From Hanstruepera flava (GTDB taxonomy: Bacteria; Bacteroidota; Bacteroidia; Flavobacteriales; Flavobacteriaceae), in NCBI RefSeq assembly GCF_023634025.1, contig NZ_JALJCW010000001.1, forward strand, positions 657,501 through 721,500: a stretch of 64,000 nucleotides of DNA, given 5' to 3'. The position numbers and the translations under genes were made by a program. Shown piece after piece: positions 1-64,000 of this stretch. Position 1 is the stretch's first letter. Each line of letters starts with the position of its first letter. The notes beneath the pieces are model-generated. The model had not been told where the DNA came from, did no database searches, and saw only the letters and a program-made list of their open reading frames with translations.

Positions 1-35
1 TTAACTTCTTAAGGCGTTTATCTCTTAAGCGGGTG

Positions 36-66
36 CAAATATAAATACTCTTTTTTTTACCCGCAA
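36..66 (-). promoter_or_regulatory. Bacteroidetes promoter P1 reading off the left edge
   Basis: On the minus strand a TATATTTG -7 element (36-43) lies 20 bases downstream of a TTG -33 element (64-66), matching the Bacteroidetes sigma-A consensus. Initiation would fall near position 30, so the product lies left of the window. The bases just after the -7 box read GCACCCGC. No gene of that transcript is visible, so its nature (rRNA or tRNA operon is my guess) is inferred. Confidence 0.65.
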
Positions 67-173
67 CGTTTTTTGAAAAAAAATTAAATTATTTTTTTAA
101 CCCTTCGCAAAAACCCATCAAAAACCCCTGAACTTATCCCGAAAACAACATCAATATGCCGCTAACGAGGGCG

Positions 174-205
174 CAAAGATAACACCCTTTTTTTATTCCC
201 AACAA
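174..205 (-). promoter_or_regulatory. Upstream tandem promoter P2
   Basis: A second minus-strand -7 element, TATCTTTG (174-181), has TTG triplets 18 and 21 bases upstream (200-202 and 203-205). It lies about 140 bases upstream of P1 and points the same way. Tandem promoters with an AT-rich spacer are typical of strongly expressed stable-RNA operons; that reading is inference. The rest of 1-272 contains no ORF that I would call a gene. Confidence 0.5.
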
Positions 206-272
206 ACTTTTTTACCCCTTTTTTTAAAAAAATTTACCAACACCTTATTTACAGTAGGTTACATAAGAAGGA

Positions 273-2255
273 TTATAAAAAGAAATTCCAAACGACTCCA
301 AATCGAACTATAAAATCACGATAGGGGTAGTTAGGTGCAGAGTAATAATCATTACTAAACCAACCTGCATTGAAGTGTTCTGCTTTTAAAAAAATTCTAA
401 TTTGACGCACTTTAGCATTCACAAAAAAATCAAACCTAGAAAAACCTCCATATTCTCGATCTGTCTGAACATAAAACTCTGCTAAAAGCGGGTCGTAAGC
501 ATTCATATAATAATTAGTGAAATAACTAAACGTCAAGCCCGTTTGGATAAATAACGCTTTATCAAAAAAATGATTTGAGTATATTAAAGAGTTTCGGGTT
601 GTAAATTCAGGAAGGTTAAAAACCATAGCATCGTCTTGAACATTTTGATACATCAAATTATTATACAAAGTAAACTTCCTTAAAAAATTAAATCCTTTTT
701 CCCACTTTACTTTTAGGTAGCTAATGCTTTTATCTGTTTGATAAGGTTTAACTAAATTATCCGTTTCATCTTTAGCGAAGTAAGCAAAATCGCTTATTGT
801 TGAAAAACTTGTAGATAGGTTACCGAATAACCTAGAGTTTAATTGAAACTCCAATTGCTGAGTTTCAATATTATTAAAGTTGGTTTGCCAATTATAATTC
901 TTGTATACGCTTTGATACAATAAATAATTATAATTTGGAGCTCGTGAATTATGTTTAATGACTGCTGAAGCCTCAAAATCTTCATTGAAGACATAGGAAG
1001 CTTGGCCTAGAAAATAATTTCCATCAAAATCTCCCGCTACATTTAATCTGGCTTCTGCGTTAAGCTGAAAACCACTTATAGTTTTGTTATACTTACCTCC
1101 TATTGAAACAACATCTCCCTTTAGCCGGTTTGTTAGGTATTGATTATTAATAAAGACCACTTTATCATAACCATAATTGTAATTATTATGGCCTACATTA
1201 AATTGCAAGGCTCCCAATATATTATTGGCATAATTCAAATCAACTTGATTATAAAAATTTTCAAGTGTTACACGATCTCTTAAGTTTTGACTTTGAAATG
1301 CATCACCAAAATATTCATTTTCCCTACTTTGGTTAAACTCATAGTATTTATCTTCAAAGGAAATTGTATGCGCAACGTTTAGCTTATTTTTTGCCAATGA
1401 ATCTGCTGGCTTTATTATTTCATATAAATGATTTAAGTGAAAGCGTTTCCCTTTTAAAATATTATCAGCATCCTCAAAATTAACAGCTAAAACGGCTCTA
1501 TCCTTAAATTCGGGATTACCAGATTCGAAAAAAGGGATATTACTATCTGTTACGCCTCCATTTTCTTCATTAAACAAATCCTGCATTACAATATGCGCAT
1601 TGGCTATATACCTTCTATTCTTTGTTTGATAACTAGTTGTAAACCTAAAATTACCTGAACTGGTTAAGTTATGCTGGTACTTTCCTAAAGACCTAACACC
1701 TTTATATCCAATTGAAAAATTAAATTGCTTTGAAATATTGGTTGTAAAAAAAGCATCAAGTTGCTGACCTTGTTCAAAAGCTGTTTTGTAATACAATTCA
1801 GTAAACGGAGTCGGCACATGATAATAATTGATATCTTCAATTTCCATGTAATTAAAATGCCTGCCTCTTGCTCCAAATAGTGGTAATATGGCATCGTTGG
1901 TATACTTATAACTTAATGAATTATATGTATGCCCTACATTTGTAAATGGCAAGAGTTCAAAATAATCGCGACGTAAATAATTAAACTTGTATTCTTTTTT
2001 AATGGTTAATGTTGTATCTACTATAGTGGTATCGTTTTTAGATGATACAATTAAGTACATGTCAATTTTCGCATCGAAGTTTTTAATATTCTTATTACTA
2101 GTACTTTGTGTTGACCCTCTAGTGGTATCGTTTAGCCGAATGTTTTGATCATCTGTAGTTTCCTTTTGAATATAACTAGGACGATTAGTAGGTGTCTGAC
2201 CATACAGGGTTGAAAAAAAACAAAATAAAAAACCTAATAATATTATTTTCCGCAT
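273..2255 (-). CDS. Putative outer-membrane porin (Bacteroidetes putative-porin family)
   Basis: A 660-residue exported protein. An N-terminal signal peptide (MRKIILLGFLF...) ends near LYGQ at residue 20. A polar linker rich in Thr, Asp and Asn runs to about residue 65. The remainder is alternating aromatic and polar stretches typical of a beta-barrel, ending in Trp-Asn-Phe-Phe-Leu as outer-membrane proteins often do. Length and composition fit the Bacteroidetes putative porin family (Porin_10-like); the assignment is from overall look, not a motif. The substrate is unknown. It is divergent from rnhB with 69 bases between starts, where a minus-strand TACATTTG -7 box (2275-2282) could drive it; no good -33 box accompanies it. 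Confidence 0.75.
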   Translation of the reverse strand: MRKIILLGFLFCFFSTLYGQTPTNRPSYIQKETTDDQNIRLNDTTRGSTQSTSNKNIKNFDAKIDMYLIVSSKNDTTIVDTTLTIKKEYKFNYLRRDYFELLPFTNVGHTYNSLSYKYTNDAILPLFGARGRHFNYMEIEDINYYHVPTPFTELYYKTAFEQGQQLDAFFTTNISKQFNFSIGYKGVRSLGKYQHNLTSSGNFRFTTSYQTKNRRYIANAHIVMQDLFNEENGGVTDSNIPFFESGNPEFKDRAVLAVNFEDADNILKGKRFHLNHLYEIIKPADSLAKNKLNVAHTISFEDKYYEFNQSRENEYFGDAFQSQNLRDRVTLENFYNQVDLNYANNILGALQFNVGHNNYNYGYDKVVFINNQYLTNRLKGDVVSIGGKYNKTISGFQLNAEARLNVAGDFDGNYFLGQASYVFNEDFEASAVIKHNSRAPNYNYLLYQSVYKNYNWQTNFNNIETQQLEFQLNSRLFGNLSTSFSTISDFAYFAKDETDNLVKPYQTDKSISYLKVKWEKGFNFLRKFTLYNNLMYQNVQDDAMVFNLPEFTTRNSLIYSNHFFDKALFIQTGLTFSYFTNYYMNAYDPLLAEFYVQTDREYGGFSRFDFFVNAKVRQIRIFLKAEHFNAGWFSNDYYSAPNYPYRDFIVRFGVVWNFFL

Positions 2256-2324
2256 AATAATTTTTTCGACCTTGCAAATGTATATACAATTTACAATAAC
2301 GCCATTATATTAAGAATTATTTAA

Positions 2325-2924
2325 ATGCTAAAATTAAATTATTCAGGTTTTGAATATGAATGTGGCACAGACGAGGCCGGAAGGGGTTGTTTAGCCGGTC
2401 CTGTCACAGCTGCTGCAGTAATTTTACCTTACGATTTTAATAATGATATTCTAAATGACTCTAAACAACTATCTGAAATTAAACGTAATAATCTAAAACC
2501 TGTTATTGAACAAGAAGCCGTAACTTTTGCATTCAGCCATATTTATCCAATAGAAATTGACAAAATAAACATCTTGAACGCTTCTATTTTGGCTATGCAT
2601 CAATCAATTGAACAATTGAATCCAAATCCGGAATATATTATTGTAGATGGCAATAAGTTTAAACCTGTAAATGGCATTCCATTCAGCACTATTGTAAAAG
2701 GCGATAGTAAATATTTAAGTATTGCTGCAGCATCAGTTTTAGCTAAAACGTATCGTGATGCTTATATGGAAGAAATTCATGAGGAATTCCCAATGTACAA
2801 CTGGAAACAAAACAAAGGTTACCCTACAAAAGAACATCGTGAAGCTATAAAACAATACGGTATTACAAAATACCATAGAAAATCGTTTCGTTTATTACCC
2901 GAACAATTGCAATTGGATTTATGA
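2325..2924 (+). CDS. rnhB: Ribonuclease HII
   Basis: RNase HII removes RNA from RNA-DNA hybrids, including single misincorporated ribonucleotides. The 199-residue length is normal. The N-terminal [14 protein letters not shown] motif gives catalytic Asp16 and Glu17. IIVDGN supplies Asp108, and the family block [14 protein letters not shown] follows at about 132-145. The start is ATG, and earlier in-frame sequence lacks a start. It is followed 65 bases later by a large lipoprotein gene on the same strand. Assignment is secure. Confidence 0.97.
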
Positions 2925-2989
2925 ATTAGAACTGCAATCATTTTAAAGGCATATATTATTTATATAGATTTGTACAAATTCCCTCGTTA

Positions 2990-5425
2990 ATGAAAAAGGT
3001 TTGTTTTTACGCTATTTTAATCGCGCTATTTTTTGGCTGCGATTCTTCTACTAAAAAAACTAAAATTACTGATTACCTCAACGATGACGCTTCGGCAATC
3101 ATCAAGGTCCAAAATGTTGGTAGTTTAAATAGTAATATTAACAACAATCCGTTTTTGCAACAATTGGAATCCTCAAGTTCCTATCAAAACTTGTCAAAAA
3201 AACTAGATTTAATTCAGTACCTTCAAACCGAAGACGATATTTATATTTCACTTTTTAAGGACAAGCAGGACAGTTTACAGTTCACCGTTATTACCAAACT
3301 AAAAGTCAATTTATTTAATATTGATTCGTTACCAAACCATAGTATAGAAACCATAAACTATCAATCTCAAACCATTACCAAAAGTACAGTAGACAACCAT
3401 ACTCTATTTAGCATAATAAAGGACAGTATTTTTGTTGGTGCCACTAACCAAGAATTACTAAATAATGCTTTAAAATCACCCAGAATACATCCACAGTTGG
3501 AATCTTTGGTTAACTCATCAAGTAATGACAATCAATTATCTGTTTTAATTAATAAGAAAAGAGACAATGACATCCAATCGTTGTTTATAAATTCAAACAT
3601 TACTGCAAAAAGCTTAACAGACTACTTGTTTTTTGATGTGGATATTAATCAAAATGAAATTCTTATCAATGGAGTCACACGATCTTCAGATTCTACAAAA
3701 AAATTAATTGATGCCTTCAAAAATACTATTCCGCAAGAAAATAGACTATCACAAATAACACCAGCAAACAGCGATGGTTTTTTAAGCCTTACATTCAATG
3801 ATTTTAATGTGTTTCATAACAACTTAAGAGCTATTCAGCAATTAGACTCTATAACTTCTCACCCTTTATTGTTTGACAACATTATTGAAGCTGGTGTAAT
3901 ATATACTGATAGCGTACAAGCCATAGTCTTGAATTCATTAGATATTTACATTACAAAGGATGCCTTATTGAATGACCAAGATATTTTGGACACCTATCGA
4001 GGCATAGATATTTTGAGCTTTAGCAACCCTGAACTTTTTGAACAGGCTTTTAATCCATTCATAAATTATACAAAAGCAGATAAATATTGTATAATAGATA
4101 ATTTTATTGTATTCTCGGATAATATGGATTTGCTTCAAAACATTATATCGAGTTACAAAAACCAAACAACCTATAGTTCGAGAAATCACTACAGTTTATT
4201 GCAAGAAAAGTTTAGCGACGAAGCCTCTATTTTAAGTGTTGTTAATTCCAATATACTGGAAACACTTTTAAACAGAAATCTTGGAGACAGTTTGAATTTC
4301 AAATTAGGCAACTATCAAACTTCTGGCGTTCAATTTATCTACGATTCACACTTTGCACATGTTAATGCCGCAATTCAAAAAGCCAAGACTCGTGTTTATG
4401 AAAATTCTATATCAGAATCCAGGGCCATTAAATTAGATGCCGATGTATTAAACACGCCTCAATTGGTCACCAATCATGTTACCAATGAAAAGGACATTGT
4501 TGTTCAGGATATTAACAACAACCTATATCTTATTTCAAATAGTGGAAAAATTCTATGGAAAAAACAACTTCAAGGTCCTGTTTTAGGTCACATTGAACAA
4601 ATAGATATGTATAAAAACGGACGTTTGCAATTAGCTTTTGCAACAAAAAACCGTGTTTATGTGTTGGACAGAAACGGCAAGGACGTGTCACCTTTCCCTA
4701 TAAAATTTAATGATGCCATTACACAACCCCTTTCGGTTTTTGATTATGACAATAATAGAAACTATCGTTTATTGGTCACTCAAGGTAAAGGCGTGTTAAT
4801 GCTAGATGCCAAAGGTAAAAGTGTTAGGGGTTTTAACTTTAAAAAAGCAACAGAAGCTATTATTCACCAACCACAGCATATAAGAATTGGTCGTAAAGAT
4901 TATTTACTATTTAAAACAGCTAATAAACTCTACATTCTAGATAGAACTGGAAAAACACGTGTAACTCCTAAAAACAACTTCAATTATTCATCTGAAGCCA
5001 TGTACTTTTACAATGGCAATTTTGCCACTACAACAACAGATGGCAAATTGGTAACTATAGACACCAATGGCAATACAGCTTCACAAGATTTAGGTATAAC
5101 CAATTCGCATAATCTTGTTACAACCAGTAAAACACTAGTAGCTCTTTCTGAAAATAAACTGCGAATCAAACAAAATACCTACGAGTTGGATTATGGTAAT
5201 TACAGTGAACCTGAAATATTTTATATCAACGATAAAATTTATGTCACGGTTACTGATATTCAAACCCAAAAAGTATATCTCTTTGATAGTAATGCCAAGC
5301 TATTGTCTAACTTTCCAGTATATGGAACATCGCAAATAGATATGGAAAATATAGACAAAGACCGTAATTTGGAATTTGTGACTAAAGGCGAAAGCGATAC
5401 CATTCTTATCTATCAAATTAATTAA
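2990..5425 (+). CDS. Large lipoprotein with C-terminal beta-propeller-like repeats
   Basis: An 811-residue protein with a lipoprotein signal: hydrophobic stretch, then FFGC with Cys17 as acylation site. The N-terminal ~450 residues show no motif I recognise; they resemble the DUF3352-like proteins found next to rnhB in flavobacteria (a recollection, not a search). From about 480 onward, repeats of the type 'hydrophobic-LDxxGK' recur (VLDRNGKD, MLDAKGKS, ILDRTGKT, TIDTNGNT, LFDSNAKL) at roughly 45-50 residue spacing. This suggests a PQQ/WD-like propeller. It is probably a periplasmic or surface lipoprotein. The gene is co-directional with rnhB and the nucleoid-associated protein (37-base gap to the latter). 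Specific function unknown. Confidence 0.7.
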   Translation: MKKVCFYAILIALFFGCDSSTKKTKITDYLNDDASAIIKVQNVGSLNSNINNNPFLQQLESSSSYQNLSKKLDLIQYLQTEDDIYISLFKDKQDSLQFTVITKLKVNLFNIDSLPNHSIETINYQSQTITKSTVDNHTLFSIIKDSIFVGATNQELLNNALKSPRIHPQLESLVNSSSNDNQLSVLINKKRDNDIQSLFINSNITAKSLTDYLFFDVDINQNEILINGVTRSSDSTKKLIDAFKNTIPQENRLSQITPANSDGFLSLTFNDFNVFHNNLRAIQQLDSITSHPLLFDNIIEAGVIYTDSVQAIVLNSLDIYITKDALLNDQDILDTYRGIDILSFSNPELFEQAFNPFINYTKADKYCIIDNFIVFSDNMDLLQNIISSYKNQTTYSSRNHYSLLQEKFSDEASILSVVNSNILETLLNRNLGDSLNFKLGNYQTSGVQFIYDSHFAHVNAAIQKAKTRVYENSISESRAIKLDADVLNTPQLVTNHVTNEKDIVVQDINNNLYLISNSGKILWKKQLQGPVLGHIEQIDMYKNGRLQLAFATKNRVYVLDRNGKDVSPFPIKFNDAITQPLSVFDYDNNRNYRLLVTQGKGVLMLDAKGKSVRGFNFKKATEAIIHQPQHIRIGRKDYLLFKTANKLYILDRTGKTRVTPKNNFNYSSEAMYFYNGNFATTTTDGKLVTIDTNGNTASQDLGITNSHNLVTTSKTLVALSENKLRIKQNTYELDYGNYSEPEIFYINDKIYVTVTDIQTQKVYLFDSNAKLLSNFPVYGTSQIDMENIDKDRNLEFVTKGESDTILIYQIN

Positions 5426-5462
5426 ACACACTAAAAAAATAAGTCCATTTGGACTCAATCAA

Positions 5463-6512
5463 ATGATAAAACGTACCCAAGCCTCTATCTCTAAATTTAT
5501 TATCCATAAAGTTGGTAATAAATTCAATAACACCAAAAATGCGTTTTCAGAAAAGGAAGTCCATTTTGATGAAGCCAGCTATGAGCTTATGCTTCCTTTC
5601 CTTTTAAGACTATTTAGCTCTGTGGTTCAGAGTTATCGTTTTAATCATCATGCTGATATTTCGTTAAATGAAATCAACACTTACAGCGCGCAAATTTTTA
5701 ATGATGAAGATGATTTTATTGAAACCTCAAAACACATTGTCAAGCATTTATTCGAGCAATCTAATTCAGCACAAATAAAAACAGGCGATGTTTTGGTGGT
5801 TCTTTTTGAAGGCATTGAATACAACGAAATTACTACCAATGCTTTGGGTATTTTCAAAATAGAAAACAAGGTTAATTTTTTTCAAACCTACCTAGAAAAC
5901 AATAGCTACGATGTGCTAGTCCAAAAAGGTATAAGCTCTAAAAAAGTAGACAAAGGTTGTTTAATTCTAAACCAGAGCGATACCGAAGGTCGTATTGTAT
6001 TGAGTGCTGATAACAATAACTATGATGCCCAATATTGGACTAATCATTTTCTGAATATTAAATATGCTGATGACGCTAATAGCCACACCCAGCAATATTT
6101 AGAACTATGCAAAGATTTTTCTGAAGATATCTTGAAGATTTCCTACGGCAACCAAGAGCAAAATACGTTTTTGGCAAAAACCATCGACTTTTTTAAAGAG
6201 CATGAAATTGTAAAGGTAGAGGAATTTAAAGCGGATATTTTTGAAGAGGATAAGCATAAAACTCTTTTTGACGACTATAAAAAAACCTTTGAAGGCGAAA
6301 AGGATATTGTTATTCGCAACCAATTTGATGTATCTGACCTAGTGGTGAATAAGGAAAAGAAAAAAATAAAAACCGAAATTAAACTGGATACCAACATTCA
6401 AATTAAGCTAGATATTGATGCACCTGAAGCTTCAAGCGAATATCTAGAGCGTGGCTACGACGACGAAAAGAAAATGCACTACTACAAAGTATTTTTTAAT
6501 GCCGAAGGTTGA
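5463..6512 (+). CDS. Nucleoid-associated protein (NdpA/YejK-like)
   Basis: A cytoplasmic protein of 349 residues without signal or membrane segment. Its opening (SKFIIHKVGNK), the mid segment GDVLVVLFEGIEYNE, LGIFKIENK and the later RIVLSADNNNYDAQYW fit the 37-kDa nucleoid-associated protein family (NdpA/YejK). Family members bind the nucleoid; the exact role is poorly defined. The C-terminus is Lys- and Glu-rich. The next gene's long frame overlaps the stop by 4 bases, but its more likely start lies 62 bases downstream. Confidence 0.8.
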   Translation: MIKRTQASISKFIIHKVGNKFNNTKNAFSEKEVHFDEASYELMLPFLLRLFSSVVQSYRFNHHADISLNEINTYSAQIFNDEDDFIETSKHIVKHLFEQSNSAQIKTGDVLVVLFEGIEYNEITTNALGIFKIENKVNFFQTYLENNSYDVLVQKGISSKKVDKGCLILNQSDTEGRIVLSADNNNYDAQYWTNHFLNIKYADDANSHTQQYLELCKDFSEDILKISYGNQEQNTFLAKTIDFFKEHEIVKVEEFKADIFEEDKHKTLFDDYKKTFEGEKDIVIRNQFDVSDLVVNKEKKKIKTEIKLDTNIQIKLDIDAPEASSEYLERGYDDEKKMHYYKVFFNAEG

Positions 6513-6574
6513 TTTTTTGTCTTTCTAATAAAATTATCAGACCTTATGAGTGTTTAACTATTTTATCTAAAATC

Positions 6575-7102
6575 ATGCGAAAAATTATTCTACTCATTGC
6601 AATATTAGTTTCGTCTCAAACTATTTCTGCAAATACACCTTTATTGCCAACTTTTGAAATCAATTCAGATTCCACACGAACAGCGGAACTAGATAAATAC
6701 TGGAAGACATTATCTAAAACTGTTTCAGATGGTGACTTTGAAGGCTATGGTGCAGCTTACCACCCAGATGCTGTAGTTATTTTCGCAACGGGATCAAACA
6801 AAACATCAGTACCACTAGCAAAAGCATTGGCAGGTTGGAAACAAGGTTTTGACGATACCAAAGCTGGCAAAAACAAAGCAGGTGTTACCTTTCGTTTATC
6901 ACAACGTATAGGCGATGACACCACAGCTCATGAAACAGGTGTTTTTTACTACTGGACCTCTAATGTAGATGGCAGCAACAAACAAGGAATAATGGTTCAC
7001 TTTGAAATGTTATTGGTAAAAAAAGATGGCAAATGGTTAGGCGTTATGGAATATCAAAAAGAAGCTGCTACTATAGAAGAATGGGAGGCTTTGGATAAAT
7101 AA
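6575..7102 (+). CDS. Exported SnoaL/NTF2-like (DUF4440-type) protein
   Basis: I place the start at the ATG at 6575 rather than the upstream in-frame ATG at 6509, because only 6575 begins directly with a signal peptide (MRKIILLIAILVSSQTISA, about 19 residues). The mature part (about 156 residues) has the one-domain alpha+beta pattern of NTF2/SnoaL-like proteins: ELDKYWKTLSKTVSDGDFEGY, YHPDAVVIFATG, and a C-terminal strand MLLVKKDGKWLGVMEYQK. Such proteins are small-ligand binding or isomerase-like folds. No catalytic assignment is possible here. Likely periplasmic. Confidence 0.65.
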   Translation: MRKIILLIAILVSSQTISANTPLLPTFEINSDSTRTAELDKYWKTLSKTVSDGDFEGYGAAYHPDAVVIFATGSNKTSVPLAKALAGWKQGFDDTKAGKNKAGVTFRLSQRIGDDTTAHETGVFYYWTSNVDGSNKQGIMVHFEMLLVKKDGKWLGVMEYQKEAATIEEWEALDK

Positions 7103-7127
7103 AAAACAATTGAATTGCTTATCTGAC

Positions 7128-7772
7128 TTGAAATACGTTAAAAATATAATTGTATGTTTCCTTTTATTTTCTTGCTCTAATTTGGGTGAGAAAAAAAATA
7201 AAATTGAATTATATTCCAATAACTATATTTCATCCAAATCCAAAAATAATATTGGAGTGATTAATTTGGACACCGTCGAAAATTTTTCAGAGTTGAGTAA
7301 GGCAATGGGTAAACTATCCTGTGATAAAAGAATTTCTGGATTGAGATTTGAATTAAATGATTCAATATATAATCTAATTGGTTATTCTGATTGTCCTAAT
7401 CATGGAGAAATTGGATGTTTTTTCACGCCAAATATATTGAAAATAAGAAATGATTCCCTAATATTAGGATATGGTAAAGAAAAATCCTCTAAACCAATTA
7501 GTTATCTAAAGCAAGAGTTAAATAACATTATAGATAACCCTAATAATTATCAAGTTAATAAAAACAAATTGAAACCTGCTGTAATATATTTATATGTTGA
7601 CGATAAATATCCTATTTCAACAACAAAAGAAGTTTTAAAAGAAATAACTAAAGAATTTTTGTTTATTAACAATTCTAAACATTCTGAATATTTCAAATAT
7701 ACTGTTTTGTTTACAGGTTATGATATTACAAAAATTCCACCTCCTCCACTTCCTCCATCTGCAAATGAATAG
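7128..7772 (+). CDS. Hypothetical lipoprotein, AT-rich gene
   Basis: The longest frame begins at a TTG at 7110. A second TTG at 7128 gives a much more typical lipoprotein leader (MKYVKNIIVCFLLFSC; acylated Cys at residue 16), so I use 7128 (214 residues). No ATG lies near. I recognise no domain. The protein has several Cys residues, including GCFF and a DCPNHGEIGC block around residue 93-105, and a proline-rich tail (PPPPLPPSANE). The gene is visibly more AT-rich than its neighbours and uses a weak start codon, hinting at recent acquisition or low expression. A flavobacterial orphan is the safest reading. Confidence 0.5.
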   Translation: MKYVKNIIVCFLLFSCSNLGEKKNKIELYSNNYISSKSKNNIGVINLDTVENFSELSKAMGKLSCDKRISGLRFELNDSIYNLIGYSDCPNHGEIGCFFTPNILKIRNDSLILGYGKEKSSKPISYLKQELNNIIDNPNNYQVNKNKLKPAVIYLYVDDKYPISTTKEVLKEITKEFLFINNSKHSEYFKYTVLFTGYDITKIPPPPLPPSANE

Positions 7773-7831
7773 ATTATTATTCAAAATTTGATGAGAACGA
7801 CTTATTAACTTAATTTTTGACACTTAAAACC

Positions 7832-8314
7832 ATGCAATCAAAACAACTAGCCAACCGTTTTAGGGAAGTCCTACTTAATGGTACTTGGATAGCCAATACC
7901 AATTACAAAAAGGCACTTTCTGGCACAACTGTAAAACAAGCCACTACAAAAGTTGGTTCTCTAAATACGCTTTTAGCATTAGCCTTTCATATTAATTATT
8001 ATATTGAAGGCATACTTCCCGTATTTACTGGAGGCTCTCTAACCATTAAAGATAAATACAGTTTTGACCATCCAGAAATAACCATACAAAAAGAATGGGA
8101 TAATTTACTAAACAACATGTGGAAAAATGCAGAACGCTTTGCCAATCATGTTGAACAATTATCAGATTCTGAATTAGAATCACCATTTGTTGATGAAAAA
8201 TATGGAACCTACCGAAGAAATATTGACGGCGTTATTGAACATAGCTATTACCATTTAGGACAAGTGTCCATAATTAAGAAAATGATTTTGGAATTAGAAC
8301 TGGAATCTAACTAG
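7832..8314 (+). CDS. DinB-like (four-helix metal-binding) protein, intact copy
   Basis: Start chosen at ATG 7832 (MQSKQLANRF), not the TTG 15 bases upstream; 160 residues. It looks like a DinB/DUF1572-type four-helix bundle, with His in AFHINYYIEG and a C-terminal EHSYYHLGQVSIIKK helix supplying further metal-ligand candidates. The family includes thiol transferases and stress-induced proteins of unknown substrate. Its stop codon TAG sits in the palindrome CTAG (8311-8314), which also ends the convergent small gene. The 3' part of this gene from about 8124 is the left boundary of the tandem duplication; a diverged second 3' end is at 10220-10401. Confidence 0.7.
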   Translation: MQSKQLANRFREVLLNGTWIANTNYKKALSGTTVKQATTKVGSLNTLLALAFHINYYIEGILPVFTGGSLTIKDKYSFDHPEITIQKEWDNLLNNMWKNAERFANHVEQLSDSELESPFVDEKYGTYRRNIDGVIEHSYYHLGQVSIIKKMILELELESN

Positions 8315-8538
8315 TTATTAGTAACATCAAAAGCATCATCAGGTTTAGAACTGTCATTCTTATCAAAAGAAATTGTTTTAATGGGTTCTTTTGTTGACAT
8401 TTCTATTGGCGGTTTTTTAAACGTACTGGGATGCTCAAAAGCACTTATTTTAGATTCTTGGGTGTTGCGATTTTTTGTGATGCTTCTTACTATCACAATA
8501 AGTACAACAATTGCCAATAAAATGAAAATAAATTTCAT
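8311..8538 (-). CDS. Small single-span membrane protein, copy 1
   Basis: A 75-residue protein starting at the ATG at 8538; an upstream TTG at 8547 would add three residues. Residues 2-18 form one hydrophobic helix (MKFIFILLAIVVLIVIVRS), followed by a polar Lys/Pro/Ser tail that I do not recognise. It begins 13 bases after the stop of the T9SS gene on the same strand, so the two are probably co-transcribed. The same pair recurs in copy 2 (10646-10873) with a few substitutions confined to the tail. The stop shares the CTAG palindrome with the convergent DinB-like gene. Function unknown. Confidence 0.6.
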   Translation of the reverse strand: MKFIFILLAIVVLIVIVRSITKNRNTQESKISAFEHPSTFKKPPIEMSTKEPIKTISFDKNDSSKPDDAFDVTNN

Positions 8539-9367
8539 GTTGACCAAAATTCTATTCTACAATAAACTTCTTTGCCTTTAACAGGTTGTCCTTTTTAATC
8601 ACTAATATGTATTGACCAGCAGCAAGACTTTGCACATTAATTTTAGTCCTATTATTTGACAACTTATTTTGAGATTGTAAAATCTGCCTACCTTGCATAT
8701 CATAAACTTTTAATTCAATCGCTGAATCAGAAAAAGTAATCTCTGCAGGAAATTGCACATTCAATACATGGGTTGCAGGATTTGGATATACTGTAAACAA
8801 CTTTGTGTTTATACTAATGTCTTCGACACTTAACTGTTGAGCATCTAGATAGTCAGGAATACCATTTCCATTAACATCGTCATCAGTAGGATCACCATTA
8901 TCATTGTAATCTTCATCTAAAGTAATAACACCATCACCATCATCATCCATGTCCAAATGGTTTGGAATACCATCATTATCTGTATCTAAAAATGTAGGTG
9001 GATTAACCGTATTATTGGAAGTTCTACCACCAAAAACAATTTCATATTCTGAAATGACTGTATCTCCATCATCGTCATCATCTTGATAGTTTGGAATGCC
9101 ATCACCATCCGTATCATCATCGCCCAAATCACCATTTCCGTTAGCATCTTCCATGTCATTTGGAATACCATCATTCTCATCGTCATTGTCACAGTTGGTA
9201 AAGCTCACCGTTAAATCAAATTGCACATTATCAGTACTTGGGTTCATAACTATCGTAAAATTATTATTCCCAGAACTTATGGTAACATCACCTGAAACCG
9301 ATGCATTGGATGCATCTAAAATATCAACGGTATTTTCTGAAGCATCTAAATTAAACAACCCAAGAAC
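8429..9367. repeat. Apparently identical tract, copy 1 (partner 10764-11702)
   Basis: Comparing by eye at a constant offset of 2335 bases, I find no difference between 8429-9367 and 10764-11702. Differences begin immediately outside (8428 G/A on one side, 9368 C/T on the other) and quickly become frequent. The tract covers the N-terminal half of the small membrane gene and the C-terminal ~270 codons of the T9SS gene. A sharply bounded identity block inside diverged copies suggests gene conversion. Confidence 0.8.
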
Positions 9368-10108
9368 CCTTGTTTTATAATCATCAATATTGAACAACTC
9401 ACTATTGTCATTATCTACATCACAAATGACTACATTGAAATTACTAGTTGGCTTAAAACGCCAGCCTTCATTATTAGCTTCCCATTGACCCACATTTCTA
9501 TTTGGCGGTGTAAGACCTTGTGTTCCTGAATGGTTTTGAATGCCTAAAATTGCATTACCGTTATTCCATGAGGGACAAAGTGGCTTACTTTTGATCATCA
9601 CATCAATTATACCTGTGGTCTCATGCAAAACTACTTGTGATGTCGAAATCAAAGGACTACACGCATATTGAATTATATCTTCATAAAAGATATAAAACCG
9701 TCTATTAGGACTTTCTCCAGAAACGCCATAATAAATAGCACCTTCTGATGTTGAGTCAGCATTGTTTAAATCATGATAAGGCCCGAATATAGCTGGGCTA
9801 GGTAAGCTTTCTGATGGTATCGCGGTATTGATATTCCAAGGATCAAAAGAATTCGCTAATGAAGTATCAAACACAATATCCGCATTGGTTCCAACTACCA
9901 ATTCCAATTGATTTGGTAATCCATAAAAATCAAATGGGAATGGTAAACTAATAACACCAGAATAAATATCATCTTGATTAAACTGTATTATGTTCTGTTC
10001 TTGAAACTCTTGATATGGGATAGACTCAACCGTATATTGATAAGTGTTTTGGGAATAAAAATTGATTGAAAGTAATAATAGAATAATTGAGATATAGCGA
10101 TTTTTCAT
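8552..10108 (-). CDS. T9SS-secreted surface protein with calcium-binding Asp repeats, copy 1
   Basis: A 518-residue protein. Signal peptide residues 1-20 (MKNRYISIILLLLSINFYSQ). Residues ~25-220 form a beta-rich globular domain (FDFYGLPNQ, AIFGPYHD, RRFYIFYEDI, VVLHETTGIIDVMI, NAILGIQN) that resembles a nidogen-like domain; this is tentative. Residues ~306-420 hold thrombospondin-type-3-like Asp repeats (DTDGDGIPNYQDDDDDGD, DTDNDGIPNHLDMDDDGDG), expected to bind calcium. Residues ~435-518 are a type A T9SS sorting domain (YPNPATHVLNV ... VYDMQGRQIL ... LAAGQYILVI ... KKFIVE). The N-terminal half differs strongly from copy 2, whereas the last ~270 residues are identical. The ligand of the N-terminal domain is unknown. 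Confidence 0.8.
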   Translation of the reverse strand: MKNRYISIILLLLSINFYSQNTYQYTVESIPYQEFQEQNIIQFNQDDIYSGVISLPFPFDFYGLPNQLELVVGTNADIVFDTSLANSFDPWNINTAIPSESLPSPAIFGPYHDLNNADSTSEGAIYYGVSGESPNRRFYIFYEDIIQYACSPLISTSQVVLHETTGIIDVMIKSKPLCPSWNNGNAILGIQNHSGTQGLTPPNRNVGQWEANNEGWRFKPTSNFNVVICDVDNDNSELFNIDDYKTRVLGLFNLDASENTVDILDASNASVSGDVTISSGNNNFTIVMNPSTDNVQFDLTVSFTNCDNDDENDGIPNDMEDANGNGDLGDDDTDGDGIPNYQDDDDDGDTVISEYEIVFGGRTSNNTVNPPTFLDTDNDGIPNHLDMDDDGDGVITLDEDYNDNGDPTDDDVNGNGIPDYLDAQQLSVEDISINTKLFTVYPNPATHVLNVQFPAEITFSDSAIELKVYDMQGRQILQSQNKLSNNRTKINVQSLAAGQYILVIKKDNLLKAKKFIVE

Positions 10109-10134
10109 AAGTGTAATAGGTTAGCTCAGTATCT

Positions 10135-10142
10135 CAAAGATA
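10135..10142 (-). promoter_or_regulatory. Candidate -7 element of T9SS copy 1
   Basis: TATCTTTG on the minus strand, 27 bases upstream of the ATG of the copy 1 T9SS gene. No TTG lies at the expected 19-base distance. At the equivalent place in copy 2 (12479-12486) the octamer reads CATCTTTA, losing both conserved ends. This is a weak call on its own. Confidence 0.35.
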
Positions 10143-10171
10143 CAATAATGGCCAAAAGGCTGCGTGAAAAA

Positions 10172-10226
10172 TTAAACTTTTTCTTCTTGATGTTGTAATT
10201 CAGCCTCAAACAAATGGGCAAAATGC
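10172..10226 (-). pseudogene. 3' stump of lipB left at the duplication junction
   Basis: The minus strand encodes the last 17 lipB residues (FAHLFEAELQ then HQEEKV and stop). It is identical to the end of intact lipB at 12516-12570 except one codon (CAT for CGT, His for Arg). No start or upstream coding part is present, so this is a remnant, not a gene. It ends exactly where the DinB-like fragment begins. Confidence 0.85.
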
Positions 10227-10401
10227 AGAACGCTTTGCCAATTATGTTGAACAATTATCAGACACAGAACTAGACTTACCATTTGTTGATAAAAAATATG
10301 GAACCTACCGAAGAAATATTGAAGGCGTTATTGAACACAGCTACTATCATTTAGGACAAGTATCCATAATCAAGAAAATGATTTTGGAGTTAGAAAACTA
10401 A
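10220..10401 (+). pseudogene. Truncated DinB-like gene, copy 2 (3' part only)
   Basis: In frame with the DinB-like family, this encodes the C-terminal ~58 residues (AERFANYVEQLSDTELD ... HSYYHLGQVSIIKK ... LELEN). It lacks the N-terminal two thirds and has no plausible start. It differs from the intact copy at several codons (HVEQLSDSELES versus YVEQLSDTELDL; DEKYG versus DKKYG). The duplication is therefore not very recent, or the fragment is drifting freely. Confidence 0.85.
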
Positions 10402-10403
10402 TA

Positions 10404-10640
10404 ATGGGCTTCTTTGAGCATACAATAGGTTATTTAATATTAAATTTCATTGGCGGAACTTTACGATGGATTTATGGTTCCATTTGGAGAACAATTTTAA
10501 AAAAACCGAAATTTACTTATAGTGAATACCTATATGGCCCAAAAAAATCTTCAAATTATTATGACAAAATAGGTCATAATCAGAATAACGTATTTATAGC
10601 TTTAGCCTTTATATTTATTTTAGTTTTTGCACTTTCATGA
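10404..10640 (+). CDS. Small hypothetical membrane protein found only in copy 2
   Basis: A 78-residue ORF starting two bases after the DinB-like fragment's stop. It has an amphipathic, aromatic-rich N-terminal part (GYLILNFIGGTLRWIYGSIW), a basic middle with Tyr-rich SEYLYGPKKSSNYYD, and a C-terminal hydrophobic segment (VFIALAFIFILVFALS) that could span the membrane. The corresponding position in copy 1 has no such sequence. I recognise no family. The two hydrophobic ends and regular composition make it a plausible real gene, convergent with the small membrane gene five bases away. Confidence 0.5.
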   Translation: MGFFEHTIGYLILNFIGGTLRWIYGSIWRTILKKPKFTYSEYLYGPKKSSNYYDKIGHNQNNVFIALAFIFILVFALS

Positions 10641-10645
10641 TGCAG

Positions 10646-10873
10646 CTAATGTTTAGTAACATCAAAAACATCATCAGGTTTAGAACTGTCATTCTTCTCA
10701 AAAGAAATTGTTTTAATGGGTTCTTTTGTTGACATTTCTATTGGCGGTCTTTTAAACGTACTAGGATGCTCAAAAGCACTTATTTTAGATTCTTGGGTGT
10801 TGCGATTTTTTGTGATGCTTCTTACTATCACAATAAGTACAACAATTGCCAATAAAATGAAAATAAATTTCAT
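10646..10873 (-). CDS. Small single-span membrane protein, copy 2
   Basis: Paralogue of the gene at 8311-8538: same 75-residue length, identical N-terminal helix and juxtamembrane part. Substitutions occur only in the C-terminal half (KR for KK, SFEK for SFDK, VFDVTKH for AFDVTNN). ATG at 10873; a TTG nine bases upstream is an alternative. It follows the copy 2 T9SS gene by 13 bases, so the pairing is conserved in both copies. This argues that the two proteins work together. Function unknown. Confidence 0.6.
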   Translation of the reverse strand: MKFIFILLAIVVLIVIVRSITKNRNTQESKISAFEHPSTFKRPPIEMSTKEPIKTISFEKNDSSKPDDVFDVTKH

Positions 10874-11702
10874 GTTGACCAAAATTCTATTCTACAATAA
10901 ACTTCTTTGCCTTTAACAGGTTGTCCTTTTTAATCACTAATATGTATTGACCAGCAGCAAGACTTTGCACATTAATTTTAGTCCTATTATTTGACAACTT
11001 ATTTTGAGATTGTAAAATCTGCCTACCTTGCATATCATAAACTTTTAATTCAATCGCTGAATCAGAAAAAGTAATCTCTGCAGGAAATTGCACATTCAAT
11101 ACATGGGTTGCAGGATTTGGATATACTGTAAACAACTTTGTGTTTATACTAATGTCTTCGACACTTAACTGTTGAGCATCTAGATAGTCAGGAATACCAT
11201 TTCCATTAACATCGTCATCAGTAGGATCACCATTATCATTGTAATCTTCATCTAAAGTAATAACACCATCACCATCATCATCCATGTCCAAATGGTTTGG
11301 AATACCATCATTATCTGTATCTAAAAATGTAGGTGGATTAACCGTATTATTGGAAGTTCTACCACCAAAAACAATTTCATATTCTGAAATGACTGTATCT
11401 CCATCATCGTCATCATCTTGATAGTTTGGAATGCCATCACCATCCGTATCATCATCGCCCAAATCACCATTTCCGTTAGCATCTTCCATGTCATTTGGAA
11501 TACCATCATTCTCATCGTCATTGTCACAGTTGGTAAAGCTCACCGTTAAATCAAATTGCACATTATCAGTACTTGGGTTCATAACTATCGTAAAATTATT
11601 ATTCCCAGAACTTATGGTAACATCACCTGAAACCGATGCATTGGATGCATCTAAAATATCAACGGTATTTTCTGAAGCATCTAAATTAAACAACCCAAGA
11701 AC
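10764..11702. repeat. Apparently identical tract, copy 2 (partner 8429-9367)
   Basis: Second member of the ~939-base block in which I see no difference from copy 1. The block stops abruptly at 11703, inside the T9SS gene about codon 250. Upstream of that the two genes share only scattered blocks. Confidence 0.8.
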
Positions 11703-12452
11703 TCTTGTTTTATAATCATCGATATTGAACAATTCACTATTGTCATTATTTACATCACAGATAACCACATTAAAGTTGTTGGTTGGTATAAAACGCCAAC
11801 CTTCTTCATTAGCATCCCAGGCAATATTATTTCTTCCAGGAGCTGCAATTCCTCTAGTTCCGTTATTATCTTGTATTCCAACAATTGCTCGTCCTTCCCA
11901 CCAAGTATCACAAACTGGTTTTTCTTTGATATATACATCAATTATGTTTGTAGTTTCATGCAAGACTAATTGAAAGGTCGAATATAAATCGTTACATGAA
12001 TAATGTGGAAAATCTTCAAAAAAAACATAAAAGCGCCTATGAGGTGACTCACCTGAAACACCATAATAAGCACCTCCAGGTGGATCTCCTAACCCTCCTT
12101 GTCCTATATCATGAAACGCAGCAAAAATTGTAGCTTTTCTATTTTGAAATGTAGTTGGTATAGAATTGTCAAGCCCTATATTCCAGAAATCAAACGTATT
12201 TGCTAATGATAAATCAAACACTATGTCAGCATTTGCACCAATAACAATCTGAGTTTGATTTAAAAGTTGATAAAAATCAAACTCAAAGGGCATATTAATA
12301 ATACCCGAATAAACATCATCTTGGAGTTGAACCACATTTTGCTCCTGATATTCTTGAAATGGAATAGGTTGAACAGTATATTCATAAGAATTTTGAGAGT
12401 AAAAATTTAGTGATAATGATATTAAAAATAAGGTAATGTATAGATTTTTCAT
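10887..12452 (-). CDS. T9SS-secreted surface protein with calcium-binding Asp repeats, copy 2
   Basis: A 521-residue paralogue of the 8552-10108 gene. Signal peptide to about FYSQ (residue 20). Residues ~25-225 are the same beta-rich domain type (FEFDFYQLLNQ, ATIFAAFHDIG, HRRFYVFFEDFPHYSC, LVLHETTNIIDVYI, RAIVGIQDNNG) but substantially diverged. From about residue 250 to the end it is identical to copy 1: Asp-rich type-3 repeats and the type A T9SS sorting domain. Secretion through the type IX system to the cell surface or medium follows from the tail. Two proteins sharing stalk and anchor but differing in the exposed domain suggest diversified recognition, which is inference. Confidence 0.8.
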   Translation of the reverse strand: MKNLYITLFLISLSLNFYSQNSYEYTVQPIPFQEYQEQNVVQLQDDVYSGIINMPFEFDFYQLLNQTQIVIGANADIVFDLSLANTFDFWNIGLDNSIPTTFQNRKATIFAAFHDIGQGGLGDPPGGAYYGVSGESPHRRFYVFFEDFPHYSCNDLYSTFQLVLHETTNIIDVYIKEKPVCDTWWEGRAIVGIQDNNGTRGIAAPGRNNIAWDANEEGWRFIPTNNFNVVICDVNNDNSELFNIDDYKTRVLGLFNLDASENTVDILDASNASVSGDVTISSGNNNFTIVMNPSTDNVQFDLTVSFTNCDNDDENDGIPNDMEDANGNGDLGDDDTDGDGIPNYQDDDDDGDTVISEYEIVFGGRTSNNTVNPPTFLDTDNDGIPNHLDMDDDGDGVITLDEDYNDNGDPTDDDVNGNGIPDYLDAQQLSVEDISINTKLFTVYPNPATHVLNVQFPAEITFSDSAIELKVYDMQGRQILQSQNKLSNNRTKINVQSLAAGQYILVIKKDNLLKAKKFIVE

Positions 12453-12515
12453 AAGTGCAATTCATCAGCTTTATATCTTAAAGATGCAATAATGGCCAAA
12501 AGGCTGCGTGAAAAA

Positions 12516-13232
12516 TTAAACTTTTTCTTCTTGACGTTGTAATTCAGCCTCAAACAAATGGGCAAAATGCTTTAAGAGCTTTTCTTTTACTTCAGCTTCG
12601 TCAACTGTTTGTTTACCTAGTTCTACGTTTAATGAGGTAACCGCTTTACCTCGAATACCACAAGGAATCATATTATCAAAATAGCCTAAATCAGCATTGA
12701 CGTTCAAAGCAAAGCCATGCATAGTGACCCAACGACTGGCACGAACACCCATGGCGCAAATCTTTCTGGCAAAAGGCGTTCCTACATCCAACCAAACACC
12801 TGTTTCGCCTTGGCTACGCTCTGCTTTAAGACCATATTCGGCTAATGTGAGGATAATCATTTCCTCCAAAAAGCGTAAATACTTATGAATATCTGTAAAA
12901 AAGTTATCCAAGTCCAAAATAGGATAGCCTACAATTTGTCCAGGACCATGATACGTAATGTCGCCTCCTCGATTCACTTTGTAAAACGTAGCGCCTTTTT
13001 CAGCCAGTTGCTTTTCATCTACCAACAGGTTAGACATATCACCACTTTTTCCTAACGTATAAACATGTGGATGCTCAACAAACAAAAAATAGTTAGGTGT
13101 TTGTAAATTGGCTTCTTCACGTCGGTTTTTAATCTTGGTATCAACAATGTTTTTAAATAAGGTCTCTTGATAATCCCAAGTTTCTTTGTAATCTTTTAAG
13201 CCTAATTCCTGAATGGAAACTGTTTTATTCAT
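12516..13232 (-). CDS. lipB: Octanoyltransferase (lipoate biosynthesis)
   Basis: LipB moves octanoyl groups from acyl carrier protein to lipoyl domains of 2-oxoacid dehydrogenases and the glycine cleavage system. At 238 residues it has the full set of motifs: RGGDITYHGPGQIVGYPILDL (88-108), catalytic Lys157 in ARKICAMG and catalytic Cys191 in NMIPCGIRGK. The C-terminal 17 codons were copied into the tandem duplication (10172-10226). A TAATTTTG -7-like box (13239-13246) sits only six bases before the start codon, so the mRNA may be nearly leaderless. Confidence 0.95.
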   Translation of the reverse strand: MNKTVSIQELGLKDYKETWDYQETLFKNIVDTKIKNRREEANLQTPNYFLFVEHPHVYTLGKSGDMSNLLVDEKQLAEKGATFYKVNRGGDITYHGPGQIVGYPILDLDNFFTDIHKYLRFLEEMIILTLAEYGLKAERSQGETGVWLDVGTPFARKICAMGVRASRWVTMHGFALNVNADLGYFDNMIPCGIRGKAVTSLNVELGKQTVDEAEVKEKLLKHFAHLFEAELQRQEEKV

Positions 13233-13261
13233 AGACTACAAAATTACAACTATTTTAGCGA

Positions 13262-13420
13262 TTAGGATTTCGGATTATTCAAAATTACCAAAGCAGCTAT
13301 CACGCCAGGAACCCAGCCACAAAGCCACAATAAAAAAACGATTAATATGGAGCCACAACCTCTGTCTAGAACAGCCAGTGGCGGACAAATAATTGAAAGT
13401 AAAACTCTCCAAAAACTCAT
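13262..13420 (-). CDS. YqaE/Pmp3-family small membrane protein
   Basis: A 52-residue gene: MSFWRVLLSIICPPLAVLDR, then a Gly-Cys-Gly turn and a second hydrophobic helix (ILIVFLLWLCGWVPGVIAAL), ending in ILNNPKS. The two-helix layout, the CPPLAV motif in helix 1 and the WVPG-IAA motif in helix 2 are hallmarks of the YqaE/Pmp3 (UPF0057) family. Eukaryotic homologues influence membrane potential and salt tolerance; the bacterial role is unclear. It lies between lipB and lysS, on the lipB strand, 29 bases upstream of the lipB start. Confidence 0.88.
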   Translation of the reverse strand: MSFWRVLLSIICPPLAVLDRGCGSILIVFLLWLCGWVPGVIAALVILNNPKS

Positions 13421-13501
13421 GTGATTGATTTTAATTGATGATTGTACTTAATAAGTCACAAAAAGTACAATTTTGTTACACGTTAATTTCAATATAATAA
13501 A

Positions 13502-13532
13502 TTGAAAACCTAATGAATAGTGATTATCTTTG
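13502..13532 (+). promoter_or_regulatory. lysS promoter
   Basis: TTG (13502-13504), 20-base spacer, TATCTTTG (13525-13532): a near-perfect Bacteroidetes promoter. The lysS ATG is at 13561, giving a leader of roughly 20 bases. Confidence 0.75.
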
Positions 13533-13560
13533 TGCCTTCAAAAAAAACACCATATAATTT

Positions 13561-15255
13561 ATGTCGCAATTATCTGAACAAGAATTAGTACGTAGAGACA
13601 AGCTTACCAAATTACGTGAGTTAGGTATTAACCCTTATCCGGCAGATTTGTTTCCTGTGGAAGAGACTTCCAAACAGGTGAAACAGAATTTTAAAGAAGG
13701 TAAAAAGGTTGTTATTGCTGGTCGATTAATGTCGCGTCGTATTCAAGGAAATGCTAGTTTTGCTGAACTACAAGATAGCGCAGGACGCATTCAGGTGTAT
13801 TTTAATCGTGATGAAATTTGTATTGGTGAAGACAAAACAAAATACAATACCATTTACAAAAAATTGCTGGATATTGGTGATTTTATAGGTGTGGAAGGCG
13901 AGTTATTTACCACCAAAGTTGGTGAAAAAACCGTTATGGTAAAAGACTTTACCATTTTAAGTAAAGCCTTAAAACCTTTACCTCAACCTCGTGTTGATGC
14001 CGATGGCAAAGTACATGATGCATTTACAGATCCAGAGCAGCGTTATAGACAGCGTTATGCCGATTTAGTTGTCAATCCGCATGTTAAAGATGTATTCATG
14101 AAACGCACCAAGCTTTTTAATGCCATGCGTGATTTCTTTAATAAAGCTGGTTATTTTGAAGTTGAAACGCCAATACTACAACCTATTCCAGGTGGTGCAG
14201 CTGCAAGACCATTTGTAACGCATCACAATACTTTAGATATTCCATTATATATGCGAATAGCTAATGAGTTGTATTTAAAACGATTAATTGTTGGTGGTTT
14301 CGATGGGGTATATGAGTTCTCAAAAAACTTCCGTAATGAAGGTATGGACAGAACCCACAATCCAGAGTTTACAGCTATGGAAATTTATGTAGCTTATAAA
14401 GACTACAACTGGATGATGGATTTCTGTGAGCAACTCCTTGAATTTTGTGCAGTTGCTGTTAACGGAACAACCAAAGCTACTTTTGGCAAGCATGAAATTG
14501 ATTTCAAAGCGCCTTATGCACGAGTGACCATGGCAGATTCCATAAAACATTTTACCGGTTTTGATATTACTGGTAAAACAGAAGCCGAAATACGTCAAGC
14601 TGCCAAAGATATGGGTATCGAAGTTGATGATACTATGGGCAAGGGCAAATTGATTGATGAAATTTTTGGTAAAAAGTGTGAGGGTAATTACATACAACCT
14701 ACATTTATTACAGACTATCCAAAAGAGATGAGTCCATTATGTAAAGAACACCGTGACAATCCAGAATTGACCGAGCGTTTTGAACTCATGGTTTGCGGTA
14801 AGGAAATTGCCAATGCCTATTCTGAACTAAATGACCCAATTGATCAACGTGAGCGTTTTGAGCATCAATTAAAACTAGCCGCAAAAGGCGATGATGAAGC
14901 GACCGAGTTTATAGATTACGACTTTTTACGTGCTTTAGAATACGGTATGCCTCCAACATCTGGTATGGGAATTGGCATGGATAGATTAATCATGTTTTTA
15001 ACCAATAATCAATCGATACAAGAAGTCTTATTCTTCCCACAAATGAAACCAGAGAAAAAACCATTGGCTATAAGTGATGACGCTAAAGCCGTTTTGGAGA
15101 TTTTAAATAAATCTGAAAAGATGGATTTAAATGACCTAAAGGGACAATCTGGTTTAAGTAATAAAAAATGGGATAAAGCCATTAAAGACTTGACAAAAAA
15201 CAAAGTTGCCAAGGTAGAAAAAACAGATGATGGTTTAATGGTTGAAGCTTTATAA
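13561..15255 (+). CDS. lysS: Lysyl-tRNA synthetase, class II
   Basis: Charges tRNA-Lys with lysine. The 564 residues contain an N-terminal OB-fold anticodon-binding domain (~50-145: VVIAGRLMSRRIQGNASFAE), class II motif 2 (NFRNEGMDRTHNPEFT, ~255-272) and motif 3 (GMGIGMDRLIMFLTN, ~467-482). After motif 3 there is a C-terminal extension of about 65 residues (DDAKAVLEILNKSEK ... KDLTKNKVAKVEK). It looks like a small winged-helix-type module and makes the enzyme longer than the usual ~500 residues. It has its own promoter and a strong terminator (15283-15313). Confidence 0.97.
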   Translation: MSQLSEQELVRRDKLTKLRELGINPYPADLFPVEETSKQVKQNFKEGKKVVIAGRLMSRRIQGNASFAELQDSAGRIQVYFNRDEICIGEDKTKYNTIYKKLLDIGDFIGVEGELFTTKVGEKTVMVKDFTILSKALKPLPQPRVDADGKVHDAFTDPEQRYRQRYADLVVNPHVKDVFMKRTKLFNAMRDFFNKAGYFEVETPILQPIPGGAAARPFVTHHNTLDIPLYMRIANELYLKRLIVGGFDGVYEFSKNFRNEGMDRTHNPEFTAMEIYVAYKDYNWMMDFCEQLLEFCAVAVNGTTKATFGKHEIDFKAPYARVTMADSIKHFTGFDITGKTEAEIRQAAKDMGIEVDDTMGKGKLIDEIFGKKCEGNYIQPTFITDYPKEMSPLCKEHRDNPELTERFELMVCGKEIANAYSELNDPIDQRERFEHQLKLAAKGDDEATEFIDYDFLRALEYGMPPTSGMGIGMDRLIMFLTNNQSIQEVLFFPQMKPEKKPLAISDDAKAVLEILNKSEKMDLNDLKGQSGLSNKKWDKAIKDLTKNKVAKVEKTDDGLMVEAL

Positions 15256-15282
15256 GATAATATTTAACGTAATTATAAGTCG

Positions 15283-15313
15283 AGGAACTACAGAAATGTA
15301 GTTCCTTTTTTTT
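15283..15313 (+). terminator. Rho-independent terminator after lysS
   Basis: A perfect 10-bp stem AGGAACTACA/TGTAGTTCCT (15283-15292 with 15297-15306), closed by a GAAA tetraloop and followed by a T tract, 28 bases after the lysS stop. Confidence 0.92.
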
Positions 15314-15369
15314 ATTTTTAAAGAAATGGAATTGTTTTTGCAACGACTATTAAAATAAACAGCTTTATT

Positions 15370-15900
15370 ATGAAAACATTTAAAAGTCTATTACTTTTCG
15401 TATTTATTACTGCAGTTACTTCATTTGTAAATGCTCAAACTATAAATGCGGATAAATCGGAAGTTAAATTTAAAATTAATGGCGGTGGAATTTTTACTGT
15501 AAAAGGAACCTTTACAGGCATGCAAGGTGATTTTAACTTTAATACTTCTGATGTTTCAGGTTCCAGTTTTGATATCTGTATTGATGCTACAACTATTAAC
15601 ACCAAAAACAACAAACGCGATGAAGACTTGCGTTCAGCCGATTTTTTTGATGTAGAAAAGTATGAGACTATCTGCTACAAATCTAACACGGTTACCAAAA
15701 CCAATGATGGTTATCAAACCACAGGTGAGATGACCATACATGGCGTTACTAAAACTGTGACAATACCATTTACTTTTAAAAACAATACATTTGAAGGTGA
15801 ACTGGAGATTAATCGTTTAGATTATAATATTGGTGAAGATTATGGTACATTCCGAGTTGGTGAGACTGCTGAAGTTACCATAATTTGCAAAGTCGAGTAA
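15370..15900 (+). CDS. YceI-family periplasmic protein
   Basis: A 176-residue exported protein with a signal peptide ending at VNAQ (about residue 23). The mature domain is YceI-like: a lipocalin-type barrel starting INADKSEVKFKINGGG, with SSFDICIDATTINTKNNKRDEDLRSADFFDVEKYET and the signature GEMTIHGVTKTVTIPF. Family members bind isoprenoid-type lipids. No partner gene is adjacent; it is convergent with the hydrolase at 15970. Confidence 0.92.
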   Translation: MKTFKSLLLFVFITAVTSFVNAQTINADKSEVKFKINGGGIFTVKGTFTGMQGDFNFNTSDVSGSSFDICIDATTINTKNNKRDEDLRSADFFDVEKYETICYKSNTVTKTNDGYQTTGEMTIHGVTKTVTIPFTFKNNTFEGELEINRLDYNIGEDYGTFRVGETAEVTIICKVE

Positions 15901-15969
15901 TTTAAAACTAATCTCGATACTAATTTCACAAATATAATTCATGAAACTTACTCGAATTTACGATTTAAG

Positions 15970-16884
15970 TTAATCACGTATTAATGGTAAAGTCGAACAA
16001 CGTAGCAAACCTTCTTGTTTGGCTATTTCAGCATAAGGCACTTCCTCTACTGTAATGCCTTGATTGCGTAACCATGTATTTAATCTGCTAAAGTTTTTTT
16101 CGGAAATAACAACATCTTCAGAAATTGAAAAAATATTACTGTTCATGTTGTACATTTCTTCTTTGTCAATTTCAAAAACATTTTCTTTTCCAAAGAAATT
16201 GAGTAGCCAGTTATATTCTTCTTCAACCAAAAAACCATTTTTATGAAGGATAGCTTTTCCTTTGCCTACAGGCTGGAAACAGCAATCTAAATGCAAAGCA
16301 TTTTCCCTTGGGTTAGTATTGGACTTTCGTAAATCAAACGACTTTATTTTTTTATGAGGAAACAATTCTTGCATAGCTTCTACTGCAGCCATATTGGTTC
16401 TAGCAATTATATAATCGGAATAATCATCGCCTCGATAAGTACCAATAAAAATATGGTCGTTGTATAACATTACATCACCACCTTCAATGTGGCAATGTTC
16501 GGGAAGTTTTATACGCTGTTCTTTTGGCACTTGTTTCCACACATGCTCAATAGCTGTAAATTCTTCTTCTCTATCAGGAAGTATATTGGCTTTTACAAAC
16601 TTATCATCTATTACAAAAGCAATATCCCGAGTGAAAATTTGGTTGCAATCTTTTATGATTTCTGGTCGAAACACTAGAACTTCATATTTTTTAAAAACAG
16701 CTGCAACTGCTTCCATTTCTTTTACCATATCCTCTTCAAGAGGATATGTTCCAGCTTTTATATGTTCTAAAGATTTTGGGTCGTAAGCATCTTCAACACT
16801 TGGCGTAGGCCCATTACTTTTTGCAGTACCTAATACAACGGCTCGCAAACGTGATGTTTCGTTTTTTACATTTAGTTTTAGCAT
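15970..16884 (-). CDS. Amidinotransferase-fold hydrolase (DDAH / arginine deiminase-related)
   Basis: A 304-residue soluble enzyme of the guanidine-modifying superfamily. Visible motifs: IFTRDIAFVIDD (substrate-binding Asp), HCHIEGGDVML, LHLDCCFQPVG (catalytic His region) and the C-terminal RCSTLPLIRD with the nucleophilic Cys. The reaction is probably hydrolysis of a guanidino compound such as arginine or a methylarginine, but sequence alone does not separate deiminase from dimethylarginine dimethylaminohydrolase activity. It lies downstream of the gltA terminator. A TATATTTA box (16889-16896) is only four bases from the start codon, so its transcription start is uncertain. Confidence 0.85.
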   Translation of the reverse strand: MLKLNVKNETSRLRAVVLGTAKSNGPTPSVEDAYDPKSLEHIKAGTYPLEEDMVKEMEAVAAVFKKYEVLVFRPEIIKDCNQIFTRDIAFVIDDKFVKANILPDREEEFTAIEHVWKQVPKEQRIKLPEHCHIEGGDVMLYNDHIFIGTYRGDDYSDYIIARTNMAAVEAMQELFPHKKIKSFDLRKSNTNPRENALHLDCCFQPVGKGKAILHKNGFLVEEEYNWLLNFFGKENVFEIDKEEMYNMNSNIFSISEDVVISEKNFSRLNTWLRNQGITVEEVPYAEIAKQEGLLRCSTLPLIRD

Positions 16885-16895
16885 GCTGTAAATAT

Positions 16896-16925
16896 AAAAA
16901 AAGCTTCATAGAATCTATGAAGCTT
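16896..16925 (-). terminator. Rho-independent terminator after gltA
   Basis: Inverted repeat AAGCTTCATA/TATGAAGCTT (16901-16910 with 16916-16925), with a minus-strand T tract. It lies 19 bases past the gltA stop and directly in front of the next gene. Confidence 0.85.
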
Positions 16926-16944
16926 AAATATGATATTAATGGTT

Positions 16945-18231
16945 TTAACGTTTGTTGATAGCTTTAAAAGGCCTTAACGTTTCTCCAGTGTAAATTTGTC
17001 TTGGTCTACCAATTGGCTCACCATTTAAACGCATTTCACGCCATTGTGCAATCCAACCTGGCAAGCGACCTAAAGCAAACATAACCGTAAACATATCGGT
17101 TGGTATGCCCATCGCTCGATAAATAATTCCAGAATAAAAATCAACGTTTGGATATAGTTTTCTATCTACAAAGTATGGATCTTCCAAAGCTTCTTTTTCC
17201 AATCCTTTGGCTATATCTAGAATTGGATCGTCAATACCTAAATTACCTAAAACTTCATCAGCAGATTTTTTTATGATTCTCGCTCGAGGGTCAAAGTTTT
17301 TATAAACACGATGTCCGAATCCCATTAGACGGAATGGATCATCCTTATCCTTGGCTTTAGCCATATATTTTTTGGTGTCACCACCATCTTCCTTGATGGC
17401 TTCTAACATTTCTAAAACAGCTTGGTTAGCACCTCCATGTAGTGGTCCCCAAAGCGCTGAAATTCCTGAAGACAATGAAGCAAATAATCCAGCATGTGAT
17501 GAACCAACAATTCTTACTGTTGATGTTGAACAGTTTTGCTCATGGTCGGCATGAAGAATCAATAATTTATCCAAAGCATCAACTACTACTGGGTCTAAAT
17601 TATAATCTTCATTTGGCTGCTTAAACATCATTTTAAGACAGTTTTCTACATACCCTAAATTTTTATCGCCATAGTCTAAAGGTAAACCATGTTTTTTACG
17701 TAAAGTCCAAGCCACCAATACTGGAAATTTACCCATTATGCGCACAATGGCTTTGTACATATCCTCTTCAGAATTCACATTTACGGAAGATGGATTAAAT
17801 GCTGTTAAGGCACTTGTTAAGGATGCCAAAACACCCATTGGATGAGCCGACTTTGGAAATGCATCTACAATCTTACGAACATCATCATCTACAACCGAGT
17901 GACTTTTAATATCAGCATGAAACTTATCTAACTGTTCTTGCGTTGGTAATTCACCAAAAATCAATAAATAAGCAACCTCTAAAAAGTCTGCCTTTTCAGC
18001 TAATTCTTCAATAGAATATCCTCTGTACCTTAAAATCCCCTTTTCTCCATCTAGAAACGTAATCGCACTTGTACATGAACCGGTATTCTTGTATCCTGGG
18101 TCTATTGTTACAACGCCATTGGTAGCACTTCGTAATGATTTGATATCAATAGCAACTTCATCTTCAGTTCCTTTAACTAATGGAAAATCGTACTTTTGAC
18201 CGTTAATTTCTATTGTAGCTTTATCTGACAT
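16945..18231 (-). CDS. gltA: Citrate synthase
   Basis: Condenses acetyl-CoA and oxaloacetate at the entry to the TCA cycle. At 428 residues it is the long type found in Gram-negative bacteria. The N-terminal beta strand region (ATIEINGQKYDFPLVKGTE) is present. Catalytic residues lie in VGSSHAGLFASLSSG (His), GFGHRVYKNFDPRA (His) and PNVDFYSGIIYRAMG (Asp). It is separated from eno by 184 bases including the eno terminator, so it has its own promoter upstream, which I could not place convincingly. Confidence 0.97.
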   Translation of the reverse strand: MSDKATIEINGQKYDFPLVKGTEDEVAIDIKSLRSATNGVVTIDPGYKNTGSCTSAITFLDGEKGILRYRGYSIEELAEKADFLEVAYLLIFGELPTQEQLDKFHADIKSHSVVDDDVRKIVDAFPKSAHPMGVLASLTSALTAFNPSSVNVNSEEDMYKAIVRIMGKFPVLVAWTLRKKHGLPLDYGDKNLGYVENCLKMMFKQPNEDYNLDPVVVDALDKLLILHADHEQNCSTSTVRIVGSSHAGLFASLSSGISALWGPLHGGANQAVLEMLEAIKEDGGDTKKYMAKAKDKDDPFRLMGFGHRVYKNFDPRARIIKKSADEVLGNLGIDDPILDIAKGLEKEALEDPYFVDRKLYPNVDFYSGIIYRAMGIPTDMFTVMFALGRLPGWIAQWREMRLNGEPIGRPRQIYTGETLRPFKAINKR

Positions 18232-18357
18232 ATTCTTTATAAAATTTTTGATAATTAGGTGTCGAATTTGACGCTACTAAAATACGAAATATCTCACGAT
18301 ATATAAAGAATACAGAAAGGATTTATCAATTTTGATATTACTAAAATTTATTATCAC

Positions 18358-18391
18358 AAAAAAAGCGATTACTAGTAAATAATAATCGCTT
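18358..18391 (-). terminator. Rho-independent terminator after eno
   Basis: Minus-strand stem AAGCGATTA/TAATCGCTT (18383-18391 with 18363-18371), then a T7 tract. It lies 25 bases after the eno stop. Confidence 0.85.
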
Positions 18392-18415
18392 AAAACTATA
18401 AAATTGTATAAAACC

Positions 18416-19705
<1,290 letters not shown>

Positions 19706-19729
19706 TTAGTTGATTTTTTTATTGGATTA

Positions 19730-19759
19730 CAAATTTACAAAATACTCTTACTAAAGCAT
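19730..19759 (-). promoter_or_regulatory. eno promoter
   Basis: TAAATTTG -7 element (19730-19737), with ATG in place of TTG exactly 19 bases upstream (19757-19759). The eno start codon is 24 bases downstream. One mismatch in the -33 box. Confidence 0.55.
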
Positions 19760-19809
19760 ATTGTTTGTGTGAGTATTGCTTTTAATTTTTACGATAATGT
19801 TTTCGTAAT

Positions 19810-19849
19810 AAAAAAACCTCAATGAATTTTAAGATTCTTTGAGGTTTTA
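19810..19849 (-). terminator. Rho-independent terminator after carA
   Basis: Minus-strand stem AAAACCTCAA/TTGAGGTTTT with an inner GAAT/ATTC extension, followed by a T7 tract. It starts three bases after the carA stop. Confidence 0.9.
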
Positions 19850-19852
19850 CAA

Positions 19853-20956
19853 TTAAGCGTTTTTAATATTTTCTATAAACTGGTCAAATAGATATGTTGA
19901 ATCGTTTGGACCTGGACTAGCTTCTGGATGGTATTGTACTGAAAAACAGTTTTTGGATTTCATTTTAATTCCAGCAACTGTGTGATCATTTAGATGTACG
20001 TGAGTAATTTCAACATCTGGATGCTTTTCGGTTTCCTCTCTATTTATAGCAAAACCATGGTTTTGCGAAGTAATTTCACCCTTACCAGTAATTTTGTTAA
20101 TAACAGGATGATTAATTCCCCTGTGCCCATGATGCATTTTATAGGTTGAAATACCATTTGCCAAAGCAATAACCTGATGCCCTAAACATATTCCGAACAA
20201 GGGTAGATTTCTGCTTATAACTTCTTTTGCTACAGCTTGAGCCTCAACCAATGGTTCTGGGTCTCCTGGTCCGTTAGATAAAAAGTAGCCATCTGGTTTG
20301 AATGCTTCTAAATCTTCAAATTTTGAATTGTAAGGAAACACTTTAATGTAAGCATCACGTTTAGCTAAATTGCGAAGTATATTTTTCTTCACACCTATAT
20401 CTAAAGCAGCAATTTTATATTTTGCGTTTTCGTTTCCGAAATAATACGGTTCTTTGGTTGATACTTTTGAAGCCAATTCAAGGCCTTCCATATTGGGCAC
20501 ATCTGCCAACTGTTTTTTCAAACCTTCAATATTATCAACTTCAGTTGAAATTACAGCGTTCATAGCACCATTATCTCTTATGTAGGATACTAATGCCCTT
20601 GTATCAACATCTGAAATAGCCAAAACATTATGTTTTTCAAAAAACTGTTCAAGGTTTCCTTCAGCTGACGGTCTGGAATAATTAAAGCTAAAATTTTTAC
20701 AAATTAATCCTGATATCTTAATTGAATCAGATTCTATTTCATCTTCATGCGTTCCATAGTTTCCTATATGCGCGTTGGTTGTCACCATAAGCTGCCCAAA
20801 GTAGGAAGGATCGGTAAATATTTCCTGATAACCTGTTGTTCCGGTATTGAAACATACTTCGCCAAAAGCAGTTCCTTTTTTGCCAATTGATTTGCCGTGA
20901 AATATAGTTCCATCTGCAAGTAGAACTATAGCTTTGTCTCGTTTATTATACTTCAT
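19853..20956 (-). CDS. carA: Carbamoyl-phosphate synthase small (glutaminase) subunit
   Basis: Hydrolyses glutamine and feeds ammonia to CarB for arginine and pyrimidine synthesis. The start is the ATG at 20956 (MKYNKRDKAIVLLADG); an upstream TTG at 20977 is less likely. 367 residues. The N-terminal domain (GKSIGKKGTAFGEVCFNTGTTGYQEI) is followed by a class I amidotransferase: LSNGPGDPEP, LFGICLGHQVIALANG with the nucleophilic Cys, HHGHRGINHPV, and QYHPEASPGP with the catalytic His. carB is not in the window. It follows rplQ but is separated by a strong terminator. Confidence 0.96.
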   Translation of the reverse strand: MKYNKRDKAIVLLADGTIFHGKSIGKKGTAFGEVCFNTGTTGYQEIFTDPSYFGQLMVTTNAHIGNYGTHEDEIESDSIKISGLICKNFSFNYSRPSAEGNLEQFFEKHNVLAISDVDTRALVSYIRDNGAMNAVISTEVDNIEGLKKQLADVPNMEGLELASKVSTKEPYYFGNENAKYKIAALDIGVKKNILRNLAKRDAYIKVFPYNSKFEDLEAFKPDGYFLSNGPGDPEPLVEAQAVAKEVISRNLPLFGICLGHQVIALANGISTYKMHHGHRGINHPVINKITGKGEITSQNHGFAINREETEKHPDVEITHVHLNDHTVAGIKMKSKNCFSVQYHPEASPGPNDSTYLFDQFIENIKNA

Positions 20957-20985
20957 ATCTAAAAAAAGGTTTTGCAAAATTGCAT

Positions 20986-21019
20986 AAAAAAAAGGATAAC
21001 CTAAAATAGATTATCCTTT
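20986..21019 (-). terminator. Terminator at the end of the ribosomal-protein cluster
   Basis: On the minus strand AAAGGATAATCTA pairs with TAGGTTATCCTTT (13 positions, one G-U pair, 3-base loop; 21007-21019 with 20991-21003), followed by a T tract. It lies 23 bases after the rplQ stop and insulates carA. Confidence 0.92.
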
Positions 21020-21042
21020 ATATATCAAATGCTTATTAACAT

Positions 21043-21516
21043 TTATTCTTCTTCGTTTGTTGCTTGAGTTTCAACTGGAGCAGCAGCGGCTGGTTTAGAA
21101 CCACCTCGTCTACTTCTACGTGTTGTTTTCTTCTTCGCTTTACCTGCGTTATAGATTTCGTTGTAATCAACTAATTCTATCATTGCCATATCAGCGTTAT
21201 CACCTAAACGATTTCCTAATTTGATGATTCTTGTGTAACCACCTGGTCTATCACCAACTTTAGGAGCAACTTCTCTGAATAATTCAGCAACAGCTTCTTT
21301 TTGTCTTAAACGTGACATAACAATACGTCTGTTATGTGTTGTATCTTCTTTAGACTTTGTTACTAAAGGCTCAACAAATTGTTTTAAAGCTTTTGCTTTA
21401 GCAACTGTTGTGTTAATACGCTTGTGCTCTATTAAAGAACAAGCCATATTGGCTAACATTGCTTTTCTGTGAGCTGTTTTTCTACCTAAATGGTTCGTTT
21501 TTTTTCCGTGTCTCAT
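21043..21516 (-). CDS. rplQ: 50S ribosomal protein L17
   Basis: Last gene of the cluster, 62 bases after rpoA. The first ~115 residues are canonical L17 ([67 protein letters not shown]). A C-terminal basic and Ala-rich tail of about 40 residues ([12 protein letters not shown] ... [16 protein letters not shown]) goes beyond the E. coli protein and is common in Bacteroidetes. A strong terminator follows. Confidence 0.97.
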
Positions 21517-21578
21517 GACGTTTGTTTTATCATCTTGCTACCAAACCACGCCACAGCGTGGGAGCAAAATATGATTAA

Positions 21579-22571
21579 TTAATCTTTATCTAACTTGTAT
21601 TTTGATAAGTCCATCCCGAAATTCAATCCTTTAACGTTTACAAGCTCTTCAAGCTCTGTTAAAGATTTTTTACCAAAGTTACGGAACTTCATTAAATCGT
21701 TTTTGTTAAATGATACTAAATCACCTAATGTGTCAACTTCTGCTGCTTTCAAACAGTTTAATGCACGAACAGACAAGTCCATATCTACTAATTTAGTTTT
21801 TAATAGTTGCCTCATGTGAAGTGATTCTTCATCATAAGTTTCAGTCTGTGCAATTTCATCAGCTTCTAATGTAATACGCTCATCAGAGAATAACATGAAG
21901 TGGTGGATTAATGTTTTAGCGGCTTCAGTTAAAGCATCTTGTGGGTTAATAGAACCATCTGTAATGATTTCGAAAACTAATTTTTCGTAATCTGTTTTTT
22001 GCTCTACACGGTAATTTTCAATGCTATACTTAACATTTTTAATTGGTGTGTAAATTGAATCTGTAAAGATTGTTCCTATTGGAGCTGAAGCTTTTTTGTT
22101 TTCTTCTGCTGGTACATAACCTCTTCCTTTTTCAATGGTAATTTCCATATTGATGTTCACTTTAGGATCTAAATTACAGATTACTAATTCTGAATTTAAT
22201 ACTTGGAATCCTGAAATGAATTTTTGGAAATCGCCCGCTGTAATTTGTTCTTGACCCGAAATAGAAATAGAAACGGATTCGTTGTCTACATCTTCGATTT
22301 GTCTTTTAAAACGGATTTGTTTTAAATTTAAAATCATTTCAGTAACATCTTCAACAACACCTGCTATTGTAGAGAACTCGTGATCTACACCTTCTATTCT
22401 AACCGATGTGATTGCAAAACCTTCTAAAGAAGACAATAAAACTCTTCTTAATGCATTTCCAACTGTTAAACCATAACCTGGTTCTAAAGGTCTAAATTCG
22501 AATTTCCCTTCAAAGTCAGTTGAATCAATCATGATTACTTTGTCGGGTTTTTGAAAACTAAATACTGCCAT
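21579..22571 (-). CDS. rpoA: RNA polymerase alpha subunit
   Basis: 330 residues. The N-terminal assembly domain (~1-235) has [31 protein letters not shown]. The C-terminal DNA- and activator-binding domain (~255-325) has [47 protein letters not shown] with helix-hairpin-helix features. It sits between rpsD and rplQ. With them it forms the sub-operon that can be driven by the promoter at 23381-23410. Confidence 0.98.
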
Positions 22572-22668
22572 ATTATTTCTTCGTTTTAATTGTTATTTAG
22601 TTGCGCGGTTTAAAAGTTTGAAGAAGTACCTATAAACCCTTTGGCTAAATACCAATGTTTTTAAATTA

Positions 22669-23274
22669 TTATTTAGAGTATAATTCGACGATGAATTGCT
22701 CATTGATATTTTCTGGAATCTGAATTCTTGCAGGAACAGAAACATAAGTTCCTTCCTTCGTGTCATTATTCCAAGTAATCCATTCGTACACGTTACTTGA
22801 GTTTGCTAATGAATTAGTAATTGACTCAAGTGATTTTGATTTTTCTCTTACTGCAACAACATCACCAGCTTTTAATTGGTAAGATGGGATATTTACGATT
22901 TCACCGTTTACAGTAATATGTCTGTGCGATACTAATTGTCTTGCACCACTTCTTGAAGGAGACATGCCCATTCTGAAAACAACGTTGTCTAAACGCGATT
23001 CACATAATTGTAGCAACACCTCACCAGTAATTCCAGGAGCAGCTGTTGCTTTTTTGAACATGTTTCTGAATTGACGCTCTAAAATACCGTAAGTGTATTT
23101 TGCTTTTTGCTTTTCCATTAATTGGATAGCGTATTCAGATTTTTTACCACGACGCTTGTTTGCACCATGTTGACCTGGAGGATAGTTTCTCTTTTCAAAA
23201 GACTTATCTTCTCCATAAATAGCTTCACCAAATTTACGAGCTATTTTAGTTTTAGGACCAGTATATCTTGCCAT
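22669..23274 (-). CDS. rpsD: 30S ribosomal protein S4 (zinc-free form)
   Basis: 201 residues. S4 initiates 16S rRNA assembly and represses its operon in enterics. The N-terminal part ([20 protein letters not shown]) lacks the Cys cluster of zinc-binding S4. The S4 RNA-binding domain ([32 protein letters not shown]) lies at ~95-125. It is preceded by a 176-base gap containing a terminator and a consensus promoter, so it heads a separate rpsD-rpoA-rplQ transcript. Confidence 0.98.
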
Positions 23275-23380
23275 TTTTTAAAATTAAATTATGAGAGTGA
23301 TTATGAATTAAGGTCTTAATCTTATCCTTCGATAATCGTTGGTCTCTCGTTGATACTTGTTTATTATTTTTTTCGGTTTG

Positions 23381-23410
23381 CAAATTTACGTATAAAAAAA
23401 TTAATATCAA
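23381..23410 (-). promoter_or_regulatory. Consensus promoter for rpsD-rpoA-rplQ
   Basis: Minus strand: TTG (23408-23410), exactly 19 bases, TAAATTTG (23381-23388). This is an exact match to the Bacteroidetes consensus. The TTG is part of the descending arm of the terminator stem just upstream. Leader to the rpsD start is about 100 bases, long enough to hold a regulatory structure. Confidence 0.8.
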
Positions 23411-23433
23411 TTGTTTAAACAGTTGATATTAAT
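23394..23433 (-). terminator. Internal terminator between rpsK and rpsD
   Basis: Perfect 11-bp inverted repeat ATTAATATCAA/TTGATATTAAT (23423-23433 with 23400-23410), plus an inner TGTTTAAACA palindrome, then a T7 tract on the minus strand. It lies shortly after the rpsK stop. The stem is AT-rich, so termination may be partial. Confidence 0.75.
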
Positions 23434-23450
23434 GATTCTAACAATGTAAA

Positions 23451-23834
23451 TTATACTCTTCTACGTTTTGGAGGTCTACAACCATTATGTGGTAATGGTG
23501 TAACATCAATAATTTCTGTTACCTCTATACCTGCATTGTGAATTGAACGAATAGCAGATTCTCTACCATTTCCAGGACCTTTAACGTAAACTTTTACTTT
23601 CTTTAATCCAGCTTCTTGTGCAACTGCCGCAGCATCTTCTGCAGCTAATTGTGCAGCATAAGGTGTGTTCTTTTTAGATCCACGGAATCCCATTTTACCA
23701 GCTGAAGACCATGAAATTACATCGCCTTTTTTGTTTGTAAGAGAGATGATAATGTTGTTAAAAGAAGCTGTTACGTGTGCTTCACCAATTGCATCTACAA
23801 TTACTTTACGTTTTTTTGTACTTGACTTTGCCAT
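23451..23834 (-). CDS. rpsK: 30S ribosomal protein S11
   Basis: 127 residues, full length. S11 forms part of the platform near the mRNA exit. Family motifs: [64 protein letters not shown], and the C-terminal [18 protein letters not shown]. It lies 106 bases after rpsM and is followed by the internal terminator. Confidence 0.98.
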
Positions 23835-23940
23835 ATTTTTTAAGTTTCTAGTTGTTAGTTTTTAGTTGTTAGAATCCTAAACATTGCTATTTCAAACAGA
23901 TTCATCTAACCTCTAAACTCTAATGACTATTGTCTAATTT

Positions 23941-24315
23941 TTATTTAGTTGCCATTTTCTTGTTAGCAACAGTTTTTCTTCTACCTTTTCTTGTTCTAGA
24001 GTTGTTTTTAGTACGTTGTCCTCTTAATGGAAGACCAGCTCTATGACGTATACCTCTGTAACATCCAATATCCATTAATCGCTTAATGTTTAATTGTGTT
24101 TCAGAACGTAATTCACCTTCAATAGTGTAAGATCCTACAGCTTCACGAATGTTTCCAATTTCGTCATCTGTCCAATCTTGAACTTTAGTACTTTCATCAA
24201 CTTTAGCAGTAGCTAAAATTTCTTTTGCTCTACTTTTACCTATTCCATAGATATAGGTAAGTGAGATTACTCCTCTTTTGTTTTTTGGTATGTCTACACC
24301 TGCAATTCTTGCCAT
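23941..24315 (-). CDS. rpsM: 30S ribosomal protein S13
   Basis: 124 residues. S13 contacts the 50S subunit and P-site tRNA at the head of the 30[26 protein letters not shown] opens the protein. The C-terminal [28 protein letters not shown] is the conserved RNA-binding tail. It starts five bases after rpmJ. Confidence 0.98.
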
Positions 24316-24320
24316 AATAA

Positions 24321-24437
24321 TTAACCTTGTCTTTGTTTGAATCTAGGATTCTTTTTGTTAATGACGTAAAGTCTACCTTTTCTGCGGACGATCTTACAGT
24401 CTGCACTTCTCTTTTTTACTGATGCTCTTACTTTCAT
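24321..24437 (-). CDS. rpmJ: 50S ribosomal protein L36 (cysteine-poor form)
   Basis: A 38-residue gene between infA (4-base gap) and rpsM (5-base gap). It begins [20 protein letters not shown] and ends NPRFKQRQG. Of the four zinc ligands of classical L36 (Cys11, Cys14, Cys27, His33) only Cys14 remains; the others are Ser, Asn and Phe. It cannot bind zinc in the usual way. Confidence 0.96.
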
Positions 24438-24441
24438 CGTA

Positions 24442-24657
24442 TTAGTATCTATAAGTTATTCGAGCCTTTGTTAAATCGTACGGGCTCATTTCTAATTTTA
24501 CTTTATCTCCTGGTAACAACTTAATGTAGTGCATACGCATTTTACCAGATATGTGTGCTGTCACAATGTGACCATTTTCTAATTCAACACGAAACATAGC
24601 ATTTGATAATGCTTCTATAATTGTTCCGTCTTGCTCTATTGCTGCCTGTTTTGCCAT
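24442..24657 (-). CDS. infA: Translation initiation factor IF-1
   Basis: 71 residues, a single OB fold: [65 protein letters not shown] in outline. IF-1 occupies the A site during initiation. It lies between secY (10-base gap) and rpmJ. There is no map gene here, unlike in many Firmicutes. Confidence 0.97.
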
Positions 24658-24667
24658 AGTATATATA

Positions 24668-26011
24668 TTAAGCTACTGCTTTTCTATTTTTACCTGTTTT
24701 CATCAAGCCGTCATAGTGTCTATTTAACAAGTATGAATTTACTTGCTGCATAGTGTCAATTGCAACTCCAACCATAATTAATAATGATGTTCCTCCAAAA
24801 AATAAAGCCCATCCAGATTGTACATTCATCAGCTTAACAATAACTGCAGGGAACACTGCAATAAGCGCTAAAAATATAGAACCTGGCAAGGTTATTTGAG
24901 ACATAATCTTGTCTAAATATTCAGATGTTTCAGTTCCAGGACGAATACCAGGAATAAAACCACCACTTCGTTTTAAATCATCTGCCATTTTATTAGTAGG
25001 TACTGTAATTGCCGTATAGAAGTATGTAAATACTATAATTAAAAACGCAAATACGACATTATACCAAAACCCAAAAATATCTGCAAAGTTAGCCTGCATC
25101 CACAGTCCAGCAGAAGTCTCCTTTAAGAAAGATGAACCACCTATTAAACTTGGAACAAACATAATGGCTTGAGCAAAAATGATTGGCATTACACCAGACG
25201 CATTTAATTTTAAAGGAATGTATTGTCTAGATCCAAAAACATTCTTTTCGTAGCCACCAGATGCTGTACGTCTTGCGTATTGTACTGCAATTTTTCTTAC
25301 AGCCATTACTAGCATAACTGAAGCTAGAATAATTAATAACCAGATTACCAATTCAAAAAGAATTAGCATCACGCTATTGGTTTCTAATCTAGACGATGCA
25401 TTTAACAAGAAGTTTTTTGGTAAGGTTGCAATAATACCAACCATAATTAATAACGAAATACCATTACCAATACCCTTGTCTGTAATTTTTTCTCCTAACC
25501 ACATCGCGAAGATACAGCCTGTTACTAAAATAATTACAGATGAAAAATAGAATAAAGTACCTTGACCTAATAAAAAGGCCGAAGTTGGAATTCCTAAAGC
25601 TGGTAAACTTGCTAAATAACCTGGTGCTTGAACCAAACAAATAGCAATGGTTAACCAACGTGTAATTTGATTAATTTTCTTCTGACCACTTGCACCTTCT
25701 TTTTGCAGCTTTTGCAAATAAGGAATTGCTATGCCCATTAATTGTACAACAATAGAAGCTGATATGTAAGGCATGATTCCTAAAGCAAATACAGAAGCGT
25801 TAGCAAAAGCACCTCCTGTAAAAGCATTTAACAAACCTAACAAACCATCTTCTGTACTACCTTGTAATCCTTCTAATTGCGCAGCATCAATACCAGGTAA
25901 AACTACTTGTGCACCAAAACGGTAAACTAATAACAGACTTAACGTTACAATAATTCTGTTTCTTAGTTCTTCTATTTTCCAAACATTTTTTAATGTCTCT
26001 ATAAATTTCAT
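24668..26011 (-). CDS. secY: Preprotein translocase subunit SecY
   Basis: 447 residues, with the ten hydrophobic segments of the Sec channel. Early signature [28 protein letters not shown], later [19 protein letters not shown] (plug/TM7 region) and [22 protein letters not shown], a cytoplasmic loop that contacts SecA and the ribosome. It sits 15 bases after rplO, the usual spc position. Confidence 0.98.
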
Positions 26012-26026
26012 GCGCTTATATGGGGA

Positions 26027-26479
26027 TTATAAAGTTACAGCTTCTCCTCCAACAGCTTCTATAGCAGCTTTTGCAGATGCAGTAAACTTATGTGCTGTTA
26101 CTGTTAATTTAGATTTTAATTCACCTCTACCTAAAATCTTAACAAGATCGTTCTTGCCAACTAGGTTTAAAGTCATTAATGTTTCTAAATCTACAGTATC
26201 TTCTATTTTCTTATCATCTACCAATTGTTGTAAGGTATCTAAATTTACACCTTGATACTCTACACGATTGATATTTGTAAAGCCAAATTTAGGTACACGT
26301 CTTTGAAGCGGCATTTGACCACCTTCAAAACCAATTTTCTTTGAATAACCAGAACGAGACTTTGCTCCTTTGTGACCACGTGTTGCAGTACCACCTTTTC
26401 CAGAACCTTGTCCTCTACCTACTCGTTTACCTTGACTTTTAACTGAACCCTCTGCAGGTTTTAAATTACTTAAATCCAT
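26027..26479 (-). CDS. rplO: 50S ribosomal protein L15
   Basis: 150 residues: MDLSNLKPAEGSVKSQGKRVGRGQGSGKGGTATRGHKGAKSR is the Gly/Arg-rich N-terminal extension that penetrates 23S rRNA. GFEGGQMPLQRRVPKFGF follows and a compact C-terminal domain closes the protein. Twelve bases after rpmD. Confidence 0.97.
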   Translation of the reverse strand: MDLSNLKPAEGSVKSQGKRVGRGQGSGKGGTATRGHKGAKSRSGYSKKIGFEGGQMPLQRRVPKFGFTNINRVEYQGVNLDTLQQLVDDKKIEDTVDLETLMTLNLVGKNDLVKILGRGELKSKLTVTAHKFTASAKAAIEAVGGEAVTL

Positions 26480-26491
26480 TTCAGTGTTTTA

Positions 26492-26674
26492 TTATTTTGT
26501 TTCTTCAACAGAAACTAAATGTGAAACTTTAGCAACCATACCAAGGATATTTGGTGTGGCATCGTGCTCTACTACTTGACCAATCTTTTTAAGACCTAAA
26601 GCTTCTAATGTTAACTTTTGTCTTTTAGTACGATTGATTGCACTTCTTACTTTTTTAACTTTAATCTTTGCCAT
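26492..26674 (-). CDS. rpmD: 50S ribosomal protein L30
   Basis: 60 residues, the bacterial short form: MAKIKVKKVRSAINRTKRQK, then LEALGLKKIGQVVEHDATPNILGMVAKVSHLVSVEE in outline. Between rpsE and rplO with 12-base gaps on both sides. Confidence 0.96.
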   Translation of the reverse strand: MAKIKVKKVRSAINRTKRQKLTLEALGLKKIGQVVEHDATPNILGMVAKVSHLVSVEETK

Positions 26675-26686
26675 CGTTTTCCTTTA

Positions 26687-27211
26687 TTATCCTTTAAAAA
26701 CTTTTTCAAGAGAAATTCCTCTGTCACGAGCAATAGTTCTTGCATCTCTTAATTGTAATAAAGCATCAAAAGTTGCTTTTACAACGTTGTGTGGGTTAGA
26801 TGAACCTTGAGATTTTGATAATACATCATGTACACCTACTGCTTCCAATACTGTTCTTACAGCACCACCAGCAATAACTCCTGTACCAGGAGCTGCAGGA
26901 ATGATGTTTACTCTTGCTCCACCATATTTACCTTTTTGTTCGTGAGGTAACGTTCCTTTTACGATAGGGATACGCACTAAATTTTTCTTGGCGTCTTCAA
27001 CAGCTTTTGCAATTGCACTAGCCACATCTTTAGATTTTCCTAATCCGTGACCAACAACTCCAGCTTCGTCGCCAACAACAACTATTGCTGAAAATCCGAA
27101 TGCTCTACCACCTTTCGTTACCTTTGTAACTCTTTGTACTCCAACTAAACGATCTTTAAGATCTAATCCACTTGGTTTTACTAGCTCTGCGCTTTTGTAT
27201 TTCTGATACAT
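26687..27211 (-). CDS. rpsE: 30S ribosomal protein S5
   Basis: 174 residues. A double-stranded-RNA-binding-like N-domain ([32 protein letters not shown]) and a C-domain ([36 protein letters not shown]). S5 contributes to decoding accuracy. Six bases after rplR. Confidence 0.98.
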
Positions 27212-27217
27212 AATTTC

Positions 27218-27574
27218 TTAGAATTTAAGTCCTGCTTCTCTAGCACCTTCTGCTAATGATTTTACTCTTCCGTGATATAAATAACCTCCTCTATCAAAAG
27301 AGATTGTTTCTACACCTGCTTTAAGGGCTTTTTCAGCAACAGCTTTTCCTACTAATGCAGCAACTTCTGTTTTTGTACCTTTTGCAGAACTAATGTCTTT
27401 ATCTCTTGAAGATGCAGCACTGATTGTTTTACCAGTAACGTCATCAACTATTTGAGCATAAATTTCTTTATTACTTCTAAAAACAGATAATCTTGGTCTA
27501 GCTTCAGTACCTGAAACTATTTTACGAACTCTGTTCTTAATTCTTAATCGTCTTTCGTTCTTTGTTAATGCCAT
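27218..27574 (-). CDS. rplR: 50S ribosomal protein L18
   Basis: 118 residues, binds 5S r[40 protein letters not shown] and the C-terminal [26 protein letters not shown] are canonical. Between rplF and rpsE. Confidence 0.98.
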
Positions 27575-27584
27575 AACTTAATTA

Positions 27585-28127
27585 TTAAGCTGATTTACCT
27601 GCTTTTCTTCTTATTTGTTCACCAACAAACTTCACACCTTTACCTTTGTAAGGTTCTGGTTTTCTAAATCCGCGTATTTTGGCTGCAACTTGTCCAACCA
27701 ATTGCTTATCGTGAGAAGTTAGTTTTACTATAGGGTTCTTTCCTTTTTCTGATACCGTTTCAACTTTAACTTCAGGAGCTAAATCTAAAATGATATTATG
27801 TGAAAAACCTAAAGCTAAATCTAGTTTTTGACCTTGATTTGTTGCTCTATATCCAACACCTACTAACTCTAACTCTTTTGTCCATCCTTTAGATACACCT
27901 TCAATCATATTGAAAATAAGTGCTCTATAAAGACCATGTTTAGCTTTATCTTCTTTTTTATCAGAAGAACGCTCAACTAAAACATTTCCTTCTTCAACTT
28001 TGATAGATACGTTTGAAAATTCTTGAGTTAACTCACCTAATTTTCCTTTTACTGTAACTATGTTATCGTTGACTTCAACTGTAACTCCTTCTGGAATTGC
28101 TACTGGGTTATTACCTATTCTTGACAT
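27585..28127 (-). CDS. rplF: 50S ribosomal protein L6
   Basis: 180 residues, two tandem alpha/beta domains. MSRIGNNPVAIPEGVTVEV opens it. The C-terminal PEPYKGKGVKFVGEQIRRKAGKSA is the sarcin-ricin-loop-proximal signature. Nineteen bases after rpsH. Confidence 0.98.
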   Translation of the reverse strand: MSRIGNNPVAIPEGVTVEVNDNIVTVKGKLGELTQEFSNVSIKVEEGNVLVERSSDKKEDKAKHGLYRALIFNMIEGVSKGWTKELELVGVGYRATNQGQKLDLALGFSHNIILDLAPEVKVETVSEKGKNPIVKLTSHDKQLVGQVAAKIRGFRKPEPYKGKGVKFVGEQIRRKAGKSA

Positions 28128-28146
28128 GTCTTATAGTCTTTTTAAA

Positions 28147-28545
28147 TTAGTAAACGTAACAAAGTACTTCACCTCCAACATTTTCTCTTTGAGCTTGTTT
28201 TCCAGTCATTACACCATGAGAGGTAGAAACGATTGCAATACCAAGACCATTAAGAATTCTAGGAAGTTCTTTTGAACTTGCGTACTTACGTAAACCTGGT
28301 TTACTTATTCTTTGAATCTTCTTAATTACAGGTTCTTTAGTTTCCTTGTTGTACTTAAGCGCTATCTTGATAGTCCCTTGTACAGCTGAATCTTCGAATT
28401 TGTAACTTAAAATATATCCTTGGTCGAATAATATTTTAGTGATTTCTTTTTTAAGATTAGATGCAGGAATCTCAACCACTCTGTGATTGGCACGCACTGC
28501 GTTTCTAATTCTTGTTAAATAATCCGCTATTGGATCTGTATACAT
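28147..28545 (-). CDS. rpsH: 30S ribosomal protein S8
   Basis: Start placed at the ATG at 28545 ([21 protein letters not shown]), the normal S8 N-terminus, giving 132 residues. The longer frame would add 20 non-conserved residues. The C-terminal [37 protein letters not shown] is typical. S8 is the spc-operon translational repressor in enterics. The 70-base gap after rpsN is the largest in this block. Confidence 0.97.
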
Positions 28546-28615
28546 AGTTATAAATTTGCGGTAACGGTTTTTAATTACGACTATCGGAATTAAACCTGAA
28601 ACCAATTAATAATTT

Positions 28616-28885
28616 TTACCAACTTGCCTTTTTAACACCAGGAATTAATCCTTGGTTAGCCATTTCTCTAAACAATACACGAGAAATACCAAATGTTCTC
28701 ATATAACCTTTTGGTCTACCTGTAAGCTTGCAACGATTGTGCATACGTACAGGAGAAGCATTTTTTGGTAATTTTTGTAATGCTTCATAATCTCCAGCTT
28801 CTTTTAAAGCTTTACGCTTTTCAGCATACTTTGCTACCGTTTTTGCTCTTTTTACCTCACGGGCTTTCATTGATTCTTTAGCCAT
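28616..28885 (-). CDS. rpsN: 30S ribosomal protein S14 (zinc-free form)
   Basis: 89 residues. The C-terminal [40 protein letters not shown] identifies S14 in outline. The CxxC pairs of the short zinc-binding S14 are absent; only one Cys is present. Three bases after rplE. Confidence 0.97.
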
Positions 28886-28888
28886 ATC

Positions 28889-29440
28889 TTAATTCTTTTG
28901 AAAAGGTAATCCTAATTCGGTTAATAATGATTTTGCTTCTTTATCAGTTTCTGCAGAAGTAACAAATGTAATATCCATACCAGAAATCTTGTTTACCTTA
29001 TCGATATCAATCTCTGGGAAGATAATTTGCTCGGTAATACCTAAATTGTAATTACCTCTTCCGTCAAATCCTGTAGCTTTAATTCCATTAAAATCTCTTA
29101 CACGTGGCAAGGCTGATGTAATTAAACGATCTAAAAATTCGTACATTCTTTCGCCTCTTAACGTAACTTTTGCTCCAATTGGCATACCCTTACGTAATTT
29201 GAAAGATGCAACGTCTTTTTTAGATAGTGTTGCTATAGCTTTTTGCCCTGTTATAGTTGTTAATTCTTCAACAGCGTGATCAATTAACTTTTTGTCTGCA
29301 ACTGCTGCACCAACTCCTTTAGATAAAACTATCTTTTGAAGTTTTGGTACCTGCATAACATTACTATAACCAAATTCGTCTGTAAGAGCTGCAATTACTC
29401 TGCTTTTATACTCTTCTTTAAGTCTCGGTGAATATGCCAT
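28889..29440 (-). CDS. rplE: 50S ribosomal protein L5
   Basis: 183 residues, 5S rRNA-binding protein of the central protuberance. [43 protein letters not shown] and [16 protein letters not shown] are canonical. Two bases after rplX. Confidence 0.98.
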
Positions 29441-29442
29441 AA

Positions 29443-29766
29443 CTATATTACTTCATTTGATTTTTTGGAAAATCTCACTTTTTTATCGCCTTCCATTCTG
29501 TATCCAACTCGTGTCTCTTCACCATTTGATGTCAATAACGATAAGTTAGAAATATGAATAGCCGCTTCTTTTTCCACGATTCCTCCTTGAGGACTTTGTG
29601 CACTTGGTTTCATGTGTTTTTTCACCAAGTTTACCCCCTCAACAATCGCCTTGTTCTTATCTATTAATACTTGAAGTACTTTACCTTCAGATCCTTTGTG
29701 ATCTCCAGCTATTACTTTTACAGTATCTCCTGATTTAATTTTAAGCTTTGTCATTTTATTTTTCAT
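29443..29766 (-). CDS. rplX: 50S ribosomal protein L24
   Basis: Up to 107 residues with a KOW motif near the N-terminus ([24 protein letters not shown]). The first ATG (29766) overlaps the rplN stop by one base (TAATG). A second ATG at 29754 gives [10 protein letters not shown] and is equally plausible. One-base overlap suggests translational coupling with rplN. Confidence 0.96.
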
Positions 29767-30134
29767 TAAAGCACTTCAGGTGCTAATGATACAATTTTCA
29801 TGAATTGTTTATCACGAAGTTCTCTAGCAACAGGACCAAAAACACGTGTGCCTCTCATCTCACCCGTTGGGTTTAATAATACACATGCATTATCATCAAA
29901 ACGGATATAAGATCCGTCTGGTCTTCTTACTTCTTTTCTAGTACGTACAACTACTGCAGTAGAAACAGCTCCTTTTTTTATGTTTCCATTAGGAGTCGCA
30001 TCTTTAACAGAAACAACAATTTTGTCTCCTACAGAAGCGTATCTTCTTTTTGTACCACCTAATACACGAATAGTTAAAACTTCTTTCGCTCCGGTGTTAT
30101 CAGCTACTTTTAATCTTGATTCAGTCTGTACCAT
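29766..30134 (-). CDS. rplN: 50S ribosomal protein L14
   Basis: 122 residues: [72 protein letters not shown] and [13 protein letters not shown] are diagnostic. L14 sits at the subunit interface. Two bases after rpsQ; its stop overlaps the longer rplX start. Confidence 0.98.
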
Positions 30135-30136
30135 AA

Positions 30137-30394
30137 TTACTTCGCTCTTTCAATTATTTCAACTAATCTCCAACATTTAGATTTACTCATAGGTCTTGTT
30201 TCCATGATCTTTACAGTATCTCCAATGTTACAATCGTTTGTCTCGTCGTGCGCAACATATTTCTTTGTTTTTAACACGAACTTTCCATACATAGGGTGCT
30301 TTACTTTCTTAACCTCAGAAACTACAATAGATTTCTGCATTTTATTACTAGTAACAATTCCTATACGTTCTTTTCTTAAATTTCTTGTTTCCAT
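30137..30394 (-). CDS. rpsQ: 30S ribosomal protein S17
   Basis: 85 residues, OB fold: [40 protein letters not shown] and [21 protein letters not shown] in outline. Twelve bases after rpmC. Confidence 0.97.
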
Positions 30395-30406
30395 CTTTCT
30401 GCAGAA

Positions 30407-30598
30407 TTATTGTAATTCTCTTTTTGTTAATTCTGTCGCAATTCTAGCTATCGTTCTTCTTACTGAACGCAACTGAATTGGATTCTCTAGAGGAGAAATT
30501 GCATGAGCCAATTTCATTTCTGAATAACTCTTTTTTGTCTCACCAAGTTTCTCTTGTAACTCAGCTACTGATAATTCTTTTACTTCTGATTGTTTCAT
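30407..30598 (-). CDS. rpmC: 50S ribosomal protein L29
   Basis: 63 residues, two-helix hairpin: EVKELSVAELQEKLGETKKSY then PLENPIQLRSVRRTIARIATELTKREL. It lies beside the exit tunnel where SRP and trigger factor dock. Between rplP and rpsQ. Confidence 0.96.
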   Translation of the reverse strand: MKQSEVKELSVAELQEKLGETKKSYSEMKLAHAISPLENPIQLRSVRRTIARIATELTKRELQ

Positions 30599-30610
30599 CG
30601 TATAAATAAA

Positions 30611-31030
30611 TTATGCTTCGTAATCTCTAGCAATTATAAATTTAGTTTTAACTGGCAACTTTTGTGCAGCTAAACGTAATGCTTCTTTAGCAACATCTAA
30701 CGGTACACCTCCTACTTCAAAAAGTATACGGCCTGGCTTAACTACAGCTGCCCAATACTCAACGGCACCTTTACCTTTACCCATACGTACTTCAAGAGGT
30801 TTCTTTGTAATAGGCTTGTCTGGAAATATTTTAATCCAGATAGATCCTTCCCTTTTCATGTAACGAGTAGCAGCAATACGCGCAGCTTCAATCTGGCGTG
30901 CTGTAATAAAACTTGAGTCTAATGACTTTATACCAAAGGTTCCACTTGATAAACGATGCCCTCTTCCGGCATTACCTTTCATGCGACCCTTTTGTTGCTT
31001 ACGAAATTTTGTTCTTTTAGGCTGTAACAT
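30611..31030 (-). CDS. rplP: 50S ribosomal protein L16
   Basis: 139 residues: [53 protein letters not shown], and [27 protein letters not shown]16 organises the A-site region and central protuberance. Twenty bases after rpsC. Confidence 0.98.
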
Positions 31031-31050
31031 GCTTTCTTTTCTTTAAAAAA

Positions 31051-31767
31051 TTACTTTCTACGACGTGATTTGTTATCTCTTCCACCACGTCCACCTTTTC
31101 CTTGCTTTTTAGATAAACCAACAAGCGGAGAAAGTTCTCTTTTACCATATACTTCACCTTTCATGATCCATACTTTAACACCTAATCTACCGTAAGTAGT
31201 ATGTGCCTCAACTAAAGCATAGTCAATATCGGCTCTAAATGTTGATAAAGGAATACGTCCTTCTTTGTAGTGCTCGCTACGTGCCATTTCAGCACCATTT
31301 AAACGACCACTGATTTGGATTTTAATTCCTTCAGCATTCATACGCATTGTAGCAGCGATAGCCATTTTTATTGCACGACGGTAAGAAATTCTGTTTTCTA
31401 TTTGACGAGCAATACTTGATGCTACTAAAAATGCATCTAGTTCAGGTCTCTTAATTTCAAAAATATTGATCTGAACTTCTTTTCCAGTAATTTTCTTAAG
31501 CTCTTCTTTTAACTTGTCTACCTCTTGACCGCCTTTACCAATAATGATACCTGGTCGAGCCGTAGTGATAGTAACGGTTACAAGTTTCAAAGTTCTTTCA
31601 ATAATTACTCTAGAAACACTAGCTTTAGATAGACGTGCGTGAACGTACTTTCTTATCTTATCGTCTTCGGCAAGTTTATCGCCATAATCATTTCCTCCGT
31701 ACCAGTTAGATTCCCATCCTCTGATAATTCCTAAACGATTTCCGATTGGATTTGTTTTTTGTCCCAT
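31051..31767 (-). CDS. rpsC: 30S ribosomal protein S3
   Basis: 238 residues. [24 protein letters not shown] opens it. A KH domain holds the [21 protein letters not shown] GxxG motif (~76-95). The C-terminal domain has [30 protein letters not shown]. It ends in a Lys/Arg/Gly-rich tail of about 25 residues. S3 lines the mRNA entry channel. Confidence 0.98.
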
Positions 31768-31775
31768 ATCTCTAT

Positions 31776-32183
31776 TTAAGCTTGTGTGTTATTGTTAGCT
31801 CCAACCACTAATGTTACGTGGTTTGAACGTTTTCTAATTCTGTGTGCACGACCTTGAGGTGCTGGACGCAATCTTTTTAACATTGTTCCACCATCTACTC
31901 TAATCTCCTTAACAAATAATTCAGCCTCTTCAATGCTAGCATCTTCGTTTTTAGCTTGCCAGTTTGCAATTGCAGACAATAACAATTTCTCTAAACGATT
32001 TGACGCTTCTTTTTGGCTAAATTTTAAAATATTAAGCGCTTTTTCTACGCTTTCACCTCTTACTAAATCGGCTACTAAACGCATTTTTCTCGGTGACGTA
32101 GGACAGTTATTAAGTTTAGCAAAAGCAACTTGCTTTTTTCCTTCCTTAATAGCGTCTGCCATTTGTTTTTTACGACTTCCCAT
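31776..32183 (-). CDS. rplV: 50S ribosomal protein L22
   Basis: 135 residues: [28 protein letters not shown] and the beta-hairpin that lines the exit tunnel, [32 protein letters not shown]. The hairpin tip residues look wild-type (macrolide interaction site). Six bases after rpsS. Confidence 0.97.
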
Positions 32184-32189
32184 AGCTTA

Positions 32190-32468
32190 CTACTTTTTAC
32201 CTTTATTTTTAGCACCTGCATGACCTCTAAAAGATCGTGTAGGTGAAAATTCTCCTAACTTATGTCCTACCATGTTTTCAGTTACGTAAACTGGAACAAA
32301 TTGACGACCGTTATGCACTGCAATTGTTTGACCAACAAAATCTGGTGTTATCATAGAGGCTCTTGACCACGTTTTGATAACTGTTTTCTTGTTAGCTTCT
32401 ACATTAGCAGCTACTTTCTTCTCTAATTTATAATGAACGTAAGGTCCTTTTTTTAATGATCTTGACAT
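32190..32468 (-). CDS. rpsS: 30S ribosomal protein S19
   Basis: 92 residues: [72 protein letters not shown]19 works in the 30S head with S13. Six bases after rplB. Confidence 0.98.
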
Positions 32469-32474
32469 GACTTA

Positions 32475-33302
32475 TTATTTCTTTCTACGTTCTACAATAT
32501 ATTTATTACTCGCTTTTGTTTTAGAACGGGTTCTATAACCTTTAGCAGGTATACCATTTCTAGAACGTGGGTGTCCACCTGAAGACTTACCTTCACCACC
32601 TCCCATTGGGTGATCGACAGGGTTCATAACAACCGGTCTTGTACGTGGTCTTCTTCCTAACCATCTTGTTCTACCAGCTTTACCTGATACAAGTAATTGA
32701 TGATCTGAATTTGACACAACACCTATAGTAGCCATACAATCAGCTAATATTAAACGTGTTTCACCAGACGGTAATTTTATAGTTGCAAACTTACCTTCAC
32801 GAGCCATTAATTGTGCAAATGTACCAGCACTACGAGCCATAACAGCTCCTTGACCTGGACGTAACTCAACACAAGAAATGATTGTCCCTAAAGGAATTTG
32901 CGATAACGGCATTGCATTACCAATTTCTGGAGCGATATTCTCTTTTCCAGAAACAATAGTCTGACCTACTTGTAAGCCATTTTGAGCAACGATGTATCGT
33001 TTTTCACCATCTTGATAGTTCAACAACGCAATAAACGCTGTTCTGTTTGGATCGTACTCGATAGACTTAACTTCTGCTGGAATTCCAGTTTTGTTACGTT
33101 TAAAGTCGATAATACGATACCTTTTCTTATGACCACCACCTATATAGCGCATGGTCATTTTTCCGCGACTGTTTCTACCACCAGACCTTTTTTTCGGAGC
33201 TAATAAACTTTTCTCCGGCTTATCAGTAGTAATGGCGTCATACCCATTTACTACTCTAAAACGCTGCCCTGGCGTGATTGGTTTTAATTTTCTTACTGAC
33301 AT
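32475..33302 (-). CDS. rplB: 50S ribosomal protein L2
   Basis: 275 residues, one of the most conserved proteins near the peptidyl transferase centre. GRGRxxR-type blocks are replaced by [23 protein letters not shown] near the N-terminus. The C-terminal [25 protein letters not shown] signature contains the functional His (HPMGGGEG). Ten bases after rplW. Confidence 0.98.
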
Positions 33303-33312
33303 TTGTCTTTAA

Positions 33313-33603
33313 TTACATGTTACTGTATAAATCAATCATTTCACCTTCCGCCAGTTGTACAATTGCCTTTTTAACAGCATTTGTTTTACCATGTTGAATA
33401 CCAGTTTTTGTATACTTGGTACTTCTATCTGGACGGACATTTATAGTACGAACTTTTTCAACAGAAACGCCATAAGCAGCTTCCACCGCTTTTTTGATTT
33501 CTACCTTGTTCGCCTTCGTATTCACAGCGAATGTATAGCAGTTTCTTAACTCGCTATCTGCAGTCGCTTTTTCCGTGATTATGGGTTTAATTAAGATATT
33601 CAT
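33313..33603 (-). CDS. rplW: 50S ribosomal protein L23
   Basis: 96 residues: MNILIKPIITEKATADSELR, FAVNTKANKVEIKKAVEAAYGVSVEKVRTINV. L23 is the ribosomal dock for trigger factor and SRP at the tunnel exit. Seven bases after rplD. Confidence 0.97.
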   Translation of the reverse strand: MNILIKPIITEKATADSELRNCYTFAVNTKANKVEIKKAVEAAYGVSVEKVRTINVRPDRSTKYTKTGIQHGKTNAVKKAIVQLAEGEMIDLYSNM

Positions 33604-33610
33604 CTGTTTC

Positions 33611-34240
33611 TTATTTACTTAAATTCGTTTCAATTCCTTCTAAAGAACTCTCTAAAAGCACAACTTGATTAGCGTTAAGTATTTTATAAGTGCTTAATTC
33701 TGAATTAGTTACAACTTCAGAGCCTTTCAAATTGCGTGACGACAAATATACATTATTATTTGAAGCGCCCAACACAAAGAGAGATTTTTTGTTTTCTAGG
33801 TCTAAGGCCTTTAAAACAGCCGTGAAGTTTTTAGTCTTTGGAGTATCAAAATTAAAGTCTTCCAACACAACAATTGACTTCTCGTTAGCTTTCATTGTTA
33901 AAGCTGATTTACGAGCCAAACGCTTCACATTTTTGTTTAACTTAAAACCATAGTTTCTAGGTCTTGGACCAAACATACGTCCACCACCTTTAAAAACACC
34001 AGACTTAATACTACCAGCTCTGGCAGTACCAGTACCCTTTTGTTTTTTGATCTTACGCGTACTTCCAGCTATTTCAGCACGCTCTTTTGCTTTATGAGTC
34101 CCTTGTCTCTGGTTTGCCAAATATTGTTTAACATCCAAATAAACCGCATGATTATTAGGCTCAATAGCAAACACATCTTTAGAAAGTTCAACCTTTCTAC
34201 CTGTGTCTTTTCCGTTAATATCTACAACTGCTACTTTCAT
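33611..34240 (-). CDS. rplD: 50S ribosomal protein L4
   Basis: 209 residues. The tunnel loop [50 protein letters not shown] (~45-95) and the globular remainder are typical. L4 represses the S10 operon in enterics by attenuation. Here a hairpin lies between rpsJ and rplC rather than at the operon start. Its start overlaps the rplC stop by one base. Confidence 0.97.
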
Positions 34241-34857
34241 TACTTTCTAATAATTACATAAGCGTTTTTGTGTCCAGGAACACATCCTTTAACAACAAGT
34301 AGATTCTTTTCAGCAACTACTTTTAAAACTCTTAAATTTTGAACTTTAACTGTTTCGCCTCCCATTCTTCCAGCCATTCGCATTCCTTTGAATACTCTTG
34401 CAGGATAAGAAGCGGCACCAATAGAACCTGGCGCTCTTAAACGGTTATGTTGACCGTGAGTAGCTTGACCTACACCACCAAAACCGTGACGTTTAACAAC
34501 ACCTTGAAAGCCTTTACCTTTCGAAGTTCCTGAAACATCAACAAACTCACCTTCTGCAAAGTGCTCTACAGTGATTGCATCACCTAACTTGTACTCCTCC
34601 TCAAAACCTTTAAACTCAACAACTTTGCGTTTCACAGAAGTTCCTGCTTTCTTAGCATGACCTAAATCAGCTTTGGTAGCACTTTTTTCTGTCGCGTCAT
34701 CGAAACCAAGTTGCACGGCATTGTAGCCATCAACTTCCTCGGTTCTGACTTGGGTAACGATACATGGGCCAGCTTCAATTACTGTACATGGAATATTTTT
34801 TCCATTCTCATCGAAGATGCTGGTCATACCGATTTTTTTTCCTATTAACCCAGACAT
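34240..34857 (-). CDS. rplC: 50S ribosomal protein L3
   Basis: 205 residues. [32 protein letters not shown], then the central loop [52 protein letters not shown] that reaches toward the peptidyl transferase centre (tiamulin/linezolid region). It is preceded by a 128-base gap containing a strong hairpin (34896-34931). Confidence 0.98.
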
Positions 34858-34895
34858 ATTTATTAATTATTAATTGTTATTATTCTATTTATTAA

Positions 34896-34931
34896 AATTC
34901 AAGGCTGAAAAATACGTTTCAGCCTTGAATT
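34896..34931 (-). promoter_or_regulatory. Perfect 15-bp hairpin between rpsJ and rplC
   Basis: AATTCAAGGCTGAAA (34896-34910) pairs with TTTCAGCCTTGAATT (34917-34931) around a 6-base loop. On the transcribed minus strand it is followed by only TTTTAATAAATAG, not a strong U tract. No TAnnTTTG box follows. It may be an attenuator, an RNase processing site or an mRNA stabiliser that sets different levels for genes on each side. The function is unproven. Confidence 0.6.
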
Positions 34932-34985
34932 GTATTTTTTCCGTTTTTCCCTAACCGTCGTTAAGGACATGTTTCTGTGCCTTAC

Positions 34986-35291
34986 TTACACCTTAATCTC
35001 TACTTCAACACCACTTGGCAATTCAAGCTTCATTAAAGCATCGATAGTCTTTGAAGAAGACGAGTAAATATCTAATAATCTCTTGTAAGAGCTTAATTGA
35101 AATTGTTCTCTTGACTTCTTGTTCACGTGAGGTGAACGTAATACAGTGAAAATTTTCTTGTGTGTTGGTAACGGAATTGGACCTGTTACAACAGCACCTG
35201 TACTTTTTACTGTTTTTACAATCTTGTCAGCAGACTTATCTACTAAATTGTGATCGTAAGACTTTAATTTTATTCTAATTTTCTGACTCAT
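34986..35291 (-). CDS. rpsJ: 30S ribosomal protein S10
   Basis: 101 residues: [54 protein letters not shown]10 also serves as NusE in antitermination. It follows fusA by 12 bases with no tuf gene between, fusing the str and S10 blocks. A 128-base gap with a hairpin follows. Confidence 0.98.
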
Positions 35292-35303
35292 TTTTCTTTA
35301 GAT

Positions 35304-37433
35304 TTAAGCTTCAACGCCTTTAGCTGCTTTTATTACTTCTTCAGATATGTTAGAAGGAGTTTCAGCATAGTGTGAAAATTCCATTGTTGATGTTGCACGT
35401 CCAGAAGACAATGTTCTTAATGTAGTAACATATCCAAACATTTCTGATAATGGAACAATTGCTTTTACGGTTTTAGCACCAGCTCTGTCACCCATATCAC
35501 TTACTTGTCCTCTACGACGGTTTAAATCTCCTACAATATCACCCATGTTCTCTTCAGGTGTAATAACCTCAAGTTTCATCATAGGTTCCATAATTACAGC
35601 TTTTGCAGCTTTTGCAGCATTCTTAAATCCAAGTTTTGCTGCCAATTCGAATGATAATTGATCTGAATCCACGTCATGGTAAGAACCATCTGTTAATGTT
35701 ACTTTCATAGCATCAACTTCGTATCCTGCTAAAGGTCCATTTTGCATGGCCATTGTGAATCCCTTTTCAATTGAAGGGATAAATTCTTTAGGAACGTTAC
35801 CACCTTTAATTTCTGAAACAAATTCTAAACCTTCTTTACCTTCTTCAGCTGGCTCTATAGTAAATACAATATCAGCAAATTTACCACGTCCACCAGATTG
35901 CTTTTTGTAAACCTCTCTGTGTTCTGCACGCTGTGTAATAGCTTCTTTGTACTCTACTTGTGGTTGACCTTGATTTACTTCAACCTTAAACTCACGCTTA
36001 AGACGGTCAACAATAATATCTAAATGAAGCTCACCCATTCCAGAAATTATAGTCTGTCCTGAAGCCTCGTCTGTTCTAACAGTAAATGTAGGATCCTCTT
36101 CTGCCAATTTACCTAAAGCCATACCTAGTTTATCAACATCTGCTTTTGTTTTAGGCTCAACAGCTATACCAATTACAGGATCTGGGAAATCCATAGATTC
36201 TAAAACGATAGGTGCTTTTTCATCAGATAATGTATCACCTGTTTTAATATCCTTAAATCCTACAGCAGCACCAATATCTCCAGCTTCAATAAAATCGATA
36301 GCATTTTGCTTGTTAGAGTGCATTTGATAGATACGAGAGATACGCTCTTTCTTTCCTGAACGGTTGTTCAAGATATAAGAACCTGCATCTAAACGACCAG
36401 AATATGCACGGAAGAATGCTAAACGCCCTACGAAAGGATCTGTAGCAATCTTAAATGCTAATGCAGAGAATGGATCTTTTACGTCTGGCTTACGAACTTC
36501 GTCTGCACCAGTATTTGGATTTGTCCCTACAATATTATCTCTATCTGTTGGAGAAGGTAAATAACGACATACAGCATCTAATAAAAACTGTACACCTTTA
36601 TTTTTAAAAGAAGAACCACAAATCATAGGAATGATAGCCATATCCATTACAGCAGCACGAAGTGCAGCATGCACTTCCTCTTCAGTAATAGAATCCTCAT
36701 CTTCCATAAATTTCTCTAATAAGTTCTCATCGTAAGTAGCTACTTCTTCAATAAGTAAAGCTCTATACTTTCTTGCTTCCTCTTTTAATTCGTCTGGAAT
36801 TTCAATAACATCAAAAGTTGCCCCTTGAGTTTCATCGTGCCAAACGATTGCTCTATTTTTTACTAAATCTACAATACCTTTAAAGTCAATTTCATCACCA
36901 ATGTTTAAAACAATTGGCACTGCGTTTGACTTCAACATATCCTTAACTTGTTGACAAACCGCTAAAAAGTTTGATCCTTGACGGTCCATTTTATTAACGA
37001 AACCAATTCTTGGAACTTTGTAGTTATCAGCTAGTCTCCAGTTAGTTTCAGATTGTGGTTCAACACCATCAACCGCACTAAACAAGAACACCAATCCATC
37101 CAAAACACGTAATGAACGGTTTACTTCAACCGTAAAATCTACGTGACCTGGAGTATCAATAATATTAAAATGGTAACCTTTAGTTTCATCTGTAGGTTGA
37201 CCATTTTCTAACGGGAAGTTCCAAGTACAAGTTGTAGCAGCTGAAGTAATAGTAATACCTCTTTCCTGCTCTTGCTCCATCCAGTCCATAGTTGCAGCAC
37301 CATCGTGTACTTCACCTATTTTATGAGAAACACCCGTATAAAAAAGAATACGCTCTGTAGTTGTTGTTTTTCCTGCATCAATATGTGCAGCAATACCTAT
37401 ATTTCTTGTATATTTTAAATCTCTTTGTGCCAT
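35304..37433 (-). CDS. fusA: Elongation factor G
   Basis: 709-residue GTPase that drives translocation. G1 [16 protein letters not shown] (Lys22), switch [15 protein letters not shown]4 NKMD. Domain IV has [15 protein letters not shown] and [15 protein letters not shown]-type blocks, and the C-terminal [25 protein letters not shown] is standard. It is six bases after rpsG. It appears to be a normal housekeeping EF-G, not a FusB- or TetM-type protein. Confidence 0.98.
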
Positions 37434-37439
37434 CGTAAA

Positions 37440-37916
37440 TTAAAATCTAAAGTGTGAGAATGCTTTGTTTGCTTCTGCCATCTTGTGTGTGTCTACACGC
37501 TTCTTAACAGCTGCTCCTTCTTCTTTAGCAGCAGCTAAAATTTCAGCAGCAAGTTTTTGAGCCATAGATTTTTCGTTTCTTTTGCGCGAATAGCCAATTA
37601 ACCATTTCATTGCAGTTGAAACTTTACGGTCTGGACGAATTTGCATTGGAATTTGGAATGTAGCACCACCCACACGACGACTACGTACTTCTACGTGAGG
37701 CATCACATTTGATAAGGCATCCTTCCAAGTTTCTAAAGCTGTTTTTTCGTCGTCAGTTTTCTTTTCCTCTACAATATCAATTGCATCGTAGAATACTTTA
37801 AAAGCTACTGACTTTTTACCATCCCACATCATCATGTTAACAAAACGTGTTACTAACTGATCATTAAAACGTGGATCTGGTAAAAGCGGTCTTTTTTTCG
37901 CTTGTCTTTTTCTCAT
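37440..37916 (-). CDS. rpsG: 30S ribosomal protein S7
   Basis: 158 residues. [38 protein letters not shown], then [24 protein letters not shown] and AIKWL-type [26 protein letters not shown] motifs. S7 nucleates 30S head assembly. Between rpsL (23 bases) and fusA (6 bases). Confidence 0.97.
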
Positions 37917-37939
37917 GTCTTCTTCTTAAAGTTCTTTAA

Positions 37940-38314
37940 TTACTTTTTAGGGCGTTTTGCACCATATTTAGATCTACGTTGTGTTCTACCTGCAACACCT
38001 GCTGTGTCTAAAGCACCACGAACGATGTGATATCTAACTCCTGGCAAATCTTTTACCCTTCCACCTCTAACCAATACTATCGAGTGCTCTTGTAGGTTGT
38101 GACCTTCTCCTGGGATGTAAGCATTCACTTCCTTACCATTAGTTAACCTTACCCTTGCAACTTTACGCATTGCCGAGTTTGGCTTCTTAGGTGTAGTTGT
38201 GTAAACACGCGTACAAACCCCACGTCTTTGTGGACACGAATCTAAAGCAGCCGATTTACTCTTCTTGGTTATTTTGGCTCTTCCTTTTCGTACTAATTGT
38301 GAAATTGTTGGCAT
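37940..38314 (-). CDS. rpsL: 30S ribosomal protein S12
   Basis: 124 residues, first gene of the 32-gene cluster. The decoding-site loops [12 protein letters not shown] (Lys43) and [14 protein letters not shown] (Lys88, Asp89) carry the wild-type residues whose substitution gives streptomycin resistance in other bacteria. Driven by the promoter at 38358-38387, with a leader of about 40 bases. Confidence 0.98.
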
Positions 38315-38357
38315 ATATTTCTATATAAATTTTGTTTAACCTCACTTTTGAGGGCTG

Positions 38358-38387
38358 CAAAGGTAGAAATTAATTTGAATTTTTCAA
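38358..38387 (-). promoter_or_regulatory. Perfect-consensus promoter of the str-S10-spc-alpha cluster
   Basis: TTG (38385-38387), exactly 19 bases, TACCTTTG (38358-38365), then CAGCCC. All fixed positions of TTG-N19-TAnnTTTG are met. It lies 43 bases upstream of the rpsL start and points into the cluster, divergent from the Omp85-like gene at 38493. Confidence 0.9.
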
Positions 38388-38492
38388 ATGTTAATAGATT
38401 AATTTTCAGTAGAAAATAAAAATCCTGCGATGCATTATATTTTAACTGTAGTTTTTGCGTTAATTTTACAATTCAAAACCTAAATTTAAAGC

Positions 38493-40190
38493 GTGCGAAA
38501 AACTCTTCTTTTACTCCTTATTATATATATAGGTTTTTCTTCTGAAACATGGTGCCAGAACCTTCAATTAAAAGTTAGTGGAAATGACAGTCTTGAAACG
38601 GCTACAATAGATTCCATTGGATACACTAAAATACATCGTGATTTTTCATCAATGGAAAAAGAACTCGACACGCTCTATTATACTATTAACTCATTAGGTT
38701 ATATTGAAAGCAACAGACATCCTCTAACCAAAGTTAACGACTCACTTTTTCTCACTACAATAGAATTAAATAAAAGGTTTGGCACCATTAAAATTTATTA
38801 TGACAAAAGCCTGGTCTCAAAAGCCATACTAAATCAGGTTTCTGAAAACGTGACAGAAGAGGCATTTATATTGGATTTCAGGAATATTGAAAGCGCTCTC
38901 GAATTTATCAATCTAAAAACATCTGAAAAGGGATTTCCTTTTGCCGAGTTAAAACTAGACAACATTATAAAGAATGACGACAACAGTTTAGAGGCTAACT
39001 TAATAATAGCAAACACCAATCAGTCTCGATCAATAAATAAAATTATAGTTCGTGGTTATGATAAGTTTCCTAAATCCTATTTAAAACATTACTTGAAAAT
39101 TAAAACCGGTAATGTTTTGAATTTAACAGAAATTAAAAACAAAACCCAACAACTAAATGACTTGCCTTTTGCCAACCAAATAAAGGAACCTGAAATCCTA
39201 TTTTCTAAAGATTCAACCATACTCTATTTATATATAGAAAAGAACAAAAGCAATGCATTTGATGGGTTTCTTGGATTTGGAACAAATGAAAACACCAACA
39301 AACTAGAATTTAACGGCTACCTAGATTTACAACTTGTCAACAATTTGAATTTCGGAGAATCGTTTACACTTAAATACAAAAGTGATGAAAATGACTTAAG
39401 AACCTTTGATGTAAAGCTTTTTTTACCTTATCTATTTCAAACACCTCTAGGCCTTGAGGGCGAGTTAAACCTTTTTAAAAAAGATTCGTCTTTCACAACA
39501 TCTTATCAAAAATTAAAATCGCACTATCAAATCAATCCAAAAAACAGAATAGCTATAGGCCTAAAGGCAATACAATCAAATAATCTTTTGAATCAAGAAA
39601 ACAACAACCCTTTGATTCAAGATTACAAAACCACATTTTACAATGTAAGGTATGAGTTTTTATATCGACAAAACCAAAGTAGACTTTTTCGCAACAATGC
39701 ATTAATTGATTTGGAGCTAGGAACAGGGAACAGAAAACTTGAAAGCTCAAAAACCAGTCAGTTTGAATATTCACTTGAAGCTTTTAAGATTTTCAATCTT
39801 AACAAAAGGAACAGTGCTTACATTAGATTAAAAAATATAAGCTTGTTTTCTGACGACTATCTGGAGAACGAATTGATTCGCTTTGGCGGCATAAACTCCA
39901 TTCGTGGTTTTGAAGAAAATAGTTTAAGCGCTACCTTTTATGCCCTACTTAATACTGAATACAGGTACTTATTAAGTTCTAACTTCTACCTTCATTCTAT
40001 AATTGATGTCGCCTATTTCGAAAATGACATCATAAATCAAAAAGAAAAGCTTTACAGCATAGGCTTTGGTTTTGGCATTCTTACCAATGCAGGATTATTA
40101 CGATTTAATTATGCAAACGGAAAGTCTGAAAATCAAAATTTCAAACTATCAAATTCTCAAATCCATATAAGTTTATCTGCAATTTTTTAA
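38493..40190 (+). CDS. Omp85/BamA-superfamily outer-membrane protein
   Basis: Starts with GTG at 38493, directly followed by a signal peptide (MRKTLLLLLIIYIGFSSETWCQ). 565 residues. Residues ~25-255 form an alpha/beta soluble part with POTRA-like units (KFGTIKIYYDKSLVSKAILNQV; INKIIVRGYDKFPKSYLKHYLKIKTGNVLNLTEI). Residues ~265-565 form a beta-barrel with the Omp85 signature IRFGGINSIRGFEENS (IRGF ~ VRGF/Y) and end in a terminal Phe. It is shorter than BamA (~800) and closer in size to two-partner or TamA-like members. Substrate unknown; not obviously the housekeeping BamA. Confidence 0.75.
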   Translation: MRKTLLLLLIIYIGFSSETWCQNLQLKVSGNDSLETATIDSIGYTKIHRDFSSMEKELDTLYYTINSLGYIESNRHPLTKVNDSLFLTTIELNKRFGTIKIYYDKSLVSKAILNQVSENVTEEAFILDFRNIESALEFINLKTSEKGFPFAELKLDNIIKNDDNSLEANLIIANTNQSRSINKIIVRGYDKFPKSYLKHYLKIKTGNVLNLTEIKNKTQQLNDLPFANQIKEPEILFSKDSTILYLYIEKNKSNAFDGFLGFGTNENTNKLEFNGYLDLQLVNNLNFGESFTLKYKSDENDLRTFDVKLFLPYLFQTPLGLEGELNLFKKDSSFTTSYQKLKSHYQINPKNRIAIGLKAIQSNNLLNQENNNPLIQDYKTTFYNVRYEFLYRQNQSRLFRNNALIDLELGTGNRKLESSKTSQFEYSLEAFKIFNLNKRNSAYIRLKNISLFSDDYLENELIRFGGINSIRGFEENSLSATFYALLNTEYRYLLSSNFYLHSIIDVAYFENDIINQKEKLYSIGFGFGILTNAGLLRFNYANGKSENQNFKLSNSQIHISLSAIF

Positions 40191-40310
40191 GAATTACAGT
40201 ACATTAAAAGCGGTTTTTTGAAAAAAAAATTAAAATTTTAACCCTTAATTATTGTTTAATTAACTTTTTATTATGATTTTTGGCGTAGACTAATTCAAAT
40301 AAAATATAAA

Positions 40311-43300
40311 ATGAAAACAAAGTTTAGTGGAATTTTAACGCTATTCCTAGCGTTTGTTGTGCAACTTACGTTTGCGCAAGAAAAAACAATTTCAGGAACT
40401 ATATCCGATGAAAACGGATTGCCACTTCCCGGAGTTAATATTATTGTAAAAGGTACAACAACTGGTACTCAAACCGATTTTGATGGTAATTATACCATTG
40501 GTGCGAATACAGGTGATGTATTATCTTATTCCTTTTTAGGCTACACTACTCAAGAAATGACAGTTGGTGCGGCAAACAACATTAGCTTTGCAATGACGGT
40601 TGATGCCGATGCGCTTGATGAGGTTGTTATTACAGCTTTAGGTATTAAGAGAAAGCAAGATGAATTAACTACAGCTAACCAGGTTGTTAAGAGCGAAGAA
40701 CTTGTTCAGGCTCAAAACCCTGATTTAGTACAAGGTTTATCTGGTAAAGTATCTGGTTTACAAATTAACACAACTAATAGTGGTGTAAACCAATCTACTC
40801 GTATTCAGTTACGTGGTAGTAGATCTTTAACACAAAACAACCAAGCATTAGTAGTTATCGATGGTGTAATTTCTAACGGAAGTGTACTATCTAGCATCGA
40901 TCCAAACTTAATTGAATCGGTTAACGTAATTAAAGGTGCGAATGGTGCCGCGTTATATGGTTCTGCTGGTGCGAATGGTGCCTTAATTGTAACAACTAAA
41001 AAAGGTAACCAGTCTGAAAAAATGACTATTCAGTTTAATTCTGCTGCATCATTTGAAGACATAGCATACATCCCACAAAGACAAACTCGTTATGGACAAG
41101 GATGGAATGGAGTTCATACATCATATGAAAATGGTGGTTGGGGTCCTGAATTTGATGGTCAATTAGTACCTGTTGGTCTTCCTTTAGAAGATGGTACTTA
41201 CCGTTATTTCCCATATAGTCCTATTGATGACAATATTAAGGAGTTCTTTCAAACTGGAACAACTTTCCAAAACACGTTATCTTTATCTGCAGGTAGCTTA
41301 GAAGATGGATATGTTTATTTATCTGCTAACAAAATTGATAAAGAATTCGTAATTCAAGGTGATGAGTCTAATAGTAGTACTTTCAACTTCAAAGGAGGTA
41401 AGAAAGTTGGTAAGTGGTCTTTAGAAGGAAACATCTCTTATTTAAATAATAAGACAGAGCAATCTACTGGTACATTATACACTGAGTTATTACAAACAGC
41501 TACAAATATTCCAGTAGAAGAGTTTTCAGATCCTAATAATGCTACACACTGGACGTCTTATTACCGTAGTCCATATTGGATTAGAGATAATGAAAGAAGA
41601 GAAGATAGAATTGACCGTTTAATTGGTATTTTAAATGTTGGTTATGAGTTTAACGAGCATATTAATGTGCGTTATACAGGTAACATAAACACAACAGGCC
41701 GTTCTGGTTTTAACTATGTAAATGGTGTTGTAGATACATTAAACGTTGGTGGTGGTGATTACACTACTCAATCTGCTTACGGTGATTATTCTAGTAACTT
41801 TATGAGTTATTATGGAGATTTATTTTTAACATTCAATTACGATTTAACTGAAAAAATCAATATGAATGTTACTTTAGGTCACAACTTACGTGATCAGAGA
41901 TTTGCTCAAGTTGCAAACAGTGGTATCAATTTAACAGTACCTGGTTTCTACAACATTAGTAATGTTACAGGAACTCCTACTGTTAGTAACTCAAGAACTC
42001 GCATTAGAAGAACAGCTGTATTTGGACAAGCTGACTTTGGATATGATGATTTCTTATTCTTAAACGTTACTGCTAGAAATGACTGGACTTCTGTTTTAGA
42101 TCCTTCAAACAATTCATTCTTCTACCCTTCTGTTGGTGTATCATTTATTCCAACAAAAGCATTTGATAATTTTGGTGGCGATGTCTTAAACTTTATGAAA
42201 GTTGCAGCGAGTTGGGTACGTGTAGGTAACGATGGTTCAATTGGCGCTAGTGCAATTGTTCCAACTTATGCTTCAGCTCCAGGATATCCTTATGGTACTT
42301 TAAATGCCTTTGTACAACCAACAGGTATTACAGACCCATTTTTAGAGCCAGAGTTTTTAGAGTCTTTAGAGTTTAACTTAAACATGGGATTCTTTAATGA
42401 CAGAATTACTTTAGACGCATCTTATTATATACAAGATGGTTCTAACCAAATTAATAACTCTTCAACTTCTTTTGCATCAGGTATCAGTAACAATACTGTA
42501 AACATTGGTGAAACTGAAACAAAGGGTTATGAAATTGATTTAGGTGTAAGACCATTTTGGTCTGCTGACCCAAGAGGTTTCCGTTGGGATATGAGATTAT
42601 CTTATGCAACCAACGAAACAATAGTTAAGTCTATTAACGGTGAAACTGATGAATTGGCTATTCAATCTTTCCCTAACAATGCTAACCCAGTAGGTATTTT
42701 TGCAATTGTTGGTGAAGAATTCCCAATCATTAAAGGTGCTGCTTACGAAAGAGACCCACAAGGGCGTGTGTTAATTGATCCAACAACTGGTACTCCAAGA
42801 GTAACATCAGATTTACAAGTTTTAGGTAAGTCAAATCCAGATTACATTCTTGGATTAAACACATCTTTCACTTATAAAGGTATTAGATTAGGTGCTACTA
42901 TGGATTACAGAACTGGTCACCAATTCTGGTCTGGTGCTAAATCATGGTTATCTTGGTCTGGTCACTTGATTGAATCTGCTGAGCACGGTCGTAATGGTGG
43001 TTTTATATATCCTAATTCTGCTATAGAGACATCTCCTGGTGTATACGAAGCTAACACTGGTATTGTAACTGGTGGAACAAGTTACTCTTCATTATTGAAC
43101 TACTACTCTAATGATTACTATACAGTAACTGAAAACTTCGTTTTAGATGCAACTGCTTTTAAAGTCAGAGAACTTTCATTATCTTATACACTTCCTACTA
43201 AAATGTTAGAGAAGACTGCTATAAGTAATGTTATAGTAGGTGTAAATGCTAGAAACCCATTTATAGTTTTACCTAAAGAAAATAGAAGTTATAACGATCC

Positions 43301-43400
43301 TGAGACATCTAACACAACAGGAAATGGTCAAGGTCTTGCGGCTATCAACCAATATCCTACAACTAGATCTCTTGGTTTCAACCTTAACATAACATTTTAA
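40311..43400 (+). CDS. SusC/RagA-type TonB-linked outer-membrane transporter
   Basis: 1029 residues. Signal peptide to FAQ (~23). A carboxypeptidase-D-regulatory-like domain at ~25-100 has ISGTISDENGLPLPGVNIIVKGTTTGTQTDFDGN in outline. The SusC signature DEVVITALGIKR is at 103-114. A TonB plug follows (ANQVVKSEELVQAQNPDLVQGLSGKVSGLQ, VDGVISNG, VNVIKGANGAALYGSAGANGALIVTTKKG). The rest is a large barrel ending FNLNITF. With SusD 12 bases downstream it forms an uptake pair for a polymer or peptide. No enzyme gene is adjacent, so the substrate cannot be inferred. Confidence 0.93.
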   Translation: MKTKFSGILTLFLAFVVQLTFAQEKTISGTISDENGLPLPGVNIIVKGTTTGTQTDFDGNYTIGANTGDVLSYSFLGYTTQEMTVGAANNISFAMTVDADALDEVVITALGIKRKQDELTTANQVVKSEELVQAQNPDLVQGLSGKVSGLQINTTNSGVNQSTRIQLRGSRSLTQNNQALVVIDGVISNGSVLSSIDPNLIESVNVIKGANGAALYGSAGANGALIVTTKKGNQSEKMTIQFNSAASFEDIAYIPQRQTRYGQGWNGVHTSYENGGWGPEFDGQLVPVGLPLEDGTYRYFPYSPIDDNIKEFFQTGTTFQNTLSLSAGSLEDGYVYLSANKIDKEFVIQGDESNSSTFNFKGGKKVGKWSLEGNISYLNNKTEQSTGTLYTELLQTATNIPVEEFSDPNNATHWTSYYRSPYWIRDNERREDRIDRLIGILNVGYEFNEHINVRYTGNINTTGRSGFNYVNGVVDTLNVGGGDYTTQSAYGDYSSNFMSYYGDLFLTFNYDLTEKINMNVTLGHNLRDQRFAQVANSGINLTVPGFYNISNVTGTPTVSNSRTRIRRTAVFGQADFGYDDFLFLNVTARNDWTSVLDPSNNSFFYPSVGVSFIPTKAFDNFGGDVLNFMKVAASWVRVGNDGSIGASAIVPTYASAPGYPYGTLNAFVQPTGITDPFLEPEFLESLEFNLNMGFFNDRITLDASYYIQDGSNQINNSSTSFASGISNNTVNIGETETKGYEIDLGVRPFWSADPRGFRWDMRLSYATNETIVKSINGETDELAIQSFPNNANPVGIFAIVGEEFPIIKGAAYERDPQGRVLIDPTTGTPRVTSDLQVLGKSNPDYILGLNTSFTYKGIRLGATMDYRTGHQFWSGAKSWLSWSGHLIESAEHGRNGGFIYPNSAIETSPGVYEANTGIVTGGTSYSSLLNYYSNDYYTVTENFVLDATAFKVRELSLSYTLPTKMLEKTAISNVIVGVNARNPFIVLPKENRSYNDPETSNTTGNGQGLAAINQYPTTRSLGFNLNITF

Positions 43401-43412
43401 AAAAAATAGAAA

Positions 43413-44903
43413 ATGAAAAATATATTTAAATTATTAACAATTGCTGTATTATTAGGCTTTGTTGCTACTTCATGTTCTGATTATTTGGACGTGAATGATC
43501 CACAAGATAGCCCAACAAATGAACAGGTAACTCCAGATTTGATTTTACCTGCAGCAATGTCCAGAACAAATTCAATCCAAGGAGGAACAATGAATCGTTT
43601 AGGAAACGTATTCATGAACAACTGGTCTGCTAACGTAAATTCATTTACTGGTGGATTCAATGAAGAATATCAATTAATTATCACAAGTACGTTTTATAAC
43701 ACAATTTGGGATCAATTATATTTAAGAAGTGCAAACTATCAAGCTATTATTGATAGTCCTTTTGAAAACTATGAAAATCACAAGGCGATTGCAAAAATCA
43801 TGAAGTCTTTCTACATGCAGTACATTGTAGATATTTACGGTGATTGCCCTTATACTCAAGCTTTTCAAGGTGGTTTAAACCCTGCACCAGCTTATGATGA
43901 TGATCAAGCAATCTACAGAAGTTTGATTGATGAAATTAATGATGCTATTGATTTAATTAACAATAACACTGTTTCTACAATTCCTGTTGGAGCTGAAGAC
44001 ATTGTTTACGGTGGTTCTATGAGTGATTGGGTTAGATTTGCTAACACGCTTAAGTTACGTATTTTAATGCGTCAGGCTACTTTAGCTGAAACTGATGGTG
44101 AAACTGCTACGTATTTGAATAGTCAGTTTAATTCATTAGACCTAGATTTTATTACATCTTCAGCAACATTAAACCCAGGTTTTGCTAATGATGCTGGTCG
44201 TCAAAATCCATTCTATGCTACTTACGGTTTTGATGTTGAAGGAAACCCTACAACTACTAATCGTTTCATTAGATGTTCATTATATGCTCAAGAATTTTTA
44301 GATGGTACTTTAACTGGTGTTTATGACCCAAGAATTGATTACATTTATGAGCCAATTGGTGGTGCTGTTGTAGGTGTTGATCAAGGTATTGACAGTAATG
44401 ACCCTGCTATTCCAGATGAAATTTCTGCTTTAGGAACAGGTTTATTAGTAGATGATACTCAAGACTCATATGTAATGTTAGCGGCTGAAAGTTTCTTCTT
44501 GCAAGCAGAAGCTGTAGAAAGAGGTTATATTTCTGGTAACGCCAAAGCATTATTTGAAGCAGGTATTATGGCATCTTTTGCTCACTATGGTTTAGACGGT
44601 TCTGCATATTTGGCAGCTAGTAACATTGTACCTGAAATAGGTTGGGATGGTTCATCTAATAAACTTGAGGCTATAATGACTCAAAAGTGGATTGCTACTA
44701 ACGGAATAAATGCTATAGAATCTTGGATAGAAATGACTAGAACAGGTTACCCTATGGTACCTTTAGCTCAAACAGCTCAACAGCCATCAAAACCAAACAG
44801 ATTACTATATCCATCTTCAGAATATATTGGTAATGGTGCTAACGTGCCAGCTCAAACGTCATCAGACGCTTTCAATACTCATATTTTCTGGGATAACAAT
44901 TAA
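43413..44903 (+). CDS. SusD/RagB-type nutrient-binding lipoprotein
   Basis: 496 residues with a lipobox ending at Cys21 (FVATSCSDYLDVNDPQ). The SusD-like fold is helix-rich with TPR-like segments. The early DYLDVNDPQDSPT motif and later MKSFYMQYIVDIYGDCPYTQAFQG, SDWVRFANTLKLRILMRQA and QKWIATNGINAIESWIEMTRTGYP match the SusD-like_2 group. It caps the SusC barrel on the cell surface and captures substrate. Confidence 0.92.
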   Translation: MKNIFKLLTIAVLLGFVATSCSDYLDVNDPQDSPTNEQVTPDLILPAAMSRTNSIQGGTMNRLGNVFMNNWSANVNSFTGGFNEEYQLIITSTFYNTIWDQLYLRSANYQAIIDSPFENYENHKAIAKIMKSFYMQYIVDIYGDCPYTQAFQGGLNPAPAYDDDQAIYRSLIDEINDAIDLINNNTVSTIPVGAEDIVYGGSMSDWVRFANTLKLRILMRQATLAETDGETATYLNSQFNSLDLDFITSSATLNPGFANDAGRQNPFYATYGFDVEGNPTTTNRFIRCSLYAQEFLDGTLTGVYDPRIDYIYEPIGGAVVGVDQGIDSNDPAIPDEISALGTGLLVDDTQDSYVMLAAESFFLQAEAVERGYISGNAKALFEAGIMASFAHYGLDGSAYLAASNIVPEIGWDGSSNKLEAIMTQKWIATNGINAIESWIEMTRTGYPMVPLAQTAQQPSKPNRLLYPSSEYIGNGANVPAQTSSDAFNTHIFWDNN

Positions 44904-44922
44904 TTAAAAAAAAATGTGTATT

Positions 44923-45777
44923 ATGAAAAAAATTAAATTATTATCGGTTATTTTCATCTCATCATTATTGAGTGTTTCATGCCTTGTTGATGATGAAGAT
45001 GCAAAATTAGATGCTGCTGGAAACACACCTTATGTGGTAGGTTTCAATCAAAATGTAGCAAATGAAAGTTGGTTCGAAGACATAGGTGCTATCGAGCGTT
45101 CATACCCAGTAAATTTAGTGGGTGGTCAAGATGGAACTCCAGCGTCTTCTGATTTAGTGATTAACTATATTATTAGTCCAGAGTCTACGGCTACTGAAGG
45201 TCAAGAATTTGACTTTATCGAAAACACTGGTCAATTGGTAATTCCAGCTGGTCAAGATTTCGGTATGTTTAGTATTTTGTTAAACACTGGAGGATTAGAT
45301 CCTAATGTTCCTACTGAATTAGTTTTAGAACTTACCAGTGTTGAAGGAAATGCTGCAAATATTGGAACAATTAACGAGTTAAACTTGTTGCGTATTACCT
45401 TTGTAGGTTGTAGTTCTCAACTTGAAGGTAACTATACTCTAACTACAACAAGAGATGATGGAGCACAAACCGTGCGTCCTGAAGCAATTACCTTGTTAGG
45501 TCCTAACTATTTTGAAACAGAGAGTACTGGATTATGGGGTACTAACGGTATTGGTGTTGCACCTGATTCTTCTATGAATTTTGAAGATATTTGTGGTGAA
45601 GTATTTGTTCCTTTACAAGGATTAGCTCAAGGTTTTTATTCAAATGAAGTTTTCGGTACTAATTTAACTGGTCCAGATGGTGAAGTTGATCAAACAACTT
45701 TAGACTTTTACATGGACTACTGGATTTCATTTAGTGCTGGTAACAGAGCATATAATGCTGACTTTGTAAGACTATAA
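44923..45777 (+). CDS. Surface lipoprotein of the SusCD locus (unknown fold)
   Basis: Start at the ATG at 44923 (MKKIKLLSVIF...), not 44914 (MCIM), because it directly begins the signal; 284 residues. Acylated Cys20 is followed by LVDDEDAKLD; such acidic runs act as surface-export signals in Bacteroidetes lipoproteins. The body is beta-rich (YPVNLVGGQDGTPASSDLVINYIIS; ATEGQEFDFIENTGQLVIPAGQ), resembling one Calx-beta/DUF4843-type Ig fold, with a further C-terminal domain. Twenty bases after susD. An accessory binding protein is likely. Confidence 0.7.
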   Translation: MKKIKLLSVIFISSLLSVSCLVDDEDAKLDAAGNTPYVVGFNQNVANESWFEDIGAIERSYPVNLVGGQDGTPASSDLVINYIISPESTATEGQEFDFIENTGQLVIPAGQDFGMFSILLNTGGLDPNVPTELVLELTSVEGNAANIGTINELNLLRITFVGCSSQLEGNYTLTTTRDDGAQTVRPEAITLLGPNYFETESTGLWGTNGIGVAPDSSMNFEDICGEVFVPLQGLAQGFYSNEVFGTNLTGPDGEVDQTTLDFYMDYWISFSAGNRAYNADFVRL

Positions 45778-45802
45778 TTTATTAACGAATTAATTAAACA
45801 AT

Positions 45803-46702
45803 ATGAAAAATATTTTAAATTATAAATATATACTAGGATTAGCAGTATTACTTGGTTTTACCAGCTGCTTGGATGATGATCAAGATTATCCTGCCGCTGA
45901 TAAACCTGTAGCAACTTTAGATATGACTTCTGCTTCGATTGCAGAAGGAGAAACTGCGACGTTCACAATCAATTTATCTAAAGCTCAAGCAGCAGCTTCT
46001 GATTTCAAATTAGATTTATTATCTGGTAGTGCAGATGATTTTTCTACTGATGCTGCTCATTTAGATGAGTTTGAAATTGGACCAGAAGGATGGCAAGTTA
46101 CTGTTCCTGGAACAGCAACTTCTGTAGAGTTTAATATTACTGCTCTACTTGATTTATATCCTGAAGCTCCGGAAACATTAAAATTTAGAATGACTAAAGG
46201 GCAACAAGGTAATTCAACTGTTGCTGGTGGTCAAATTGATTTCACGGTTAACATTACTAATTCAAGTACTCTGAATTGCGGTTTAGAATTAGCTTGGGAT
46301 GGTGATGCCGATGATCATTTATGTGATATGGACTTTGATGTATTTTTAGATTCTTTTGGGGCTTATGCGTTTACAGGTGATTGTCCTGAGTATTTAATCG
46401 AGCCTGTTAACCCAAGTAACTTATGGACTTCTGAATTAGCAGATGGTACTCACGTAATCGTTGTTGATTTATGGGATAATCATGGTGTAACTCCAGGTCT
46501 TCCAGTTCCTTTAAGACTTACAATAGGTAAAGTTGGAGTTGTTATGGCTGATATGGATCTTGGTGACTTATATATGACTGATAGTCAAGATACTGCTAAC
46601 GGAACTGGTGGTGATATGGCTGTTGGTTGGATAGAAGTAGTTAATGGATTATATTCTATATATGATATAAATGGTAATTTAGTTGCTGAAGAAGGTATCT
46701 AA
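45803..46702 (+). CDS. Surface lipoprotein of the SusCD locus with Calx-beta-like domain
   Basis: 299 residues. The lipobox ends at Cys22, followed by the acidic LDDDQDY export-type signal. Residues ~40-150 look Calx-beta-like (ATLDMTSASIAEGETATFTINLSKA ... ETLKFRMTKG). The C-terminal half (CGLELAWDGDADDHLCDMDFDVFLD; ADGTHVIVVDLWDNHG) has the look of a bacterial pre-peptidase-like beta-sandwich. A strong terminator follows. It shares layout but not sequence with the preceding gene. Confidence 0.7.
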   Translation: MKNILNYKYILGLAVLLGFTSCLDDDQDYPAADKPVATLDMTSASIAEGETATFTINLSKAQAAASDFKLDLLSGSADDFSTDAAHLDEFEIGPEGWQVTVPGTATSVEFNITALLDLYPEAPETLKFRMTKGQQGNSTVAGGQIDFTVNITNSSTLNCGLELAWDGDADDHLCDMDFDVFLDSFGAYAFTGDCPEYLIEPVNPSNLWTSELADGTHVIVVDLWDNHGVTPGLPVPLRLTIGKVGVVMADMDLGDLYMTDSQDTANGTGGDMAVGWIEVVNGLYSIYDINGNLVAEEGI

Positions 46703-46721
46703 AAATCCAATATTATAAAAT

Positions 46722-46752
46722 AAAAACCACCTCATATCGAGGTGGTTTTTTT
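46722..46752 (+). terminator. Terminator of the SusCD locus
   Basis: Stem CCACCTC/GAGGTGG (46727-46733 with 46739-46745), extended by A5/T5, loop ATATC, T7 tract. The T tract runs directly into the TACATTTG -7 box (46754-46761) of rlmB. Confidence 0.92.
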
Positions 46753-46753
46753 A

Positions 46754-46761
46754 TACATTTG
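46754..46761 (+). promoter_or_regulatory. -7 element of rlmB fused to the upstream terminator
   Basis: TACATTTG begins one base after the terminator T tract. The rlmB ATG (46768) lies six bases downstream, so initiation at the usual distance would give a leader of zero to two bases. No TTG is found at 19 bases upstream. Confidence 0.5.
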
Positions 46762-46767
46762 CATATC

Positions 46768-47502
46768 ATGTCAGAACAAACTCAAATATACGGTTTACGT
46801 GCGGTAATAGAAGCTATTAATGCGAACGAAACTATTGAAAAGATTTTTATTCAAAAAGGACTCAAAGGCGAATTGTCTCAAGAGTTAGAGTCATTAATTA
46901 AATCTGAAAAATTAAATTCATCTTATGTACCAATTGAAAAGCTTAATAGATTAACTAATAGTAATCATCAAGGTGTCGTAGCTCAAATATCTCCTATATC
47001 CTATTTTGATTTAGAAGAATTGATAACTTCAACCTACGAATCAGGTAAAACACCTCTTTTCTTACTTTTGGACCAATTGAGTGATGTTCGCAATTTTGGA
47101 GCTATTATTAGAACAGCTGAATGTACTGGGATACATGGCATTATAATCCAAAAAAAAGGTAGTGCACCTGTAAATGGTGATGCCATAAAGACAAGTGCTG
47201 GAGCAGTCTTTAAAATTCCTATTTGCCGTGTTGATCATATAAAAGACGCTATGTTTTTGCTACAAGCTTCTGGTATCCAAGTTGTGGCTGCTACTGAAAA
47301 AACTTCTAATTTACTCTACGATATAGATTTTAAAATACCTAGTGCCATTATTATGGGTTCCGAAGGCCGTGGTATAAATCCTTCAATATTAAAATTAGTA
47401 GATGCAAAAGCTAAATTACCTCTTTTGGGAGAAATTGAATCACTTAACGTTTCTGTAGCTTGTGGAGCATTTTTATATGAAGCGGTTAGACAGCGTCTTT
47501 AA
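46768..47502 (+). CDS. rlmB: 23S rRNA 2'-O-ribose guanosine methyltransferase (RlmB-type SpoU)
   Basis: Start at ATG 46768 (MSEQTQIYGLRAVIEAI), not the TTG at 46759; 244 residues. An N-terminal substrate-binding domain (~1-75) is followed by the SPOUT knot: DVRNFGAIIRTAECTGIHGI (motif 1), IMGSEGRGINPSIL (motif 2) and SLNVSVACGAFLYEAVRQR (motif 3). The typical target is G2251 of 23S rRNA. Its stop overlaps the convergent rhomboid gene by four bases. Confidence 0.9.
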   Translation: MSEQTQIYGLRAVIEAINANETIEKIFIQKGLKGELSQELESLIKSEKLNSSYVPIEKLNRLTNSNHQGVVAQISPISYFDLEELITSTYESGKTPLFLLLDQLSDVRNFGAIIRTAECTGIHGIIIQKKGSAPVNGDAIKTSAGAVFKIPICRVDHIKDAMFLLQASGIQVVAATEKTSNLLYDIDFKIPSAIIMGSEGRGINPSILKLVDAKAKLPLLGEIESLNVSVACGAFLYEAVRQRL

Positions 47503-48233
47503 TCTTTATTTTCCTTAAAAATGTAGTTTATTGTTTTAGGTTGTTCTTCACTTCCATCAGACTCTAAATTTGTAGACTCTATAAAGTTTCCATTTTCATC
47601 AAAATGCTTTAAAAATTCGTCGCTTTCTTCGTCATAGTCTGGTTCTTCCCACTTGTACTTAACAGGTTTAGGAATATTGTTTCTGTAAATTAAAGCAAAA
47701 AATAACCCTACTACCAAACCTGATAAATGACCTTCCCAAGACATGCCTTCTTTAATCGGAAGTACATACCATACCATACTTCCATAAAGGAAAACAACCA
47801 ATAAGGATAATGCTATTAATCTATAATGTTTAGCTAATATGCCTTTAAAAAACAAAAAACTAACCAAAACATAAATTAAACCACTTGCTCCAATGTGATA
47901 TGCTGGCCTACCAATTAGCCATGTTAACAAACCTGATAATAAAATTCCATAAAGAAGAACTTTCCAGGCAATACTTCTGTAGAAATAAAACAAGCTCGCC
48001 GAAAGTACAAATAACGGAATTGTATTATGATATAAATGCTGTATGCTAGAATGAATAAAAGGGCTAAATACTACTCCTTTTAAACCGTTTAAACGCATAG
48101 GATAAACTCCAAAATTGGTGAAGTCGAAGCGAAAACGGATTTCAAACCAAAACACTAACCATATAAGCATAACAAATACCAATGGGTAAACTATCACGCC
48201 ATTAGAAAACTTAAAATGTTCTTGGTTTTCCAT
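47499..48233 (-). CDS. Rhomboid-family intramembrane serine protease
   Basis: 244 residues with six hydrophobic segments (~13-185). The catalytic dyad is visible: Ser in AYHIGASGLIYVLVS (GxSG) and His in SWEGHLSGLVVGLFF. A first-loop motif is present as FSPFIHSSIQHLYHN (His-rich, as in rhomboids). The C-terminal ~60 residues form an acidic, soluble tail (DYDEESDEFLKHFDENGN). Substrates unknown. It is an active-looking protease, not an iRhom. Confidence 0.92.
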   Translation of the reverse strand: MENQEHFKFSNGVIVYPLVFVMLIWLVFWFEIRFRFDFTNFGVYPMRLNGLKGVVFSPFIHSSIQHLYHNTIPLFVLSASLFYFYRSIAWKVLLYGILLSGLLTWLIGRPAYHIGASGLIYVLVSFLFFKGILAKHYRLIALSLLVVFLYGSMVWYVLPIKEGMSWEGHLSGLVVGLFFALIYRNNIPKPVKYKWEEPDYDEESDEFLKHFDENGNFIESTNLESDGSEEQPKTINYIFKENKD

Positions 48234-48363
48234 AATTAAATATACATTAACAATATTGTTTCCAAAATACTAATACGTGATAAATTGTCATATTAACAGC
48301 ATAAAATCTAAAAATTTTATGACTTTGTAATTCACTATATATCTAATTGCTTAATTTTACTTT

Positions 48364-49641
48364 ATGAATGAACCTTTAGCGGAACGATTAAGGCCACAGG
48401 CTCTTGAAGACTATATTAGTCAAACTCATTTAGTAGGGTCTAATGGTAGCTTGACTAGACATATAAAACAAGGCATCATTCCATCCATGATACTTTGGGG
48501 GCCTCCAGGTATTGGGAAAACAACACTTGCCAATATAATAGCAAATGAGGCAGAACGCCCATTTTATACTTTGAGTGCGATAAATTCTGGGGTTAAGGAT
48601 GTTCGAGAAGTTATAGAAAAGGCAAAAAAATCGGGAGGACTTTTTACTACTAAAAATCCCATACTGTTTATTGACGAAATACATAGGTTTAGTAAATCGC
48701 AACAAGATTCCTTATTGCAGGCAGTTGAAAAAGGTTGGGTAACACTTATTGGAGCTACAACAGAAAATCCCAGTTTTGAAGTTATTCCTGCGCTTTTATC
48801 ACGTTGTCAGGTTTATATTCTAAACGCCTTTAATAAAAGTGATTTAGAAGCACTTTTAAGACGTGCTATTGAAAAAGATAGTATCATATCTCAAAAAAAC
48901 GTAAAACTGCAAGAAACAGATGCTTTGTTTCGTCTTTCTGGTGGAGATGCCAGAAAATTGCTCAATATATTTGAATTATTGGTTAATAGTCAATCTGAAT
49001 CTGAAATAATAATTACCAATGATATGGTTATGCAAAATGTCCAGAACAATACTGTTCGTTATGACAAAACTGGGGAACAACATTACGATATTATTTCTGC
49101 ATTTATAAAGTCTATTAGAGGTAGTGACCCTAATGCAGCTGTTTATTGGTTGGCTAGAATGGTAGAAGGCGGTGAAGATGTTAAGTTTATTGCTAGACGA
49201 TTGTTAATTTTAGCCAGTGAGGATATTGGCAATGCAAACCCAACGGCATTAGTAATTGCTAACAATACCTTCCAAGCCGTTTCTACAATTGGTAATCCTG
49301 AATCACGTATAATTTTGAGTCAATGTGCCACATATTTAGCCTGCTCTCCAAAAAGTAATGCATCCTATCAAGCTATAAATAAAGCCCAACTGTTAGTAAA
49401 AGAAACTGGCGATTTAAGTGTACCTCTAGAAATACGAAATGCACCAACTAAACTTATGAAAGAATTAGGTTATGGTGATAATTATAAATATGCCCACAAC
49501 TACGAAGACAACTTTGCCAAGCAGGAATTTTTACCCGAAGAGATTAAAAACACACAACTTTACAACCCAGGAAATAATTCTAGAGAGCAAAACCAAAGGG
49601 AGTTTTTAAAAAAACGCTGGAAAGATAAATACGATTACTAA
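48364..49641 (+). CDS. rarA: Replication-associated recombination protein A (MgsA/RarA AAA+ ATPase)
   Basis: 425 residues. MNEPLAERLRPQALEDYISQTHLVG is typical of the family. Walker A is GPPGIGKTTLANIIA (~46-60), Walker B LFIDEIHRFSKSQQDSLL (~100-117), sensor 1 IGATTENPSFEV, and arginine-finger region ALLSRC. The C-terminal part has GGEDVKFIARRLLILASEDIGNANP. It acts on stalled replication forks. Convergent overlap of four bases with the next gene. Confidence 0.95.
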   Translation: MNEPLAERLRPQALEDYISQTHLVGSNGSLTRHIKQGIIPSMILWGPPGIGKTTLANIIANEAERPFYTLSAINSGVKDVREVIEKAKKSGGLFTTKNPILFIDEIHRFSKSQQDSLLQAVEKGWVTLIGATTENPSFEVIPALLSRCQVYILNAFNKSDLEALLRRAIEKDSIISQKNVKLQETDALFRLSGGDARKLLNIFELLVNSQSESEIIITNDMVMQNVQNNTVRYDKTGEQHYDIISAFIKSIRGSDPNAAVYWLARMVEGGEDVKFIARRLLILASEDIGNANPTALVIANNTFQAVSTIGNPESRIILSQCATYLACSPKSNASYQAINKAQLLVKETGDLSVPLEIRNAPTKLMKELGYGDNYKYAHNYEDNFAKQEFLPEEIKNTQLYNPGNNSREQNQREFLKKRWKDKYDY

Positions 49642-50414
49642 AATTTAATATTAAGCGTTTTAACTTGTAGGTCATCACCAATAGTCTCGGCGATAACCCA
49701 ATTGTCATTTAGTTTATAGACCGTAGCATTCCTATCCTTTACCATAAAAAAATCTTTTTTGCCTGAAAAAATTAAGATGTAAACAACTTTTGGTGTACTG
49801 TCAACCAACTGATACCCATTATTTATTGGTTGTGCATATAAAACTTCTGAACTATCAGTTTCTACTTTCTTTATAGGTGCGGTTACTTCGGTTTTTTGTA
49901 CGGTAGTTTCTGCAGTAACCTCTATAGGTTTTACAGGCTTTACTTCAGAAACATCATGGTTTTCTTCACTATTGGGCTCTAAAGGTTCGTACTTGTAATT
50001 CAATTCTTTGACATACAAAAATGCTTCTCTCAAAGCTTTGTTATACGCAACTTTATACTTCTTTTCCCTACTCTCTCCATTAAGTCCTTCAAAAACAATT
50101 TGATCTTTACAATTCTTCAATACCACATGTAATTTAGTTAAGAACATACCTTTGTCTTTTACCACATCTGCACGAAGAGCTAAACAGCCGTTTTTTTGTA
50201 AATCTTCAGGAAATTCGTCTCCCTGCATTATGGCCGTAAATCCATATTTATTGAATAAAAATTGTGAAAGAGAATTTAATTGATATTCATCTGGATTGTG
50301 CTGAAAATCGTAAGTGTCTGGTACGATTACATACTTGTAATTATTTACATTCTGTTGTGCAAAAACATTTCCCAAAGTAGTTACAACAATCAACAGTACT
50401 ATTCTTTTTAACAT
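49638..50414 (-). CDS. Hypothetical exported protein
   Basis: Start at the ATG at 50414 (MLKRIVLLIVVTTLGNVFAQ), which begins a clean signal peptide; the longer frame adds nine residues. 258 residues. Mature regions: ~20-140 alpha/beta (YKYVIVPDTYDFQHNPDEYQLNSLSQFLFNKYGF; CLALRADVVKDKGMFLTKLHVVLKNCKDQIVFEG), a Val/Thr/Lys/Pro-rich linker ~150-190, and a C-terminal beta region (IFSGKKDFFMVKDRNATVYKLNDNWVIAETIG). It looks conserved in flavobacteria, but I do not recognise its function. 33 bases downstream of the YjjG-type gene on the same strand, likely co-transcribed. Confidence 0.65.
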   Translation of the reverse strand: MLKRIVLLIVVTTLGNVFAQQNVNNYKYVIVPDTYDFQHNPDEYQLNSLSQFLFNKYGFTAIMQGDEFPEDLQKNGCLALRADVVKDKGMFLTKLHVVLKNCKDQIVFEGLNGESREKKYKVAYNKALREAFLYVKELNYKYEPLEPNSEENHDVSEVKPVKPIEVTAETTVQKTEVTAPIKKVETDSSEVLYAQPINNGYQLVDSTPKVVYILIFSGKKDFFMVKDRNATVYKLNDNWVIAETIGDDLQVKTLNIKF

Positions 50415-50447
50415 GTGTATTAAATTTTTATAAAGATACATCTTGAT

Positions 50448-51137
50448 TTACAAATACAATTTCAAATCTAGTAAATTTGTTATCTGTTTTATATTCTTAT
50501 CAAGCTTTGTGCCATGAACATTAAAACAAATAGCATCCAAACCAATATTTATAGCTCCTTGTATATCAGCTTCCCAGTTATCTCCAACCATAACACTGGA
50601 GTTTACAGTTGTGTTAGCCAAGTTTAAAGCTTGCTCAAAAATAATGGGGTTTGGTTTCTTTACACCAACCATTTCTGAATTTGTTACGGTTTCAAAAAAA
50701 ATATCAATATTCGAATTTTGTAATTTTCCATGCTGTACTTCGTGAAATCCATTAGTGATTATATGAAGCCTATATTTTGGTTTTAAATAGTTTAATATTT
50801 CAATTGTGCCATCAAACAAATAATTGTTTGAAGGTAAATGTGTTATATAATCTTCTGATAAACGATTAATTAATCTATCTTCTACAAAATAGTCAATAGC
50901 ATCAAAGGTATTCTTAAGCCGACCGTATCTTAAAGCTGCTTTGTCTATTTTTTCTTCGCGATAGAGTTTCCAATAATTCAAATTAATAGGTTCATAAACT
51001 GTTAAAAAATCATCTAAAACAACTCCTACATTGTGAATATCAAATATCTTTTCGAATGTTAGCGCAGAATTCTTATCAAAATCCCAGAGTGTGTGGTCTA
51101 AATCAAAAAAAACGTCGGTTATGCCTTTAAGCTTCAT
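50448..51137 (-). CDS. YjjG-type HAD-family pyrimidine nucleotidase
   Basis: 229 residues, HAD superfamily. Motif I VFFDLDHTLWDFDKN (nucleophile Asp), helical cap ~15-90, motif II HIITNGFHEVQ, motif III Lys in GVKKPNPIIFEQAL, motif IV MVGDNWEADIQGA. Family members hydrolyse non-canonical pyrimidine nucleotides and dTMP/UMP. Overlaps the upstream deacetylase-like gene by 11 bases, consistent with translational coupling. Confidence 0.88.
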   Translation of the reverse strand: MKLKGITDVFFDLDHTLWDFDKNSALTFEKIFDIHNVGVVLDDFLTVYEPINLNYWKLYREEKIDKAALRYGRLKNTFDAIDYFVEDRLINRLSEDYITHLPSNNYLFDGTIEILNYLKPKYRLHIITNGFHEVQHGKLQNSNIDIFFETVTNSEMVGVKKPNPIIFEQALNLANTTVNSSVMVGDNWEADIQGAINIGLDAICFNVHGTKLDKNIKQITNLLDLKLYL

Positions 51138-52428
51138 TTGCTGACTCCAATATTAAATTAAACAATTCTTTAAACCCTTTCCACCTATCAATATCACTAA
51201 ATGTATAATTGTGAAAAACTGGAATAAACTCACCATTTACCAATTTGACTTCTCGTATTATTTCGTTTAACACCTTCTTCTTGTCCAATAATGATTGGGT
51301 TTTAAGCAATGTATAATCCATTACATGATATGAATGTATCATTAATGGAGTTTGTATTTCAAAATCGAGATCGTAAAACAAAAAAGGGGTACATGTTCCC
51401 GCTCTAAAACCCATGTGGTTTACATAACCCATAGTATAATCTTCCAATATCTCTAACTCAACTAAATTTCTGTATGAATTAGGTAAATTCAATTTAGAAA
51501 ACGACTGCCTTGACGCAGCTAAGGTCGTATTTAAAATACTTTCTATTCTATTCTTTTCCTCCTTTAACACTAATGGATCTTCTAAAGCAAAAAAAGACAT
51601 TTTTAAACCTACATTACAATAATCGGCTACATGCTTAATCAACGATACAAACTGTTTCTTTTGAGCATTTACACCTTTGTCGTAAGTAGAATAGTCCCCT
51701 ATTAAAAAGAAAAACAAAAACTTGTATTTAGATTGTTTTTGCCTATTTAAAATATACTTAAACGTGTCATCAGGGTCATGCTTTAAGCCTATGATTACCA
51801 AAAATCGGGTGTACATACGTTTAAATTTAAAGCTAGACAAATCTTTTAAACTCCCACCAATGGTTCTTAAAATACCCTTTAATTTGAAACTATAAGGTGA
51901 TGGCACATCTATTATTGGTTTAATCTTATAGTTTCTATCCGGGAATTTAAACTCAGGAAATTGAGCTTGTACAATTGTTTTAAACTTATAAGCCCAGATA
52001 TCAACTACAGGCTGATTTAAAAAATTATTTTTGTAGGCTAAACTTTCTTCAGCCATAAACCTACCATATTCATCTTTAACATGAGGTAGATACTCTTCAT
52101 ACCGACTTAACAAATAAAATGTCGCTGCAAAAATGTCAAAAGGCACACTACTTCTTTCACTCGTTGTAAAAAAACATTTAGTATCGTCCCAATCTTGCAC
52201 GTGTATATCTAAATCTGACAAGCCTTGCTCAAAAAGTAAATCATGACTTCTTATAAAAATCTCATTCCCTAACGGTTGTTTTGCATAGGATATTTTAACT
52301 GAATCGTGAGCAATAAACTCCTCTATAGTAGTAGTAAATGCCACTGGAACATCTAAAATACGGGTGAAAATATGTTTAAAGGCATATTTTAATCGAGGTG
52401 TAATTTTGTGCGTATATACAAGTACCAT
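51127..52428 (-). CDS. Polysaccharide-deacetylase-like protein
   Basis: 433 residues without signal peptide. The protein opens MVLVYTHKITPRLKYAFKHIF; an early region (IRSHDLLFEQGLSDLDIHVQDWDD) resembles the DUF7033-type domain often paired with NodB-like deacetylases. The middle has FLIGDYSTYDK, GVNAQKKQFVSLIKHVADYCNVGLK and a candidate catalytic strand MGFRAGTCTPFLFYDLDFE. The canonical NodB TFDD is not obvious, so catalytic activity is uncertain. It overlaps radC by one base and the nucleotidase by 11. Confidence 0.65.
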   Translation of the reverse strand: MVLVYTHKITPRLKYAFKHIFTRILDVPVAFTTTIEEFIAHDSVKISYAKQPLGNEIFIRSHDLLFEQGLSDLDIHVQDWDDTKCFFTTSERSSVPFDIFAATFYLLSRYEEYLPHVKDEYGRFMAEESLAYKNNFLNQPVVDIWAYKFKTIVQAQFPEFKFPDRNYKIKPIIDVPSPYSFKLKGILRTIGGSLKDLSSFKFKRMYTRFLVIIGLKHDPDDTFKYILNRQKQSKYKFLFFFLIGDYSTYDKGVNAQKKQFVSLIKHVADYCNVGLKMSFFALEDPLVLKEEKNRIESILNTTLAASRQSFSKLNLPNSYRNLVELEILEDYTMGYVNHMGFRAGTCTPFLFYDLDFEIQTPLMIHSYHVMDYTLLKTQSLLDKKKVLNEIIREVKLVNGEFIPVFHNYTFSDIDRWKGFKELFNLILESANEA

Positions 52429-53126
52429 TAAATTAGAGTTTCGTCTGCAAAACTAAAATATGCTTCTTCGGTTACAATAATATGATCTAAAACTTTAATA
52501 TCTAAACTTTCTCCAGCTCGTTTCAATTTTTGAGTAATCTGCTTGTCAGCTTCACTAGGCTTTAAGGTTCCCGATGGATGATTATGAACCAAAATAATGC
52601 CTGTTGCACCCAATTCTAAAGCCATTTTTAAAACCAATCGCACATCAACCAACGTTCCTGTGATACCTCCCTTACTTAATTGCTGTTTTTGAATGACTTT
52701 ATTGGAATTGTTCAAATAAATAATCCAGAATTCTTCATGTGGGAGCTCTCCTATAATGGGTTGCATCAATTCAAATACCGAAATGCTAGAGGTTATTTTC
52801 TTTTTCTCCAAGGCTTCTTCTCCTCTTCGTCTTCTGCCCAACTCCATAGCTGCTGCAATAGTAATCGCCTTTGCCTCGCCTATGCCTTTAAAAGCCATCA
52901 ACTGTTTTAAAGATAACTTGCCCAGCTCATTCAAATTGTTACCAACCGAAACTAAAATACGCTTGCACAAATCAACTGCGCTTTCATTCCGACTGCCCGA
53001 ACCTATTAAAATGGCCACCAACTCGGCATCACTTAATGCCGCTTTTCCCTTGTCGCGGAGTTTCTCTCGTGGTTGGTCATCTTGTGACCAATTTTTTATA
53101 GAAAATGAAGCGTGTTTTTCAGTCAT
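52428..53126 (-). CDS. radC: DNA repair protein RadC (JAMM/MPN-type)
   Basis: 232 residues. The N-terminal helix-hairpin-helix part (KLSLKQLMAFKGIGEAKAITIAAAMELGRRR) is followed by the MPN+ domain with ...LGATGIILVHNHPSGTLKPSEADKQITQKL (HxHPSG...D metal site). Despite the name, the repair role is doubtful; its enzymatic role is unknown. First of a minus-strand group with overlapping genes. Confidence 0.95.
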   Translation of the reverse strand: MTEKHASFSIKNWSQDDQPREKLRDKGKAALSDAELVAILIGSGSRNESAVDLCKRILVSVGNNLNELGKLSLKQLMAFKGIGEAKAITIAAAMELGRRRRGEEALEKKKITSSISVFELMQPIIGELPHEEFWIIYLNNSNKVIQKQQLSKGGITGTLVDVRLVLKMALELGATGIILVHNHPSGTLKPSEADKQITQKLKRAGESLDIKVLDHIIVTEEAYFSFADETLI

Positions 53127-53193
53127 TTAGTAAATATAAATATTGTAACTTTCAGAAGCAATTTTTGGATTACTTAACCTTATAAATAAAAAA

Positions 53194-53643
53194 ATGAAAT
53201 CATTATTTTCTGAAGATACTGTTTCTGAAATAAGAGCCAGAATAGAATTACTACAAGAAAACCAAAATCCAAAATGGGGAAAAATGAATGCCTCACAAAT
53301 GTTAGCTCATTGTAAGTTTCCATTACAAGTTGCCCTAGGCGAACTGGCTTTGGAAAAACCAAATGTATTTAAACGCCTATTATTCTCTATGTTTAAATCC
53401 TCTTTATATGATGATAAAGCGTGGAAACAAAGCTTACCTACAACAAAAGAATTTGTGGTGTCAAGCGACAAAAATTTTCGTAATGAAAAAACAGATTTGT
53501 TAGAAGAAATCGAAAAATTTCATACTAAAAAAGATCAAACTGAATGGCCACCACATCCTATGTTTGGGTATTTTACACAGGATCAATGGGGTAAGATGCA
53601 ATACAAGCATTTAGACCATCATTTAAATCAATTTGGAGTATAA
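53194..53643 (+). CDS. DUF1569-type (DinB-superfamily-like) protein
   Basis: 149 residues, soluble. KWGKMNASQMLAHCKFPLQVALGE and the closing LDHHLNQFGV provide the His residues expected of the DinB-like four-helix metal-binding fold, and the layout matches DUF1569. It ends one base into the PaiB-like gene (ATAATG), suggesting coupling. Function unknown; family relatives are thiol transferases or carriers. Confidence 0.75.
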   Translation: MKSLFSEDTVSEIRARIELLQENQNPKWGKMNASQMLAHCKFPLQVALGELALEKPNVFKRLLFSMFKSSLYDDKAWKQSLPTTKEFVVSSDKNFRNEKTDLLEEIEKFHTKKDQTEWPPHPMFGYFTQDQWGKMQYKHLDHHLNQFGV

Positions 53644-54236
53644 TGACCTATCCACCACCACACCATCAAGACCATAATCGCGAACATTTAATAGAGGTTA
53701 TAAAAACCTATCCTTTGGCTACGGTAATATCGGTAAAAGACCAAGAACCGCTCATTACCCATTTACCATTGATATTAAACGATGAAGGAAAACTTATTGG
53801 ACACATTGATATTTACAATCCGCAGACGCCCTTGTTGAAAGGCAACAATAGTGTGAACCTTATTTTTTCAGGACCGCAATGTTACATTTCCCCATCGGTT
53901 TATACAACTACTCAATTACCTACTTGGAATTACATTAAAGTGCATGTAAAAGGTACTGTAAAAGCTATTGAAAGTAAAGAAGCCCTTAAACAATCCTTAA
54001 TTACCATGACCGATTTTTTGGAAGCACCCGAGCATAAATACGTATTGGAACCCGATAATCCAAGGATGGAAGCTAATTTAGACTACATTAAAATGTTTGA
54101 AATTACCATTACCAATTGGGAGGGCAAATTTAAACTCTCACAGGATAAGAAAACCACAGATACCCAAAACGCCAGAACCGAACTCATTGAAAAAAACCAA
54201 GAAAGCATTAAAGCGTTTTTGGATAGGGTATTTTGA
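53643..54236 (+). CDS. PaiB-family FMN-binding protein
   Basis: 197 residues, split-barrel flavin-binding fold: HREHLIEVIKTYPLATVISVKDQEPLITHLPLIL, then GPQCYISPSVYTTTQLPTWNYIKVHVKGTVK (PaiB signature). B. subtilis PaiB is a regulator of sporulation and protease genes, but most family members probably act as flavin enzymes or sensors. It overlaps the upstream DUF1569 gene by one base. Confidence 0.88.
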   Translation: MTYPPPHHQDHNREHLIEVIKTYPLATVISVKDQEPLITHLPLILNDEGKLIGHIDIYNPQTPLLKGNNSVNLIFSGPQCYISPSVYTTTQLPTWNYIKVHVKGTVKAIESKEALKQSLITMTDFLEAPEHKYVLEPDNPRMEANLDYIKMFEITITNWEGKFKLSQDKKTTDTQNARTELIEKNQESIKAFLDRVF

Positions 54237-54342
54237 TTTGATTTTCATAATAAAATAGTCGAACTTCGTTATTGGAATTTATATATCATTTAACGATTCC
54301 TTACCCTATTATTTTTCTAAAAAGTTTTAACCCAAAAACGAA

Positions 54343-54909
54343 ATGAGAAAGATTAAAATAATAAATTACATTTTATTTCTAATTTTTGTTTCATGTAATG
54401 ATTCCGATGACTCAATAGAAGAAAGTATTACTGATTTAAATTGTTCTAATAATTATGCCCTTGGCATTGATATTGACATTGATGAAGATGGCGTTAATGA
54501 TTTTATTATTGTCTGTTCAAAAGATTTAGTTGGGGCAATGTTCCCTTGGGATGGTGGATTATTTATAAATATTTCTACTTATGAAAATGCTCACATTTTA
54601 AGAAAATCTTACGAAGGTTTATTTTTTCTTCAAACTAATGATATAATATATGCTGAACAAAGTTTGGAAAACGGAGCTTGGTTTGAAGAATCTCGCATTA
54701 TGTTATCAAAATTATTTTATAACGATTCTGGTTGGAATGATGAATGGTTTGTGAATTCTAATATAGAAGAATACTATATGGCATTTAAACTTACAAATGA
54801 GAATACAGAAAAAATAGGTTGGATAAAATTTGAATTTGATACCATAAATGGTCAATTCAGTATTATAAATAAAATGATTACTGAATCTGACTCACTAATT
54901 ATTAATTAA
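54343..54909 (+). CDS. Hypothetical lipoprotein
   Basis: 188 residues; lipobox Cys18 (FLIFVSCNDSDDSIEES), followed by an acidic run that suits surface export. One Asp-rich motif (IDIDIDEDGVNDF) resembles calcium-binding dockerin or type-3 repeats. The rest is beta-rich, with aromatic residues (WDGGLFINIS, WNDEWFVNSN). No family recognised. The 106-base gap upstream shows no clear promoter. Confidence 0.5.
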   Translation: MRKIKIINYILFLIFVSCNDSDDSIEESITDLNCSNNYALGIDIDIDEDGVNDFIIVCSKDLVGAMFPWDGGLFINISTYENAHILRKSYEGLFFLQTNDIIYAEQSLENGAWFEESRIMLSKLFYNDSGWNDEWFVNSNIEEYYMAFKLTNENTEKIGWIKFEFDTINGQFSIINKMITESDSLIIN

Positions 54910-54957
54910 AATTAAGTACTAACCACATAACTACTTTTAGCTATACTGACAACGAAA

Positions 54958-56316
54958 CTAGTTTTTAATCAACCCTTTTACCTCATCAAAATCCAATCCG
55001 CCATAATTTCCTGAGCTCATGAGCAATAAAGCTTTATTGTTAAAGTCTTGGGAAAACAGATAGTTTTTAAAATCGTCTGGGCTTGTGTAAATAATGAGGT
55101 CGTCGCGCTCAAAAGCATTGGCTATTTGTTGGTGGGTAACTTCTTCCAGTTTTTTAATTTCGACTGCGTGAGGTGAATAGAAAACCACAGCTACATCTGC
55201 GGCATCCAAAGCACCTTTATATTCCTTTAAAAATTCGGCATTCAAGCTACTATAAGTGTGTAATTCCAAGCAGGCTACTAGTGTTCTATCTGGAAATTGT
55301 TCATTCAATGCTTTGGTAGTTGCCGCCACTTTACTAGGCGAATGAGCAAAATCTTTATACGCCACACTGGTTTTACTTTCGGCTATCTTTTCCAAACGTT
55401 TACTAGCGCCTTTAAAGGTTGAAATGGCTTCATAAAAATCATCTTCATCAATGCCCATATGCTGGCAAATCCATTTGGCACCTGCCAGATTGTTCAGATT
55501 GTGTTTACCAAATACCTCAATAGGTAAAGGTCCTTCAGGTGTTTCCAGAAGGGTTTCGCCATTTTCAACGGTATATTCTGGTGTGTAATATGGCAATTTA
55601 CGAATGGTGTTTTCGGAAGCTTCGACTACTCTAACCACTTCGAGATCTTCAGCATTGTAGGTGATACTACCACCGCGTACAATACTATCTACAAATATGC
55701 TAAATTGTTCCACATAATTTTCATAAGTTGGAAACACATTAATATGATCCCAAGCAATACCACTCAACAAAGCAATATTGGGTTTGTACAGATGGAATTT
55801 TGGTCGTCTGTCAATAGGCGAACTCAAATACTCATCACCTTCCAGAACCATAAAATCGTTGTCTTCGGTGAGTTTTACCATCACATCAAAGCCTTCTAAT
55901 TGTGCGCCAACCATATAATCCACATCACGATCGTGATAATGCATCACATGCAAAATCATGGAGGTAATAGTGGTCTTTCCATGACTGCCTCCAATAACGA
56001 CTCGCGTTTTATCTTTAGATTGCTCGTACAAAAACTCGGGATAGCTATAAATTTTCAGACCCAACTCTTGGGCTTTCAATAATTCTGGATTATCAGCCTT
56101 GGCGTGCATCCCTAAAACAATGGCATCTAAACTATCATTGATTTTTTCAGGAAACCACCCAAACTGCTCTGGTAATAAACCTTTAGCTTCCAATCGAGAT
56201 TTAGAAGGATCAAAAATAGTATCGTCACTTCCGGTTACGTGATATCCTTTGTTATGCAATGCAATGGCCAAATTGTGCATAGCTGCACCACCTATAGCTA
56301 TAAAATGTACGTTCAT
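54958..56316 (-). CDS. mpl: UDP-MurNAc:L-Ala-gamma-D-Glu-meso-DAP ligase (murein recycling)
   Basis: 452-residue Mur ligase that reattaches recovered murein tripeptide to UDP-MurNAc. N-terminal Rossmann-like VHFIAIGGAAMHNLAIALHNKGYHVTGSDD, P-loop GGSHGKTTITSMI (~109), then the ATPase and C-terminal domains with FGKHNLNNLAGAKWIC and DFAHSPSKVAATTKAL. Similar to MurC, but the GGAAMHNLA start and context favour Mpl. A TATATTTG box at 56336-56343 may be its promoter. Confidence 0.9.
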   Translation of the reverse strand: MNVHFIAIGGAAMHNLAIALHNKGYHVTGSDDTIFDPSKSRLEAKGLLPEQFGWFPEKINDSLDAIVLGMHAKADNPELLKAQELGLKIYSYPEFLYEQSKDKTRVVIGGSHGKTTITSMILHVMHYHDRDVDYMVGAQLEGFDVMVKLTEDNDFMVLEGDEYLSSPIDRRPKFHLYKPNIALLSGIAWDHINVFPTYENYVEQFSIFVDSIVRGGSITYNAEDLEVVRVVEASENTIRKLPYYTPEYTVENGETLLETPEGPLPIEVFGKHNLNNLAGAKWICQHMGIDEDDFYEAISTFKGASKRLEKIAESKTSVAYKDFAHSPSKVAATTKALNEQFPDRTLVACLELHTYSSLNAEFLKEYKGALDAADVAVVFYSPHAVEIKKLEEVTHQQIANAFERDDLIIYTSPDDFKNYLFSQDFNNKALLLMSSGNYGGLDFDEVKGLIKN

Positions 56317-56335
56317 AGAATGATTTTGTAGAATT

Positions 56336-56343
56336 CAAATATA
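56336..56343 (-). promoter_or_regulatory. Candidate -7 element of mpl
   Basis: TATATTTG on the minus strand, 19 bases upstream of the mpl ATG. No TTG at the expected distance. Confidence 0.4.
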
Positions 56344-56393
56344 AGGATTGCTATTGGAAGTGTGAAGTGGCTAGCTCGAAGTTTTTCTGCTAA

Positions 56394-57347
56394 TTACAAT
56401 TTTAAAATTTGGCTTTTTTCTTCCCTGAAAACGTCAATATTTGGCAGTTCAGAAATGGCTTGATCAATATGGTTGAGAGCCAAGTCCTTGTTGTTTTGAT
56501 GCTTGTAAATCTGCGCTAATCGGAAATGAGCCCAAGCCTTGGGAACACCATCTTCAGCTGTATGGTTCTTTAGGTAAAGCTGTAAACAGGCTTCACCTTT
56601 ATGTAATTGCACGTTATATTCAGCAGCAACCTTTCCTATTTGATAATGCAAGGCATTCCTCTGGTGTTTTTTTTGTGACGCTTCAATGTTTTGAATGGCT
56701 TGATCTGGTTGGTCTTGCTTTTCGTAAAAAGCAGTCAGCTTTTCATAACAGGTCAAGGATCCTCCTTTTTCTATAGCCTTTTTATAATAGGTCTCAGCCA
56801 ATTCAGGTTCATCATCATACTCATAAATATATCCTTTTGCCAAATAACCATCTACCTTTGAAATAGCTTCCAACTCATTGGCGTATTGCAATGATTTACT
56901 GACGCTTCCACCAATTATTCCCGGTAATTGCACATAATACTCCACCAAAGCCCAACGTGCATTGATATGCTTTTTGTCTAATTCTATTGCCTTTAAAAAA
57001 GCGTTTTCTACATCATCAATCATAAACAAAGCAGTCACTTTATTAACTTCCAAAGCCTTCATACCCATGGCGCCACCATATTTATAATGAAATTCGGCGT
57101 TATCAGGATTTAAATCTACCAGCTTTTCATATTGCTCAATGGCTTCATCCCATTTACCTTGATAAGCATAGGCATCACCCAATAACTCGATGCTTTTTGG
57201 GTCGCTTGGGTTTTCCAAGAGGTGGTCTTCCATAATCACCTCTGCCTGCTCGTATTTTTTTTTATCAAGTAAGAACTCTATCTCTTGCTCAACATTTTGC
57301 GAATACAAGGTGAAAGGAATTAGTAATAGGAAACAAATCTTTTGCAT
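56394..57347 (-). CDS. Exported TPR-repeat protein
   Basis: 317 residues with a signal peptide (MQKICFLLLIPFTLYSQ). Tetratricopeptide-type helix pairs run from ~20 to 310: DPKSIELLGDAYAYQGKWDEAIEQYEKLVDLNPDN, ELAETYYKKAIEKGG, HFRLAQIYKHQNNKDLALNHIDQAI in outline. A scaffold for protein-protein contacts in the periplasm; partner unknown. A TATCTTTG box (57370-57377) lies upstream with a TTG only 16 bases further. Confidence 0.8.
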   Translation of the reverse strand: MQKICFLLLIPFTLYSQNVEQEIEFLLDKKKYEQAEVIMEDHLLENPSDPKSIELLGDAYAYQGKWDEAIEQYEKLVDLNPDNAEFHYKYGGAMGMKALEVNKVTALFMIDDVENAFLKAIELDKKHINARWALVEYYVQLPGIIGGSVSKSLQYANELEAISKVDGYLAKGYIYEYDDEPELAETYYKKAIEKGGSLTCYEKLTAFYEKQDQPDQAIQNIEASQKKHQRNALHYQIGKVAAEYNVQLHKGEACLQLYLKNHTAEDGVPKAWAHFRLAQIYKHQNNKDLALNHIDQAISELPNIDVFREEKSQILKL

Positions 57348-57490
57348 AACATTAAAAATGTCGGTTTTACAAAGATAACCTTTCTATCTCACTCAAAAAA
57401 TAGCTACCTTCCCTCAACCAAAACCTAAAATACCGTATTCGCGTTTTTTTGGAACAACTTTTGAATGTACCCTTGTACAAAATGATGACT

Positions 57491-60400
57491 ATGAAACAGC
57501 TTACTGCAATTTTAATGATTGTTTGTTCAATGCATTTTTCGCAAGCACAAAACCCTTCTTATGATAAACTCTGGAAACAGGTGGACAAACTGGAGTCTGA
57601 AGGTTTACCTAAATCGGCTTTAGAGCTGGTTGAACAAATTTCTCAACAAGCCAAGACCGAACAGAACGAACCGCAATACATCAAATCATTATTATTTAAA
57701 AGTAAGTATGCCTTAATTCTGGAAGAAGATGCGCAGTTGACTATCATAAACGACTTTAAAGCTCAAATAGCAAATAGTCAGGCTCCTACGCAAAACGTTT
57801 TAGAGAACATGCTAGCCACTATGTATTGGCAGTATTTTCAACAGAATAGATGGAAATTCTATAATCGAACCAATACCTCCGAAAAAGTTGATGAAACCGA
57901 TTTTAGAACTTGGGATTTAGAAACGCTTTTTGCTGAAATACAATTACACTATCAAAATTCGTTGCAAAACGGACTCATTTTGCAACAAACAAAGCTTGAA
58001 GATTATGCCGTCATCATAAACGAGCAAAAGAATTCCAAGCAATTTCGTCCTAGCTTATTTGATTTACTGGCTCACAACGCCCTAGAATTCTTCAAAACCG
58101 ATGAAAACAGCATCACCAAACCTGCTTATAAATTTGAAATTGACAATCTGGATTATTTGAGTGATGCTAACGCCTTTTCTCGCTTGAAGTTATCTTCAAA
58201 AGATTCTACCTCATTGCAGTTGCAGGCCTTAAAAATCTATCAGGACCTCATCCAATTTCATTTAAAGAATTCTTCCCCTGAAGCCTTGGTGGATGTAGAT
58301 ATCAATCGACTTCAGTTTGTATCGCAACATGCCACATTCAGCAATAAGGAAGACGTGTTATTACAAACGCTTAAAGCATCACGTAATTTTTACGGTTCAC
58401 AACCTGTATCAGGTTTGTACAGTTTTGAAATAGCGCAACTATGGTTTCAACAAGGCAGTCAATATCAACCTAAAACCGACGAAACCCATCAATGGAAAAT
58501 TAAGGAAGCCTATGACATTTGCCAATCGGTCATTTTTGCGTTTCCAAAAAGTGTTGCTGCTGAAAAATGCGAGGCACTCAAACAACAGATTCTGCAACCT
58601 AGCTTGCAACTACAGATAGAAAGCTACATACCTATCCAACAGGAATCGCGTTTGTTGGTTCGCTATAAAAATATTAATGCATTAGACTTCAGTGCCTATA
58701 TGCTAACCGAAAAGCAGTTTGAAATCTTTAATAAAACATACCGAACAGAAGATCAAATTGAGTTTTTTAGAACTTTGAATCTTACCCAATCTTGGGAATC
58801 CAATTTACGCGATGTTAAAGACTATCAGCAACACAGTACTGAAGTCCTTATTCCGCTATTGGCGAACGGTCGTTACTTGATGGTTGCCAAAGTTCCTAAT
58901 AGCGACATTTTTGCGACGCAAACCATTCAGGTGACCAATATTGCTTTGGTTGATAAAAGCGAGAACCACAAACAAAGCTATCAGTTTATTGACCGAAATA
59001 ATGGCAAGCCGATTGAGGGTGTTGACGTTAAAATCACCTATCAAAAAAACTACAATAGTGGCACCAAACAAAAAAAACTGACCTCCAATACTAGAGGAAC
59101 TATAGAAATAGAAAAGTCTGGCGAGCGATGGACACAAGTAAAAATTGAAGCCCAGACACCTGATGACAAGGCCTATTTTGGTGATTACTACATAAACCGT
59201 TCACAAACACCAAAACCCGATCCAATAAGTTACAAAGGGTTTCTGTTTACAGACCGAAGTATTTACAGACCAGGTCAAACAGTCCATTTTAAGGGTATTG
59301 CCATAAGAACCGAAGATGGTAAATCGGAAGTATTGCCTAATGAAGATACCTATGTGATTTTATATGATGTGAACGGACAGGAAGTGCATCGTTTGGATTT
59401 ACGAACCAATGCTTTTGGTTCGGTTTCGGGTGAGTTCATATTGCCGAGTAGTGGCTTAACGGGCCAATTTAGAATACAGCTATTGGGAAAAACCCATACA
59501 CTTTCTAATACCAATGTCTATATCTCTGTAGAAGAATACAAACGTCCCAAGTTTGAAACCACGTTCAAACCCATAACCGAGACCTTTAAAATTAATGATT
59601 CCATTACCCTAAACGGAAATGCGCTTGCCTATGCTGGCAGTAACATAACTGATGCCAAGGTAGTGTATCGCGTCCACCGAAAAGTGCGTTATCCTAGTTG
59701 GTATTATTGGTATCGACCAGCTTTTAACAGTGAGCCACAAGAAATCACTCATGGTGAAACCACCACCAATGAAAAAGGCGAATTTGAAATCACATTTAAA
59801 GCCATTCCTGATTTGAGTGTTGACAAAGACTCACAACCCATTTTTAATTATGAAGTCACGGCTGATGTAACAGATATCAATGGCGAAACCCGAAGTGCCA
59901 CCACTCTAGTCAATGTTGGCTATCATGCTATGACGGCATCTATTTCGGTTAACAATCTTTTGAATAAAACCAACAAGGAGCACAAACTGGAAATCACGAC
60001 CCAAAACCTCAACGGTGAGTTTGTACCTGCCAAAGGAACCATTAAAATGTATAAGTTGAAAGCACCTGACTATGTGCTGCGAGCAAGACCTTGGCAAGCA
60101 CCAGACTACCCGATGCTTCCGGAAGCAGAGTTTAAATCTAAATTTCCACACGATGCGTATCAAGATGAACACAACCCAAATAATTGGGAAAAAGGCGAAC
60201 TGGTTTTTGAAAAGCGTTTTGATACGGAAACATCCAAAACTATAGCTTTAGGCAACATCAAAAAATGGCAATCTGGTCAATATGTGATTGTTTTGGAAAG
60301 TCAGGATGCCTTTGGTCAAGATGTGAAAGCTGAAACCAAAACCACACTCTATAGTGACCAAGATAAAACCCTTGCCGATAAGCAACTATTTAGTATTACC

Positions 60401-63400
60401 ACCAATAAACCAAATTATCAGGCCAATGAAACGGTATTGCTTACTTTAGGTTCTGCGGCACAAAACGTAACCGTAACACTGGATGTAGAAAAAGACCACA
60501 AGACCATAAACACTTATGTGTTTGAGCTTAACAATAACAAGAAAACCATTGAGATTCCGGTTACTAAAGACGATTTAGGCGGTTTTGCTGTGCATTACAG
60601 TTTTTCCTTTGCCAATGGTTTTCAATCAGGTATGGAATACATTAATGTACCTTATCCAAAAACCGATTTAGAGATTGAAACCACCACATTCAGGGATAAA
60701 TTACAACCTGGACAATATGAAACCTGGAATTTTAAAATAAAAGGCCCTAAAGGCGAACAAGTTTCTGCCGAACTATTGGCGAGTATGTACGATGCCTCTT
60801 TAGACCAATTTAAAACGCATGATTGGAATTTTAACCCAATCTATAGAGCACCTTATAATAGTTACAACCATAGAAACGCAGGCTATAGTTTTGGCACCAA
60901 AAACTTTAGAATTCAAAATTTAAACCGTGCCTATATCAGCTATCCGCACCAAGCGTATGACCAACTGAATTGGTTTGGATTGCGTTTAAACGATGCCTAT
61001 ACAGTAAGAAGTCAATACTTAAGAGTTAAAAATGCACAATATGCTCACATTCCTTCAAGTTTTACCAGTGAGCATAGATCAGGAATTGGCAATGGTAATA
61101 TTAAGGGGATTGTTACAGACGAAACTGGATTACCGCTTCCAGGGGCTAATGTCATCATTACAAACACCACAAATGGTACGCAAACAGATTTTGATGGTAA
61201 CTTTTCCATTCGGGCTGAAAAGAATCAAAAACTATCAATTAGCTTCCTTGGCTATAAAACATTGGAGTTAAAAATCAGCAATGATAACTTTTATAAAATT
61301 AAATTGATACCTGACAGCGCAGCTTTAGATGAAGTAGTTATTACAGCTTTAGGTATAAAAAGATCAAAGGATGAATTAACTACAGCTAATCAGGTTGTAA
61401 GATCTGAAGAGCTTATACAATCTCAAATTCCAGATTTAGTTGGAAGATTTACGGATTCTGAAGATATTGAAAACCCTGAATATTATTTTAAAGCCAATAA
61501 AATTAAAGTTGTACCAAGTGATTCAATAGTTACTGGCGCAACCAATATGATAATTTCAGATGTCCTAAAAACAAGTTTTGATGATATCGTCATCCGCAAA
61601 AACTTACAGGAAACCGCTTTTTTCTTTCCACAATTACAAACCGACACCGAAGGTAACGTGAGTTTTAGCTTTACTACTCCAGAAGCCCTAACACAGTGGA
61701 AATTGCAATTATTAGCACATACCAAAATTCTAGAAAGTGCAACAACAAGTTTGGAAACAGTTACCCAAAAGGAATTGATGGTCATTCCAAATGCACCAAG
61801 ATTTTTACGCCATGGTGACAAAATTGTCATCAGTACCAAAATTGCAAACCTCTCGGATAGTGATATTTCTGGTCAAGCACAGCTGCAATTGTTTGATGCT
61901 ATTTCAGGTGAAGAGATAACCGACAAAATTGTCAGGTCGAGCGCAGTCGAGACCTTCACAGTAGATGCCAAAGGCAACACCCAAGTGTCCTGGAGTTTAT
62001 CCATTCCGGATTCGGTGGATGCTGTACAATATAAAGTGGTTGCTAAAGCTGGTGACTTTAGTGATGGCGAACAAAATGCGATGCCGGTTTTATCCAATCG
62101 CATGTTGGTGACTGAAACCTTACCTATGTGGATAAAGAGTAATGAAACCAGAACTTTTACGTTGGATAAACTAAAAACAAATACCTCAACAACACTCAAG
62201 CACCATAAACTGACGTTGGAAATGACTTCCAATCCTGCTTGGTATGCTGTTCAAGCGTTGCCTTACCTTATGGAGTATCCTTACGAGTGTAACGAGCAAA
62301 CTTTTAGTCGTTATTATGCCAATGCATTGGCGAGTCATATTGCCAATAGTAATCCGCGTATTCAAGAGGTCTTCAACCAATGGCGAAACACTGATGCCCT
62401 ATTATCTAATTTAGAAAAGAATGAGGAATTAAAAAACATCCTTATTCAAGAAACGCCTTGGTTACGTGATGCCCAAAGTGAAACCGAACAAAAAAAGCGT
62501 ATTGCCTTGTTGTTTGATCTCAATAAAATGAACAACGAGTTGCAAAATGCCTTAAGAAAACTGGAACAAAATCAAATGAGCAATGGTGCTTGGCCTTGGT
62601 TCCATGGGGGACGTGAAAACCGATTTATTACCCAGCATATCATCACTGGATTTGGTCACTTGAAGCACTTAAATGTTGTTCAAAATGATAGTGAAGCATC
62701 AATGATCAAAAAAGCCATAAGGTATTTGGATACAGAATTTGTAGAAGAATATAAAGACCTTACTAAATACAATAAGGATGTTGATTTAAGCAAAGACCAT
62801 TTAAGTCATACGCAATTGCATTATTTATACATGCGAAGCTTCTTCCCAGAGGTTAAGCAATCTAAAAAGGTCCAGGAGATTTCGGCTTACTACTTGTCAC
62901 AGATTCAGAAGTATTGGTTGAGTCGTTCATTATATTCCAAAGGACTCATGGCATTGATTGCTCACCGAATGGAAGATGATGCCACATCTGGAAAAATATT
63001 GAAATCACTTAAAGAAAATAGCATTACCAATGAAGAATTGGGTATGTATTGGAAAGAAAATACAGCGTCTTGGTATTGGTATCAAGCACCCATTGAAACC
63101 CAAGCCTTACTGATTGAAGCCTTTTCTGAAATTGAAAATGATGTAAAGACTATTGACAATCTTAAAATCTGGTTATTAAAAAACAAGCAAACCAATAAAT
63201 GGGAAACAACCAAAGCCACTACCGAAGCTGTGTATGCTTTGTTGCTTCAAGGTAACGATTGGTTAAGTGTTACAGAAGCTGTTGATGTGCTGGTTGGTGG
63301 TGAAAAAATAGAACCTTCAAAATTAGAAAACGTGAAAGTAGAAGCCGGAACAGGCTATTACAAAACGGCTTGGAATACCCAAGACATAAAACCTGACATG

Positions 63401-63922
63401 GCAGAAGTAACCTTAACCAAAAAAGGTGATGGTATTGCTTGGGGAGGCTTATACTGGCAATACTTTGAGGATTTGGATAAGATTATTTCAGCAGAGACAC
63501 CATTGAAACTAAAGAAAAGGTTATTTAAAAAAATCAATACCGATACTGGTGAAGAAATCACAGAAATTACCCAAGACACTAATTTAAAAGTAGGTGATTT
63601 AGTTCGCGTTCGTATTGAACTCCGAAGTGATAGGGATATGGAATTTATTCACATGAAGGATATGCGTGCATCAGGTTTAGAACCCGTAAACGTATTATCA
63701 AAATACAAATGGCAAGATGGATTGGGCTACTATGAGAGCACTAAAGATGCTAGTACCAATTTCTTTTTTGACTATTTACCAAAAGGCGTTTACGTATTTG
63801 AATATGACTTACGCGTTAATAATGCCGGTAACATGAGCAATGGCATCACAACCATTCAAAGTATGTACGCTCCAGAATTCAGCAGTCATAGCGAAGGTGT
63901 TAGAGTATCAGTTAACAATTAA
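57491..63922 (+). CDS. Alpha-2-macroglobulin-family protein with an inserted SusC-like module
   Basis: 2143 residues from ATG 57491 (MKQLTAILMIVCSMHFSQAQ); upstream ATGs at 57482/57485 and TTG 57449 are less likely. No lipobox. A long N-terminal helical part spans ~20-480. MG2-type domain KGFLFTDRSIYRPGQTVHFKG starts near 580; further MG domains run to ~1180. At ~1202-1320 sits a carboxypeptidase-D-regulatory-like domain plus DEVVITALGIKR (1280-1291), resembling SusC at 40311. The A2M core follows (FFFPQLQTDTEGNVSFSFTTPEALTQWKL, ~1370-1400). Thioester motif CNEQ: Cys1600-Gln1603. Bacterial A2Ms are thought to trap proteases in the periplasm. Confidence 0.92.
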   Translation: MKQLTAILMIVCSMHFSQAQNPSYDKLWKQVDKLESEGLPKSALELVEQISQQAKTEQNEPQYIKSLLFKSKYALILEEDAQLTIINDFKAQIANSQAPTQNVLENMLATMYWQYFQQNRWKFYNRTNTSEKVDETDFRTWDLETLFAEIQLHYQNSLQNGLILQQTKLEDYAVIINEQKNSKQFRPSLFDLLAHNALEFFKTDENSITKPAYKFEIDNLDYLSDANAFSRLKLSSKDSTSLQLQALKIYQDLIQFHLKNSSPEALVDVDINRLQFVSQHATFSNKEDVLLQTLKASRNFYGSQPVSGLYSFEIAQLWFQQGSQYQPKTDETHQWKIKEAYDICQSVIFAFPKSVAAEKCEALKQQILQPSLQLQIESYIPIQQESRLLVRYKNINALDFSAYMLTEKQFEIFNKTYRTEDQIEFFRTLNLTQSWESNLRDVKDYQQHSTEVLIPLLANGRYLMVAKVPNSDIFATQTIQVTNIALVDKSENHKQSYQFIDRNNGKPIEGVDVKITYQKNYNSGTKQKKLTSNTRGTIEIEKSGERWTQVKIEAQTPDDKAYFGDYYINRSQTPKPDPISYKGFLFTDRSIYRPGQTVHFKGIAIRTEDGKSEVLPNEDTYVILYDVNGQEVHRLDLRTNAFGSVSGEFILPSSGLTGQFRIQLLGKTHTLSNTNVYISVEEYKRPKFETTFKPITETFKINDSITLNGNALAYAGSNITDAKVVYRVHRKVRYPSWYYWYRPAFNSEPQEITHGETTTNEKGEFEITFKAIPDLSVDKDSQPIFNYEVTADVTDINGETRSATTLVNVGYHAMTASISVNNLLNKTNKEHKLEITTQNLNGEFVPAKGTIKMYKLKAPDYVLRARPWQAPDYPMLPEAEFKSKFPHDAYQDEHNPNNWEKGELVFEKRFDTETSKTIALGNIKKWQSGQYVIVLESQDAFGQDVKAETKTTLYSDQDKTLADKQLFSITTNKPNYQANETVLLTLGSAAQNVTVTLDVEKDHKTINTYVFELNNNKKTIEIPVTKDDLGGFAVHYSFSFANGFQSGMEYINVPYPKTDLEIETTTFRDKLQPGQYETWNFKIKGPKGEQVSAELLASMYDASLDQFKTHDWNFNPIYRAPYNSYNHRNAGYSFGTKNFRIQNLNRAYISYPHQAYDQLNWFGLRLNDAYTVRSQYLRVKNAQYAHIPSSFTSEHRSGIGNGNIKGIVTDETGLPLPGANVIITNTTNGTQTDFDGNFSIRAEKNQKLSISFLGYKTLELKISNDNFYKIKLIPDSAALDEVVITALGIKRSKDELTTANQVVRSEELIQSQIPDLVGRFTDSEDIENPEYYFKANKIKVVPSDSIVTGATNMIISDVLKTSFDDIVIRKNLQETAFFFPQLQTDTEGNVSFSFTTPEALTQWKLQLLAHTKILESATTSLETVTQKELMVIPNAPRFLRHGDKIVISTKIANLSDSDISGQAQLQLFDAISGEEITDKIVRSSAVETFTVDAKGNTQVSWSLSIPDSVDAVQYKVVAKAGDFSDGEQNAMPVLSNRMLVTETLPMWIKSNETRTFTLDKLKTNTSTTLKHHKLTLEMTSNPAWYAVQALPYLMEYPYECNEQTFSRYYANALASHIANSNPRIQEVFNQWRNTDALLSNLEKNEELKNILIQETPWLRDAQSETEQKKRIALLFDLNKMNNELQNALRKLEQNQMSNGAWPWFHGGRENRFITQHIITGFGHLKHLNVVQNDSEASMIKKAIRYLDTEFVEEYKDLTKYNKDVDLSKDHLSHTQLHYLYMRSFFPEVKQSKKVQEISAYYLSQIQKYWLSRSLYSKGLMALIAHRMEDDATSGKILKSLKENSITNEELGMYWKENTASWYWYQAPIETQALLIEAFSEIENDVKTIDNLKIWLLKNKQTNKWETTKATTEAVYALLLQGNDWLSVTEAVDVLVGGEKIEPSKLENVKVEAGTGYYKTAWNTQDIKPDMAEVTLTKKGDGIAWGGLYWQYFEDLDKIISAETPLKLKKRLFKKINTDTGEEITEITQDTNLKVGDLVRVRIELRSDRDMEFIHMKDMRASGLEPVNVLSKYKWQDGLGYYESTKDASTNFFFDYLPKGVYVFEYDLRVNNAGNMSNGITTIQSMYAPEFSSHSEGVRVSVNN

Positions 63923-63924
63923 AC

Positions 63925-63955
63925 AAAAAGGCTTCAAAATTTGAAGCCTTTTTTT
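63925..63955. terminator. Terminator after the macroglobulin gene, probably bidirectional
   Basis: Inverted repeat AAAAAGGCTTCAAA/TTTGAAGCCTTTTT (63925-63938 with 63940-63953). A and T tracts on both sides let it end transcription from either direction. Confidence 0.9.
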
Positions 63956-64000
63956 ATTTACTTGGCGGTGTTGTTGGACGCACTTCAATTTTACTTGGTA
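63954..64000 (-). CDS. Partial gene entering from the right edge (C-terminus only)
   Basis: On the minus strand the frame ending at TAA 63954-63956 reads PSKIEVRPTTPPSK, the last ~14 codons of a gene beginning outside the window. The stop sits directly beside a bidirectional terminator, as a convergent gene's would. With so few residues no family can be named, and the call could be wrong. Confidence 0.35.
   Translation of the reverse strand, partial: PSKIEVRPTTPPSK

Follow-up and report, generated by a model that had tools for sequence, protein, structure and literature searches.

Tandem surface-protein genes in Hanstruepera flava with an identical C-terminal half and N-terminal halves of discordant history, a probable heteroallelic duplication

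Allelic and domain exchange in bacterial surface proteins has been described for Kgp and PrtT of Porphyromonas gingivalis, with homologous recombination proposed as the cause (PMC5266723). The case is close to ours in that the organism belongs to the Bacteroidota, the proteins include cargo with a T9SS tail, and the variants are described as mosaic against the SNP phylogeny; it differs in concerning allelic variation among strains of one species (PMC5266723), whereas the Hanstruepera locus holds two tandem alleles in one genome and its tree conflict lies between species. In Streptococcus pneumoniae, transformation generates tandem merodiploids, duplications by unequal exchange with donor DNA that can hold two alleles; those described span ∼100–900 kb and use existing repeats (PMC3784515), whereas the Hanstruepera unit measures 2.3 kb and carries a 10-base microhomology. 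Paralogues under concerted evolution in prokaryotes (PMC6053082) are likewise closer to each other than to their orthologues, but in Hanstruepera only half of the gene is homogenized, divergence in the other half exceeds that of the orthologues, and a single lineage is affected. Finally, mosaic transformation tracts in Bacillus subtilis consist of discontinuous donor segments in close proximity, although these come from laboratory transformants and the abstract describes no duplication (PMC13344027). By analogy, the Hanstruepera locus resembles recombination already known in other bacteria; a literature search returned no title on the locus itself.

We analyzed a window of 64,000 bases from one H. 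flava strain, NBU2984, whose assembly consists of 23 contigs. The locus begins with a resident dinB-like gene (7853–8314, plus strand; Pfam DinB_2, 25.3 bits against a cut-off of 24.8), for which H. marina has an orthologue at the matching location; its start may lie further upstream than 7853. Next come a small membrane-protein gene (8311–8538, minus strand, 75 aa in translation), with homologues in H. marina, the MAG, and genome G002, and copy A of a T9SS type A cargo protein (8552–10108, minus strand, 518 aa; Por_Secre_tail, 8.8e-16). Copy A is followed by a lipB 3′ stump with adjoining leader (10143–10226, minus strand), a dinB 3′ stump (10225–10401, plus strand), a 78-codon ORF, here orfX (10404–10640, plus strand), a second small membrane-protein gene (10646–10873, minus strand), copy B of the cargo protein (10887–12452, minus strand, 521 aa; Por_Secre_tail, 8.9e-16), and the intact resident lipB (12516–13232, minus strand; above the NCBIfam lipB cut-off). 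Both cargo copies are full-length ORFs, and their C-terminal sorting domains score alike at 58.4 bits against a curated cut-off of 27. They are probably surface proteins that are secreted and carry alternative N-terminal domains.

A reading made from the sequence alone had noted that 8429–9367 in copy A and 10764–11702 in copy B show no difference by eye, while the blocks on either side have diverged. Base-by-base alignment gave a longest identical run of exactly 939 bases, with all 939 positions the same, and the remaining blocks of the tandem pair differ by 1.2 to 34.6%. The strong divergence ascribed to the N-terminal halves was borne out: in the block with leader at 9368–10142 of copy A, whose counterpart in copy B is 11703–12486, differences amount to 12.3% at the tract edge (9 of 73 sites, 9368–9440), 34.6% in the N block proper (230 of 665, plus 15 gap columns), and 29.4% in the 5′ leader (10 of 34). 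The dinB-like 3′ ends do differ, at 16 of 178 sites (9.0%) and with 19 variable codons across A, B, and H. marina, and the single change seen in the lipB stump is the only one among 84 sites when compared with 12487–12570, adjoining leader included (1.2%). For the membrane partner the reading stood in part, as the gene at 8311–8538 is 228 bases long and only 110 of these lie within the tract; the remaining, distal part differs at 7 of 118 sites (5.9%). Divergence is block-wise, and the edges of the blocks are sharp.

Uniform divergence across the copies is contradicted by permutation. When the 273 differences were shuffled over 2091 columns, the longest identical run reached at most 115 in 10,000 shuffles, and at the flank rate outside the N block (6.3%, 24 of 380) the probability of finding no difference in 939 is 2.5e-27. 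At the same 939 positions the H. marina orthologue differs at 49 sites, which excludes mere constraint as the cause of the identity. The paralogues are thus identical where the orthologue differs, the pattern of concerted evolution, and the proposed recent homogenization of the C-terminal half between the copies is well supported by this comparison.

The N-terminal half tells a different story from the species. The sister species of H. flava is H. marina, yet the N half of copy A pairs with H. neustonica (support 100/100). Approximately unbiased (AU) tests on the N half rejected A with H. marina (P = 8.6e-5) and the MAG with H. neustonica (P = 1.4e-4), the very pairs that species distances back, as well as a clade of A and B (P = 0.0087). 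The N-half phylogeny departs from the species history, and the N and C halves of the gene are in significant conflict. The C half of copy A is closest to that of H. marina and the C-half tree joins the MAG with H. neustonica (83/87); the C-half trees are otherwise weakly resolved, a clade of A, B, and H. marina being neither recovered nor rejected (P = 0.42). As a control, we compared gene halves between genomes. Copy A matches H. marina at 73.8% in the N half and 94.5% in the C half, a gap of 20.7 points where 24 other genes reach 14.7 at most. Between the MAG and H. neustonica the gap is 13.0 points, the largest among 23 other genes being 8.0; in the remaining species pairs the gap is hardly or not exceptional. 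The AU tests and the half-gene control support exchange of the N-terminal half between species. The idea of a stalk and tail held constant by design was not supported, since the sorting tail has only 53–71% DNA identity between the flava/marina and neustonica/MAG clades, so that constancy of the tail is no general rule. Copy B has an N half that is far from that of copy A and of each of the five compared relatives (at most 61% aa identity; 60.2% with H. neustonica in the alignment with relatives), and among 397 sampled genomes of the family five match its N block at E 1e-50, with H. marina giving the best match (58% aa) outside the H. flava genome itself. We also considered positive selection on the N half and found it unsupported: wherever dS is defined for a pair, NG86 dN is lower, although several dS values are near saturation.

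The two stumps between the copies differ in their relation to the resident genes. The lipB stump beside copy A carries resident-lipB states that three relatives are without and is a recent duplicate of the end of the resident lipB. For the dinB stump of copy B, distances over 176 sites are 8.5% between A and B, 8.5% between A and H. marina, and 5.7% between B and H. marina; the informative sites unite B with H. marina 10 times, A with H. marina 5 times, and A with B 5 times. Stump B is thus no further from the dinB of H. marina than from the resident one, the sites being too few to prove it nearer. The 19 variable codons include 9 with a state private to A (5 nonsynonymous); B and H. marina each have 5 private codons (1 nonsynonymous in either case). 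A young copy of the resident dinB was rejected as the source of stump B, since the resident's private changes are absent from it and the site counts suffice against that origin. At the duplication junction, the end of lipB has 10 bases in common with the dinB of H. marina (GGCAAAATGC, 10217–10226). The adjacent orfX has no counterpart in copy A, matched only its own genome among 60 compared, with none in the 59 others, and returned nothing in a Pfam search.

These patterns could have arisen in several ways. The pair may be an old self-duplication whose N halves diverged in situ, repeated gene conversion meanwhile keeping the stalk, tail, and membrane gene alike. An identical tract beside an N block 34.6% different fits this history, and the N half of copy A is indeed less similar to H. 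marina than are all 50 other genes in the window. The rejection of a clade of A and B speaks against N halves diverging in place after duplication and implies that at least one N half was probably imported from elsewhere. Moreover, N-half dS is ∼1.6, far above the divergence of the dinB stump (8.5% of sites) and lipB stump (1.2%) in the same duplicated unit, so that no single age fits all blocks, and only this genome has two copies among the carriers found. We consider this history unlikely. Somewhat less improbable, though still doubtful, is a self-duplication as young as the lipB stump, followed by separate imports of one N block and one dinB arm and needing no conversion: the stump has changed at a single site, the tract may be of equal age, and imports appear frequent in the window. 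Such imports would have had to stop at both tract edges, given that divergence is 5.9% in the adjoining end of the membrane gene and 12.3% at the opposite edge; 0 differences in 939 also has a probability of 1.3e-5 at the lipB-stump rate, although a rate from one site in 84 is a poor estimate.

The assembly was built from Illumina HiSeq 4000 reads with SOAPdenovo v1.05, and a 939-base repeat presumably exceeds the length of reads of this kind. The exact 100% identity rests on these short reads, and the tandem order is the simplest reading, short of proof. Such assemblers are described as merging bubbles from inexact repeats (PMC3861042), so slight differences within the tract could have been merged or the second copy misplaced. 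An artifact of this type is very improbable as an account of the whole locus: differences of ∼6 and ∼12% just beyond the tract stayed separate, so that only sparse tract differences could be hidden, and the distinct middle piece between the repeats would still imply two copies.

The conflict in the N half, a dinB stump that is no young copy of the resident gene, and the young lipB stump together suggest that two diverged alleles were joined. We therefore favor, as the probable though by no means certain account, a heteroallelic tandem duplication, or merodiploid, of the T9SS surface-protein gene through DNA from a related lineage, with homologous recombination homogenizing the C half. An incoming fragment with an H. 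marina-like dinB–orfX end would have been joined illegitimately to the resident lipB end, probably at the 10-base microhomology, and the N block of one copy would derive from a remote allele. With homologous exchange on the other side, such a join would amount to homology-facilitated illegitimate recombination. Homogenization of the C half would have come after, or during, the joining; RecA-type exchange could have left the 939 identical bases either by gene conversion between the copies or by retention of resident sequence between two donor patches. The genomes compared (60 for orfX, 397 for the N block) included no donor of the B-side dinB, orfX, and N block. Either dinB arm could be the foreign one, and the resident arm might have been replaced later. 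Mosaic recombination seems ordinary here, as H. flava and H. marina have other exact tracts in common within the window (runs of 936 and 1336 bases), set against an average nucleotide identity (ANI) of 88.9% (PMC9355603). DprA- and ComEC-type families are present in the H. flava genome; of 14 control genomes, 11 also have the former and 10 the latter, so the two are no proof of competence.

The tandem state need not last. Recombination between the 939-base direct repeats could remove 2335 bases and leave one clean gene with N domain B. It is conceivable, if rather unlikely, that the pair represents an intermediate, caught midway, in a general Hanstruepera route for swapping this N-terminal domain, in which a foreign allele is added in tandem, the C half is homogenized, and recombination across the repeat removes the old N domain together with the scars. 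What remains would be one clean gene carrying a new N domain, as in those relatives that have a single copy and a discordant N half. If so, the locus would show scarless replacement, a new surface domain entering beside the old one and later supplanting it, by a route open to testing, since this marine sediment bacterium is in culture. The comparison with relatives, by which the diverged ends appear partly imported, also warns that tandem paralogues with identical middles and diverged ends need not have diverged in place.

The sequence-only reading had gone on to propose a surface-protein variation system, which the genome comparisons do not support. Near-full-length matches at E 1e-100 or better were found in five genomes, only one of which has two copies, and at E 1e-60, with three candidates scored per genome, the two-copy state occurs in 1 of 12, the window genome. 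As no other carrier found has two copies, repeated homogenization across lineages is absent among them. Both copies being full-length ORFs, we saw no sign of silent donor cassettes in the genome, whose 23 contigs leave gaps. No further close copy of the tract occurs in the genome, only three short matches, none longer than 78 bases, at 77–82% identity; the next-best N-half match in it reaches 41% aa, in a long ORF. Inverted repeats of at least 60 bases are absent from the window. Nor does the ratio of dN to dS, below 1 wherever dS is defined, point to such a system.

Regulatory scans remained at chance, with 28 sigma-70 promoters found against 28.0 expected and 3 terminators against 2.9. The Bacteroidota promoter word TANNTTTG was found 9 times against 7.4 expected. 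The upstream sequences are TATCTTTG for copy A and CATCTTTA for copy B; we draw no conclusion from them. A structure prediction for copy A from six sequences was poor (mean pLDDT 42.9) and was not used, and searching solved structures with a profile yielded a single weak match, to the sorting domain 8glj_D (E 0.0095).

Within 7853–13232 the order is a dinB-like gene, membrane gene A, cargo gene A, a lipB stump, a dinB stump, a 78-codon ORF, membrane gene B, cargo gene B and an intact lipB, and the Por_Secre_tail domain forms the C-terminal end of both T9SS cargo proteins. The locus lies on a contig of 1,585,466 bases, in an assembly of 3,094,910 bases in 23 contigs. In base-by-base alignment, the longest run identical between copies A and B was 939 bases (8429–9367 and 10764–11702), bearing out the tract that the sequence-only reading had seen by eye. 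Its differing flanks were likewise recovered, and divergence was far from uniform across the copies: 16/178 bases differ in the dinB part, 7/118 at the membrane-gene end, 0/939 in the tract, 9/73 at the edge beside it, 230/665 in the diverged N-block of the cargo gene, 10/34 in the leader and 1/84 in the lipB stump. When the A/B differences were shuffled, the longest identical run never exceeded 115 bases in 10,000 shuffles. H. marina differs at 49 of the 939 tract positions and A equals B at all 49; the tract is thus able to vary, and its identity between the copies is of recent making, as had been proposed (95% upper bound on A/B divergence, 0.32%). The observation is real, well bounded and recombinational.

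The genome of H. flava NBU2984 is described as assembled from Illumina HiSeq 4000 reads with SOAPdenovo v1.05 (PMC9355603), and assemblers of this kind are described as merging the bubbles formed by inexact repeats (PMC3861042). Short-read assembly could hide a few sparse differences within the tract, but the denser differences just beyond it survived, and the homogenisation therefore stands. The 78-codon ORF (10404–10640) has hydrophobic ends and a match in one of the 60 genomes searched, the window's own. In a further genome of the genus (G002, L070:7175–8120), lipB and the small membrane gene that follows it are 32 bases apart and the T9SS cargo gene is absent there. H. marina has a 501-codon ORF with a lipoprotein-like start (L031:10549–12054) between dinB and the homologue of 7110–7772, which in that species is an ORF of just 85 codons; the window has none at this place.

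The two halves of the cargo gene were compared among copies A and B, H. marina, H. neustonica, a Hanstruepera MAG, Xanthomarina sp. F1114 and genome G032. The reported nearest relative of H. flava NBU2984 is H. marina NBU2968 (ANI 88.9%), with two other compared Hanstruepera at 77.4–78.3% (PMC9355603). The C half, on the tract side, agrees with these relations, H. marina being nearest to both copies (94.4% nucleotide identity, dS 0.24). The N half of A is nearest to H. neustonica (83.8%, dS 0.74); against H. marina it reaches 73.8% (dS 1.24), below all 50 other genes (minimum 82.2%). The N half of B is 66–68% identical to A and to the three other Hanstruepera rows. N-half trees group A with H. 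neustonica (100/100) and reject A with H. marina (p 8.6e-5) and the MAG with H. neustonica (p 1.4e-4). C-half trees are weakly resolved, with the MAG and H. neustonica together at 83/87 and A, B and H. marina neither recovered as a group nor rejected (p 0.42). The N half has a history of its own.

As a control, other genes were split at the middle and the cargo gene at codon 247 of 518, the edge of the tract; this point was picked after the data were seen, yet it is near the gene middle. Against H. marina, the gap between halves was 20.7 points for cargo A and 27.7 for cargo B (control median 2.2, maximum 14.7; 24 genes). The cargo gene also exceeded the control maximum between the MAG and H. 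neustonica (13.0 against 8.0, 23 genes) and between H. marina and the MAG (7.1 against 6.4, 22 genes), while the gap between H. marina and H. neustonica, 7.6, fell inside the control range (maximum 8.0, 23 genes). Copy B was exceptional against H. neustonica (10.7) and the MAG (11.6); copy A was unexceptional against both (5.1, control maximum 9.3 in 24 genes; 3.4, control maximum 6.7 in 23 genes).

The broader proposal, a surface-protein variation system whose design preserves the secretion tail while the exposed domain diversifies, fared less well. Between the flava/marina and neustonica/MAG clades the sorting tail is 53–71% identical and the Asp-rich stalk windows 84–97%, so tail preservation does not extend across the genus; A and B have a common tail because of the recent tract. 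Diversification of the N halves within the pair is not supported: the N-half trees reject A with B (p 0.0087). In all pairs with a defined dS, dN was below dS, several dS values being close to saturation. Two copies were found only in the window genome, the one H. flava genome covered, both among the 5 genomes matching at E 1e-100 or better and among the 12 matching at E 1e-60 (three candidates scored per genome). Besides A and B, that genome holds only three stretches matching the tract, of up to 78 bases, and the next N-half match is at 41% amino acid identity.

The ages of the two stumps disagree. The lipB stump beside copy A differs from the resident lipB at one of 84 bases and has resident states absent from H. 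marina, H. neustonica and the MAG, such as the stop codon (TAA vs TGA). The dinB stump beside copy B, by contrast, is no recent duplicate of the resident gene: over 176 aligned bases, A and B differ by 8.5%, A and H. marina by 8.5% and B and H. marina by 5.7%, with 10 informative sites joining B to H. marina, 5 joining A to H. marina and 5 joining A to B. This site pattern argues against recent copying from A but is no proof that B is nearer to H. marina. Among 19 variable dinB codons, 9 are private to A (5 changing the residue), 5 to B (1) and 5 to H. marina (1); the few, mainly silent changes of the stump suggest a gene under selection until recently. Since the lipB stump is a young copy and the dinB stump is not, one of the two duplication arms, on the A or the B side, probably derives from a third lineage. 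At the junction, the end of lipB agrees with the H. marina dinB over 10 bases (GGCAAAATGC), and the resident dinB is mismatched within them. Most likely, related Hanstruepera DNA was joined to the resident lipB end at this microhomology, so that two unlike alleles came to stand in tandem; homologous recombination would then have homogenised 939 bases of them. Tandem merodiploids made by transformation are described in pneumococcus (PMC3784515). In place of the homogenisation step, resident sequence may have been retained between two donor patches, and discontinuous donor segments are described in Bacillus subtilis transformation (PMC13344027).

The 939-base repeats stand in direct orientation at a spacing of 2335 bases. 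Were they to recombine, the resident dinB, membrane gene A, the common C half, N-block B and the intact lipB would remain, with no scar. Relatives have single-copy cargo loci with discordant N halves, and such repeat recombination is a possible route of N-domain swapping. The nearest known case is the exchange of domains and alleles described for P. gingivalis surface proteins (PMC5266723).

Recombination looks active in the window, a reading based on exact runs common to H. flava and H. marina. DprA and ComEC-type families were found in the H. flava genome and also match in 11/14 and 10/14 control genomes, and their presence is therefore compatible with transformation and no demonstration of it; competence is reported for Riemerella columbina and, under the same conditions, not for Flavobacterium johnsoniae (PMC7965970). 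A 435-base run identical to H. marina (24082–24516) lies inside a very conserved stretch. Four such runs of 516–614 bases fall within 49060–53464, a probable recent inter-species import; dS is 0.00–0.08 in the five genes at 49638–53643 and 0.15 to 0.93 in neighbouring genes. A 188-codon ORF (54343–54909) has no Pfam match and no tblastn match (E 1e-10) in the corresponding stretches of three relatives. Despite the ANI of 88.9%, two stretches at 57980–60252, of 936 and 1336 bases with one mismatch between them, match H. marina exactly; they fall in an alpha-2-macroglobulin gene (57449–63922) with 99.4% identity in its first half and 84.7% in its second.
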